In this document: positions 1 through 64,000 of the stretch, one piece after another | How positions within the stretch are numbered: position 1 is the stretch's first letter | Layout of the letters: every line of letters starts with the position of its first letter | Source of the DNA: Owenia fusiformis | Taxonomy: Eukaryota; Annelida; Polychaeta; Sabellida; Oweniidae | DNA length: 64,000 nt | Direction of reading: 5' to 3' | NCBI GenBank assembly: GCA_903813345.2 | Contig: CAIIXF020000008.1 | Location: 4,349,341 to 4,413,340 of the forward strand | Translations under genes and position numbers: made by a program | The notes under the pieces: model-generated | Database searches by the model: none | The model's input: the letters and a program-made list of their open reading frames with translations, nothing else | What the model was told of the DNA's origin: nothing

Positions 1-3000
1 GCAAAAATTGAGGGAAATGCAAATAAGGGGGTATAAAATAGAGAGTGCTAAAAAGGTTGACTCCATTTTTCACAGTTCTCGCATCATCCCAAGCCACTTG
101 TTGGATGACTCTAATAATGCAATGCGGGAATACAATACCACCAGTTAATGGGTTTAAGTTTGAACACTGCAATAGGCCACTTGAGTTAAAATTGATTATC
201 TTGAATAAATGGGATAGTTCCTTATATGGTTAGGTTTCTTGGAAAATCGCTTCCAATCAATTATTACATTTAGATTTCTTAGAATTGCACAAATTCTTTA
301 TGGGATTTCCGAGAACTGGAGCATTAAATGATGTCAAATGGCAAACTGCCATAAGTTTAATTTACGTTTTGTCCTATAAAGTGGATAATTACGGATTAGG
401 ATCAGTCAAGAATTCTATATAAATAAGACTTTGTCCGAGGAAGTGATGTATGAATGTGTCTGAATGCTGAATGAATGAACAGACAGGAAAAAATAAATTT
501 ATTTGATCAAAGGATTTATTTTATTGATTTAATTGTTGAGGTAATGGTTGATAAGTATTATTTCATCTGAAATAATATTAATTTGTTTAAGTTTGTTGAT
601 AATGAAGTAATATAATAATAAAAAACTAAAAATATGTCATGCATATACGCATTGATTATTGATCATTATCTGATTATTATCAAGCAAAAATATTTCTGGT
701 GAAGAACATAAATAAACGCCGAAACATCAAAAAAGAACATGAATGTTCCCACACGAATTGCATATAATATTTTGTCACACATTTGCTTTGAAGATTAGAA
801 CCAAGTTGCTCACAATTTGAAGGAAGGTGTTCAACATTTGTAAGTCACTCACTTGAGGTGTTCCCAGGCCTGCAAACTGCCTCACATTTTGAGTAAAACA
901 TATATCTAGCATATAACTAAACTTTTTCTGTCCAACTAAAAGACCTTGTGTATGAATGATTCGCAATGTAATACCAAATTGTGAAAGTTTTTGTTGATTT
1001 AAGTATGCCTTCATTCTATTTGATTCTCTGAAAATCAATGAAATTACAAATATGACGTGTATTGTATCATTCACATTGATATTATTCAATTATCAAGATG
1101 GCTGTTCAAATGCAGATCTCTTCCTCTACAAGTATGTCTTAATTATAAGCAAATCAAAGGCTTAAACAGTAAGTTACCATCATGATTACCCTTCAGACAG
1201 TCTTGTTATAAACTAACTGTGAAGATGAAGCTCTCTTTTGAGCAACAAAGTCCAATGAATGCAGAGACATAGTGATATTACCTTTCAGACAATAAAGCTG
1301 ATAAAAATCTTGAATGTGAGATTAAATTTCAAAAAATATGACAAAGCCATTTAGGATACATTAACGCTACTACAGGATTCTCTTATGTCCTTACAGAGTT
1401 CAAGCATGATCACCAACGTGCTTTACTAATCACATGGATGTGATGAAGAATCACGCTAGAAAACAATGTCCTTTGATGACACACAATATACAATACGATT
1501 TGATAACATGAGATTATGTAATGGTCTACTTGCTTACTGTCTACTCTGTATATTGGGGTTATACAAAGGGAGGGATTGTATAATTGATTTATTCAGAGGA
1601 TATGATCTCTGGATAAACCTTATATCCAATCCAAGCAGGGATGACATTTATGTCCCATTATATTATGAATAAACAATAAAGAATCATATAATGTTTAGTT
1701 TGTGTATCTCATATTCTAATACTGTTGTTGAGTAAATGATCGACCCATGCACTTGAGTATAAAGACAATAAATGAAATTTTATTGAGCAGAATCTTAGCA
1801 GTTGTGAAGAACATTTTCATTCAAAATTATTTAATCTATAAACTTATAAACTAAATCTATAAACTCTATTTAGATTAATGAGGATGGCTCTCCAATATGT
1901 TCATATTTTTATTTCTGAAATACTTTTTTCTTCTAATGATTTTTTATTGTACTTTTGTGCGAGTATCTGTACACAAAATATTTTTGCCTACCCCATTGGA
2001 GTTGAATTTTCTGCATGAAAAGGCTGACCCATGCGACCTTTATAAAATTAGAAAATATAATTTGAATAATCATATCCGTTCTCTCTAAAATATCAAATCT
2101 TTGAACTGACTTATTTCATCTAGATCAATGATAGGTCTTAATTAAATACAGAAAATATCTGAACTGTTTTAGTGTCCTGGTCATCTGTGCCACATGTCGT
2201 AAATCACAACATATACAGCTCGTGATACCCAGTTACAACTTTATCCCTTGTACCTTTATTCTCAATTGGGCAAGTAAATATTACTAAGCTCTTAAAAGCA
2301 TAAAGCTCAACCTCTCTATTGTAAAAACTCATCACTCATAAAAATATCTAGCCAACTCATCTGACATCTATAATTACAAATTAAGTAGAATATCAAGTCC
2401 AAAACACAAGATACAATCATATTTTTAAAAATATATTTATTTATTTATTTTATTGGCTATTTACAATTTATAATGCACCACCGTAGGCTACACTGACCCT
2501 TCTTATTTCTGATTTTGTTGGATTTTGATGGATAAAATCTAAGTTTTCTTTGTATCTTTTCTTTTCCATCACCTAATTACAACTGCTTCTCATTTGCTTC
2601 AACGTTTTTGTTGATTTTGTCATCAAAAGGCAGAATCAGAGTTAAAAAGAGTGAGTCCAATAAAGATATATGGTACATACATACTCTAGAAGCAACATGC
2701 ATAATGGACCATTTGCTATAGATATAGACAGATAAATAGATGGCAGCACATTTTTGGTGGGGCCAGAATACTATAGACAATTGGCAAAATGTCAATTTTT
2801 TTTATTGATCAAGTAAAGTATTTTTCATTTGGATTTATGTTAATCTCCATCCGCATATAACTTTGTTGACATATAATATGGATTGTGATTTAGTGTTCAA
2901 AATTGTGCACCTTAAGAGTAAATTAACTTTTAGAGATTTTTTAACTTTGGGTCGAAGAGGAATTAGTCCAACCTTTTTAAGAAACTTTTCAGAAAGCTTA

Positions 3001-3315
3001 TTTATTATTCAGTGCAAAATGTGCATCCTAAAATATAAATGTGGATATTCATATTTTTAAGAGACATCATCACATATATATGCAAAGATCATTAGTTTTC
3101 CTGGAATGAAGATGAGTGATTTTCAGAAAATAATACATAACAATGAAAAAAGGAGCAAAAAATATTTTACAACTGAAACAATTTTTTGAAAAGATTGCAC
3201 GATAGATCTGATTCTGCCTTAAGTTTTTGATTAAAATGAAATTAAATTCATACTGCATATTATTCATAAAATCACACCATCTTTACATTATTACACAAAT
3301 AAATATATCATTGAA
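1..3315. other. AT-rich stretch downstream of VTI1B, no gene recognised
   Basis: No open frame here has recognisable homology or convincing splice sites. About 806-870 resembles 14104-14155 (both contain 'gtgttcaacatttgtaa'), so part of it is interspersed repeat. The 3' UTR of VTI1B must enter this region from the right. A candidate minus-strand poly(A) signal (AATAAA, seen as tttatt) lies near 3001-3006, about 310 nt past the VTI1B stop codon. Confidence 0.4.
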
Positions 3316-6300
3316 TTATTTTTTTTTCATAAAAAATTTCCAATATATGAGTACACCTAAAATTATGATCTCGACAAGAATGATGACGATAAGCAGTAGT
3401 TTATTGGTGATGAGCCTCCTATTCATCGTATTGAGGATCCTCCTGCTTCGGGACAAGTTCTCATGGGTGTCCTCCAACTGGAAGAATAGAGAGCATGAGA
3501 TATGGTTAGCGGTTTCAATTTATGGGTTGGTTCATGATTATGGGGAATATCCCTGGGGTGGTTCATGATAGAGGGGAATATCCCTGGGGTGGTTCATGAT
3601 TAAGGGGAATATCCCTGGGGTGGTTCATGATTAAGGGGAATATCCCTGGTGTGATTCATGATTAAGGGGAATATCCCTGGGGTGGTTCATGATTAAGGGG
3701 AATATACCTGGGGTGATTCATGATTAAGGGGAATATCCCTGGGGTGGTTCATGATTGTGGGGAATATCCCTGGGTTACTGATATCATTAGCATTTTATGG
3801 CATTATTCACTTAATACGACATATCGATGTCAAGACAAAAAGCAAACAAGACTTTACCATGCAAAATGCCACCACCTACCATTTGTTGTTATAAGTGTTT
3901 CAGAATAAAATGGATTTTAAAAATTTAAATCTCATTCTCAAAGCAACTGCACAGAAACATTTAAAACACCAAACAATATTTGGATTTGGATTGAACAATA
4001 TTTTCAAACTGTACCTTTAAGTCACAAAAAGGAATATTTGGATGATAAAGCAATATTTCAAAACTACAGGCAAGCATGGGCCCTTTAAAGTTACATGCAG
4101 CTCTATTCAGAATGTCCTCTGCAATTCTTTTAATACCTCTGTAAAATGAGTGCCGGTGGTTTAGCCTACTACAGAGTATTCAAATGTTTACACATTATAT
4201 AATACATTATCCAAATACAGAACTACTCTAATATTGTAAGGCCAGATCAATATTATAGAATCAGGGATAAAACTCTAGAGGCTAAAATAGGTTTGTTCAC
4301 AAGATGAAGTTAAAGACATTTGTGTTCTTTTTAGGACTGGAACTAGGTGTGATGGCCCTACTATTTCTTATATACCATCAGATAACTCCATATTTGAGCA
4401 AAAAGGATGATCGGGCAAACAGTGTTCTTGACAATACACTAAAGAAGAAAACTTGGAAACACAGACTAACAAATATTGATAAATTTAAACTTTTTCAGAA
4501 TGACAAAAATGAGGAACCAAACAAAAGCTCTAACTCTAAAATGATATATGATAACATTATAGAGCAGGGGAAAGTCAATGCCACTGAACGTAAGTTTGAA
4601 CAAACATGCAAGCAACAACAACACAGTGGAAGTAAACAAGGATATATGTCCATGAAGGAATACTACACTCATAATTTCAGACTGCATGGCATTCATTTGG
4701 CAAAAATGAGTACCATCAACTTTACAATATCAACAGCATTTTTGCATTCATTTTCGATTGAGCTTTCAAACATTCTACAAAGATCAGACCCGGAACGAGT
4801 CATGCATCCATTTTTCATGTCACCTGCCATTTTGGAAAATGAAGACGGAACATATGCCCTTGTAGCTCGTTGCAGAAATGTTCCGAGAGAGACATTAAAA
4901 AAAAAGGCACCCACCAATGTTATGGTCACTATGATGTACTCACCCATATTTAAACCCATAAACACGGGTTCAATTCTAGGTATGATCACATCAGAAAGTG
5001 AGAGGAATGGACCCAGGGACCCACGACTATTTAGAATCAGAGAGCAACCATTTATTTTATTTGACATGCAGAATTGGAGAGAGGATTCATTTCACATGTA
5101 TATGCTGTCATTTCATACAGGGGAACTTCACCGGCTTCAGATATACGAAGAAAATGGAACACTGATTCAAATGAGAAAAGCAGAGCGTAACTGGAGTCCA
5201 CTTGTCGACGACGAGAACAACAAACTGTATTTAATATATGGATTCGATCCATTTGTAATCCTGCAGTGTAATCAACTTGACGGCAAATGCAAAATTGTTC
5301 AAAAACAAAATGAGAATTTTGAGCCACAAAAATATCCATCAAGCCTGAGAGGTGGGACCCCATTTATAATGTACAAAAGGCCATATTATGTAAGCACCGC
5401 ACATTCTACCGTATTTTGTGGAGGAATGGGAAGACGTATGTATGGAATTCACATTGTAGTTATCAGTATTATTCCGAAGTTTAGAATTGTATACATAAGT
5501 GCAAATGTAAAATTCCATTCAGAAATACTAAAAAAACAACCAATATTCCCAGCGGCAATATCTTCATTTATTTTCCCGACAACTTTGTTGTTACGAGACG
5601 AAGACATGGCTGACATTGGGGGACATCTCAATGACATTGAAGCCTTATTGCTTCGAGTGAAAGGATTTAGAACAGTCATAGATGAGGTTATACAAATTGA
5701 TGAGGCAGTCCCTGAGATGGAGAGAACAACATATGAGCAGGGGTTCATTCAGAAAACAAATTTTGGATATTCAGACAAGTGACTGTCGGATTGCTTATTA
5801 TAATCTTAAGAAAGGCAAGGTTCATAATTGTAAAGACAGCTTTTTCTAATAAATTATAATAAAAAAATAAATCATTATCGATGAGAAAAGTATAATATTT
5901 GTTGACATAGGAATAGATACTTGTTGACTATACTAGCTCCTGGTATGAATTCAAATATCTCCTAAAATATTTGACAGCAATTTGACCTTGAAAATGTCTT
6001 TAAAAACAATTTAGGAGATGTTACACTTAAGAGTTTTCCTTTAGCGATCCTTTATGAGATTTGAGATGTGTAAAATATTGCCATTGGCATTTTAGAAAAT
6101 CACATACAGTTTACTTGATACATAAACATCAGTCTATAGCCAGGGGCAGACTGGAAGATAAATTTGACCTCAATTGGAATACCAGCAAACTTTTAATAGA
6201 GAAACAATATTAATATTTACCCTGTCTCTTGTTCGTATGAGGGATTCTCTTTGTGTACCAAGCTCATCAATTATTTCTGTTCCTATTTGATCTGTTTCTG

Positions 6301-9300
6301 CCGCAATACGGTGGGATCTACCTATACTCTGACTTGTCCTATTCAATGATTCTGTTCCCTGCAGTAAACGGCCTCTTTGAGCAGCAGTCATATCCTGAAA
6401 TATGAGTCAATAAGGGTAAACTCTTTTAGCAACAGTGATATCCTACAAGTCAATATAGGATACCCTCTTTTAATAACAGTGTTTACCCTACAAGTCATCT
6501 TTTGGCATTTACATTTTGAGCAATTTTGAGTTCCACTGAAAAATCAAAGCACCCAACATGAAAAAATTGGAGCTCCTGTCAAATATTATAGGCCTTTCTA
6601 ATGAAAACTGGCTATTGGTCGACCTATCCCTTTTGATCTTACACTGCCCATTAAATATATGGAAACAAATCCTACCTCAAATTCATTTCTGGATGAGTTG
6701 ACACTGCCAAAACTGCTATTTGCCTGTCTCTACAATACAGAAAAACATTGAATCATTTTTGGTTTGAAAAAAAAAACTAGAAAAAGTTTTATCAGGCATC
6801 TCGGTAACATTCAACATAGATTTTTCCACTGGTACTGAGTTCAGAATGAGATTTATTCGCTCATTCAATTTAGTCATAAATCCAAAATATTATGGCTCAG
6901 AATATCAAATAATTTTTGAGATATCACTATTTCAGTAATATGTGCCTGTAAATCTAGTATTCTGTGAGAAACTTTTTTTCTTTTTGTTTTAGAAAAAAAA
7001 TTCAGTGAGCAATGTTTAAGCTATGTTTTTTTGTTATTACAATACAAGTTAATTGTTTCTTTAAAATATTTGGTTTTCAACAATTATTGGCCTTTTCTTA
7101 TTCATTTTATACTAAAATGGATGGTTAAGAGACATCAAAATCCCTGTATCCTATAAATACAAATAAAAGTTTTGCAGTGTTCTTCCCAGCATTAAAACAG
7201 GTGGGCCCTGCACCCACCTGAGATTTAAACAAAGGCATGCACCAACCTGAGAATCTATTTGAACTCACTTGAAAATGGAAAAATCATAAAGATGGACATA
7301 TTTTGACCACATTTGGTCTTTAATTGTGAAATAAGGAATAATGCACTTAAGACAAAATCCTTGGGAGAACACTGGTTTGACTTGTGAGATTTCCAATCAT
7401 GGCACCATTAAACAGACGTAGACAACTAATTACTTGCAGGGGTCTAAAAGTAAAATAAGTTATTTTACCAATTCTCTGCCAACTTGATCTAACTGTCGTC
7501 TATAGTTGCGTACAGTAGATAACATCTGAGTTCTGAAGGAAGGGGGAGCCACCTTCACTTCTCCTTCAATCTCTTGAATCTACAATTAAATGATTTCCCA
7601 AAATGTTAATATGGTTTTGTATGGATGATACAAGGCATTAAAATGCAAAATGTCACCACCTGGCATTTGTTACAGATGCCGGATGCCAAGCGCAAAATGC
7701 TGAGCACCAACCACCAAGCACAACTGTCAAGTGCCAAACATGGAACACCATCCACAAAAAAAGAAGACAATATCAATACATGTATGTCACCACTTGTGGT
7801 GGTGAGATAGCTCTATTTGTGAGGGAATGGGGGCACATCCTATACATTCTCATAAAAAATCAAATGTTGTTTTTAACAATTACATCACTATTTGTTAATG
7901 TCCAATCTGACTGAATTTTATATGCATTGTATTTTAAACTCTTTTATAGTATGGGAGCAAAGGTCATTCCGTTTCCTTTTTAGAGGCGAGCTAAGCGACA
8001 TATGTTTTCATGAACTATACGTGATACTTACCAAGAAAAATGATGTTGGCAATTCTGAATCCGCGACGGGGTTGCTATGGTAACCAAGTAAATATGCCAC
8101 ACCCACTTTTAGGGTCTCTTTTCAGTGTATGGCCCCTATCTCTGCCATTATTGCTCAGATTTAGATGAAATTCACACCAAATGGAAGGTAATGGATAATG
8201 CAATCAAGAAATATTGAGTTGGCAATTCTGAATCCGATATGGCGTTGCTATGGTAACAAAGTAAATATGTCACGCCCACTTTTCGGAGCTATTTTCAGTG
8301 TTTGGCCCCTAACTTTGTCATTATTGCTCAGATTTAGATGAAATTTGCACCAATTTAAAGGTTATAGATAGAGCAATCAAACAATTTTTAAAATATGCAA
8401 ATATGGTGATTTGCATTTCAACTATGACGTCATAACTGTTTGTTCTTGCATATTTTATTTTAATCATAATGTATAAATCTGGGAAATCATTGTCTTTAAA
8501 ATGGTCAGTATAATGCTCTTAATTAGTTTAGTTTATTTCTTTTAGTTGACTTTATTAGTTTATTTCATTCATACATATATGATCATAAAAATTGAATAAA
8601 CATAATGAAAGTGTCCAATTCACACTGTTGCTTTGGTGACAGCATGTAACAAAACTATCTGCTGTAAACTAGAATTCTTTAGGAAATGTTACATTTTGAC
8701 CAGTTGCCTGACATGTATTCTTTTTAAAATTTGGTGACAGAAAATAATCTAATAACCATAGTTATCAAATTTGGATTGTGTTATATTATGATGTCATAAT
8801 GGCAATTTTTAATAAGGGACGCAGCCATCTTTCGGTCAGAAGGGGGCCTGCGATCGTGGCACAGGCAACCCAAAAGTATTTATAAGATAGGTTTTGAATA
8901 TTACAAAGATTGATGCAACTTGCTTCAAAATTTAGCAAAAAGCTTCAAGTTGAAAGTCTTCTTTTATCTAATGGTTCTATTTTTATTGGTTATTAGGGGG
9001 TGAGTGAACCCAGTGCACCCCCATTCCTCTAAGCACTGCCTATGTTAATCCAATATGATGTTGCTATGGTAACCATTAGGTGGATATGCTAGGTGAATCA
9101 GACAATACATGAATATCATAGCTCCTTTTGTGATTATTTTCTTGAAATAAAGAGAAATGCTTAAAATGATTCCACTGTAATAGACATTGGTACTAACTAT
9201 TCCATTAATCGCCTAAAAACACTTGACAAACATTTTACAAAACACGAAATGTAATAATAAGTTTCACAAATCCCAAGCTTTAATTGACAATTTCGCTAAG

Positions 9301-12300
9301 ATTAATTTTTGCGATTTTACCAAGCACGAAACTAAATAGCAGGCGAAAAATACCAGGAGTACAGTACCTGTTATGGTATCATAGCTGCTTTTTGTGATTA
9401 TCTCTTGAAATAAGGTAAAATTGCTCAAAATGGTTTCAAATTGGAACCTTGTCCTTTGACATTCACCATAAAATGAGGCCAAAGCTGAAAACTATGACTG
9501 ATTCCATTTCTTTACAAGTATGAAGTATGGAAGCCCCTGATTTCAGATATGCTGTTGGTTTTGAAATCCGACATCGGACCATTCGGTTCAAAATTGGTAC
9601 AGTTATGTCTACATGACCTAAAAGATGAAATAGGCTAAAGTATTGACCTATACCATAAAATGATATTATTTTTTATGTAAATTGACATTGGACATATTTT
9701 TCGGATTTCAAAACCATTAGCAGCTATTAATGCGACAATGGCGGGTATGTCAGTCAGTCAATTGACATAATCCATGCATTGTCTGAATCTTTAGCTTCAG
9801 TTTGGTGAATATTTCATATACACTCAAGCTGTAATCATGACAAAGATAGAAGCAAAACTTTGGAAAAGCCCTGAACAGCGGGGATGGCATATTCACCTAG
9901 TTACCGTAGCAACATCATATTGGATTAACAGACATTGCCAGGGGGTGCGATGGGTGCGCCCCCATGAACAAAAAATAGAACTATTTAATAGAAGAAAAGC
10001 TTTAAAATCATTTTGACTTGAAGATTTGAGCTCAGTTTTGAAGGAAGTTGCATTAATTTTTGTAAAATTCAAAACAAATCTTAAAAACATTTTTGGGTTG
10101 CTTATGCTTCAATCGCAATCCCCCCCCCCTCTCCTGACTGAATGCTGGCCGCACCCCTGATTAATAATTGCCATTATGGCATCATAATATAACACAATTT
10201 AAATTGAATAATTTTCTATAGTTATAAGATTATTTTCTGTCATCATATTTTCAAAAGAATACATGTGTCAGTCAACTCGTCAATATGTAAAATTTCCTAA
10301 AGAATTCTTTTTACATCAGATAGTTTTGCTACGTGCTGTAACCATAGCAACAGCATAAATTGGAGATTTTCATTACATTTTTAGATTTATTCAGTTTTTA
10401 TGACCATGCAAGTATGAATGAAATAAAATTATAAACTCAACTAAAAGAAATAAACTAATTAACTACTTAAAAGCATTACTGACTATTTTAAAGACAATAT
10501 TTTCACAGATTAGAACATCATGATTAAGATAAAATATGCAAGAACAAACAGTTATGACGTCATAATCAATATGCAAATCATCCTATTTGCAAAGTTAACT
10601 AACTGTCTGATTACTGTATCTATTACCTTTAATTTGGTGCAAATTTCATCTAAATCTGAGCAATAATGGAGAAGATAAGGGCGAAAAACTGAAAAGAGCC
10701 CCTAAAAGTGGGTGGGGCATATTCACTTTGTTACCATAGCAACGCAATCGTTGATTCAGAATTGTCAACTTAATATCTCCTGATTGCATTATCTATTACC
10801 TTCAATTTTGTCTGAATTTCATCAAAATCTGAGCAATAATGGTGGAGATGGGGGCCAAACACTGAAAAGAGCCCCTAAAAATGGGCATGGCATATTTACT
10901 TGGTTACCATAGCAACAGCATCGCAGTATCAGAATTCCCCATAATATTTCTTGATCATACTTTATACATGTAAAGAAATAGAATGAAAATCAATCATAGT
11001 TTTCAGCTTTGACCTACTTTTATGGTGAATGTCAAAGACCAAAGGTACCAATTTGGAATCATCTTGAGCAATTTTACCTTATTTCAAGAAAATAATCACG
11101 AAAACAGCTATGATAGTCATACCATAACAGATGCCAGTCTGTCAATCTACATTTCCCATGCATTGTCTGATTCTTTAGTTTCCATTTGATGAAAATTTCA
11201 TATACACCAGAGCTATCATCATGACAACTGATTGAATCAAAACTTTGGAAAAGACCTGAAATTGGGGACGGCATATTCACCTGAATACCATAGCTAACAT
11301 AGGCATAGCCAGGGGGTGTGATGGGGGCACCCCCATCCCCCCCCCTCCCATAAACCAATAAAAATAGAACCATTAGAGAGAAGAAGAGATTTAAAATGCT
11401 TTTGACTTGAAGCTTCTAGCTCAATTTTGAAGGAATTTTTGTAAAATTTAAGACAAATTAAACATTTTTTGAGTTGCTTATGCCGAGATCGCACCCCCCC
11501 TGATTGAAAGCTGGCTGCGCCCCTGATTGAAAGCTGGCTGCGCCCCTGATTAATAATTGCCATTGTGACATCATAATATAAAACAATTTAAATTAGATAA
11601 GTTTCTATCTTTATTATTAGGTTATTTTCTGCCATCAAATTTTCGAAGGAATACATCTCAGTCAACTGGTCAAAATGTATCATTTCCCAAAGAATTATTT
11701 TTACAGCAGATAGTTTTGCAACATACCGTTACCATAGCAACAACTGGAATTGGATATTTTCATAACATTTTTTCAATTTTTTATGACCATTCATGTATGA
11801 ATGACATAAACTCATAAACTCACCGAAAATAAAGCATTACTGACCATTTTAATGACAATAATTTCCCAGATTTATACATCAGGATTAAAATTAAATGTGC
11901 AATAACAAATGGTTATGACGTCATAATTAATATGCAAATCACCTTATTTGCATATTTTATAAATTGTTTGATTGCTCTTTCCATTACCTTTCATTTGGTA
12001 CAAATTTCACCTAAATCTGAGCAATATTGACGAAGATAGGGACCAAACACTGAAAAGAGCCCCTAAAAGTGTGTGTGGGATATTTACTTTGTTACCATAG
12101 CAACGCCATATCGGATTCAGAATTGCCAACCTAATATTTCCTAATTGCGTTATCCATTACCTTCCATTTGGTGTGAATTTCATCTAAATCTGAGCAATAA
12201 TGACAGAGATAGGGGCCATACACTGAAAAGAGCCCCTAAAAGTGGGCGTGGCATATTTACTTGGTTACCATAGCAACGCCGTCGCGGATTCAGAATTGCC

Positions 12301-14989
12301 AACATCATTTTTCTTGATCAGTATCACATATAGTTCATGAAAACATATGTCGCTTAGCTCGCCTCTAAAAAGGACACGGAACCTCTTATTTGGACTTTTG
12401 CTCCCACACTATTTAGACCTTTTTTGTGCTTTCAGTATGTAAACCAACATGTAAATGATCTAAGTTCACTGGCCATATGATTTACTCTATACAGCCCACC
12501 TGAATGGAAAAACAGGAGTTTGACAAAGATATGTTGTAGGGCTTTGTATAAAAAACCTCCTACCTCATACCCACCTACCCACATACCGTTATTATACCAA
12601 CGAGTCATTACACATTACAATGCACCCCGTATGCCTTTTTTTATGGATCTGACATCCGTTTAGTGATAAAATAAAGCCAGAATTGTAGAAATCTTAATAA
12701 TTAGAGCTACATTGTATTTTGAGATTTAAAAATCTTTAAAATTAAACCCTTCAATGACTGTATCATGTCCCATGTAGGTGGGTAGGTGGGTATGAGGTAG
12801 GAGGTTTTTTATACAAAGCCATGTTGTAGTACTTACAAGAATGTTTCCCTCTTCAACTCCTTTCTCAACCTCCCTCACCAACCGCTTCCGCTCCTCTGCA
12901 AAATAACAGACCATGAGTTTTAAAGAGATGGTAGCACTAGTATATAATAGATATTCTTTCTTCTGATTCCTTCTGATTATCTGACAAACATATTCTATTA
13001 AGGAATAAAAAAACTGTATCATTCTTTATTGGTAATTTAAAAGCATGAGTGCAAGGTGATCTTCAGTAAGACTACACAAAATAACGGGACACTTTCACTC
13101 CCAACATTTTTACCACACATTTTTACATATCACATAGACCTATATTTATATTAGCTTGTCAATGAGTATACCGAAACTGACATTATAAAATTCCTAGTAA
13201 ATGAGCAATGAAGTATTGTTGAATTACATTCACTGAATTACATTCACTGCATCATATAGAATACATTAAACAAATAATTCTCATTAATACAGTATATCTC
13301 TAATTATAGCTCTAATGTTTTTGTTGTTTGTATAGCTTATTTGATCATGATGTTGCAGTTGACTGTTAAACATTGTCATATTTGCACTCGACACATTTAT
13401 CATAAGAATGGAATCTCAGTAATATCAGTATGAACACACAAGTACATGAGTATGAACACACAAGTACATGAGTATGAACTCAGAAGTACATGAGTATGAA
13501 CACACAAGTGCATGAGTATGAACACACAAGTACATGAGTATGAACACACAAGAACATGAGTATGAACACACAAGTACATGAGTATGAACATACAAGTGCA
13601 TGAGTATGAACACACAAGTACATGAGTATGAACACACAAGTACATGAGTATGAACACACAAGTACATGAGTATGAACACACAAGTACATGAGTATGAACA
13701 CACAAGTACATGAATATGAACACACAAGTACATGAGTATGAGCATACAAGTACATGAGGATGAACACACAAGTACATGAGTATGATCACACAAGTTCATG
13801 AGTATGATCACACAAGTTCATGAGTATGAACACACAGGTACATGAGTATGAACACACAAGTACATGACAAGTACACGTGTTTGGACACCTTGGCCTAAAG
13901 CTGAACACCCTGGCCCACATTTTGAGCACCTTGGTTCAAATTTTATTGCATATAACCCACTTTTGGACACCTCAAAATTTTCGCGCTTGCTACGTTCATG
14001 TTCTGTCATGCAAAAAAAACTGGCGTGACTTCAAATTTTCCAGCAAATGCGTGACAACTACACAAATTGCGGGACAGTTGGATGGCCTGGATTTGGACCA
14101 AGGTGTTCACAATTTGAAGGAAAGTGTTCAACATTTGTAAAGAGTCACTCATTTTATGTTATCCCGAGCCAGGACTATAGTCCTGTAAACATCTCAATCT
14201 TTTGCCTGTACGATTACAACATAGGAGAATTTACTACGCTTCTTACACTACTTCAATAGATTCCTTGGTATTTTAGCATTCTTTTCGTGTAGTTACATCC
14301 ACAATTGTCTGGGTTTATCGGCAAAACGAAGAAATTTTGCGTTTTTGATCGCAATATTTGCATGTAATATTTAACTTATTTCAACCATCAAATTCCTCCA
14401 TTTATTGGTACTTCCAGATCACTTCCAGGCCAGTCAAACGGGGAATCCCCTTTAAATCCAACCGCCATCTTGAAAAGTGATGGAATCTCTCTGGATGAAA
14501 AAGAAAAATGTTCCCGTTCTGCCAACTAACCCAGACAATCGGCGGTTCCAATATATTAGAAGTTACATTTTGAGTTCTATAATGCATTGAGGTAGGTATC
14601 TTAAGTGTAAGGGGCGTAGATAATTCTCCCAAGTTGTAATCGTACAGGCAAAAGATTGCGCACGGGATAAATCTTATGTGTTCCAAGTTGACAGGCCAGG
14701 AGATGAAGTGCAACAGAAATACGCATTCTGATTTTTTTCTGCAAGATATACCTGTTATAGATGAATTTAACATAGGTACAGGATAGATGGTGCTGACTGT
14801 GAACGACAATGCATTATAGGATTTATGACTCAATGCCGTGACTGGTTGGTACAAAATTTTGACATATGAAAATAATTTCAAACACTTACCTCCTCCGCAT
14901 TTCGATATTCTATCATTAACCTTCTGTTTTAAACTTTGAATAAGACTCTCGAGGTCATCCTGGATACCTTCAAATCTCTCTGATGACAT
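3316..14989 (-). CDS. VTI1B: Vesicle transport through interaction with t-SNAREs homolog 1B (Qb-SNARE), six coding exons
   Basis: Coding exons in transcript order are 14890-14989, 12837-12895, 7469-7579, 6676-6729, 6221-6394 and 3316-3477. They join in frame (660 nt) to give 219 residues; I recall the human protein as 232. VTI1B is a Qb-SNARE for late endosome/lysosome and post-Golgi fusion. The N-terminal helical region is about residues 1-95. The SNARE motif is about 115-185, with LLQGTESLNR at 118-127, SHRIAAETDQIG at 135-146 and the expected zero-layer glutamine Q156. A C-terminal membrane anchor spans about 193-215, followed by a short KKK tail. All introns have GT-AG ends. The start is the first ATG in exon 1, with G at -3. 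The last intron (3478-6220) contains another gene on the opposite strand. The second intron holds the large inverted-repeat complex. Identification is by the family's characteristic wording over the full SNARE and tail region, so I am sure of it. Confidence 0.95.
3526..3776. repeat. 31-bp minisatellite, about eight copies
   Basis: The unit reads roughly gattaaggggaatatccc followed by tggggtggttcat and recurs every 31 bp with point differences. It lies in the last VTI1B intron, about 50 bp beyond the acceptor of the last exon. The copies abut directly, so this is not a spacer-bearing array. Confidence 0.9.
4304..5782 (+). CDS. Type II membrane protein with GH130/GT108-like five-bladed beta-propeller domain, single exon
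   Basis: One uninterrupted frame encodes 492 residues. The start ATG has A at -3. Residues 5-25 form a hydrophobic segment after a short MKLK head, with no cleavage site evident, so a Golgi-type signal anchor is likely. A polar stem of about 100 residues follows. The rest carries motifs resembling the mannoside phosphorylase/beta-mannosyltransferase propeller superfamily: GPRDPRLF (D239-P240-R241, matching the EDPR motif whose acid is catalytic in GH130), NWSPL at 296-300, RGGTP at 349-353 and AHST around H367. N-glycosylation sequons include NAT, NFT and NGT. It may act on glycans in the secretory pathway; substrate and activity cannot be told from sequence. It lies entirely inside the last intron of VTI1B, on the opposite strand. 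The lack of introns in an intron-rich genome suggests retroposition or transfer. The fold assignment is moderately sure; the enzymatic role is inference. Confidence 0.75.
   Translation: MKLKTFVFFLGLELGVMALLFLIYHQITPYLSKKDDRANSVLDNTLKKKTWKHRLTNIDKFKLFQNDKNEEPNKSSNSKMIYDNIIEQGKVNATERKFEQTCKQQQHSGSKQGYMSMKEYYTHNFRLHGIHLAKMSTINFTISTAFLHSFSIELSNILQRSDPERVMHPFFMSPAILENEDGTYALVARCRNVPRETLKKKAPTNVMVTMMYSPIFKPINTGSILGMITSESERNGPRDPRLFRIREQPFILFDMQNWREDSFHMYMLSFHTGELHRLQIYEENGTLIQMRKAERNWSPLVDDENNKLYLIYGFDPFVILQCNQLDGKCKIVQKQNENFEPQKYPSSLRGGTPFIMYKRPYYVSTAHSTVFCGGMGRRMYGIHIVVISIIPKFRIVYISANVKFHSEILKKQPIFPAAISSFIFPTTLLLRDEDMADIGGHLNDIEALLLRVKGFRTVIDEVIQIDEAVPEMERTTYEQGFIQKTNFGYSDK
5848..5853 (+). promoter_or_regulatory. 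Poly(A) signal AATAAA of the single-exon propeller gene
   Basis: A canonical AATAAA lies 66 nt past the stop codon at 5782, and another AATAAA-like run follows within 25 nt. It supports this being a real transcription unit independent of the host gene on the other strand. Confidence 0.6.
7629..7780. repeat. Copy of the 'CACCACCTGCCATTTGTTA' interspersed repeat family
   Basis: The core reads ggcattaaaatgcaaaat, then gtcaccacctggcatttgtt, then an imperfect run of 7-9 bp units based on gccaagcg/caccaacc. Related cores, in either orientation, occur near 3855, 23265, 24285, 37000, 52322, 54898 and 59700. Confidence 0.6.
7935..12420. repeat. 4.5 kb inverted-repeat complex in VTI1B intron 2
   Basis: The sequence from about 7940 (gtatgggagcaaaggtc, then gaggcgagctaagcgacata) to about 9520 reappears as its reverse complement from about 12415 back to 10975. 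A further partial inverted copy lies at about 9890-10935 (matching about 8040-9070). Within the arms, the sequences 'ggttgctatggtaacc' and 'tcagatttagatgaaatt' recur several times. Arm identity is high but not perfect. No transposase-like frame is seen. It looks like a foldback element that also underwent a partial duplication. A transcript of VTI1B would carry a very long hairpin here. Confidence 0.8.
12540..12820. mobile_element. MITE, 9-bp target-site duplication, TIR GGCTTTGTATAAAAAACC
   Basis: The 281-bp element has terminal inverted repeats that match for about 43 bp and begin GGCTTTGTATAAAAAACC. It is flanked on both sides by the 9-bp direct repeat ATGTTGTAG (12531-12539 and 12821-12829). 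A 9-10 bp duplication is typical of Mutator-like elements, so this is a candidate non-autonomous member. The right end lies only 16 bp from the end of VTI1B exon 2, just past its splice donor. The larger element at 17388-18173 shares nearly the same terminal sequence. Confidence 0.88.
13425..13866. repeat. 22-bp minisatellite, about 20 copies
   Basis: The unit is close to gtatgaacacacaagtacat plus ga, repeated head to tail with a few variants (gtgcatgag, ttcatgag, gatcacac). Because 22 is not a multiple of 3 and the unit lacks stops, it produces open frames in several phases that are not genes. It lies in VTI1B intron 1. Confidence 0.95.
14158..14675. mobile_element. Palindromic (foldback) element, 'tatcccg...cgggata' ends
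   Basis: Left (atctcaatcttttgcctgta) and right (tacaggcaaaagattg) parts are inverted copies, and an inner pair built on attgtctgggtt / aacccagacaat extends the palindrome. The smaller element at 15892-16050 shares the outer sequence, including the palindrome ggactatagtcc. It lies in VTI1B intron 1, just past exon 1. No open frame of interest. Confidence 0.65.
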
Positions 14990-15155
14990 CGCAATGTTCG
15001 TAAAATGCAAAATATATATTAATTCATAATTTCAATCTAAGAACTGGGATGGGGCGTGTCATCGCTCTTCACAAAGGAGATAAGGAAATACTTGAGTAAA
15101 AAAGATTGATCGCGAACATTTTTACTTGTTTTGTGCAAATATACAGCATATAAGA
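14990..15155. promoter_or_regulatory. Shared divergent promoter of VTI1B and FIBP
   Basis: The start codons of VTI1B (minus, 14989) and FIBP (plus, 15156) are 166 bp apart, so both leaders and core promoters must fit in or overlap this gap unless upstream non-coding exons exist. The stretch tatatattaattcataatt near 15008-15030 is AT-rich, but no firm TATA box or CpG-rich core is seen. Confidence 0.6.
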
Positions 15156-18100
15156 ATGGTTGACGTGGATGTCTTTGTGAGTAACAATGCCTTAATCGAC
15201 ATGGATATCTATCACTTGTGGCTTGATGGCTATTCAGGTAATTGATTCGTTTTTAAAATTATACAATTTGATCAATTATCAGGTTATTTTTACTTTCACT
15301 TTCGGTTTCATGGGCATTCAATCAATATTGCATTTATAGTATAATTTGAATTTATTTTCAGATGTTTAAAATCTTTATCCTTTCGAATATAAGCTTACTG
15401 ACTTGTATCATGATGGGTCCTATGCATAGTCAGGACTAAAAATGTGCTCACCATAAATAAATGACACCTGGATTTTCTATCACCATTTCCAGACGGACAC
15501 CTGTAAATCCTATACGGCATATGGTGTATTATTGATGTTTGACCAATCAGATTTCAGCATTTGGTTCAGCCCCTGTCAGAGAAACATTTTGTGATTGGTC
15601 AAACATCATACCATATGCCGTATAGGATTTACCATTCACCATTTCGCACCATGGTGATTTGAGACTTCATACTTTCCAATAATGTCTAGATACACATCCC
15701 TTAAGTTTTGTATATTTTACATTTTGTATACTCTCATCCACTGATGTATAGCCTCTTGAAAATTCTCTTCTTTTTAACATGGGAAATCCTCACTTCAGCA
15801 AATCCAGGTGTCATTTATTTATGGTGAGCACTGTAGATTCGATTTCTGTCTACTAGATTTTGTTTACACAGGGTTGGATTTATCCCGTGCCTGGACTATA
15901 GTCCTGAGAGAGTCTCAATCTTTTGAAAATCTATTGAAGATCTATTAAATTAGGTATCTTAAGTGTAAGAGGCGTATAAAATTCTCCCATGTTGTAATTG
16001 TACAGGCAAAAGATTGAGACTTTCTCAGGACTATAGTCCTGGCATGGGATGAGGTTGGATATGTTTTGCATTGTAGCTTTTTTCTTCCTGGCTTAATCAT
16101 TGAAAAATAAATTGATTAAATTTAAAGGGGGTAAAAAAAGTTGAGTTTTATGCGAATTTGTGGGGCTTATTTCTTTTTGTCAAAAAATAATAAACTGGTT
16201 GTTTCAAACTTGTCTTCATTCAAATCTTAAAGTGAAAACATCTCTATTGGTATAAGTCTCATCTTAAAGGTTGTATATGACCCCTACTTTCAGACATTCT
16301 CACAACACAATATTTCTTCCAGCATACTTACTTAATCAAAGAATAAACAATAAAATTGTGCAACAACTCATAGAGTATAATTGTAACCACTTTTTGAGAT
16401 GATTTAAACTGAAAAGAGTTCTTTTTTCATCATAATAATTGTGATTACAATGGAATGGCTTCACATATAAACTGATAACCATGGTAACATGTCACATCAT
16501 TCCATCCCTCAATATTGACAGCAATACACCGTTCTGTCCGTGGACTGTTTGGTTCTTCCCATCTCCAGTCTGTATAACTGAAGGGTTTACTTGGCTCATT
16601 TGGATGATCTTTCCAAACCCAATTAGTTTTTGGTTTTGATCGTCCTCCACCGAGTAAGAAATCTGAAATAACCAAACTAATTGTATAGGATAGATAATAT
16701 ATGATAGTCCCTGTAATATTGAAACCAGAGATACAAAATGTTACTCCTGTTTCAAGAGTTGATGTTTTTGTAGACACCATGACGAAAATATTTCTTTCTC
16801 AATATGAGTAGTAGGGGAGCTCAGTGATCTCCCCATGTCACCTTTACCTTCCCCCCTACTAACTTGAATACTGGGGGAGAATACTGGAGTTGAAATAAGA
16901 CCAGTTAATATTTGCTTGGTCTTTGTTTTCTTACATTTGTATTTTATATTTAAAATGTGATTTTTCACTAACATCTAGCAGAGCTGTCAAGTGTCCTGCG
17001 AATGGCGGGATTATCCCGCGAATTTGATCAAAATTAGGCTAATTCGCGTGTCCCGCATTGTCCCGCGAAGTCCCGCAAAATGTGGCTTTGACCTCCGCGA
17101 AATTGTTGCAATCCCCTATATTTTGATTATCTTATCTGATATAAGAAGCTAAGTTTTTGCACTTTTGAGGAGTAAAGTTTACCTAATTTTAAGTACCTAG
17201 CATATGCTGTTGTTTGGTATCAAAATAAAGGGGAAGGGTTCAACTTTCATTTTAATTACGAAAATAGGGATGTAGGTCACAAAGAGTTCCAACGTTGGCC
17301 TTTTTACTACCCGTGTGGCCTTCATCTCAGAACTGAGCAAATGTTAGCAAACGCGAGTTACAATAAATGTACGCTGATATCTAGAAAGGGTTTGTATAAA
17401 AAACCGGGTACCGGGTAGTAAATCCTCCATGCTGGGTTCAAACTTGGTACCCGGTACCCGGTCAAAAAAACGGGTACCCAAAAAACGAAAAAATATGAAT
17501 ATATAACATAATTAGATTATGAGAAAACGTGTAAGATTTGTTTTCCTCTATCATTATGGCCATATTTTCATTGGTTATGGGGGGGGGGTGCGATCGCACC
17601 CTCTCCTGGCTACGCCTATGACATTGTAAGACATAACAATTTACAATTCAGTGGACATTTTGTCATAAATTGGGATAACTTAAATTATGATTAATAATCA
17701 AAATCTTACACGTTGCATCATGCAAATTAACACACGTCACCTCTCTGCTAAAGCAACGATAGCTATTTACAGATTTAAATCATAATCAAAACAATTCACG
17801 TACCAACATACGAACTATTGAAAATAGAGTAAGATTGATTTGTCTTGTTTTTCAAATCGTCTTACAATGTCATTGGCGTAGCCAGGTGGGGGTGCGATCG
17901 CACCCCCCCCCCTTCATTACCAATGGAAATATGACCAAGATGATAGAGGAAGAAAAGAGCCTTAAAATGCTTTTTATTTGAAGCTTCTAGCTGAATTTTG
18001 AAGGAAGTTACATACATTTTTGTAAATTCAAAACAAATCTTACACGTTTTCTAATGATCTAATTATGTTGTGTATTCGTATATTTCGTTTTTTGTTTTTT

Positions 18101-21100
18101 TTTCGACCGGGTACCAAGTTTGAACCCAGCATGGAGGATTTACTACCCGGTACCCGGTTTTTTATACAAACCCTATCTAGAAAATTAACCTCATTCCCTA
18201 TAATTTGATGTAGGTGCATTATATTTGATTAATCAGTATCTGAAAGTTTGATTTAAGTACTTCTACACGCTTTTACATTAGTCACAATCACGCAAATCCC
18301 TTGAATGTCCCGGGACATCCTGCAAATTTAGGTGGATGTCCCGCGAAATCCCGCAAATTTTGGGCACTTTGTCTAAAAAATCTGTCCCTCTATGAAGTTT
18401 TTGGTGGTACACCTGTTAACTGTCCCGCAATTAGGGTGTTTGTCCCTCGAATGGTCCCGCGAAATCCCGCGAATTTGATAAAAAAAATCTCCTATTAGCG
18501 CAATCACGCAAATCCCTTAAATGTCCCGCAAAATCCCGCGAATTTAGTAGATGTCCCGCAAAATCCCGCGAATTTTGGGCACTGGGTCTAAAAAATCTGT
18601 CCCGCGAGAAAATCTTTAGGGGTTGACAGTACTGATCTAGATTTACTTCTACATGGTATACTATTTATGTACAATTTTGTTAATCCCACATTTACTACAA
18701 GTTTCAATCCAAATCAAAAATGAACCATATTGAATGACATTTGAATGTTCTGAACCAAATCTCCACTTTTGCTATCCATAAAACTTCCCCACTAACCTGC
18801 ATTTTCATCATCACCCTTCAGGATGTCTTTAAAGAAGTCATTCTCTTTCTCTGAGTCCACAATGGCGAGGTATCCCCCTAACTTTTTACATCTCCCTCTG
18901 GCCTGCTTGTAAGGTAATCTTGTTGCATAGACAAAGTTATAACAAGACTTGAATTTTGGGTGATACCAGAATCCAACAGGACATCTGGTCGCTATAAAAA
19001 TATAATTTTACATTTTAGATATCATCAAAGAGTTGTTGATTCATGAGAAATTTGTGAGCCCATACTCCAAATACGATACCATATTCTCTGTAATTAGTGC
19101 CTCCTAGCACATGCACACCACGCTTCACCACAAATTTCCCAAAGAAATTTAAGTGGGCAGCAATAGAGTACTAACATTAAACTGCTGTAAACCTGACAAA
19201 TTTTGTAATTTTGGAGTTTGATGCATCCTCCCGCGCGATAAATATCTTTCATTGGGTGCTTCCCACATCGTACTAAACTAATATTTTCTCAAAATAGTCC
19301 ATGATGAATCAAGGAAATGTTCAAGTTTAGAACTTTGTTCCGACATTTTACCAAGACAGCTTCTGCGGAGGTTTTCTGCGCACATAAGCGTTGTGAACTT
19401 TCTAGTTTCTTCTCAACTTTCTCCTTATTCTCACAAATTTTACACGAAAAAATGATCTATCATTAAATTAAAAAGAGAAGGTAACTTTGAAGTGACATCT
19501 AACAGCTTAGTAGATATATTGAAGATAATAGGGGAAAACGATTCCTTCAATTCGAGGGGCTCTACTGGGGAATTCTTCAATCACTGTCAATATTGTCTAG
19601 CTGAGATTCTTGCATGATCCTTGCTTCATTTTAGTGATCTTTACCATAATCTCTCCAATAACGATACATGTCATTACGTAATGTAAAAAATATGCTGTGA
19701 CTTCATTTTGCTGTTGTAAATAAGGAATTCTTGGCAAGAAAAATTGCCAAATATGAAATTCCAGGGAATTTTGACTTCTTTCATATATGGGTGCTTATTA
19801 GAAAGGTCTGAAGGGTGTATTTTCAATTTTCTAAGCACCCTGGACGCTAATTGCAGAGTATATGGTAGTTTTATAAGAGTTGTCATTTTATTATTACTTT
19901 TTCAAAGTGCATATTGTGTTAACTTGGTGCTGCTGAGTGTCGCATAAATCTTGTTTTGTTTCCAACTAGATTTTTACATATAGTTTAGACCATAAATAAA
20001 TGAGTAGTCATGTTGGTTTGGAAGCCCATAGTTGTCATTATTGTCTAGATACATATCCCATTTTTTTATATTTTACATTTTGTATACTCTCATCCTCATA
20101 TGTATCTGATGGCCACCTGAAAATTCTCTTATTTGTAACATGGGAAATCCTCACTAGTAAATCCATGACTCATTTATTTATGGTCAAAACTGTGCCATGT
20201 ACATACCATTTAGTTTTAAATGTCCACTATAGTGATCCAATACAATTATCTCAATATCAAACTTTTTGTTGTCAGGTCCCATAAAATCTGTTCTCATTAG
20301 AGTATCTGTGCCAACGATAGATCCAGTTCCTATTTTCACCATTTTCTTGGACCAACTTATCCAAAATGGTTCATATTTTTTACATGTGAGTAACTTCTTC
20401 TTAAGTTTGGCAAGTGAAAATGCTAGAGCAAATTCTCGCTCCATAGCATTGTCATTAGATTCCCCATCAAGACTAATCAATATGGATTGTTCCCCAGAGG
20501 TATCTTGGATGTATATGGCCAAGACTGCACAAGTCTTCACCTCAAATATGAGGTGGTTTGTCTCTCCTACAGCTAATACTGTTGCCATTGTTATATCTGC
20601 CACAGCAACACCTAGTGCGTAATATATACCATTTTAAAAATGAATTTTAATATACTAAATTTTATAGTCTCTCCTAAGCCGGCAACGGCTTGATGTCCAG
20701 GATACATGTGAGACTTTAATAAACAAAATATACATACAAACATACATACATATAAGACACATATGCATTTAATTCAAGATATAGTAGATATACTTAACCC
20801 CACGTTTCTTTGTTAAATATATTTTTTTCCCATGGACTTTCAACTACTGTACTTCTTAGTTCTCTCTCCTAAGGAGAAGGTGTTCACTTAAGAGAGGCGG
20901 TGTTCAAAACATAGGTTTTACAGTAGCTTAATGAAATAGGATAAACACACACCTCATGCTGTCACATCAAAATGGCTTATTTGACTGCATCAAAATTCGC
21001 TGAAGTATTTATTATTTTACTTACTCGGATGGCGCTCAACTCTCCACTCTCCACTTCCACCAAATACTGAATCGAATATAACAGCATTGACTCTAGACGC

Positions 21101-24100
21101 ATTGACATCCATCTTCTTTAGAACTAGCTCTCCCTCCTTTTCATTTACTCCTGTTCCAACTTTAACATTACCATCAGTCCAGCTTATCCAGAAACTTCGG
21201 AATTCACTACAGTTCAAGAAATCATCTCCATATGTCTTGGCCCATGGATTCTTACCTTCTAGAGGTTTATAAATCTCAATTCCCTTTCTTATCTTTCTTC
21301 CAAATCTCATATGGCCAATGCCTATCTTGTAGATAGTAGACGATTTGTTTTTTCCTTTGGCTTCAAGTTGGATAGAAACACTACCGCATGTTCTGACTTG
21401 GAAGTTTACACTTGTGAGGTTACCAATTGTCCACCAAACAGGATCAGTTACAGGGTGTTCAGTTATTATTTCAATCCAATTTTCTTTGAGGCCAGCTTTT
21501 AATGGAAGATATAGTATATATTAACCTAGTTTTGAGAAGGATCAGTAGTTTCATTTCATGAAGTTCTGTAAAATACATTATTAATTTTTGACAATTTGAC
21601 AAACATTTTCAAAACTTTTTCATGTTTCACAATTTTTCATTATAACTTGTAGCATGTTTTTTTCTCCAACCAAAATGCTTTACTGGTATAAAAAATCTTT
21701 TTGAGATCTTGCAAGCTATTTTTAAATGCAATGATGAATTCTGTTCATATAAACAATGAACAAATATTGTTGATATAAAGTTAATCCATCTAAGCACAAC
21801 TATTTTTTCTGGAACTTTCTGAACATGACACCCAATTTCTTCAAAGCATCAAAGATTCTCATTTTTTATTTTGTTCTTTACATTTTTACAATATAATTTA
21901 ATTTATCATTGAGAATTATATTTATATTTTACTGATATTTTATCCGCCCTTATTGTTTGAGAAAAATGATGAAGCTTTTAACGTTGCAAATAAAACAAAA
22001 ATTGTGTTAAAAATAATAATAATCTTTCTTACCATTGCCGATGGAGAAAACTGCTGTTAGAATTAAGATGAACCACAGGAGAGTACTCAGTCCAGCCATA
22101 ATCTTATATTGGAGAAAAATACTAACAAGTAAAATAGATATGCTTTTAATAATTGTATTATCAAATGTTCTATAAATGCACAATTCAAAAATAAGGAAAG
22201 AAAATGTCATAATAAGTCATCTTTTTTTGCACATTTCCATTTTAACAATTTATCAAATATATCCAACTACAATGTATATGAAGAATAAACAGACTTTTGC
22301 ATACCTTTAGATGTGCAACACTTTCACTTGCAGTTGACTCTTCTAGTACTGTTTTTATAGTATTCTTCAGTTTTGTTTGTACATGTAGTACTCCAGTATA
22401 ATACTCTATATAATACTCTGTATTAATGTAGTTCTAAGTGTATTTCCTAACTATGTTTTCATTTAGATATAAATAAAATGTATTCCCAGTGTATTTGCTA
22501 GTACTTATGATCAAGTTAATTTTATTGCATACTAGTTTGTTAATATGACATCCTATAATTCACAGCTTTTTATAATTGATTGTCTTTATTGTTATATTTA
22601 ATGTTAATAGTGCTAAATGTAAATATACCTTCACTATATCCGTATAAATATTTCTGCATTATGTTTATTGTTTAGGGCCGTCACCAGAGAGTTGTGTAAT
22701 AGGGTATAAACGAACTCAGTTTAAAGTAACTTTTTAGAGAATCATTTGTAAAAATTATTTTGCGGGGTGATGGCCCCAGTGACCTCCAAACCTGCCTTGC
22801 CCCAAGCTGTTATTCCCTGCTGTTACATGAAAAAAATGTTACAAAAATCATGAAATGGGCCTATTCTAATAAATAATATTTATGGTAAAATGCTCCAGTT
22901 ATCATGACATTTGCAGTTGAACCATTGTTTCATGCATGAAGAAGATAAAACTAAAACAATACATATTTTATGATTAAATTGTTTATTCAGCAACAACACA
23001 CAGCAGATACTAAGAATTATATTTGATTCATCGCATCCTTGTTTAGAATCTGTATATGGATCAATTCATGCAAAATCACAGGTGAATTGATATGTCACCT
23101 ATTTTTAATAATGTGCAAGTGTGAAACCAATTTGTAAACTAGTTAATACTAGTGGTGTTATGTACGATTGTCATCTAATTGAGCTCATTTAGGATGCACA
23201 TTCTGTCATGAATTACATCTTCAACATGAAATTCAAAAATATCAGCAGAACAAACTTTTTTGTGGACGGTGTTTGGCATTCGGCATCTGTAACAAATGGC
23301 AGGTGGTAACATTTTGCATGTTAATGCCTTTGCCAGTCACCCCCAATGCCCTCCCCTTTCAGATGAGCCTGCATCTTAATTCACAAGATTTTAGTTGTCC
23401 GTATCTCGTTTCACTGTGTATAATGCAAGAAAAATTTAGACCTGTTTTGGAAAAATTTATGATTAAGGTATTGTATTCCAGCTCATGAAGCCACAAGAAT
23501 CCAACAGAAGCGTGGTATACAACAGCTATATGGTGCAACGTCTGATATGCTTATTGAAGACATCATGGATCACTATAGAATGTTCACAATGCTCGAGAAA
23601 TTCTTACAAACTCCACAGAAGCTTGCCAGTCAGAAAATCTTCCAAATAAAACCCGAAATGCAGAAGGCATTGATCGAAAAGTAAGAAACATTTTGCCCAT
23701 TTGTTTGTTTCTTTGTTTGTACAGGATATTCATAATTATTTTATTTTCCTTTTTACTGTGTCTGATATTCTCAGTTTTTTTTCAATAATGATTTAATGAA
23801 ATTAATGTCAGAAATCTTTCTTTTACACATTAGCCTTTCTTTATATACATAAGGGAATCATTAAATCCAAAACATACACTCAAATTATCAATTTTTGCTT
23901 ATAAATGTTATCATCGAATCTGATTAATGATTTAGTTTCTATTAAAGAACTGGTTTTGAATTAATATTGCATTGGCTGCTATATCTGTACATAAATGGAT
24001 ATTCTTTGTTCAGGTATTATGAATTCAACCCACTGGTCGTACGTGAGCTTCTGGGCAAGAAATTGTCGTCTAAACACCGCAAGGACCTTGATGATGTCAG

Positions 24101-27100
24101 TGAGAAAACAAAGGTTCCGCTAAAGAGCTGCAGAAGACAGGTAAAATCCCTTTGGAAAAGGTAAATCCCTATGGAAATGTTACTTCAATTACTTCATCTA
24201 TACTCTTTTCTACTCCTATATGTTATAAACATGTTACCATATTACCTTCACATATGGCAACTTATTGTTATTCAACTTTTTTTGTGGATGTTGTTCGGCA
24301 TTTGGGGATCAGCAGTCAGTGTTCGGCATCTGTATATAACAAATGGCAGGTGGTGACAGTTTGCATGTTAATGCCTTGTATATATGTTTATTTTCAGTTT
24401 GATAATATCAAGAGAGTATTCAAAACAGTAGAAGAAATGTTGGGTTCCCTGGTGGAAAACATTAAACAGAACTACCTCGTATCTGATGAACTTGCCAAGT
24501 AAGTTTATATACTACATTTTATTTTCAAAAATTAGTCACATCACAATATGTATCACATAACAATATTTTGTGACCTTTCCAGATTTAAAACAATAAATAA
24601 AAATGAAATTGTCCATATTTCAATATACTATACAATACTTAATTATGGATGTATATACACAATGAGAATTGTGGGAATATACACAAACCCTTGTTTCACC
24701 CACTCATTGTATATGTATATTGTATGTGTTTTGTGAAATAAACAAATTGAAAATTGAAATGATGGTAACAGAACTGAGTATTGTTATAAATCAATTGCAA
24801 ATATTTCTTTACATTTCAGTAAGTATGCAGCGATTGTGTTTATTACAAACAACAGGTTTGAGACTGGCAAGAGGAAGTTATTCTACCTGAGTCTGGATGA
24901 CTTTGTATGTTGTGCCATGCACATGATCTCAAGGTGGTCCTATAGTGCAATGGGTAAGAAAACTGTTTATGTATCAATTTACTTCTAAATATGGTAGAGA
25001 TAGAGTGTTTAAAGACTAATCCTTCTATTTTCTATTTTTGTCGATTTATAATGTTAATAAGTGTTAAAAACATCAAAAATGATTGAGATTACATTTTTTT
25101 ATATGAAAGTAATCTCAATCATTTTTGTTGATTTAATTATAATAATATTTTGTTATAGTTTCATTAATTATTACATGCCTGAATCAATGTGTTTGTCCTA
25201 TTGACATCAAAGCATTTAATAAAAATTGTTCAACCGTGGATTAATAATGTACATGTGTTATGACAAACAAACAGCCCTGGGTTTGTACTATTTCCAATAA
25301 AGAATAATCTAGGTTCTTATTTATTATGTCAATTTTAGGAAACAATTGCCCAATGTCTATCTTGATTCATAAATACCATAACTTGATTTTCTTTCAATAT
25401 AGAAAAGTATAAACTCACGCATGTTTTCTACATTGCAAGGTGGCAGCCATATGAAACATTGAACAAACCCAGTGGCTCCTTTTAATTTAATAATCCTTGT
25501 GTCCTTTAATGTGAACTGATACAGACAAGACATACAAGTTCAAATCACTCCCCACATGTGTACTGAACTAAACAGCCATTTTATCTATTGTGCAATTTCT
25601 GGTTATATTTCAGAATAATGCATTGTGGGTAATATAATAACACAATTCTTGGCACAACCAAGTGATACATTATTGTGACGATCTCTATGTTATTGCAGAG
25701 TGTAAGCACCACCATGACATGGATGTAGACTTAGATATATCATTCCTACAGGATTGTAGAGAACTTAGGACCCTACAAGAAAAAGAAATCCTAGATGAGC
25801 ATAAAACGTAAGATCTAGTTATTATCCCATCAAACAAAGTATAGGGGATTTGCAGAATGACTCCGATTTGCTAAACCTTGGCATTGCTGTTGTCGAGTTA
25901 TTACAATTTTGTGTATTTATAATATTTTATCTGAACAGATGATGGTACATTTAGCATGATATATTCAAAATGATGAATCCTTAAAAAATAGATTGACCAT
26001 AATAATTGAGTAAATATAATTTGTAGGTTGTATTTTACTAAACTTTTAGTTGGTTTCAACATTGTGATTACATATGTTATTCAATAGCATTGTGATAGAA
26101 TGTAATGTATGAGAATATACAGAGCAATGCTTTGATTTAATCTCTATTGTCATGGTTACTGTATATGGAATTATACAGAGCAATACTTTCTTGTCATGAT
26201 TCCTGTGTATTAATATTGTATTTTGTGTAATTCCAGTCTTACATGTAGAAGTTTACAGGGGAAAATCTCAGACAAGTCATTAGCTGACCTGGATTCTAAT
26301 TTCAAGGTAGACTAATTTATTATGAAGGAAAAGTGTTTAGGTTAGCTTAATAGTTGAACGAGTGTACTATATTATTCCACATATTATTCCATAGTTCTAA
26401 AATTCTTTTCTAACATGGATAAACAGCGAGGAAAATAACAAACATACATTAGCGTCTCAGATAATTATAACACATGGCTTTATTACATTCTGATTGGTCA
26501 AGAAGTGCTCAAGTATATCTGACTATGTTTGAATATAGAACAACTGGTTCCAGAAAGAAAATAAGGCACAATTTCATGATGATTTTTTTTCAGAATATGT
26601 CAAAGATACTAGTGAACATAGCATACAATATGAACCATGCTAGGGAACTAAAAGATATCTTCATAGACCTAGTGGAAAAGGTAAAGTATCCGGAAGTTGT
26701 CATCGTGATTATTCTCAATTCAACCTATTTCTCTAGCTGTAAGATGTACTGTATAGCACCCTCTAAATCAACTCAGAACCTTTTCTCTGTATATACGCTT
26801 ACCATTTTGTACTTAAGTTTTCAATGCAAAATACATTTCCCGTAGGCTGTTATCTCAAGCTTTCTGACAGGAAATGATGTCATTAACTCCTAAACCTCCC
26901 TTCAGTAAAGAAATCAGTAAAAGGAAATCTATTCTTTCTTCTCTGCGCAAACACAAAGTCTTCACAATGTATCACAAGTGCATTTTCTTTGGCATATATA
27001 ATTCCTAAGAATTCTTTGTGGATTTGTGCTTCTTCCCTCTGTTGCCACAAGCTTGATGTCAGTTTAATAAGATGTCAAGATAATGTGAGGGATGGAGTCC

Positions 27101-30100
27101 AATTATCAATAGTTTTGGAATAACTAAGTTAGATTCCTTAGGGGGGGGGGTAATTGATGGTTTTATTAGCGAATAGTATTGATTTATTCAATTGAAAGAC
27201 AAATTAACATTTTAAAATTTTTTTAGGTGAGGGGAGGGGGGTCAAAATATTACTAAAGTTACTTCGTTTATTCACAATTGTTGAAAATTGGACAACACCC
27301 CTTAAAGAATTAGAAGGGATAGAGAGTGTACAATGTTGAAAACAATCTGTTGACAAGCCATCCCAATGTCTTCATTACAGTCCTTATTTATTTTCTAAAA
27401 CAGCATTGGGATGTTGTACCAGTTATTAAAAAATTAGGATGCAGATGTGTCTAGATTCATTAGAGCCATTAGAATTGAAATGGCGTTTCCCTTTTCTGTT
27501 TTTAGTGTATAAAAATGTATGGACTTTCCTAAATAAATTCTGAAAAAAAAATAATGAAGCTTACTCTCACTTATCTATTCCTTTTGGTCCTTTAAATTGG
27601 TTGCTGCTAACAGAGAATGTTTTTTTATTTATGTGTTTGGAAGACATGGAACAGTTGGAGCAAGGCATAAACATTTTTTACCTTATGTTTTAGTTCATTG
27701 AGCCATGCAGACAGGTGGGCTGGACCTACACAGAGCTGGAAACTTTCTTGAATGTCTACGGTGAAACATGCTGGCATCTTGATACTTTTCCAAGGTATGT
27801 GGAAAGATGTTAAAAGGGGAGATTTCCCAGATAAGATTTCAGAGTTGGTATTGGGTCATGCAGTAACCATATGAGAGATTCTTATGGGGCTTATAAATCC
27901 ATGTAGGAATCCAACTTAATGTTTTCCACCATTTGGAATACCATGTAATAGATCCTTATTAGGTTTGTAGGACCATTTAGGGAAAGGTAATGGGAAGCCC
28001 CTGATGCCTAGTAATACCAACTGATTATGGGAGCTACTCGATTCTTCTGAAACATGTCTGTAATGAAGTTTCCAGTGAAAAACAGTGTCTGAATCTTAAG
28101 TCAGAGTGTCTGAATAGATGCCTCTGAAATCTATAGTGAAATATGTTGGCATCTCTACACTGTATGTAGACAGTGTATTGAAGGTTATTCAGGGGGGAGA
28201 TTTCCCAAAGATCACCTTTCATATTGGCACGTTCGATAACCAATTTTTTAAACATGCCTCATTTTTTGCCATTGAAATGGATCTCTCAATGTTTGCTGTT
28301 GTTTTATAAGTTTGGATCGAGTAACTTCAATAGTATTTCCGAAGTTATGAAATGATGATGTTGAACTGATGTTAAACTGAAATAATTGCATTTCAACGAT
28401 TTCAAATTTTACTTTGCGCATGCGCGGCACTGAGAAAGCACATGCTCATGATTGTTCACATGATCACACCCTGCAACTTGATTGGAGATCGTACAATGGG
28501 GAATCCCTGAATACGATAGAATATGAAAGAATTATGGGAGTTACTACTCTGAAGGTTATTTATTAAAAAGGTCTCAATGTAAAAAACAGGTCTAAGTGAA
28601 TAGGTGTCTCTGAAGTCTATGGTGATATATGCTGGGATCTAGACACCTTCTCAAGGTGCATGAGTATGGAGTAGCACTCTCTCTCATCAAAATACACCAA
28701 GAGATATATTTCAAATTGTTGAAATACATATTTTTATATTTGACTTTCCCATTGACTTGAACTATGTTTGGCCTGCTCTGTTCAATTTGATTTTGTGTGG
28801 CTATGGTACAAGTTGTATAAGCCACTCAGAATAAACATTAATAGAACAGGCCATGTTTGGTCCTAATATACAAAGCAAGCCATACATTCTTAAAATTAAT
28901 AGAAAAGCCACACAAATATCATGGCACATAATCAGGACAGATATGGCCTAAGTTTTGTTTTAAAGGGTCGTGTAAACATAACGATGACATGACATGTGTG
29001 GTGATGTGAACAAGGTTGTGATAAAAAAACATAAGTTAACGTTATCTGAAGTGTCTGTGCAACTACTTTTGGAATCAATCATCTGATCAGTATTCAATGG
29101 TATGACAAATGCAATAAAATGCATATGAGCAATGGTTCATTTGTGAGTCATCGGATTTACTTTAGCCACAAACTAAGGAGAATCACCTATTTGACGGTTT
29201 GTTTGTTCTTTAAGGCAAAACAGCCCTTATACTCGTATACGTCACCACACGAGTCAATGGGCAAGAGGTCAAACGCCTGAATTTTTATTTCAAATTATGG
29301 ATTTGTGTGGCCCCACTGGTTTATCTGAGGTTCAAAAGCAATATCTTAGCTACATTTTGACACTAAACTCAATAGGGGTCAAACATCTACTTTTTGAAAT
29401 AATCAATCAATTGTGACACAACCCCGTCTCTCTGCAACCATAGACTGAAATCCACAAAAAATGAAGCTAAAATTGATATGCCATTTGACTCGAAATTTTC
29501 CTTCCGATAACCCTAATAAACAGATTTTTAGAAGAAATTGCATATAATCATTGCAAAAAGATGACAACTGTAGCTATATACTGGCTTACTGACTCGTCAT
29601 GATTCATTTCTTAAAACTACTTTTTCTATTTATGCGGAAATGACATATTAGAGCATTTTGGCCTATATTATACCAACTGCCAGATTCCTACACTTATGTT
29701 AAAGGCCCCGTGAAAATGTATATTTTTCAATCAAAAACATCCTTCAAACAAGAAAATGCAGCACACTCCTCATTGTCAAACACTCCCAAAAAGTTAATAA
29801 ACCCATCGAACAAAGTTTGGGTGGACTTTTGAACTTGTTTGTGCATGATATCAATGTGCTACTATATGCTAGCCTACAGCTGTGATAAAAAGTATCATGT
29901 CTATAATCTTATCTCATATAAGCAGTCATTTTTGGCTCACACGGTGAGCCTATGGGATCGACCAGGCGTCCGTCCGTTGGTCCGTCCATCCGTCCATTGG
30001 TCCGTCCATCCGTCCGTCCGTCAACATTGGCCGCACAAATTAAAACTGCTATTCGGATTGAGTCATAGCCACATTCATTTTATGCATATCCATAATGCCT

Positions 30101-31449
30101 ATTTAACCTATCATCCCCATTTCCCAAGTTCGCCCAGTTTCCGAGAAATTGCGGATTTTGACGTCAAAAAGTCAAATTTTCTGTAAATACTAGACACTTT
30201 GTTGAAGTAGAACTTTCAAATAACTTTTAGTAGTTGCTGTATATGCAACTTATGTCCTCTGAAGATTTCAAAGCTCTTGGAATTACAGTTTTTGGTGTTT
30301 ACTCGACTCTATAAGATTTGACAAAAAGTAGGACTTAAGTCATTTTCAGGAAACTTTCTCATGTCTCAAAGTTTGCCTTATACTTGATTATTTCTTGCAA
30401 TGAATAACATCATTACTAGATTAAAGCATTCCCTACATATTGCTCAATATATGTCAGCATCAAATTTTTACCGTTTTTTGAGATATTTTGACGTCAAAAA
30501 ACAGTAAAAATAAGTTATTTTTCAACTTGCTTCAATTTGACCAAATTTTTTTTTGAAAATCATCTACAAGTTGCCAGGAGTTCAAATCTGACATTAGTTT
30601 TAGGATTTGACCTTTAGTTGACCTTCAGTGACCTTCGAAATGTCAAAAAAGTTGATTTTTCAAATTGATTTTTGGATGTAAATTTTGGTCAGCTTAATCA
30701 CAAAAGACCTTACTGAGCTCTGACTAAGTAAAATTTTCAAGGTCAAAGGTCATCAAACTAGGTCACACAACTGTGCTATCTAAGTTTCTCAAAGTTCGAG
30801 ACTACAAATCCAAATCAATATTTTTGTTTGAAAGTCAGGATATACATTCCTCTGAAGGTTCCAAACTGTGTGAGCACAGGACGGTGGGTCCTTCATTTTT
30901 CAACTTGCTTCAATTTGACCAAATTTTTATTTGAAAATCATCTACAAGTTACCAGGAGTTCAAATCTGACATAAGTTTTAGGATTTGACCTTTACTTGAC
31001 CTTCAGTGACCTTTGAAAGGTCAAAAAAGTTGATTTTTCAAATTGATTTTTGGATGTAAATTTTGGTCAGCTTAATCACAAAAGACCTTACTGAGCTCTG
31101 AATATGTAAAATTTTCAAGGTCAAGGTCATCAAACTAGGTCACACAACTGTGCTATCTAAGTTTCTCAAAGTTCGAGACTACAAATCCAAAACAATAGTT
31201 TTGTTTGAAAGTCAGGATATACATTCCTCTGAAGGTTCCAAACTGTGTGAGCACAGGACCGTGGGTCCTATTTTTGAATATGGATTGATTGAACTCTAAT
31301 AGAATGAGTCACACTTAAGAGATAATGCCCTATTAAATTAATTGTTTTCCAATGGATATTGTTTCAGGGGTCAGCAGGCGTTACTAAAAACTTGGGACAG
31401 ATACATCAACACTATATCTACATGCATCCTGCAGATGTATCATACTTGA
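15156..31449 (+). CDS. FIBP: Acidic fibroblast growth factor intracellular-binding protein, ten coding exons
   Basis: Coding exons are 15156-15237, 23482-23680, 24014-24140, 24398-24498, 24820-24953, 25699-25807, 26237-26306, 26594-26680, 27694-27794 and 31368-31449. All have GT-AG borders and compatible phases, giving 1092 nt and 363 residues, about the size I recall for the human protein (364). Diagnostic stretches are [15 protein letters not shown] near the N terminus, [43 protein letters not shown] and FIDLVEK. FIBP is an intracellular protein reported to bind internalised acidic FGF and linked to growth and left-right patterning in vertebrates; the biochemical activity is unclear. The start ATG sits 166 bp from the divergent VTI1B start. 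Intron 1 (15238-23481) contains a complete gene on the other strand. Intron 9 contains decayed copies of exon 9 and a tandemly duplicated repeat. Confidence 0.96.
15444..15831. mobile_element. MITE with GTGCTCACCATAAATAAATG ends
   Basis: Left end gtgctcaccataaataaatg and right end catttatttatggtgagcac are exact inverse copies, and the match continues through gacacctgg. A related shorter copy is at 19988-20185, sharing inner text such as tacattttgtatactctcat and acatgggaaatcctcac. This copy is longer because another palindromic element has inserted in it (15504-15631). Confidence 0.8.
15504..15631. mobile_element. 128-bp palindromic element nested in a MITE
   Basis: It starts taaatcctatacggcatatg and ends with the inverse, catatgccgtataggattta. 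The arms also share gatgtttgaccaatca / tgattggtcaaacatc. It interrupts the element at 15444-15831, which lacks this segment in its relative at 19988, so it arrived later. Confidence 0.75.
15892..16050. mobile_element. Short MITE with ggactatagtcc subterminal palindrome
   Basis: The 159-bp unit has ends atcccgtgcctggactatag and its near-inverse ctatagtcctggcatgggat. The interior (taggtatcttaagtgtaag) matches the element at 14158-14675. It lies in FIBP intron 1. Confidence 0.7.
16445..22099 (-). CDS. Secreted protein with two FAMeT-like (Methyltransf_FA) domains and a C-type lectin domain, five exons
   Basis: Coding exons in transcript order are 22033-22099, 21025-21495, 20207-20611, 18797-18991 and 16445-16662. 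They join in frame (1356 nt) to give 451 residues, and every intron is phase 1. Residues 1-22 are a signal peptide ([19 protein letters not shown]). Residues about 28-177 and 181-313 are two domains resembling the farnesoic acid O-methyltransferase family (PF12248), each with FWISW (124-128, 262-266) followed by a KVGTG or KIGTG turn; this domain is widespread in non-enzymatic invertebrate proteins. Residues about 315-451 are a C-type lectin domain with E416-P417-N418 (EPN, the mannose-type sugar motif), W433-N434-D435 and conserved cysteines 318, 425, 438 and 446. Ca2+-dependent glycan binding outside the cell, perhaps in recognition or immunity, is inferred. The gene sits wholly in FIBP intron 1, antisense to FIBP. 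Its introns hold several MITEs. Confidence 0.85.
16979..18634. mobile_element. hAT-like non-autonomous element with many 'tcccgcgaa' subterminal motifs
   Basis: Ends CAGAGCTGTCAA and TTGACAGTACTG are imperfect inverted repeats, flanked on both sides by the 6-bp direct repeat ATCTAG (16973-16978, 18635-18640). Both subterminal parts are filled with tcccgcaaa/tcccgcgaa motifs. The middle is occupied by a later insertion (17388-18173). It lies in the last intron of the lectin gene. hAT-like assignment rests on the CAG-type end and is tentative. Confidence 0.65.
17388..18173. mobile_element. MITE, 10-bp target-site duplication, TIR GGGTTTGTATAAAAAACC
   Basis: The 786-bp element starts GGGTTTGTATAAAAAACC and ends with the inverse. 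It is flanked by the direct repeat TATCTAGAAA (17378-17387, 18174-18183). Long inverted arms include ggtacccggt and tactacccggtacccgg, and the core has inverted tggctacgcctatgacattg / caatgtcattggcgtagcca. The terminal 18 bp differ by one base from those of the element at 12540-12820, so they belong to one family. It is inserted inside the element at 16979-18634. Confidence 0.88.
19988..20185. mobile_element. MITE with gaccataaataaatga ends
   Basis: The terminal inverted repeat is gaccataaataaatgag / ctcatttatttatggtc. The interior matches the element at 15444-15831 without its nested insertion. It lies in the third intron of the lectin gene, about 20 bp from the end of the 20207-20611 exon. 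Confidence 0.78.
22100..23261. other. AT-rich intronic stretch upstream of the lectin gene
   Basis: This must contain the promoter of the minus-strand lectin gene, inside FIBP intron 1. A TATA-like block (tataatactctatataatac) lies at about 22397-22417, roughly 300 bp above the lectin start codon. No other gene or repeat was recognised. Confidence 0.3.
23262..23335. repeat. Copy of the 'CACCACCTGCCATTTGTTA' family
   Basis: It reads ttttttgtggacggtgtttg, then gcattcggcatctgtaacaa, then atggcaggtggtaacatttt and gcatgttaatgcc. This is the inverse orientation of the copy at 7629. It lies in FIBP intron 1, ending about 150 bp before exon 2. Confidence 0.6.
24283..24376. repeat. Copy of the 'CACCACCTGCCATTTGTTA' family
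   Basis: The same series as at 23262 occurs here (tttttgtggatgttgttcgg, cagtgttcggcatctgtata, tggcaggtggtgacagtttg). It lies in FIBP intron 3 and ends about 20 bp before exon 4, close to the branch and acceptor region. Confidence 0.6.
25071..25130. repeat. Short intronic hairpin with 22-bp arms
   Basis: The arms 25071-25092 (catcaaaaatgattgagatt plus ac) and 25109-25130 are inverse copies with one mismatch and a 16-nt loop. It lies in FIBP intron 5. It could be a tiny MITE relic or a small-RNA-like stem; the sequence alone does not decide. Confidence 0.7.
28095..28215 (+). pseudogene. Decayed duplicate of the 3' half of FIBP exon 9 and adjoining intron (copy 2)
   Basis: The frame reads [15 protein letters not shown], aligning with [15 protein letters not shown] of exon 9 (27694-27794), and the downstream ggggagatttcccaa matches ggggagatttcccag just after exon 9. 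The donor position is altered and no acceptor is present, so it is not a working exon. Confidence 0.65.
28530..28665 (+). pseudogene. Decayed duplicate of the 3' half of FIBP exon 9 (copy 3)
   Basis: The frame reads [15 protein letters not shown] immediately before gtgcat, aligning residue for residue with [15 protein letters not shown] before gtatgt in exon 9. An in-frame TGA lies just upstream and the first half of the exon is missing. The sequence before it (gggagttactactctgaag) is shared with copy 2, so the two relics were duplicated together. Confidence 0.65.
29931..31270. repeat. Interspersed repeat with ggctcacacggtgagcc start and a 378-bp tandem duplication
   Basis: It begins ggctcacacggtgagcctat, followed by a GTCC-rich microsatellite (29970-30020). 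The block at about 30519-30890 is repeated almost exactly at about 30897-31268, ending each time gtgagcacaggac(c/g)gtg. Several TGACCTT-type motifs (ttgacctt, agtgacctt, caaggtca) recur. It ends about 100 bp before FIBP exon 10. A related repeat is at 48660-51165. Confidence 0.75.
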
Positions 31450-31673
31450 CCCACAGACTACTTTCTTGCCACATTGTTGGGGTACCATAACCTACAAATA
31501 TTCATTCAAGGACTGACTGTGTGATCAAATACAGGGTGATATTGGCCAATCAATGTGAATATGACTAATTGCAACAATGAGCCATCATGATGAATCGATT
31601 CATTTTATTTTTACCAGTTGCAGCCTTATGTACAGTTTTTTTCCTTGGGTTAGCAAGAGCACACTTCACAGCA

Positions 31674-31679
31674 AATAAA
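31674..31679 (+). promoter_or_regulatory. FIBP: FIBP poly(A) signal
   Basis: AATAAA lies 225 nt after the FIBP stop codon, the first good signal downstream. Confidence 0.6.
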
Positions 31680-33234
31680 CTCATTGATATAGATTTTCCC
31701 AGACATAGACTGCACAATTTTCTAATAGGTTGTTAATAAAATGATTAGGTGATTGCGTGGAAATTTGCATGTATGTTTATGCAGATGGTCATGATTCTAC
31801 TTAGGGGAACATAATTGAAATACCTTTGTACCAAGGATGGTGTATGTCATCAAATCATAGGACCTGTATACACATGCTGTATAGGTGATAGATATGATCT
31901 CATTTGATTGTCCCTACTATATGCTAGGGAACCTTTTTAAGTACTCAAGATTATCACTTTGCATGGGTAAAGTTCATGAAATGAGATAATTTTTTGGATG
32001 ATAAGAAGTGTAAGGTGTTTTCTGTGACTATAAATTCATGAATCACCATTAAGTACACAAACACTTGTACCAAAATCTTGTTTTCTGTACATAAGTATCA
32101 GCATAAAAAGCATTTTATTTCAATACAAGCCTTTATAGTTATACATATCTAAATTATAATTCTAAGCTAATATAACACCTAAATGGTAGACTGTAAATCA
32201 TGAGATAAATAGAAAGTATCCTATATAGGATGTTTTATTTACAAGAGCTGACATTTTCTGATACAGGTTGAATCCTTGAATAATGGAATAACTTTTATAT
32301 AATGAAATTTTCTTGTGTATATAGATTGGTCAATGCAGGAAACAGTAGTTTACTTTTATTACATCAGTGACTTGGAATTAAGATTATAGTATTTGTTCCA
32401 TAGAAGCCATCTCCTCAAAAACTAAAAATAATATCTCATCTACCCACTTCTATGAAATAACTTGATAAATGGACTTGTTTATTTGGTAAAGACAGATTTC
32501 TTCATTTCCATTTTTGTGAGCTTGCTTTGACAGCAAATATGGTTTCTATAAATCCCAAATCCATTGATGCTAGTACACTATTGTTTCCCACATTGAACAT
32601 CTCTAAAGAAAAATTCATGAAAATTCCATAATTAAAGACAAAGTTGACAATTGAACATTGCTTTTTTGTCTCACCCTGTAGTTTCTTCATAGTTTCATTT
32701 TAAAGATTCAAAGGCCTGGGTATGTAGACATTTGAAGAAAGAAATTAGAAGTGAAGAGAGTATCAGTTGTTGGAAGAAATCTTCAAATATCATGCCATTT
32801 CTCAGAAATAAAGTTCATTCAAATATCTGATCAAACAAGATGTTATTGTTCTTATTAAGTCAGAAGTGTTGGCCTTTTAGAAAATAGGCATGACATGGAA
32901 TGATGAAAGCAGGAAACATTGTAATTTATCCCTTCTAGTCTCTTTAACCAGACTTAGAGAAGGAAATTGATAACTGAGATACACATTTTAAATATATTTG
33001 TCTATGTATTGAATGGACTAAGGGTGAAAGAGAAAAAATAAGCAGGGTGTCCGTAAAGTCTCTATAATTACAATACAAAATCTGTGTAAAGTGTAGCCAC
33101 TTTATGGACACACTGTTTATTCCATAGAAACCAACTTGCAGTGAGTGTCATATCTTTAATGCACATGTACAAATTTTTCAAGAATACTTTATATACACTT
33201 TGAGAATTTAACATGTAGGCTTAGTATTTATTTA
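31680..33234. other. Intergenic AT-rich DNA, no gene seen
   Basis: No homologous frame was recognised. Around 33040-33115 a 'gggtgtccgtaaagtctcta' unit resembles one at about 41060-41125 (gggtgttcataaagtcactc), an interspersed repeat end. Confidence 0.4.
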
Positions 33235-34300
33235 GCCATTATGTCCCTATCATTATCCGTCCGGAAGATAACTCAAATATTAGTTGACGGATTTTCTTCA
33301 TATTTGGTGGAAAGATGTATATTGATGAATAAAAAATTTTCAAGATAGCCGCCACTTTAAAAATGACGGGACTTTTTCGTAAAAATCATAAATTTTTCAT
33401 TCTAAACCAAAGTAATTAATATTATTGTTTGAAATTTTGGTAGTATATTCGCAACATCTATCTTTTTCACATATATTCCGTGTTTTTCATCCTGACCCCC
33501 AGGGGCCGTGTATGGGGGGTCAGGAAAACATAAATTTTCGCTAATTTTTAGATCTTTCTGAAGTATAGCTTTATTATACTCAAATGAAAGGCAATTAAGA
33601 GTAGATTGCAAATATTGTATCTTTTTTCTGATTCGAGCCTCGTAAAATTCAAAATGGCCGTCTAATGTACGATTTCGCAATAATTTTTCGATCCCTTCAA
33701 AGTACCTGTATGGCTATATAATACTCAAATTGAAGAAATTTTGGAGTAGATCACAATTATGGTATTATTTTTCAGATTTGTACTTCAGAAAATTCAAAAT
33801 GGATTTTTTCAAGATAGCCGCCGCTTTAAAAATGACGTGACTTTTTTGCAAAAATCGTAAATTTTTCATTCTAAACCAAAGTAATTAATATTATTGTTTG
33901 AAATTTTGGTAGTGTATTCGCAACATCTATCTATTTCACATATATGCCATGTTTTTCATCCTGACCCCCAGGGGCCCGTGTATCAGGAAAACAGAAATTT
34001 TCGCTAATTTTTAGATCTTTCTGAAGTATAGCTTTATTATACTCAAATGAAATGCAATTAAGAGTAGATTGCAAATATTGTATCTTTTTTCTGATTCGAG
34101 CCTCGTAAAATTCAAAATGGCCGTCTAATGTACGATTTCGCAATAATTTTTCGATCCCTTCAACGTATGGCTATATAATACTCAAATTGAAGGAATTTTG
34201 GAGTAGATCACAATACACTGTATTATTTTTCAGATTTGTACCTCAGAAAATTCAAAATTGCTGCTTTGCAGGAATTCGCAATTCTAAAATCTAAATTTTT
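33235..34300. repeat. Interspersed repeat with roughly 460-bp tandem duplication
   Basis: It opens cattatccgtccggaagata followed by actcaaatattagttgacgg. The block holding gtttttcatcctgaccccca is present twice (about 33345-33790 and 33805-34255). Each copy has a matching minus-strand frame beginning MRNRTLDGHFEFYEARIRKK, which reflects the duplication and not a gene. It is the same family as 38282-40950. Confidence 0.7.
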
Positions 34301-34385
34301 CAATTTTAACCAAAGTAATGAGTATAATTGATTGGAATTCGGTAATTGATATTTTGTTCGTTGGGATTTGCTACTCCGCGGAGTT

Positions 34386-34500
34386 GCCATTATCTAGTTG
34401 AATATATGCCTTAGGTCTGACGTCAATATAGCTGGAGTTTGCCCGAGCTTGCGAGGGTTATATTGATGACGTACCGAAGGCATATATTCAATGATAACGG
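34386..34500. mobile_element. Small palindromic element
   Basis: The arms gttgaatatatgccttaggt and (inverse) aaggcatatattcaatgata surround a short core, and both contain a tgacgt motif. Size and form suggest a MITE. No certain target duplication was found. Confidence 0.5.
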
Positions 34501-35577
34501 ACATAATTGTTGTATTACATACCTAAAGTACATTTACGTAACATTTCATGAAGATGTAATATGTAGAAATGTGTGAAAAAAGACCAAAATTTTACACGAT
34601 TCCAGTTGAAATCACTTTGTTTACATGTGATGACGTCATTAAATTGTCATGGTAAAAAAGTTTGGCGGCTATACACGAATATATAGCCGACCTTCAGGTC
34701 CATTGACTTCCATACAAATGCTTCGCTAAGTATGTAATACTGTTTTTTAACATCATTAGAAGAATTTTGTTTTTACTAAAAATTCCCATGTATTCTATTG
34801 GGTGTCTATAGATTCTCGTCCTTTTCATTTTTCTTACAAATTCAAAATTTTCCTGTGGTGGGCAATTATATGTGCCTGCACTTAACACAGCATTTAAAAA
34901 TTAATTGAGGACAAACATTTCTAAGTATGAGATAAATGCAGTTACATATATGGTTATGTAATGGTTTTCATTATCACCTAAGTGAATTTTTTCTTGCTCC
35001 AAACCCCCATGATAACTGCCAAGAAGGTTTAGCTCACAAAATGGGGATACTGAAAGCAGTATTGTGCTTCATCATATGAGCATTCAAGTCTAATAGATGA
35101 TGTGTTAAGTCATACATTGGAGACAAGAGGAGGAAAATCCCAAAGCTATAGAGATGACAGACATAATTACGTGTCTTGCTTACCAGCTTCATTTGTCACC
35201 AGCTAGTTTATGGATACTATATGTTTTGATCCATGTTAGCATATTTTGATACATATTTATCTTGATGTAAAATAATAAGCTATAGGTCTAATATTAATTA
35301 ACATGCCAGAAATTATCATTATTAAATCAATATTATTTGAAGCATGTTTAGAAATTTTGAGACCACCACTGAATGAATGCATTTGTCTGTTGATTTGAGC
35401 ATTCAGTGTTGATGTCTTCTCAGTATATATTTACATTATAGACATATGTCTTTTTGAGCCCTGGGGTTATTCCCCCTCTTATTGCACACTTCATAATTGT
35501 TGATAACTACCAATTGTACAGTATTTATTGGCCTAGTTCACACAGGTTCATTCCAACACATTGTCTCCTAAGATATA

Positions 35578-35912
35578 TCATTGGAGACCTCCAGGATTAC
35601 TATACAGGACATCTAGGGCATCCTGACGCTTGATTGCTTGTAAATCAGCCCCAAGTTCATCAACTGTATAACCTTGTACTTTGGGGTGATCCAAGAGACG
35701 TTTGAAAAAGCTATATGTGCCCGGATATCCAGTTTTGATATGTGTAACATCATCATAGTTCAAACCTCGACGTTCAGCGATACGTTCCCAGTTCGGAAGC
35801 ATTGCTCTATAAGAGTCTAGCAAAACGCTGAGTTCATCTTTAGTTGCAGCAGGAAGGTCGACCACTCGAATAGTATCCATTGTTTCACTTTTAAATTCTT
35901 CTATCTGTCCAT
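35578..35912 (-). CDS. Terminal exon encoding a death domain (exon C)
   Basis: A clean acceptor (attccag) at 35913 leads in phase 1 into an open frame of 110 residues ending at TGA 35578. After a short acidic lead (GQIEEFKSETMD) come six-helix death-domain features: PNWERIAERRGLNYDDVTHI, TYSFFKRLLDH, YTVDELGADLQAI and KRQDALDVL. Death domains mediate homotypic assembly of signalling complexes (Toll/IRAK/MyD88, TNF receptor, apoptosis). No upstream exon could be linked, so the parent protein is unknown. The neighbouring exon at 36057-36466 encodes a paralogous domain with the same entry phase and its own stop codon. Either alternative terminal exons of one gene, or tandem duplicates, would explain this. 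Confidence 0.7.
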
Positions 35913-36056
35913 CTGGAATATTTAAATGAAGATATTCAGGCACATTTTACAAAATGTTTGGATGATCATGGAGTTTTTGGCCAAGCAATGCCAATTGAAC
36001 TATACACTAGCCAACTGTTTGTCTCTTTAGCTGACTTTTGGATGTACAGCTGAGTA

Positions 36057-36466
36057 TCAATGGGGCACTGGATAACGACTGTAGGGTACAAAGTTATTCC
36101 TATGCTTGGATTGGCCTATGCGATTGGATTGGCCTATGCGATTGGATTGGCCTCTGAGATTCCACATACTTGAACCATTATTGAGGTGATTCGTGAGCAT
36201 GTTTATAACATCTGGTCTATTGATCACTATCAAGTCATTTATCAATTCTCCAACTGTATAATTTTGTAAGTTTTGGTGGTCTAGTAGTGTCTGGAAAAAG
36301 CTATATTTCCCGGGATATCCAGTAGCTATGTGTGCTATTTCATCAGAGTTCAAATCATGTTGTGCTGCTATTTCCCTCCAATTACCACGGGGGACATCAG
36401 AGTCCAAGAAAACGGTCAATGTTGTTTTTATTTCCTGTTCAAGGTCACGGACTTTGACTTTCAGCT
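36057..36466 (-). CDS. Terminal exon encoding a paralogous death domain (exon B)
   Basis: The acceptor tatttcag at 36467 opens a phase-1 frame of 135 residues that ends at TGA 36057. A short coiled-coil-like lead (ELKVKVRDLEQEIK) is followed by a death domain: GNWREIAAQHDLNSDEIAHI, YSFFQTLLDH, YTVGELINDLIVI and NRPDVINML. It aligns with exon C throughout (TGYPGxYSFFxxLLDH in both). The C terminus carries GQSNRI repeated by an 18-bp tandem duplication (36106-36156). Function as an adaptor or receptor tail is inferred from the fold only; upstream exons were not found in this window with confidence. Confidence 0.7.
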
Positions 36467-37837
36467 CTGAAATAATAACATTTGATTGGGGAACCTCACC
36501 TCTTGAAATCCAAATCACATTGCAAGTAATCAGGGTTCCAAGAGATCACCGAAAACCCATGATTTAAACAATCTTATGTTACTCGATGGAATCGACCAGA
36601 TGGGAGTATAAATAATCTGAATAATCTGGCTTTACATCATTAAATATTGCAAATGAAGTTGAAGTGACATCATATTTGAAAACTACATGTAAGGTGCAAT
36701 GTTGTTTTAAAAAGCTTTTATCAACTTTAAAATTGAATTTTCTTTGAAAATGTGACTTGGTCCGGGAAATTCCCCATAGACCCCATGTTACAAAATCACA
36801 ACAAGTGAAATATCTCTTCTTGTATTAGACTGACAATATTTTCTATTACTGGCCATATTATTTAACCCCCAAAAGTGGTGAGATATTGTTTAAAAAGATA
36901 TTTTTTAACTTGCCTAAGATAACCAATTTTTACAAAATCGTCTGAAAGTTTCAGAAGTTCAAATCTGACTTAAGATTGAACTCATGATATCGTGAGCAAC
37001 TAGGTGGTGACATTTTGTCATGTTAATGCATTGTTTTAATTTGCATAACTATCAGATACACAAGGGTAATATGAAACTTGAACAACTAAAACAGATGAAT
37101 ATTCAAGTTAAGGGAATTTTCTATATGCCTGCTATGTTATCTGACCCAAATTAGCCACTTGGTGGTGAAACTGGTAACCATCTACTAGCATCTTGGTTAT
37201 TGGTTAAAGAGAAAAACAGTGTTGAATGTAGTTCACCATATTGCCACCAATCTTTTGAATTTTGAATTTTTTATTGTAATCATTGGATAAACTTGTTTTG
37301 ATATTTGATATCAACTCATCGATAAGAATGGTATCACTCAAAATTATCTGATATTTTAATTACTGAACATATTTCAAATAATGAAAAAATGATAAAACTC
37401 AAAAAGGCCTGAAAGCCACCTGGTGGTGAAACTGGTTTCTACCCTCTGGCACTTATGTATTTTGACTCACTTGATACCACATGTATTAGTTTATTAAGTG
37501 AGCCTCACCTGTCCATATTATTTATATAATAGATTGATAGATGTCACTCCAAAAATAGGTCTCATTTAGTTCAGAATAGCATCAATTCAGGTGATATAAG
37601 AATGAAAAAAATTACCTGAATTTAGAGACAAATGTCTCAAATCTAAATTGTTACAATGTGATTTATCAAAGTTAATATAAATAGAATTTTAAAAAATGTG
37701 AATACAGTTCTAATTTGAGATGACCATTTTGATATCATTGGTAAATATTTTGAAGATGCTAACATTTTTAGGGGGAAATGGTGATGTAGTACACTGTACT
37801 TGTTAGAAAAGATGTTTATTTATGAATATTTTCAGAA

Positions 37838-38139
37838 TCATGTTAATGTGGCAGGGGAATTATGAATGGTGGAAGTACTTTCTCCTTGATGTCTTGATTG
37901 CTTCAGCTGTGATTGCGATTGCAAGTATGATTGCAAGTACGGTAACCACCATTGCCTCTGTAATTCATCTTGAGGGCACCATTGCCTCTGTAATTCATCT
38001 TGCAGCCCTCGTTGTTCTTGAGAGTTAATTTCCAATTTAGAATTAAGGTTCTCTAATTCCCAATATTTTCTTTGCAGGTTTTGAGAGATAGGTAGTGAGA
38101 ACATTGTACTATCTATGATTGTTCTTCGGTCATCAGTAT
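37838..38139 (-). CDS. Possible third terminal exon of the same locus (exon A), coiled-coil-like
   Basis: A good acceptor (atttgtttcag) at 38140 opens a phase-1 frame of 99 residues ending at TGA 37838, the same phase as exons B and C. The start (TDDRRTIIDSTMFSLPI, then NLQRKYWELENLNSKLEI) looks like a short helical lead, then Gln-rich text with a 30-bp duplication (about 37950-38005, LQDELQRQW twice). No domain was recognised. It may be an exon of the death-domain locus lacking the domain, or chance. Confidence 0.35.
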
Positions 38140-38281
38140 CTGAAACAAATGGTGGCCCTGACGCAATTTGTGAAATCTCTAACAAGGCATTGCTATGAGC
38201 AACATTTCACAATCTAACAAAGTGTAATAATTGTTATTAACATATTTTGATGATGACATAAAGACAAATAAAAAAGCATTC

Positions 38282-40950
38282 ATTATCCCACCGAACGAAG
38301 TTTGTGAGGAAATAGGAAAGCTGTCTATCTGTCAGTCCATCTGTTAGTTCGTCTGTCCGGGTGATAACTCAAAAACCGGTTGACATTATTTTATTCAAAT
38401 TGCATAGGCTTATGCTAAATGGGTGTAGGACCTCTGTTTGAGAAGGTATTTTCAATATGAACACTCAATTCAAAATGGCCGCCATTTTTTGTAAAAAATT
38501 TAATCTTTAATTACTCAAATACTGGTGGATGGATTTCGTTCAGATTTTATATGCTGATGCCCTTGGACAAAGGAGCTCTGCTCAAAAAGAGATTTTTGAA
38601 ATGGCCACTGAAATTTGAAATGGTCTCCATTTTTCGTAAAAAAACTTAATCTTTGATAACTGAAATACCAGTGAATGGATTTGGTTAAAATTAAAATTCT
38701 ACAGGCTGATTCCTAAGGACAAAGTAGAATTTTCCAGATGGTGACCAAATTTCAAAATGGCCACCATTTTCCTTAAAAACGTAATCTTTGATCATAGATC
38801 CCGGCCAGATTCTTTTGTAGTAGAATCAGTAGCTCTATTAATATTCCTCCAGATGAGACCCTAAAAAAATTTGAAATTTTGAAATGACGATTTTGCAGCC
38901 ATTTCCGAAAAATATGAGACAAATCATACCCCATTTGAAGCGTCTTGTTATTCTTTAACTTTTTGATCACTAATGAATGTTATTCAAGCAATAAGGCCTA
39001 AACAATGATATTTTATCGCTGGGCTCTTGTCTGTCCAAATCTGAATGGTGCTCCCGTGGTTCAAGAAATGTGACGTCATCAGTACAAATATATTTGGACA
39101 CACAAGAGCCCGGATATAGTGAAAAATATTTGCCGTATTAAAAGTCAAATAACTGCATCTATAGGTTATTTACTCGAACCAAACAAATAGAAATAGAAAG
39201 ATGAAGATCTCAGCTATAAAATAAGTGCAAAATCAGTGTTCACAGGAACACGATGCCCATGTCAAGCAGCGTGCCTACTAGGCACGCAGTTTGAAACTCT
39301 GCCAAACTGCGCGCATATTTCAAAATGTGAGACGGAGAGGACACGACTCCCAAAAAGAGCCAAAATACGAAAAGTACAAGGTTAGTCTCGTTCTAAAGAT
39401 GGTACCATTCTGTGAACATGAACTTAATTTACTCATAGTACTCAATGTTTTTCCCGATGTAAACCTAGTTATCTCAATATAAGGGTCTTAAGTAACTTCT
39501 GTGTTCAAAATTTACAGTGTAAAGTTATATCTATGTCTTTTTATCGTCATTTGCCGTTTATTCAGCCATTGTGTCTGTGTATGCTAGAATATATAGGATC
39601 ACTCAATCTGATTAAAACAGCAAAGTTTGTGTTCAAAACGATAATACGCCATAAACGTGATTTAAACATTTTTCTTGTCAAACTGCCCGCCTATATTCAC
39701 ATGTATTTCCCAAACTGCGTGCCTAATATTTCCAAACTGCTTGCCTATCCAAGCTTGTTTTGTATTATTAGAAAACATAAGCGCTATACAAGGCACATAT
39801 GTGTCTAATAGTAGAACCCCATAATTGAAACACTATGAGAGTCCATCCACCAAGATGGTGATCTGAAAATAAAAGTTTTTTTAGTTCCCAACTTAATTGT
39901 CACTTCTATTATACATTTTGACTTTCAATACGAAAATCTCATAAAATCTGACGATAAAGCAAAATTTCCAAAGCTACATCGAAAACACCTATACGCGCCT
40001 CTGTAGAAATTCCAATGATAATATGTAGTTTTAATAGTGTATGCGCACAGATTGTAATTTCTGGCTAAAATAGGCGCGCAGTTTGTGGTTTATTTCTTTT
40101 TAATCTCCTGATTATCTGTTTTATCTCGAAATATTTTGGATTATACATGATAAATGTGTAAGGAATTAAATATAAAACGAGTCTAAAGTATTTGTCATTT
40201 ATGTTTAAAGTGCTAGATCGATTTACGTATAAATTCCCATTAAATCAGTGACGAAAATGCCATTAATCTGCTTATGTTTTAAAACTAAGATTCACTTGCA
40301 CACAGTTTTTGCGAGTATTTGCAAGATTCGTATATTCGCCACAGAATGAACGCATTGAACAAGAAAACAATGCAGGATAAATGTCTTTAAATAACGTTTC
40401 AAAATACAGACTCCAACTTAAATGATCCAATGTTCTTAGGCACGCAGTTTGTGATCGAAACAAACTGCGCGCCTAAGTAGGCGCGCAGCTTGACATGGGC
40501 ACCGTGAGGAAGCAGGTACCATTTTGTATAAGGAACGTTTTGAAAGGTGGTCACTTTTTTTGGGAATTTTCCAATTTAGTGACGCATCTTCTGAATTATT
40601 CTTTGAGCCTATGATCCTACTACAAAACAATCTGGCCATTATCTGTGTCTTTGATAACTCAAATCCCAATTGATGGATTTGGTTCAGATTTTATATGTTG
40701 ATGCTAAGGGACAAAGGAACTGCTAAAGAAGACATTTTCAAGATTTGTCTGCTCAAGAAGTCATTTTAAAGATGACTACTATTTATCAAAATGGCTGTCA
40801 TTTGTCGTTAAAAATGTGATTATACTAGTTGAAATATTTGGTTCAAAGTTTATATGCTGCTACCTAAGTACAATGAAGAAGAAATTTTCAAGATGGCCAC
40901 TTATGATAAAAAAAACTAGTGTAAGCATAATATAACTTTGTGATATCACA
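38282..40950. repeat. Interspersed repeat 'cccaccgaacgaagtttgtg', interrupted by a transposon
   Basis: It starts tatcccaccgaacgaagttt, then a gtctgtccgggtgataactc block and repeated 'aaatggccgccattttt' motifs. Similar openings appear near 25826 and 29800. The element at 39249-40506 interrupts it, and the same style of sequence resumes to about 40950. A small palindrome (ctgggctcttgtctgtccaa / inverse) at 39010-39127 is also embedded. Confidence 0.6.
39249..40506. mobile_element. Non-autonomous DNA transposon with 'aaactgcgcgcc' subterminal motifs
   Basis: Ends cacgatgcccatgtcaagc and (inverse) gcttgacatgggcaccgtg are inverted repeats that continue as gcg(t/c)gccta. The 5-bp direct repeat AGGAA flanks both ends (39244-39248, 40507-40511). 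The motif aaactgc(g/c)(c/t)gcc recurs several times in both subterminal and internal positions. No transposase frame was found. Confidence 0.72.
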
Positions 40951-41140
40951 TTTTCAAAAAAGTTGTATAGAAATAAAAAATGTGGACACTTTTATTGGCC
41001 CAACCTGTAGATGTTCTGGATGAATTTAATGAATTGTACCATCAATGGTTAAATGGACAGGGTGTTCATAAAGTCACTCTACAATTACAATACAAACTCT
41101 GTTAAAGTAGATACCCTGTATGTATAATAACAAGTTAAGC

Positions 41141-42835
41141 CAGACTTGCCAACCTAAAATGAAAAATTTTCGGGAGATTTAAAAAAAAGTTGCGGTACTT
41201 TTACGGGAGTTTTTTTCAAAATCCGGTAGTTTTTGCTGGAGTTTTTTGAAAAAAAGCGGGAGTTTTTATGGGAGATTTTTGAAAAAAACTGTAGTTTTTA
41301 CGGGAGTTTTTTGAAAAAAAGCGGGAGTTTTTACGGGAGATTTTTGAAAAAAAACAGTAGTTTTTACGGGAGATTTAAAAAAAACTGGAGTTTTTGCGAT
41401 CAATTTTGAAAAAAAAACGAGAGCTTTTACGGGAGATTTTTTAAAAACGGTATTTTTCACTTCAATTTTAAAAAACGTGACTTTTTTTACGGAAGATTTC
41501 AGAAAAAATGGGAGTTTTTGCGGTAGGTTCTGAAAAAACAGGAGTTTTTACAGTAGGTTTTGAAAAAATGGGAGTTATTGCGGTCGATTTTTAGAAAAAA
41601 CAGGAGTTTTTACGGTGGATTTCTGAAAAACGGGAGTTTTTACGGTAGATATCTGAAATAACGGGAGTTTTACGGTAGATTTCTGAAAAACGGGAGTTTT
41701 AACGGTATATTTCTGAAAAACGGGAGTTTTTACGGTAGATTTCTGAAAAAACTGGAGTTTTTACGGTAGATTTCTGAAAAAAACGGGAGTTTTTACTTTA
41801 GATTTTGAACAAACGGGAGTTTTTACGGTAGCTTTTGAAAGAACGGGAGTTTTTACGGTAGATTTCGGAAAAAACAGGAGTTCTTATGGTAGGTTTCTGA
41901 AAAAACGGGTGTTTTTACGGTAGATTTTGAAAAAAATGTGAGTATTTATTGTAGATTTCTGAAAAAACCGGAGTTTTTACGGCAGATTTTGAAAAAAACG
42001 GGAGTTTTTACCGTAGATTTATGAAAATTGCGAATTGATCAAAGCTAAGTAAAATGTATATGTGGCTTTCACTTCATGCTAAGGGCAATCTGCGTGAGGT
42101 TCCATTTTTAGGTTCGGTTTTTCGCGCATGAGCATTAAATCCAGCGATTTAATTGGTTGAAATAATTATGACGCATGCGCAGTTAATAAATTAATTAGAA
42201 CTTATAATCTAAGATAGATGTCACTTATGTTCATTATTTCACAGCAGTCCCTACCCATAATGCGCCTTATATTGCGGGAATATTTTGTTTAGCGCCATAT
42301 AAAAACAAAATGTATTCTCCTGACAGAAGTATGACAGAATATGAACTGGCCCCCGTTTGTGGACATTTGGTGTGCAAACTTATACCAAACTGATCACAGA
42401 AAAGCAATTTGAATCATGGGAATGAAGTACTTTTTAAGTTATTTATGAAAGTATCGATAGTGAACCATGGGAGCCAATCTTTCTTAGAGTAAAAGAAAGA
42501 AGCGTGCCTGCAATAATCAAGGTCACAAATTTGTCAAATTCCTTTTAAATACGGTAGATTTCGACAGCAAAAAACAGAGATTTTACAGGAGATATACCAA
42601 GAATACGGGAGATTTTACGGGAGTTATACCAGAATATGGGAGATTTCAGCAAAAATACGGGAGATTTTATGGCGATATTTTTAAAATTAATTATGGGAGA
42701 TTTTAGTAGAAATACGGTACGGGAGTTTACGGGAGTTCTTACTGGAGAAAACAGTACGGGAGTTTGGTATTTTTTACGGATAAACAAAAAATTTATGGGC
42801 GATTCCCATGAAAAAACGGGAGGTTGGCAAGTCTG
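41141..42835. mobile_element. hAT-type non-autonomous element with internal 32-bp minisatellite
   Basis: Terminal inverted repeats are CAGACTTGCCAACCT, flanked by the exact 8-bp direct repeat AGTTAAGC (41133-41140, 42836-42843). An 8-bp duplication and CAG-type ends are the hAT hallmark. The left interior (about 41170-42020) consists of around 25 degenerate copies of a cgggagtttttacggtagat unit of roughly 32 bp, and the right interior (42545-42830) of similar acgggagattttacgg units. The unit resembles the sequence next to the terminal repeat, so a subterminal motif seems to have been amplified. No transposase. Confidence 0.85.
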
Positions 42836-42894
42836 AGTTAAGCAAAGAGCCACCTTTTGCCAGTGTATGACTAGCTACAAGTAAATTATGAAAT

Positions 42895-43115
42895 ACACAT
42901 GTTAAGCCCATAGCCAGAGGGTTTAGGGGGTTCAAACAAATCCCTTAGGGGGTTCAAACAAATCCCCCTGGCCAAAAACTATTTCAAAATCATACAGTTT
43001 TTCACCATGTTGAACACTTTCAATTGATTTTGGGCCAAAAATTGTCAAATTGGAACCATTCCCCATGTAATTTTTCCTCCTTCCTCCTTCTCGGTAAAAA
43101 ACTGGCTATGGGCCT
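42895..43115. mobile_element. 'gcccatagccag' MITE, copy 1
   Basis: The ends agcccatagccag and (inverse) ctggctatgggc enclose C/G-run and poly-T sequence with tcaaaatcatacagtttttc. Relatives are at 53225-53405 and 56140-56320. The sequence tggctacgcctatg near 17610 and tagccaggggg near 11310 show related ends inside larger elements. Confidence 0.65.
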
Positions 43116-43149
43116 GCTTGTAGTGTCTAAAACTGGTTATATTCAATGA

Positions 43150-43588
43150 CGCTGGCTAACGAAACGGTTCATTTCGATAACAAAATGTCGGAACCTCAAA
43201 GGTACAATTTTGCTTATTTCTTATTTCAGGCCTTGTACCACAACATCTTTCTCACAAACATGTATGAGTATCATATGTTTATAGTTTATAGTTCAGACGA
43301 CAGATGTCGATTAAATTCCTCACTTTTGTAACGTAAACAGAACTTCAAAGAACGATTAAAATCTGCTCTTCTAATCTGTTCCATTTACGTAACAAAAGTG
43401 AGGTATTAAATCGACGATTCTGTTGTCTTCTGAACTATATGTCCGCAAACATGTAGATTTTATGGAACATATGGTACTGACATCTGTTTGTAATAAAAAT
43501 GTTTTGGGAATTCTGCCTACAACTCCTGAAATAAGGAAAAAAGAAAAATCGTACCTTTGCGGTTCCGACAGTTTCGGTAACCAGCATA
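43150..43588. mobile_element. Palindromic (foldback) element of about 440 bp
   Basis: The left part (gctggctaacgaaac, ttatttcaggccttgta, cctcacttttgtaacgtaa) is matched in inverse by the right part (ttacgtaacaaaagtgagg, tcctgaaataagg, gtttcggtaaccagc). The centre is near 43360. Target duplication not resolved. Confidence 0.7.
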
Positions 43589-45079
43589 CCCAAGACTAGG
43601 TGAATATTTCTGGAGCATTTTCATGCACTAGTGCTCATCAGCACAAAATAGCAATATGGGCTAGTGCAAAAAGTGGGATAAAAATACTTCAAGCTTATAT
43701 AAATATATGAATTGAAAAATAAAACATTGCCTGCTTACCTCCAAAGAAAAATCATATACAAGATGTAAATTTAAGAAAAGTCAAAGAACTCAATATTCCA
43801 ATATCATCTGGCTCTTAAAATGCTATGTTATATTAATTATTAAAAAATAGGTTTCTTACCATGAAAAGGATTAGAGCCTTCCATGATCCTTCCTGTTTTT
43901 TTTATTTTATTTTAACCCTTCAGTTCTTAGAAATGTCCACTATTTTTGGCTTTTGATTTAACGTTATCTCGACAAATATACTTGGTTTGAAATTCCAATA
44001 ATCCAAGGATTTGATCAAGAAAAACTTTCCACTATTTTAATGAGAAAAAAATAATAGCAAATTTATTACTATTATTCAGTTTTTCATGATCAATTCCACA
44101 CAAATATTTCACCAAATCGCCTCCAAAATATTTTCTTAGCCGTTGTCCTCTAGTCACGTGCACTGTGCACAGATGCAACCAATGTAATGCAAACACCTAT
44201 TCTACTACCTAAGGAAAGGCCCTGAACCTGGCAATGATCACGTATAGCTTTATGAGTCATGTAAGATCAATATGAAAAGAAATGCTGCACTTTCGTTTTG
44301 ACTTGCTATTTCCAATAGCTCTGTTATTATGATGTTATAAAATACAGAGAAATCTTAAAAAGTATGTTCCAAAATCTTGATATTATAATGTTTTCCTTTT
44401 TGAAGTAAAATTATTTGTTCATGTTATCTAATGGGTGTAAGAAATGGCCACGTCACCAAGCACTTAATGTTAGATTGTCTCGTTCCCAAGACATTTGCAG
44501 TGACATCTTTTGCAATACACATGTACTATTACCACAATATGAACATTTAAAACCCTATGCTTGTATCCTTGCATTGTATATAAAGAATATGGCAATATCA
44601 GAATAAACATCATATGATGTAAATCTGTTTTTAATTAATTTATTTCATATAACTTATCATGCAATAAAATAAACTTTGAATATATATTTCTATTATGTCA
44701 AATGCTGTATTCATAGACATATACCAATATTGAAACAGAAACCCATTTATGATTGGGTGGTGTCAAACTAAAAGTAATTTTATTGATTGAACTAATTCTG
44801 CAATAAATCCTCTTTTAGATACATATAATGACTGTATATGTCATGAATAAGTTGCCTATTATCATGATGCCCTCACTGGCATATAAATAGAGCCTTGGCT
44901 TAGACCTAGTGATAGTGCATCAAAGTACCATGTACCATTTACATTTTCTGCTGAGCAAGCATGCTATAGATGCTGAGTATTATATATAAATATTATAAGC
45001 ATATGTATTACATACATAGTAATGCCATTTATTTGAACTGAATAAATTTGTCAAAAATTAAGTAAATACATTCATCACA

Positions 45080-45295
45080 CGGGCACATTGTAAGCATGCT
45101 ATGGCCACTTTGTAAACATGCTACGGCCACTTTGTAAACATGCTACGGCCACTTTGTAAGCATGCTAGGGCTACAGCCACTTTGTAAACATGCTACGGCC
45201 ACTTTGTAAACATGCTAGGGCTACAGCCACTTTGTAAACATGCTACAGCCACTTTGTAAACATGCTACGGCCACTTTGTAAGCATGCTCCTCACA
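45080..45295. repeat. 22-bp minisatellite (gtaaacatgctacggccact)
   Basis: About nine to ten copies of gtaaacatgctacggccact plus tt occur, some with a 6-bp insert (gggcta). They are directly abutting, with no spacers. The array lies downstream of SPATA7 in intergenic DNA. Confidence 0.9.
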
Positions 45296-46432
45296 GACTC
45301 CAGTTGGGCATTTAGCCCACTTTGCCATTAATATAGACAATTCATGAATTTATATCACAATATGTAGGTATGCTCTTTAAAAATATCACATCATTTGTAA
45401 ATACATTGCATATTATAAAATACACTATTTGGAAGGAGTTCTATAAAGGCATGAGATTAATTTAATACTCTTGAATAATATTCCTGTACCCTTGATGAAA
45501 ATAACTTAAGTGACATAATCCCAAATGAAATCCATGACTGATTGTATACTGACTAATTGAAAATTCATGAAATATTAACATCTCATACTTTGGTTGGTAG
45601 TGTGAATCAATCAAACATTTTAAAAATCAGTGGGACTACATGTACTATAATAGTATTCTATTAGTGTTTTCCCCACATTGAGAACAATTCATTTTTGATT
45701 AAATATTCAGTGCTGGGATTAACTGTTAATACTCTTTGCATAGATGACTTGGAGCAGCTGTATAATTGGTATGATTCTGAGCAGTTTATAAGATATGAAG
45801 ATATTATATATAGAACTTTATCACATTTTGTTGGCAGATCCAGAAGAGGTGGGGCTAAGATGGGCCCCCACATGTAATCTTTTTCCATTTTTGGACATAA
45901 AACTAGCCTCATTTTTAAATTGTCAAAAAATGGGAAAACAATGTTTCTAAAAAAAACTAATCAAACTATGGAAAGTTTTGTTTTGAATTCCTCTAAATCA
46001 AAAATCTTCGTTATCATGGGTATGTATAGGATAAAATAAACCCACCCTAAAAAATATTCTAAAAAATTCAAAATCTGAATATATTAATCACATATAACAA
46101 ATCACAAGCTGAATCAAGAAATTGGACATCTAATCTGAACATTCAAATATTGGAGTTTAACAGCAGGCAAAGTTTGTTAGTATTCAATATAGGACTGGTT
46201 GCTTTAGATGACTATTATACATGTGTGCCTGTAACTCATAAAACACAAAGGTTTGGATTTTGAAAGGCAATTTTGTAGCAGCTGTCCTTGCCATGCCATT
46301 TGATTTTTGATACAGGCAACAACACCTTTTTGAAGATTACATTTCAATACACAAATCCTAGTAATTTCGGGGTGACTGGCAGGTCCCCTAAAGCAACCTG
46401 TTCTTTTGAATAGCTTAACAAATAATTGAGAT

Positions 46433-49400
46433 CTAAAAGTCATCCAGGCCAGGTAAGTTTGTATCATCGTTAACACTCTCTGGCTCAAAATCTACTTCAC
46501 TAAACTCATTATCTGATGAAGGATCAAATCCTTGTTTTACACTTTTCTTTTTAGATGCGTTTGATTTCCCAGATTTGTGGCTCTGTGTTTCAATATTATC
46601 TGCCTCGTCATCAAGGGAGATGTAAGTCATATTATGGCCTAGTTCGTCAATTTCCTCATGTTGTTTGGAACTCTTTTGCGATTGGATTGATTTCACTGAT
46701 TTTGACGATTTGATAGTTTTGTCTGATTTAGTTGATTTTGTTTCAAAGCCATCTAAATCTGATATCTTCATTGAAGTATCCACATTAGATCTTGGACTGT
46801 CTATCAAAGTTGCATCTTTACTCGCACGTTTTCTTGGGGTAGGTTTAGGCTTCATTGTTGACGATCCATTACTCACAATCGAGCCATTCATTGATTGGTC
46901 GAAATCATTTAAGAGATAATCTTTCTGCTCAAGAATACTTTTCGGTTTACTGAAGTTTGATTTCACTTCAGAATGGATGCTCTCACTGATGATGTCACTA
47001 TGTTCTTCTACGGGATCAAGTGTACGCATGTTGAACACATCTTTAACTTGGTGCTCTGGGACTCCATTGTAAACCTTTGCTTCTATATTATTGTTACTCT
47101 TATTCATGCTGTCAGTGTCAAGGTCATCATAAGCATTAGATTTTCTACTTTTCGATTTATGGCCGTATGTAGGTTTGTTGTCATCAGATTTAGGTCGATA
47201 TGAGACATTGTTGTAGTTGCTTGAATCACGCTGGGTTGCCATGCCGACATCCTCTGGGTCGTTGGTTGGTGCTTCAATGATTCCAAGATCTTCCCGGAGT
47301 TGGTTGAGAAGAGTTCTCATTCGACTCTGAAAAACAACAGGACAATATTATAGGATGGTGGTCTATGTGAATTAAGCATCTTTAATCAAGGGACAATGTA
47401 AATTATTGTTTAATTTTAGGGGACAATTTTCCATTGGTTTTAGGCTGATATCATGGCTTTAAATCTGACTGGAGTGGGAAGGAAGCGATTTCTGCAAGAA
47501 ATTCAAAAAAATCTGCAAGATTTATTTTTTCATGAAAAAGTTTACAAATAAATCATCGAATGAATAAAGGTCCACAGTGTGGTAAAATCTGTTAGGTCCT
47601 TTTTTTGATTTTTTGAACCGATGTGCTGAGTTGTGAGATCTACTCAAAAAGGCATAATGTTATCAACATGCAAAAGTCAATTTTTGCGGTAAATCAAGCA
47701 ATGGAGGTTAATGTAATACTAACCCGGTCCCTAAGATTGGGTGATCATGGTCATGTATCTGAACAATGTTTACAATCAGTTTTAATTTAAAAATCATCAC
47801 ATAATTCTAAAGAATTTATCATGCAAGTTTGTAGCTTAAAAATTGGAGAAGTCCCATAATATTAATTCACGAAAATACACATAATACAAAATGGATTGTT
47901 TTAATGAGGAATTTATTCATAAAAAAGTACTTACAATTTTCAGCTCTCCTTTTCGTTGTTGCACATGTTTTTCAAATACTTGTAATAATACTCTGGAAAA
48001 GACAAACAAATAATATTAAATCAATCATCATAGTTACCAAGTTTGAAAAATATGGAATTCATCAATAAAAAGAAAACAATGGCAACAATCAATATTGTCA
48101 TTTTATGCCTCAATATGCCTGAAAATGCCTATAATCATTTTATGATGTAAATGTTATAAGTTCAGAGAGACTGAATTCAAAAGGCCAAGACTCGCACCAG
48201 GGATCCCGTATTGTGAGATAGTGTACAGTACTACAGCGTGGCCTTACAAATTTATTGTTCAGTGGGGCTTGAAAAAGCTCCCTAGTCAATCCTATTTGTT
48301 TTAAGGATTTTTTAATTTTGACCAATCTTAGAGCAAAAGCCTATTGTCACTTATCAGAGAATGGGTGCTAATTTCTGTATGCCATTACAAGCCAATAGCT
48401 GTAAATCAATTAAACGCTACCCAATATGCCTACCAAATATTCTCCTATTTAGTTACAATGTTAAATCTGAGTGTATAAGTTTACCTGTTTGTAAAGATGC
48501 CTCTAGCAAGTATATCATTGGTCACATCTGATACAAACTCAAGATACCTCATCTCCTCCTCCCTGAAAGACAAACACTTTAACCATCATTCTAAAATGTT
48601 GGCCAATACTTGTTTTTATTAACACACACATATTTTAATAAAAAATTAGTACCGTGGGTACTGGGCTCACATGGTGACAGAAAAAACTGGATATAATTTT
48701 TTGCTGATTTTTTGTAACAAAATTATTTCAAGCCACTTGCCACTATTATGGACTGACTGAGAGACAGATGGACAAATCGATGTTAAGTAAAATGGCTTAG
48801 AAAAAAACGGATATAATTTTTTGCCAATTATTTGGAACAAAATTATTTCATACAACTACTCTTTACAGTGACATGGCTTTTTGCAATGCAAGACACCTGA
48901 AATTATTTGTAAAGCTAGGAAATAGGCCAAAATTGAATTTCGCGAGACAAAAATGGCGACCATTTTTAAATCAGGCAAGCTTTTGAACCAGGAGTCATAG
49001 GGGAGTTTTTTTGTATTGATGTTGAACAAAAATAATGTGAAACTGGAATCCTATCTACAGAGGTTTTAAGCAAATGGTTCAAAAGAGGATTTCGCGAGAC
49101 AGATGGACAAATCAATGTTAACTAAAATGGCTGAAAATAAAAAAACAGATATAATATTTTGCCGATTTTTTGTAACAAAATTATTTCATACAACTACTCT
49201 TTACAGTGACACGGCTTTTTACAATGCAGGACAGCTGGAATTATTTGTAAAGCTAGGAAATGGGCAAAAAGTGAATTTCGCGGAACAAGGATGGCGACCA
49301 TTTTGAAAATAGGCGAGCTTTTGAACCAAGAGTCATCCACTGGGCTGGATGGACATCGAGTACAAAATCGCCTTAGATAAATTAATGTTCTTCCTTATGT

Positions 49401-52400
49401 TGATAACACTACCGGTAAAAAATATTTACAAGCAGGTCTTTCTTTATCGAGCTACGGAATTCCAATATAATGGTCACGATGGTGCTGTGTCACCACTTAA
49501 TACAATGTGGAATGTTTTAAGCAGATTTAATCTTTTAGATGCTGCAACTAATATGATAAACACGGGTGTCTACCCATCAAAGGGAATATGGCGAAAATTA
49601 GTTTTAGGTAGGCTACGTCAAAGCCAAAATGCAACGTTTATGATTAAATGTGCTATAAAAAGTGCAACACATTTGTATGTAAGTGTAAAATGCTTTGCCC
49701 AGCCACTTAAATGGTGGGCACTCAGTTTCAAATACCCTAGTGATTTAAAATATTGCAAATTAATGGTCAAGCTGCTTATGAATCAAACACTTAATGGAAA
49801 TAAAAAATGGGGTGACAGAAAATGTAATATATGTGATACTGGCGAAATAGAAACATTGGATCACTTTTTACGTTTCTGCAATTCCATAGATGCGGAAAGA
49901 GTTGCACTTCTCAATTTATTTAGAATTGGTAATGATGATATTATATTTCAAACTTTCAAATCAGACAATGATGAAGCAATGATTTTAAAAGCCAAAGCTG
50001 TATTCCTTATGTATGCAAAGCGTAATATGCTTATGCAAATGTGATTTTATGTAAATATGTTAATGCAAAACAAAAAATTGTAAATGTACTCACAATATAC
50101 ACTTGTGGTAATAAAGGATACAACAACAACAACAACATAGGGGAGTTTTTGTATTGATGTTGAACAAAATTAACTTAAAACGGAAATATTATCGACAGAG
50201 GGTTTAAGGTAAATGGTCCAAAAGTGGATTTTGCGAGACAGATGAACAAATCAATGTTAACTAAAATAGCTGAAAATAAAAAAAATGGATATAATTTTTC
50301 GCTGATTTTTCGTAACAAAATTATTTCATACATCTACTCTTTACATTGACATGGATTTTTACAATGTAGGACACTTGAAATTATTTGTAAAGCTAGGAAA
50401 TGGGTCAAAAGTGAATTTCGCGAGACAAAAATGGCGGCCATTTTGAAAATAGGCGAGCTTTTGAACCAGGAGTCATAGGGGAGTTTTCTGTATTGATGTT
50501 GAACAGAAATAACTTAAAACAGGAATCCTATCGACAGAGGTTTTAAAACGTGCCACTGTTATTAACGGAAAGTGGATTTCGCGAGTCAGATAGACAAATC
50601 AATGTTAACTAAAATGGCTGAAAATAAAAAAATGGATATAATTTTTCGCTGATTTTTTGTAACAATTTTATTACATATATCTACCCTTTCCATTGACATG
50701 GATTTTTACAGTGTAGGATACCTGAAATTATTTGTAAAGCTAGGAAATGGGTCAAAAATGAATTTCGCGAGACAAAAGTGACGGCCATTTTGAAAATAGG
50801 CGAGCTTTTGAACCAGGAGTCATTGGGGAGTTTTCTGTATTGATGTTAAACAGAAATAACTTAAAACGGGAATCCTATCGACAGAGGTTTTAAAACAAAT
50901 GGGTCAAAAGTGAATTTCGCGAGACAAAAGTGACGGCCATTTTGAAAATAGGCGAGCTTTTGAACCAGGAGTCATAGGGGAGTTTTCTGTATTGATGTTG
51001 AACAGAAATAACTGAAAACAGGAATCCTATCGACAGAGGTTTTAAAACGTGCCACTATTGTTGACGGACGGACAGACGGATGGACAGACGGACGGACGGA
51101 CGGACGGACAGACAGACGGACAAGTGATTGATTGCAAAAGCTCACCATGTGAGCTAAAAATATCAGGTGACTGTTTTCTAAGTGTGTCTTAATTAAACTG
51201 TGAAAAAATGCAAAAAGTAGCTATTAATCAAAAGGTGTTTCCATTTTTTACTAAAAAATTGAACCAGTCATTTTCATCTTATATTATGGTACTTTTTATT
51301 CGGATGACAGTATACAGTGAAACCCTGAACCTGTGAAGACTGCATTAATTTGTTGAACCTTATTGAAATTCTTTGACAGAATAGTTCTATAATAAACTGC
51401 AAAAACCTCTTTTCAAATGTTAATAATCATGATTAAAACCTCTCCAATAAACTGATATTAGATAGGCAAGAACGATTTGAAAGGTGGATTTTTCCATAAA
51501 TGCGTTTCAGCTGATTAATATAAAGATGAAATTGATCAATTTCATTCTAAAATCTGTTTTCAAATTGTCTTAGAGAGTGACCAGATCAGCTTGACCTTGG
51601 AGTTTTAACACATCACATCAATTTCACTCCCAAATATGGAACGTGCAAAAATAGAGCTGTCAATCAAAAATTGAACTGTATGCAAGTGAAAGTTATTTTT
51701 AGCTTGATTCTGGATGTGCTGGTCTTGAGCTTTTCTCAGTATCTGTAGATTCATTTCAATGCAGAAAATTAACTTAAAAACATTTTGAAAATTGAGTAAA
51801 TACATATCATTTTTGCCTACTTGGAACAAATATTCAAACAAACTATTTTTGATAAAATGAAAGAAATCAACTCTCTTCCATAAAGTCTAGATATGCAATG
51901 CAAGACAAAATTGTTCAAACAAATAAAATTCACAGTTGATTGGTTAGAAGGTTGATTGATTAATTGGTCATTGCTTGATTGATTAATTGACAAAATTGAG
52001 AAGTTCGATTAATAACTGAGAATGCTTTTTTCATTACATTCTTATGAACAAACACAAATTAAAAAAGTTTGTTTCCAAAATAACAATGCAATATTTCACT
52101 GCACGCCTTTAAATTCCCAGTCATTTCTCAGATTTGAAAATTTCCTGACCATTTCAATTATTTTTTTATGGTGAATCATTCTGTGACTGTGGAAAGTCTG
52201 AAAATACAACCGAGGGGGAGTACAAGTACTTACTCATCTGTCACTCTCTCCATTGTAGTGGATGATTTACTCATTGGCCGACTGCAATCATACAACATAA
52301 AGGTGTTACAACTAATTATAAACAAGGCATTAACATGCAAAATGTCACCACCTGCCATTTGTTACTGATAACACTGACGACCAAACAACAACCACTGAAC

Positions 52401-55400
52401 GCTGTGTACTGCAAGACCATAAAATATGTCTCCACTTGGGGTGGTGACATAATAAGTTTTTATACTGAAATGTGTACCATGTATCCAGAAAAGTCATTGA
52501 TGCAATTTTATTTCATCTTTGTTTGAGTCAACACAATAAATATTCAAATAAATAGCAACATGTAAAAAGAGGATAATCATGAATTCATTGATGTTCTAGA
52601 GCACAAATAAAGGGCTAGTAACTATAATTTTCACCCTAAATAACCTTAAAATGACATAAAGTTTCTTTTCTGTAATTGTAGAAACTTGAAAAAATCATGT
52701 ACATGTATGTACTAAGTGTATAAACTGAAAAAGTGCAAAAAATTTTCAATTTCAAACTTGTCACACTACTTCCTATATGTAATTCATTCTTTTCGAACGA
52801 TATTTCAAGAAAAGTTTTTTTGCCCAAGTTATTTGAAAGTGACATATTGTTAAATGAATTATAATGCGTTAATAATTACTGTATGCTAACAATCACAGCT
52901 ATTTTCCCTTCAAAAGAGCTCCAATTGAAATTAAAAGCACACAAGGAGTTGTACAATCATAGGATTTTTGCAATGATTTTTCCAATCCTGTCTCTATTTC
53001 TACTCACCTATCAGGTTTAGGAGTATGTGTTTCTACCCATCTACTGGTGTCATATAAACTATTGGAAGATGTATTGTTCAGTTGCGTTCTATTGTATGTA
53101 TCTGTTGTATTGAGCTGTTTTTTATTGTAGGTGTCAGGGGTGAGACGATCATTGTTATAAGGTCTTTGAGATGTCTTTAGTGTCCCATTCTGAGACAACC
53201 TGGCCTGAAAAAATACAATTAAAATTACAGGCTGTAGCCAGGATTTGCCAGGGGGGGACTTTTTGAAAAATTCCAGGGGGGGCTCACTTTTGAAAACTTG
53301 GGCCCAAAAATGGCCAAAATCACTTAAAAAATACTCAAAATGGTGAAAAATTGCATGATTTTGAAAGAATTTTTCACTCGAACCCCCTGGCTACGGGTCT
53401 GTATTATGTAAAGAATGCAAAACTTAAGTTGAACCATTTCAAACTGGGAAATGATCCATGGAACTTTGACACTATGATTCAGTTTTTTTGCTAAAATACT
53501 ATAATTCTATACTGTACTTCCATTGTGCATGCTACTCAATTTCTTCAGATCCCACAAATATGGTTTAGTAACAGAGACACTTGAAAGATCAACTACTTAC
53601 CTCTGCTTGAGAAGCCTGTTTTTTGAGCCACTTCAAATTGTCTGTATCCATTGAGATATCTAACGGGGGTACCCCACCAGGGCTAGCATTGCGTTGTTTC
53701 AGAATCTCAAAAGCCCTACTCTGTAAGGTTTCATCAAGAGTGTCTTGATAATACTCCTCTGTGAGTGGTGTCTCAGCTCTACTGGGCTCCAGACTATTTT
53801 TAGCGCCAGGTCCCTGTTTATCTTTCCTCTTTGGGGGGTTATAGTATTTGAACCCACTGAGTTTTGAAGCACGTGTTGATTTTAATGTTCGGGGTGTAAA
53901 TGGCTTTTGAGGCTCCACAAATTTATGGGCTCTTTTATCAAGAATATCTGCGCTTTGTTGTTTGCGTGCTATTGAGGAAGTTGGACGGGACAGAACGGAA
54001 CCTGCTGTTCTGCTCCTGTATGTTCCAAAGCCTCCATTTTGAGTATTTTGCATTGTGCCGTTTGGTGGATTGTCCTGGTATTGGTCGAAATATGATGTAT
54101 CATAATTTTGTCCCTGGACGGTATCTTCAAATTGCTCATCAAAAAATATTTCCTGAAATCCAAATTAATTATTTAATTAATTTTTATTCAATTCTACTTT
54201 TAACAGATATCACACATATTACATAGAGATAAGTAGTTTCCATGATTTTTATCTGACAATTTTCATAGATGGCTGAAAATCATCGAAAGTGATTAGACTA
54301 CAAACCTCACTTGTAAATTGAGACAATGCTGGAAACCAGAAGACTAATAAATCATATAAGACGGCTCTTGCACTTACATTTTCAAAGTCTCTCAGTGATT
54401 GTCTGCTGTTAGTTCTGCTGGACGGCTTTTTCATCTTTGGTGCTGATTTTGAAACTTCTCTCTTGGATTGATCACGCACTGGAAAAAATAATCAAAAAAT
54501 TATGGGAAATTTTTCATGACATTTTCATGAGATTTGTCATGACAAAAGAAAGATCAATAACCTATAGTTAAATAAAAGCAGGTTGAAATGACTGTTATTG
54601 GAATGCTTGTTAGTTCCTCTTTGCATCTGTGCATCATCTTAAAGGACTCATAGCTCATAATTATCATCCTGAATAACCTTTGGAACTCATAATACTTGCT
54701 CAATGAAGAATTTTTTCAAGCAGTCAGATATTTTCAGAAAAAAATAAGTTTATTGTCTAAGTTGATCAGTTCCATATTATCATGAATTCAAAATATATTG
54801 GGGTTATTAAGGATGTGAATTACAGCTTCTGACATACATATGATGTTTGTTTTAAAAATTATGGTGGTGTACTTTACTCAAAATAATTTTTGTACAAAGC
54901 ATTTAACATACAAAATGTCACCACCTGTAATTTGTTACAGATGCTGACCCCGAACCGTGAACACGGACCACAAAAATATTGGAGACTATAACAATATGTC
55001 CCCATTTTTTGATGGTGATATAAATTTTTTTACATAACTCTGCCTCATTCAGGGCACATTATATTTTTAAAACTTGGAACTTATATGCTCCAAGGGAAAC
55101 TATTCCATATCACCTTCAATGTTAAATGAAATAAATGGAAATAAATAAAATCTGCAAATCATTTTACCTTTTTGGCTGATGCCCCATGATTTTGGTGGAG
55201 TCATATCAACAGTAGCTGGAATATAAGATAAAGGTTGGTCATTTATTAAGAACCAGATGAAAAATATATTTCAGCACCACCAGTTTTAAAATGCTTACAA
55301 TTCATGGTAAGGAATAAATAAAAATAAAACAAAAAAACATATCTAACAATTATTGAAAAACATGCTCTCAAAGCACTTAAAACAATGATATGGGCTACAC

Positions 55401-57003
55401 AGACATAATGTCAGACCATCTTCTCACATTAATACTATCCAATCAACCGATCCATCCATTCCATGTATTAAAGTATGAATTGATTTTATGGGGTTTTAAC
55501 TCTAATAGAATACCCATGATGTACACATTATGATTAATATATTTCCTACTTACGCTTAGCTCTATCTATCATCCTGTAATGAGCGTTCATGTGGTCTTGA
55601 ATCATGTACTGGCTCTGGAGCTTGTTCTGAGTTGGCGCAAATGCTAGAAAATGAAATAAGGCATTTAAAAATCCTTATTAGGATAGGATCTAAGTGGAAA
55701 AGAAGTGGAAAACACACAGAACTAGGAACAATGAAAAGTATTATCAGAAAAATATAAACGGTAGTCTAACGTACCAAGAAACAGTCTCTAAAACCCCTCT
55801 AGCCCATAATCCATGAACCATTGTAAAAATCTAAAACCACTGTACCATAGAATATGTACAACATATATTGAAGAATACACTAAAAATAGTAACCCATATG
55901 AAATGGACTATAGTAAACTCAACACTGAATTGTTTAAATGAGAATTGAACAGTATTGCACTGTAGTCCTTATGCAGGTCAAATAGCTTTACTTACGACTG
56001 CTTTTCAGAGTCATGTGGCCTTTTGGTCCTGTTTTACCCGCAGACCCTGAAGATATAAAAAATGGCACAAACGACATGGAAGAATATTTTCGTTTAAAAG
56101 TTCTGATGAAATTAAGAGATTCCTCCCTTGTATCTCTTCAAGCCTCTAGCCAGTAGGGGAGCAGACACTAGAAATTCTTTCAAAATCTTAGTTTTTCACC
56201 ATTCTGAGCACTTTTTGCCTGATTTTTTTAGCCAAAATGTTCAAAAGCTCTTGTCTTGGCAAAAGTTCCCCCTTGGTAAAATCGCTCCCCCTTTGGTAAA
56301 AGCTGGCTATGGGCCTGCTCCTAAGAACCTAGGAAAACAAATATATATACATGTATACAACTGTAAATAAAAACGTGTTGTGTCTAAACCTAACAAAATA
56401 ATGGGGAGTTGTATTCAGTAAGACTTTGTAACTCTATCTAATTTAAAATTCATGCCTCGTTTAAAAATCAATTTGAACCCAGACAGACCATTCTCAAACC
56501 AGAAAGAGGAAATAATCTGACCATTGCCATACATGTACGTAAAATATTTCAGGGCATTCTCATACTAAAACTTGGGTCCATTGCAATAGCAAATGTTAAA
56601 AAAGATACCCTATATGCACAGGGGATCGCCATCAAAGTTCGTCATAAACAGCGAACCCCCGGGGCTCTACTAATGGCTCTAAGGTACTGTAAATAGCCTC
56701 TAAGCCTACAGACATTGAGACAGACAATGATGAGTGGCTGTGAAAATATGTCCACACTGACCTATAACGGCAAAGAATATTTCTCACTACAATTCTCGAT
56801 TTTAAATTCTAATTCTAAAATATAAATGTTAACTGAGGCCTACAAGCATGAATTCAAATTTCTGATTCTTCAGAATATTTTTCTGAGAATAGATCTAGAT
56901 CTATTTTCCAAAAAATTCTTCTTGTTTTTCAAGTCAAATTTCTTGTGATCGTCCAATTCTATATTCTACTTCACTTACCATTTCTTGTACTAGTCTTAGA
57001 CAT
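46433..57003 (-). CDS. SPATA7: Spermatogenesis-associated protein 7 (ciliary transition-zone protein), ten coding exons
   Basis: Coding exons in transcript order are 56979-57003, 55996-56046, 55554-55643, 55168-55215, 54378-54478, 53601-54152, 53008-53204, 48485-48562, 47935-47992 and 46433-47326. They join in frame (2094 nt) to give 697 residues, longer than human SPATA7 (599 as I recall). Matches are GPKGHMTLKSS near residue 16, LDKRAHKF then PFTPRTLK (189-196) and YYNPPKRK (208-215), EEEMRYLEFVSDVTNDILARG (355-375) leading to VFEKHVQQRK, and MRTLLNQLREDLG near 403. In vertebrates SPATA7 works in the photoreceptor connecting cilium with RPGRIP1 and is mutated in retinal dystrophy. The last exon adds about 280 residues of Ser/Lys/Asp-rich low-complexity tail ending in an acidic PGLDDF. 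It is divergent from PPP4R3. Intron 7 (48563-53007) carries a repeat array and a LINE fragment. Confidence 0.93.
48165..48255 (-). repeat. Possible tRNA-derived SINE head
   Basis: Read on the minus strand, ggccacgctgtagtactgta is followed by cactatctcacaatacggga and tccctggtgcgagtcttgg. The part ggtgcgagtc resembles a Pol III B box (GGTTCGARTC), and an A-box-like stretch lies about 35 nt before it. No intact cloverleaf could be drawn, so this is not called a tRNA gene. It lies in SPATA7 intron 8. Confidence 0.35.
48660..51165. repeat. Tandem repeat array with 'gctcacatggtgac...gctcaccatgtgagc' ends
   Basis: Copies of a roughly 370-420 bp unit recur, marked by attttgaaaataggcgagct, gaaccaggagtcatagggga and tcctatcgacagagg, each slightly diverged. 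It opens gggctcacatggtgacagaa and closes after a GGAC/GACA microsatellite (51058-51121) with gctcaccatgtgagctaaaa. The LINE fragment at 49337-50137 splits one unit at 'gagtcat|agggg'. It is similar in design to the repeat at 29931-31270. SPATA7 intron 7. Confidence 0.75.
49337..50137 (+). mobile_element. 5'-truncated non-LTR retrotransposon (LINE), 3' end of the reverse-transcriptase ORF
   Basis: An open frame at 49349-50044 (231 residues) carries C-terminal LINE ORF2 features: a helical 'thumb' region and the zinc-knuckle CNICDTGEIETLDHFLRFC (C-x2-C-x9-H-x4-C). The catalytic polymerase core is missing, so the copy is truncated at its 5' end and inactive. A short 3' UTR ends with gtggtaataaaggatacaac and a (CAA)n tail, as in many invertebrate non-LTR elements. 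It interrupts a tandem repeat unit, so it is younger than the array. The open frame without internal stops suggests recent arrival. It is sense to PPP4R3 and antisense to its host gene SPATA7. Confidence 0.8.
52322..52400. repeat. Copy of the 'CACCACCTGCCATTTGTTA' family
   Basis: It reads aaggcattaacatgcaaaat, gtcaccacctgccatttgtt, then diverged text. Same orientation as the copy at 7629. SPATA7 intron 7. Confidence 0.6.
53225..53405. mobile_element. 'gcctgtagccag' MITE, copy 2
   Basis: It begins ggctgtagccaggatttgcc and ends ccccctggctacgggtctg, with a G-run, ggcccaaaaatggccaaaat and atggtgaaaaattgcatga inside. It is homologous to the elements at 42895 and 56140. SPATA7 intron 6, about 20 bp beyond exon 7. 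Confidence 0.6.
54890..54985. repeat. Copy of the 'CACCACCTGCCATTTGTTA' family
   Basis: It contains acaaagcatttaacatacaa, aatgtcaccacctgtaattt and gttacagatgctgacc, then tandem-like gaaccgtgaacacggaccac. SPATA7 intron 4. Confidence 0.6.
56140..56320. mobile_element. 'gcctctagccag' MITE, copy 3
   Basis: It starts aagcctctagccagtagggg and ends aagctggctatgggcctgct, with tagtttttcaccattctgag inside, matching the elements at 42895-43115 and 53225-53405. SPATA7 intron 1. Confidence 0.6.
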
Positions 57004-57408
57004 TTTGGAAATATTGGTCTATCGCTGCGCCAAAGCAATTCGTTCAATCTGCTCTATATCAGAGCCAAACTTAAAATAACTTAACATTCTAAAATTTAAA
57101 GAAAAATATTGCCACCATCTTTGTTACTATCAACTTTGATAGTCTAGACTGATCGATCAATAAGTAAGGAATCGCTTCAATATCAAGAGTTCAGTATTCA
57201 TTTAGATTAAATATATTTTAACTTCTAATTTGTATAGATATCTATAATCATGTCATTAATCAATGCACAAATTAGTCATTATTGATTTCAATGTAATTTT
57301 GATCGACTATCTTACTGATCTTAATGCCATCTATATTTTGAAATCAGAAATTCGCGGGCTCCGTGAAACAGAAAAGTCGAACCTGTATATTGTTGTTGTG
57401 AATTCAAG
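57004..57408. promoter_or_regulatory. Shared divergent promoter region of SPATA7 and PPP4R3
   Basis: Between the SPATA7 start codon (minus, 57003) and the first PPP4R3 leader exon there are about 400 bp. No clear TATA box was identified. The plus-strand leader begins with a caagatggcgac motif at 57406-57417, the type bound by YY1, a common feature of TATA-less housekeeping starts. Confidence 0.5.
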
Positions 57409-57444
57409 ATGGCGACTCACAGTCGGAAGAAGTTAGTGTTATGA
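57409..57444 (+). promoter_or_regulatory. PPP4R3: Upstream ORF in the PPP4R3 leader
   Basis: An upstream ATG within the YY1-like motif opens a frame of 11 codons (MATHSRKKLVL) closed by TGA at 57442-57444. The splice donor (ccg|gtaagt) of the non-coding first exon follows at 57449, and the leader resumes at 57638 after ttttcag. If transcription starts upstream of 57409, this uORF could lower translation of PPP4R3. Confidence 0.45.
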
Positions 57445-57724
57445 TCCGGTAAGTTTTCAAGATTTCATCTTTATTAATAGATATATTGATATAAAATTGA
57501 TACTGTCATATATCGGAATAAATTATACATATAAATAATTATGTTTCGAAACTAAATGATATCTCTAAATCAACGAAAATGACACGAATTGTCACATAAA
57601 TTTTTCAATCAATTGTTCAAAAATTTGAATTTTTCAGGTTTCTGAAGAGGTGGAAGAAAAAGATATGAAAGTGAGAGATCTGAGTTTTAAACTAATATGA
57701 AAGTATAAACAAAAGGATTAAAGA

Positions 57725-60700
57725 ATGGCGGACGCAACAAGTACACGTAGGAGAGTAAAGCTGTATATGCTGAATGAAGATCGCCAGTGGGATGATCGTG
57801 GAACTGGTCATGTCTCTTCAGCTTACGTAGAGCGACTCAAAGGAATGTCTTTATTGGTTAGGTCGGAGACCGATGGTAAGTTCATAAAAATATCAAAAGT
57901 TTTTGTTCTAATACGAAACTTCTTTGAAATTGATGGTCTAATTCTAGACCAAGAATAAATTGGCAGCATTCCAAATTTTAGTTCAGATTGATTGTTCAAA
58001 TGTAGGGAACTGAGGAAATCAGGATTTACTTCCTGCGAAAGCTATTTGGATTTTGATATAATAGCTTTCCCACGGAGCATTTGGACAGCTGAATGATTGT
58101 GACCTTTGAAATATCGAATTAAGTCGATCCGCGGCTTACTTTTGGTCTCTAACTGTGTCTTACATCAATATCATCAATCGGTGTAAGTATTAGAGTGCTG
58201 AAATACTTCTTTTTCGATCAAGACTTGTAAATTGTTCATCGAGTGAATGTTTTTTAGACCTATTTCCAATATGGCGGTTTGCTAGGAGCGAGATATACAA
58301 CGAACGAAATGAATTTTGAGAATTAGTTAGGTTCGGACAACCTCCTGAGATTTACGAAAATGTCCGAGCAGAAAACGCCATATTGGAATTTGGCAGTAAA
58401 AACATTTACTCGACTAACAATTACAAGTCTTGATCGAAAAGGAAGTACTTCAGCGCTCCAATACTTACACGGATTGATGATACTGATGTAAGACACAGTT
58501 AGAGACCAAAAGTAAGCCGCGGATTGACTTAATTCGATTTCAAAGGTCACTATTAATCACCTGTTCACTTCCCGTTTGAGAGCCATAAGTTTCAAAATCT
58601 AACATGGCTCTCGAAGTGAGTAAATCAGGATGTATTCAGAATATTTTCAAATCCCTGCCTTACAGTTCTTATTTCACTTTGCAGGACATTTTCAACAAAT
58701 CAAAAGGTTCTAAGAATAAAAATGAAAATAAAATACTGACCTTCTGAGATAAGCTTGAACCCTCATCTAAATCAAATATATATATTGAAATTGGTAGGTC
58801 AACAGCTAGGTGAAATGAACTGTTAGAATGATTCTATTTATGAACTGAAGTTTCAATAGTTGTAGATGAAACGCATTGTAAGAAATAGGGTTCAAACACT
58901 GGAGAAAATAGTGAAAATAGTACCCAAATTATTATCTGCAGAAGTTATACTTAACTGTACTTTCTTACTGTACTTGAAGTTGAATTGTATTTTGTCTCAA
59001 TTCAGACAAAATACGAAAGCTTGAATCAGATGTATACATGATAACAAAATTGCAATCCGTATTCCAAACTTTAAACCAATGTTTCCTTTACTATTTCAAA
59101 TATAATTTCCCAACAATTCCCTAATTGTAAAGTTATATCAAAGAATTTACAAGTTTCTAATGAGAAAATATAACACATTAGGCTGGTTGATCTCATATTT
59201 CATTGAATAAGTTATGAAGTTTTGGGATTTTGAGAAAATCGGCATGACAAGGAAATATATATGAGGTAAAAAACAACCAAAAGCTACGGAATAAGACTAT
59301 TTTTGGAAAGTTATTCTATGGATCTGATACCTTGCATTAGATTCGGTGTTTCATTTAAATAATCCCCAGTCATGGGGGTTCTCTACGCACTTAATCACTT
59401 GGTGCCCATGTCTCATTCTCTGGGAGTCAGTTATTTTTTAAATTGCTACAAACTCTCTTTTTGTAGTTAAAGTCTGTGCCAGTTACAACAAAGTTAGTTA
59501 TAACATGCCCCAAAGTACCAAATCATAATCCAATTGGTGGACATAGCATAACACTACAGGACTTAAGTCCTGTTACTGGATAACAACAGTACTAACTGTA
59601 CTTATCTCTAAAATCTGATTTTATTTGATTGTTATCATTTACAACTTCGTCATTTCATGAGCAGTTTTCTTGGTGACACATTGGTATAGTCTCAAACATT
59701 TTTGTAGATGGTGTTAAGCAGTTGGTGCTCGGTGGTTGGTGTTAGGCGGTTAGCTTCTGTAACAAATTGCAGGTGGTGATTGTGCCAATGACTCATGATA
59801 TTCAAAGTTGTTGTTTTTTTCAAGATCCCGACAGTGAATTTTCATATTATTACCGTTAACACTTTTGTATTCCCATAGAAAAATCATAATTTTTGAAGAA
59901 AATCTGAATTGTGCAATTTTTAGTAAAAAAGAATTCTCACATTGAAAGCAATGTTAAATTAATTTTTTTTTAGAAATAACCAAATGGTCAATCTATCAAA
60001 TTTTCACCTATTTTGTTATACATCGGTATATCTTTCACTTAGCATTTTTAAAGAAAATTTGAATTGTAGCTATCAGTTGAGTGGTCATCTTGAACTGATT
60101 TGGTTTTGTACTTTTATTTCTTTAAACTGTTAATCAATGCAGTTTTTATATGAAGCTATGTATAGTCTGGGGCCTTTATAAATGGATGAAAGTCTAACTA
60201 CACTTCTTATGTTGATCTCAGGTGAGCCTTCTAAAGATAAAGTTGTTGATACTGGCTTACTGCCAAGATATGAACCACTATTATAGTGGTAAACAATTAT
60301 CTTGAGGTCAGGAATGTTTTCAACAATTTTTATAGCTTGGCTCTGAAATCAACTTATTTATCCAGTATTGATTTTGTTGTAGCAGTTAGTTGAAGTCTGA
60401 TGTGAATGTTCCTACTATAACTTATCTGTTAACAGCAGTGAGAACCTAATTTCAAAATCATGAAGTTGTGATATTTTCTCACAAGTAGTCCATCAACAGA
60501 GTATCTATGACAATGTGTCAATTTGGAATATTATAAGCAAGTTTTTATTGCATTATTTAGAGATTTTTCACATAGGTAAATATAACTGCCATATTTTCTA
60601 AATCTTTAAGAAATCTGGTTGTGCAGTTCTATTTGATTTGAACCAATCAAAACTAGTGCTTGCAACGGTAATGGATCTCACTGCCGGTAAATTTCACCTC

Positions 60701-63700
60701 CATTACCTTACCGTTACCGATAATCGTTGATACTGATAATGTTCCTAAAATCCCGGGGAAAAACCTGAAAGTGAAACTAAAATATTTCGAAAAATCCTTA
60801 ACGAAGCCGATTTCTCAGCTTGATTTCCCGCTCACATCAACTACAGTGGATATATTGTATCATCGTGTATCTCGTGTGTGATTGTGTATTGTTAGGAAGT
60901 CTTTGAATGATAATATAGAGTGAATTCGATCAAAATTGATCAAACTATTTGTTTTTGTTTTTACTTCACCGAAATATCACGTCACGTGATTTGTTAATCT
61001 CGCGGCATGGGAGATGATTGACAGAAGTGGGTGGGGTTTTGCTTATCCTCCCGCCTTTTACGAATCCTTTGCAGTTGATTGACAGATTAGCTCTTCTAAT
61101 GTGGAGATTGAAATATACATGATTGATAAAATATTCTTAAACGAACATTGTTTCGTAAATTTGACAATGGATCGCAATGCCAATCATCATGTTGCAGCAG
61201 CATGGCGATTATCGGCAATGGATTTTATTACCGGCAATTGAGAGTATCTACTGCCGCTGCCGACAACCCGGCATTACCGTAAGGCACTAATCAAAACCCG
61301 CGTTTCAGACTGGAAATGCTATGAATTTTCAGTAACCATGATAGCTAATAAAAAAAATACACTCAGACCATTGCTCCCAGATCAAGAAGGAAAAAACGAT
61401 GAGTTTGAAATTTTGAAGAAAATATGGTTTCAATGCTACTATGCTGCAGTAAAAGTAACCTTAACGCAGTCTTTAATTTTTGCGTCCTGTGGACGTTAGT
61501 TGTTCCTGATCTTTTCATCTACTCTTCTGAAGTTCCCATAAAAATGACAAAAACAGCGTTAACATGAACATTGTCTTCATGTACCTTGTAAGGAGTAAAT
61601 GCAGCAAAGCTTGTCGTCATAATTCTGTATACTAATAGTTCTGTATTACTTATAATAAAAATTAGTCATTTCTTAAATTGTATTAGCTATAGTAAACCTT
61701 TAAGAGCAATGTCAGTATTTTGTTCTGGCTTCAAATTATTGTAATTTTATAACTATTCCATGGGCCTTGTTGTCTTATTGCTAAAATTACCAAAGCAGGG
61801 TACATGGACATGTATACCATTGCCAAAATTTCAAATCTTCAAAATTTTTTGTTACTGTTGAAAAATGTGACCTAATATATGCTTATCTCTTGGGTTCCCA
61901 GCTTGATACTGTATACACAAAAATTTATACTTTGAAAAAAAGATGTTTCTGATTTTGATTGAAATGTTTGCTGGCAGATGTTCTTGTGGAAAGATTAAAC
62001 TAGGCTAGTTGTCTTATATTTCTTGTAGCATAAAATATATGAATTGCATTTATAACTCACATAGGAACTAGAAGTTTGAGTCAAATCATATAATTTACTG
62101 TTGCCATTCAATACCAGTTGATTAACCTATTGACCCAAAAGTATATTTTTAGAAAAAAGCAGGGATTTAGTTCCAGCATGTCTAGACTCTGCAAGTAAAG
62201 CACCCTCGGTAGCTCACATATTAGATTATGTATCATGCCAAATGGTAAATAAGCTTTCATGATATAAGTATAGATTATGTAACTTTACTGAGCTAGAAAT
62301 TCTAGTTTGAGAGCTTATGAAAGCAATATCATTTGAGTGTACCAACACCAGTTTGTAATGTTACAAATATGTTCAAACAAATTGTTAGCAGAATAGAGAA
62401 TATTGATCTAAGAGTTTTCAGCTAAAACCTGGAATCAATATGTTAGGTATGCCCTGTACATTTTATATTGCATCATTTTCAATAGAGAAATGAAGAGTCT
62501 ATATTTTTATCCATTTCTCTAGTGTCATTTTGTAAGTAAATGTGCCTGGGATTCTCCATCTAAAATATAATATATAGACTAATATCAAGGAGGATTGGCT
62601 CCCAGGGTTCAAACTCGATATTCTGCCATATATGGAGATGTTGTGATTACAAAATTTGAATCGCGAGTTTTGGTCTTATTTCCAAACAAAAAATTCAACA
62701 ACTCACAAGAGGTGATTGAAATATTGGTTGAAATCTTTTGGACTGTTGATTATGAAATTACAGTCAGTTATAATGTCAGAAAGCAATGCCCTTGGACATT
62801 TTCATTGTTAGAAAATATTAAGTTGCGTCCCTAGGAGCCAATCCTCCTTGGAATAATATACCATAATTTTTAATGGTAGTATTATTTAAAAATTTTGTTA
62901 TGTTACCAATTGAGTTTCATGTAGTTTTGATCAAAAGTTGTTTTGATTTGAGAGATTGACCTTCGGTTTTCACTTAAAGTTGGAATTGACAGAGAAATTA
63001 CTCAGAATTAAATAAATTTGATTTACTCATGTTTACAACCTCCAAACATACAACAAAGATAAGACAATTTGCAGGATTGACATTTATCTGTTAAGTTATT
63101 AACATTTTTTAATGTACCCCGGGTATATTAATTTTTCGTTTGCGTTACGAAATGGGTTTTGAAAGTTCCAAATTCCATAGAGCAAGTTCAGATTCCGAAT
63201 CAAGTTTCAGCTCAGCCCCTTTATTATACTCTGTAATATATTTATTTCAAATAATAAATGTATTATTAGAATCTATATTATAAGAAAAAGAGAACTATAT
63301 GTACTATGGCTGGCATGAAACAGGAGCAGATTTCAGAACTTGATTTCGAACTCCGGAACTTTTGGAATTTCGGACCTAGTGATCATAATATTCAGTTATA
63401 TAGCTGTTAAACAATTGCCATGATTTTCAGTTCTGGAAGTCTGTTTCTGAGGGTAAATCCTGTGCCAACCCTAACATGTACTGAATACTCAATTCTTTAT
63501 CACTCTGTACGTTTTTTGTGGATCTCACTTGTTTATGAATGTATTTGCAAGAGGTGATATTTACTTTTGTTTTGACCAAAATATATTTTTATTGATTTGA
63601 TTTACCTAGAAGTAAAAAATTGGTTACACATTAGTTTTTAAGTTCTAACTCCTACATTTTTATTGTTTCAGGCTCCCTATTGTTAGAGTCAAAGATTCAG

Positions 63701-63727
63701 CCAGATACAGCATACCAGAAGCAACAG
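57725..63727 (+). CDS. PPP4R3: Serine/threonine-protein phosphatase 4 regulatory subunit 3 (SMEK/Falafel), N-terminal two coding exons, continues past the window
   Basis: Coding exon 1 (57725-57875) encodes a start close to that of the vertebrate protein: [20 protein letters not shown], then [20 protein letters not shown]. Coding exon 2 (63672-63727, phase 1) continues with [17 protein letters not shown]. Only 69 residues are in the window; the next exon, expected to begin near D-T-L-I-V-W, lies beyond 64000. This is the first part of the N-terminal EVH1/RanBD-like domain, which binds substrate motifs. The later Smk-1 and ARM-repeat parts are not seen. PPP4R3 is the targeting subunit of PP4 with PPP4C and PPP4R2, acting in DNA repair, centrosome and insulin/FoxO signalling. 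Its leader is spliced (57448/57638). Intron 1 (57876-63671) holds three inverted-repeat elements. Confidence 0.95.
58016..58640. mobile_element. 620-bp near-complete palindrome (foldback element)
   Basis: The left half (aaatcaggatttactt, gattgtgacctttgaa, ttaagtcgatccgcggctta, gatcaagacttgtaa, ccaatatggcg) is repeated in inverse in the right half (cgccatattgg, ttacaagtcttgatc, taagccgcggattgacttaa, tttcaaaggtcac, gtaaatcaggatgt). The centre is near 58325. Target duplication unclear. It lies about 140 bp inside PPP4R3 intron 1. Confidence 0.8.
59700..59790. repeat. Copy of the 'CACCACCTGCCATTTGTTA' family
   Basis: It reads tttttgtagatggtgttaag, cagttggtgctcggtggttg, then cttctgtaacaaattgcagg and tggtgattgtgcc. 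The internal g-g-t-t-g-g-t-g units recur at 7-9 bp. PPP4R3 intron 1. Confidence 0.6.
60654..61289. mobile_element. hAT-type MITE with exact 8-bp target-site duplication
   Basis: Inverted ends TAGTGCTTGCAACGGTAATG and (inverse) CATTACCGTAAGGCACTA are flanked by ATCAAAAC on both sides (60646-60653, 61290-61297). Further 'taccggcaat/ttgccggtaa' motifs lie near both ends. 8-bp duplication and TAGTG-type ends are characteristic of hAT elements. The 636-bp interior has no transposase frame. PPP4R3 intron 1. Confidence 0.88.
62586..62850. mobile_element. MITE with CAAGGAGGATTGGCTCC ends
   Basis: The left caaggaggattggctcccag and right taggagccaatcctccttg are inverse copies of about 19 bp, 265 bp end to end. 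A 79-codon frame spans most of the interior but has no recognisable similarity and is probably fortuitous. PPP4R3 intron 1. Confidence 0.75.
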
Positions 63728-64000
63728 GTAACACTCTCAAATACACAATTCCAAAGACTAAATTCTGTTTTTATACAACCCGGATGTTTTCTTATTTATA
63801 TATTACTTCTAATATCATTTATTCCGCTTACCCCTTCTAAGATATTAGATTCAAGCATTTGGAAGGATGTGATTGCTTTTATCAATGGCTTAGAAATAAT
63901 ATGGTTTCCTAACTAACTCTGTCTCTTATTTTCAACCACATGTACTCGTAATTGTTATTAATAAACTAGTAAATTGCAATATCTTTTTTGGACAAATGTA

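Follow-up and report, generated by a model that had tools for sequence, protein, structure and literature searches.

A FAMeT and C-type lectin gene model nested antisense in the first intron of FIBP

The nested gene and its host

The window (the whole stretch of 64,000 nucleotides that was analysed) carries the FIBP gene on its plus strand and, in the first intron of FIBP, a second gene on the minus strand (Table 1). The host was identified from four joined exons, whose translation matched PF05427 with an E-value of 1e-76. Matches to a human FIBP sequence follow one another in order along the plus strand as far as 31443; the final match covers just 17 residues and is weak (E 0.004). The nested gene runs from 22099 to 16445, and its five coding exons (1356 nt including the stop codon, 451 residues) keep the frame open throughout. 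They all fall between 15238 and 23481, entirely within FIBP intron 1 and on the opposite strand, and the four introns are GT-AG and in phase 1 without exception. Completeness, antisense nesting and uniform intron phase, which had all been claimed in an earlier note on this DNA, were thus confirmed. Nested antisense genes are widespread among animals; the arrangement is a common, ordinary one and its location in FIBP is probably incidental.

Table 1. Coding exons of the nested gene and neighbouring features of the host gene (window positions).
Feature	Position	Strand	Content
Coding exon 1	22033..22099	-	start codon; hydrophobic leader resembling a signal peptide, residues 1-22
Coding exon 2	21025..21495	-	FAMeT domain 1 (PF12248), residues 23-180; 45.4 bits, E 8.9e-12 alone
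Coding exon 3	20207..20611	-	diverged FAMeT-like domain 2, residues 180-315; 14.4 bits alone; Smith-Waterman 84 against domain 1
Coding exon 4	18797..18991	-	N-terminal half of long-form C-type lectin domain; PF00059 matches exons 4-5 joined
Coding exon 5	16445..16662	-	C-terminal lectin half: EPN 416-418, WND 433-435, stop codon
FIBP coding exon 1 (host)	15156..15237	+	ATG at 15156
FIBP intron 1	15238..23481	+	8244 bp; holds the entire nested coding sequence
FIBP exon 2	23482..23680	+	end read from GTAAGA donor

Reading frame length was rejected as evidence for a gene, the longest ORF reaching at least 167 residues in 10 and at least 149 residues in 21 of 100 simulated 64-kb sequences. What lifts the gene above chance is its agreement with the Pfam profiles, at E-values near 1e-14 and 1e-15, together with its matched splice phases. 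When the protein was compared with the window by tblastn, the FAMeT exons matched each other (E 1.25e-4) and a single additional match was obtained beyond the protein's own exons (E 1.3). Exon 1 was the sole leader with a phase-1 donor found in a scan of five intronic and upstream stretches (16663 to 23480), and the most hydrophobic 15-mer of the whole protein starts at residue 7. The secreted-type start proposed previously is present as a signal-peptide-like leader, from which export would be expected, and the five N-glycosylation sequons of the protein are consistent with secretion. Two observations were counted against the best reading: the frame stays open over the 39 codons that precede the chosen start, with another ATG among them, and the only AATAAA/ATTAAA within 1044 nt past the stop lies about 625 nt away, in a repeat. 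Overall, the nested locus is a well-formed animal gene that looks real.

Each domain had also been said to start at an exon border. The phase-1 modular layout does hold, since each FAMeT module occupies one 1-1 exon, but the lectin domain is spread over two exons and the exon 4/5 intron falls within it, so that exon and domain borders do not coincide throughout. From the symmetric phase 1-1 layout we infer exon shuffling.

Two FAMeT modules of unequal strength

The protein matched PF12248 with an E-value of 3.2e-14 in a Pfam scan; in the same scan Hjc (E 0.14, under its cut-off) was taken as a chance match. Taken alone, domain 1 scored 45.4 bits against a Pfam cut-off of 24.2, over residues 47-177 and not 28-177 as first proposed. 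The second copy did not pass this check (14.4 bits, E 0.033). Its Smith-Waterman score against domain 1 is nevertheless 84, a value reached by none of 1000 shuffles (maximum 53), and a two-sequence blastp comparison aligned only 18 residues (E 3e-5). Judged by these scores, domain 2 is a diverged relative of domain 1, FAMeT-like yet not a Pfam member in its own right. Of the two FAMeT domains claimed, the first is strong and the second is degenerate, recognisable mainly through its likeness to the first, and its function may have been lost. Cysteine pairs occupy aligned positions in both (C59/C118 in FAMeT 1, C207/C256 in FAMeT 2), and each module is perhaps held by one disulfide.

Structure models of both FAMeT exons were of low confidence (mean pLDDT 54 and 61). 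These low-confidence models resemble beta-sandwich folds, including GH32 modules, kappa-carrageenase and galectin-8, and no methyltransferase was named among the best 50 structure matches listed for each of them. Coronavirus spike chains made up 37 of the 44 matches of the exon 2 model at E <= 0.001, and no match of the exon 3 model to solved structures reached E 0.001. Given the pLDDT values and query TM-scores of 0.28-0.55 among the matches listed, the fold matches were rejected as an identification of the FAMeT fold. A sequence search of solved structures gave nothing convincing for FAMeT, the best E-values being 0.52 for domain 1 and 0.018 for a two-row profile. Searches with both FAMeT exons in prokaryote genomes (59 pattern matches) and viral contigs (61), a scope outside animals, yielded no relative at E <= 1e-3.

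An enzyme function was set aside for FAMeT, as the in vitro activity for which the family is named has never been reliably shown according to passages of one study (PMC10015273). Parts of a sea star paper state that FAMeT has no known role, molluscs included (PMC9382459). The link made between silkworm BmFAMeT6 and juvenile hormone titre, in an excerpt of another report (PMC10380277), was counted against a non-enzymatic reading. Here, the two N-terminal modules would be beta-sandwiches and not methyltransferases.

A C-type lectin domain with EPN and WND motifs

The EPN/WND lectin domain announced by the earlier note was clearly recovered. PF00059 matched with 57 bits (Pfam cut-off 22.6, E 3.7e-15), and the two motifs lie at 416-418 and 433-435. 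Six lectin cysteines (C318, C331, C349, C425, C438 and C446) follow the long-form pattern, with a pairing that would be that of the family. The main Ca2+/sugar site (site 2) is represented by five matching residues, E416, N418, E423, N434 and D435, whose counterparts were taken from rat MBP-A; E423 is the glutamate two residues ahead of C425, the fourth lectin cysteine. The site 2 ligands and EPN/WND are not kept by every C-type lectin domain. Relatives with solved structures include LY75, mannose receptor 2 and the bivalve lectin codakine.

In passages of a paper on bivalve lectins, EPN is associated with mannose/glucose, and codakine, which has EPN/WND, binds mannose through one Ca2+ (PMC12842671). 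The same passages describe scallop AiCTL-3, with EPN, as binding LPS, peptidoglycan and glucan and not mannan, so that EPN is no guarantee of mannan binding. Only the main Ca2+ site is probably kept in the nested protein, as in EPN/WND bivalve lectins. Glycan recognition by this domain is a reasonable inference from its sequence: one Ca2+ would be bound at the main site by the five residues given above, and through it mannose- or glucose-type glycans, with a presumed preference for mannose.

Domain combination and proposed function

DUF3421 is taken here to be the DM9 domain. As described in parts of one study, crustacean 2x pfam12248 proteins carry FAMeT in tandem, as here, and in insect pfam12248-DUF3421 proteins FAMeT is followed by another module, DUF3421, whereas the C-terminal partner here is a C-type lectin domain (PMC10015273). 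Unlike in these crustacean and insect proteins, the second FAMeT copy of the nested protein lies under the Pfam cut-off. Passages of another paper report DM9 together with FAMeT domains in locust and medfly, and D-mannose binding by oyster CgDM9CP-1, which consists of two DM9 domains (PMC5712788).

The EPN/WND lectin domain is common to the nested protein, codakine and other bivalve C-type lectins; a figure legend gives bivalve lectins a signal peptide, lectin domains and a transmembrane region, whereas here two FAMeT modules precede the lectin (PMC12842671). In excerpts of a survey, CTLDcps of bivalves and other animals join a C-type lectin domain to other modules, as here, and most metazoan CTLDcps arise, according to the authors, from species-specific domain arrangements (PMC10140915). 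The partners named there are WSC, sushi, scavenger receptor, apextrin, immunoglobulin and CUB, in contrast to FAMeT here, and the word "farnesoic" is absent from the survey's main text. Sea star footprint proteins are, in the passages concerned, secreted and multidomain with FAMeT modules, like the nested protein, but their partners are EGF, hyalin, WAP, antistasin and others, and the main text nowhere uses the term "C-type lectin" (PMC9382459). No fusion of FAMeT with a C-type lectin was found in passages of the open literature, most of it covered by abstracts only, and a query with both Pfam names jointly returned no paper. The combination is plausibly an unusual one but of a familiar kind, both halves being known with other partners.

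The gene model, FAMeT domain 1, the lectin domain and the presence of the binding-site residues are directly supported. We consider it probable that the gene is functional and that its product is a secreted, Ca2+-dependent lectin of mannose type with two non-enzymatic FAMeT modules, which would recognise non-self or matrix. The FAMeT pair would add valency or make a second contact, be it to matrix, glycan or protein partner. Most likely the product would act in body fluid or mucus, in pattern recognition or agglutination, or else as a matrix/adhesive lectin.

A structural matrix or adhesive protein, of the shell matrix, mucus, byssus or tube-foot secretion type, whose modules bind mineral or matrix glycans and not microbes, is a less likely reading that still deserves weight. 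It draws on FAMeT domains reported from sea star footprint proteins (six named Sfps, two of which carry the domain twice; PMC9382459), from UP5 of the abalone shell (PMC6003135) and from genes of mussel shell repair (PMC8194122), and on perlucin, an abalone nacre protein that is a C-type lectin (PMC6003135); the kept sugar-site residues, however, are compatible with both microbe and matrix. It is quite improbable that exons 1-3 (FAMeT-FAMeT) and exons 4-5 (C-type lectin) belong to two adjoining minus-strand genes that were wrongly joined. Unspliced read-through of exon 3 does stop after seven more residues, and an interspersed repeat lies within the 1.2 kb that separate exon 3 from exon 4, but the exon 3-4 joint is GT-AG with phase 1 on both sides, the scan of this interval yielded no candidate leader exon ending in a phase-1 donor, and a phase-1 acceptor opens exon 4 immediately ahead of the lectin domain. 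Given the early stop, an isoform with FAMeT modules only, resembling the 2x pfam12248 proteins of crustaceans (PMC10015273), could exist. Despite the divergence of FAMeT domain 2, a recent pseudogene or non-expressed duplicate carried in the intron is hardly credible against 451 codons free of stops and frameshifts, four intact splice pairs and the presence of the cysteines and calcium-site residues, and the introns show that the gene is not a retrocopy.

A bolder proposal, which we regard as doubtful, is that FAMeT resembles galectins or concanavalin, binds glycans or matrix, and has been joined more than once to unrelated mannose-binding modules (DM9 in insects, C-type lectin here). If so, the nested protein would be a lectin with dual specificity, and the name "farnesoic acid methyltransferase" would be wrong for what is a recognition module.

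FAMeT is found in secreted proteins of several invertebrate groups. The present locus contributes a clear gene model in which FAMeT is combined with a C-type lectin whose sugar-site residues are present. Fusion with a mannose-type lectin points to extracellular recognition by such proteins and offers a simple binding test.

Structure and setting of the nested gene

The model rebuilt from the sequence bears out the five-exon, minus-strand gene that the earlier note had placed in intron 1 of FIBP. All four introns (537, 413, 1215 and 2134 bp) carry GT and AG ends and are of phase 1, as had been claimed, and the frame is unbroken over 451 codons plus the stop. GC content is lower in the introns (24-37.5%) than in the coding sequence (39.6%). 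ORF length as a sign of a gene was rejected as unremarkable, given that 10 of 100 simulated windows had a longest ORF of at least 167 aa. The profile matches are what we regard as decisive evidence exceeding chance for this predicted gene, the whole protein matching Lectin_C with E 3.7e-15 and Methyltransf_FA with E 3.2e-14.

Four joined exons of the host gene match PF05427 (E 1e-76), and human FIBP is collinear with the plus strand, its matches starting in exon 1 and reaching 31443, where the last one is short and weak (E 0.004). With the boundaries of FIBP intron 1 checked in the sequence, the nested gene lies entirely within it. Intron-nested genes, often antisense, are described as widespread in PMC3786989, which cites them as making up ~6% of genes in Drosophila, 2.1% of those in C. 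elegans and 0.5% of those in human. Nesting inside the FIBP intron is an ordinary arrangement.

Leader exons carrying a phase-1 donor were sought in five stretches of intronic or upstream sequence lying between 16663 and 23480; the known exon 1 was the sole candidate, and none was found between the FAMeT and lectin exons. This result, together with the matching intron phases, favours the reading of exons 1-5 as one gene. Left unspliced, exon 3 adds seven residues and then a stop, so that a FAMeT-only isoform could possibly arise through intron retention.

Coordinates of the nested gene and of other features in the window
Feature	Position	Strand	Basis or remark
FIBP intron 1	15238-23481	+	boundaries checked in sequence
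Nested gene, coding exon 1	22033-22099	-	rebuilt from sequence
Nested gene, coding exon 2	21025-21495	-	rebuilt from sequence
Nested gene, coding exon 3	20207-20611	-	rebuilt from sequence
Nested gene, coding exon 4	18797-18991	-	rebuilt from sequence
Nested gene, coding exon 5	16445-16662	-	rebuilt from sequence
Long inverted repeat	17380-18181		nested-gene intron 4
CCCGCGAAAT-type direct repeats	18285-18623		adjoining the inverted repeat
~185-bp repeat, copy	20009-20193		nested-gene intron 3
~185-bp repeat, copy	15650-15834		downstream of nested-gene stop
22-bp tandem array	13313-13955
Candidate first exon, gene head-to-head with FIBP (MSSERFEGIQDDLESL)	14834-15031	-	possible
491-aa open frame, type-II-membrane-like start	4307-5779	+	sequence
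Death-domain open frame	35578-35946	-	PF00531, E 8.4e-8
Death-domain open frame, neighbour	36057-36545	-	PF00531, E 3.2e-5
Open frame with CNIC...HFLRFC motif	49325-50044	+	sequence
SPATA7/HSD3-like open frame	53589-54164	-	PF15244, E 1.2e-14

Repeats and other open frames

The inverted repeat is imperfect and MITE-like, with arms of 76 nt (99%) and 64 nt (86%) and more inner arms. The two copies of the ~185-bp interspersed repeat lie ~4359 bp apart. The 22-bp array yields long open frames rich in HTHVLVCSYSCTCV, and its coding-looking ORFs are probably repeat artefacts. The two Death-domain frames may both be exons of a single protein with tandem Death domains. The 491-aa frame, whose motifs we take to be reminiscent of glycosyltransferase or GH130-like proteins, gave nothing above the Pfam cut-off (best E 0.046). 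Pfam likewise returned 0 matches at E <= 0.1 for the candidate first exon, presumably similar to a Vti1-type SNARE, and for the CNIC...HFLRFC frame, whose motif, as we read it, recalls the C-terminal end of reverse transcriptases from non-LTR retrotransposons.

The FAMeT domain and its diverged second copy

Against Methyltransf_FA (PF12248; cut-off 24.2 bits), exon 2 alone scores 45.4 bits and exon 3 alone 14.4 bits. Compared directly by Smith-Waterman, exons 2 and 3 score 84, a value reached by 0 of 1000 shuffles (maximum 53); they are 25% identical over their alignment, both contain the FWISW...VK.GTG core, and each has a pair of cysteines that line up with those of the other. Judged by this comparison, domain 2 is related to domain 1 but has diverged from it. 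As domain 2 falls below the Pfam threshold, the earlier note's expectation of PF12248 in both ranges held for domain 1 and failed for domain 2, and its two FAMeT domains are partly supported, the second through direct comparison with the first.

Structure models of exons 2 and 3, with each other as the only alignment input, were of low confidence (pLDDT 54 and 61, pTM 0.54 and 0.57). Foldseek gave 1596 matches for exon 2, of which 44 had E <= 0.001; 37 of these are coronavirus spike chains, and the other 7 are sugar-active enzymes (levan fructotransferase, kappa-carrageenase, putative glycosyl hydrolase). For exon 3, 0 of 1144 reached E 0.001 or better, the best among the matches listed being galectin-8, spike chains and glycosidase modules. 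These models lean weakly towards FAMeT as a galectin- or concanavalin-like module rather than a methyltransferase. Counting against a non-enzymatic FAMeT, BmFAMeT6 was reportedly linked to hormone titre in a silkworm study (PMC10380277).

According to PMC10015273, the protein named FAMeT was first described from Crustacea, where tandem 2x pfam12248 proteins occur, and insects have pfam12248-DUF3421 proteins. FAMeT modules are also reported from sea star footprint proteins (PMC9382459), abalone (PMC6003135) and mussel (PMC8194122) shell-related proteins and CPAMD8-type proteins (PMC9363628).

Lectin domain and proposed role

Searched against solved structures, the lectin domain retrieved 81 sequences at E <= 0.001. 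Among the best 60 of the 81, ranked by whole-chain scores summed over repeated domains, the top places go to lymphocyte antigen 75, mannose receptor 2 and fish type II antifreeze proteins, and codakine stands lower (E 1.2e-9). The six cysteines of the lectin domain follow the long-form pattern; EPN stands at 416-418, WND at 433-435, and E423 lies two residues ahead of C425. By alignment to rat MBP-A, these residues presumably match all five Ca2+ site 2 ligands. At site 1, MBP-A D188 and D194 presumably lie opposite S419 and R424, and the alignment gives no placement for the stretch that holds the two remaining ligands. Codakine also has no site 1, yet it binds mannose by way of site 2 (PMC12842671). 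The site 2 match and this precedent make Ca2+-dependent mannose-type binding the best prediction. Exceptions in the same source are AiCTL-3, which has EPN yet no mannan binding, and SPL-1 and SPL-2, which bind sugar with no requirement for Ca2+.

No FAMeT and C-type lectin fusion was found in the passages of papers covered (for PMC10140915, the main text), and a literature query pairing the two Pfam names gave 0 papers. The product is therefore classed as a multidomain C-type lectin protein, a known kind, here with FAMeT modules as partner.

Most likely, the product would be secreted, its lectin domain would hold mannose-type glycans via one Ca2+, and the FAMeT pair would add contacts or multimers. 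Of the possible roles, immune or mucosal recognition is our first choice, followed by a matrix or adhesive function. DUF3421 we take to be DM9. In insect FAMeT proteins, DUF3421 occupies the C-terminal place where the nested-gene product has its C-type lectin domain (PMC10015273); PMC5712788 also reports DM9 together with FAMeT, and D-mannose binding by the oyster DM9 protein CgDM9CP-1. If the pairing of FAMeT with mannose-binding modules is a recurrent one, this would suggest a recognition role for FAMeT itself.
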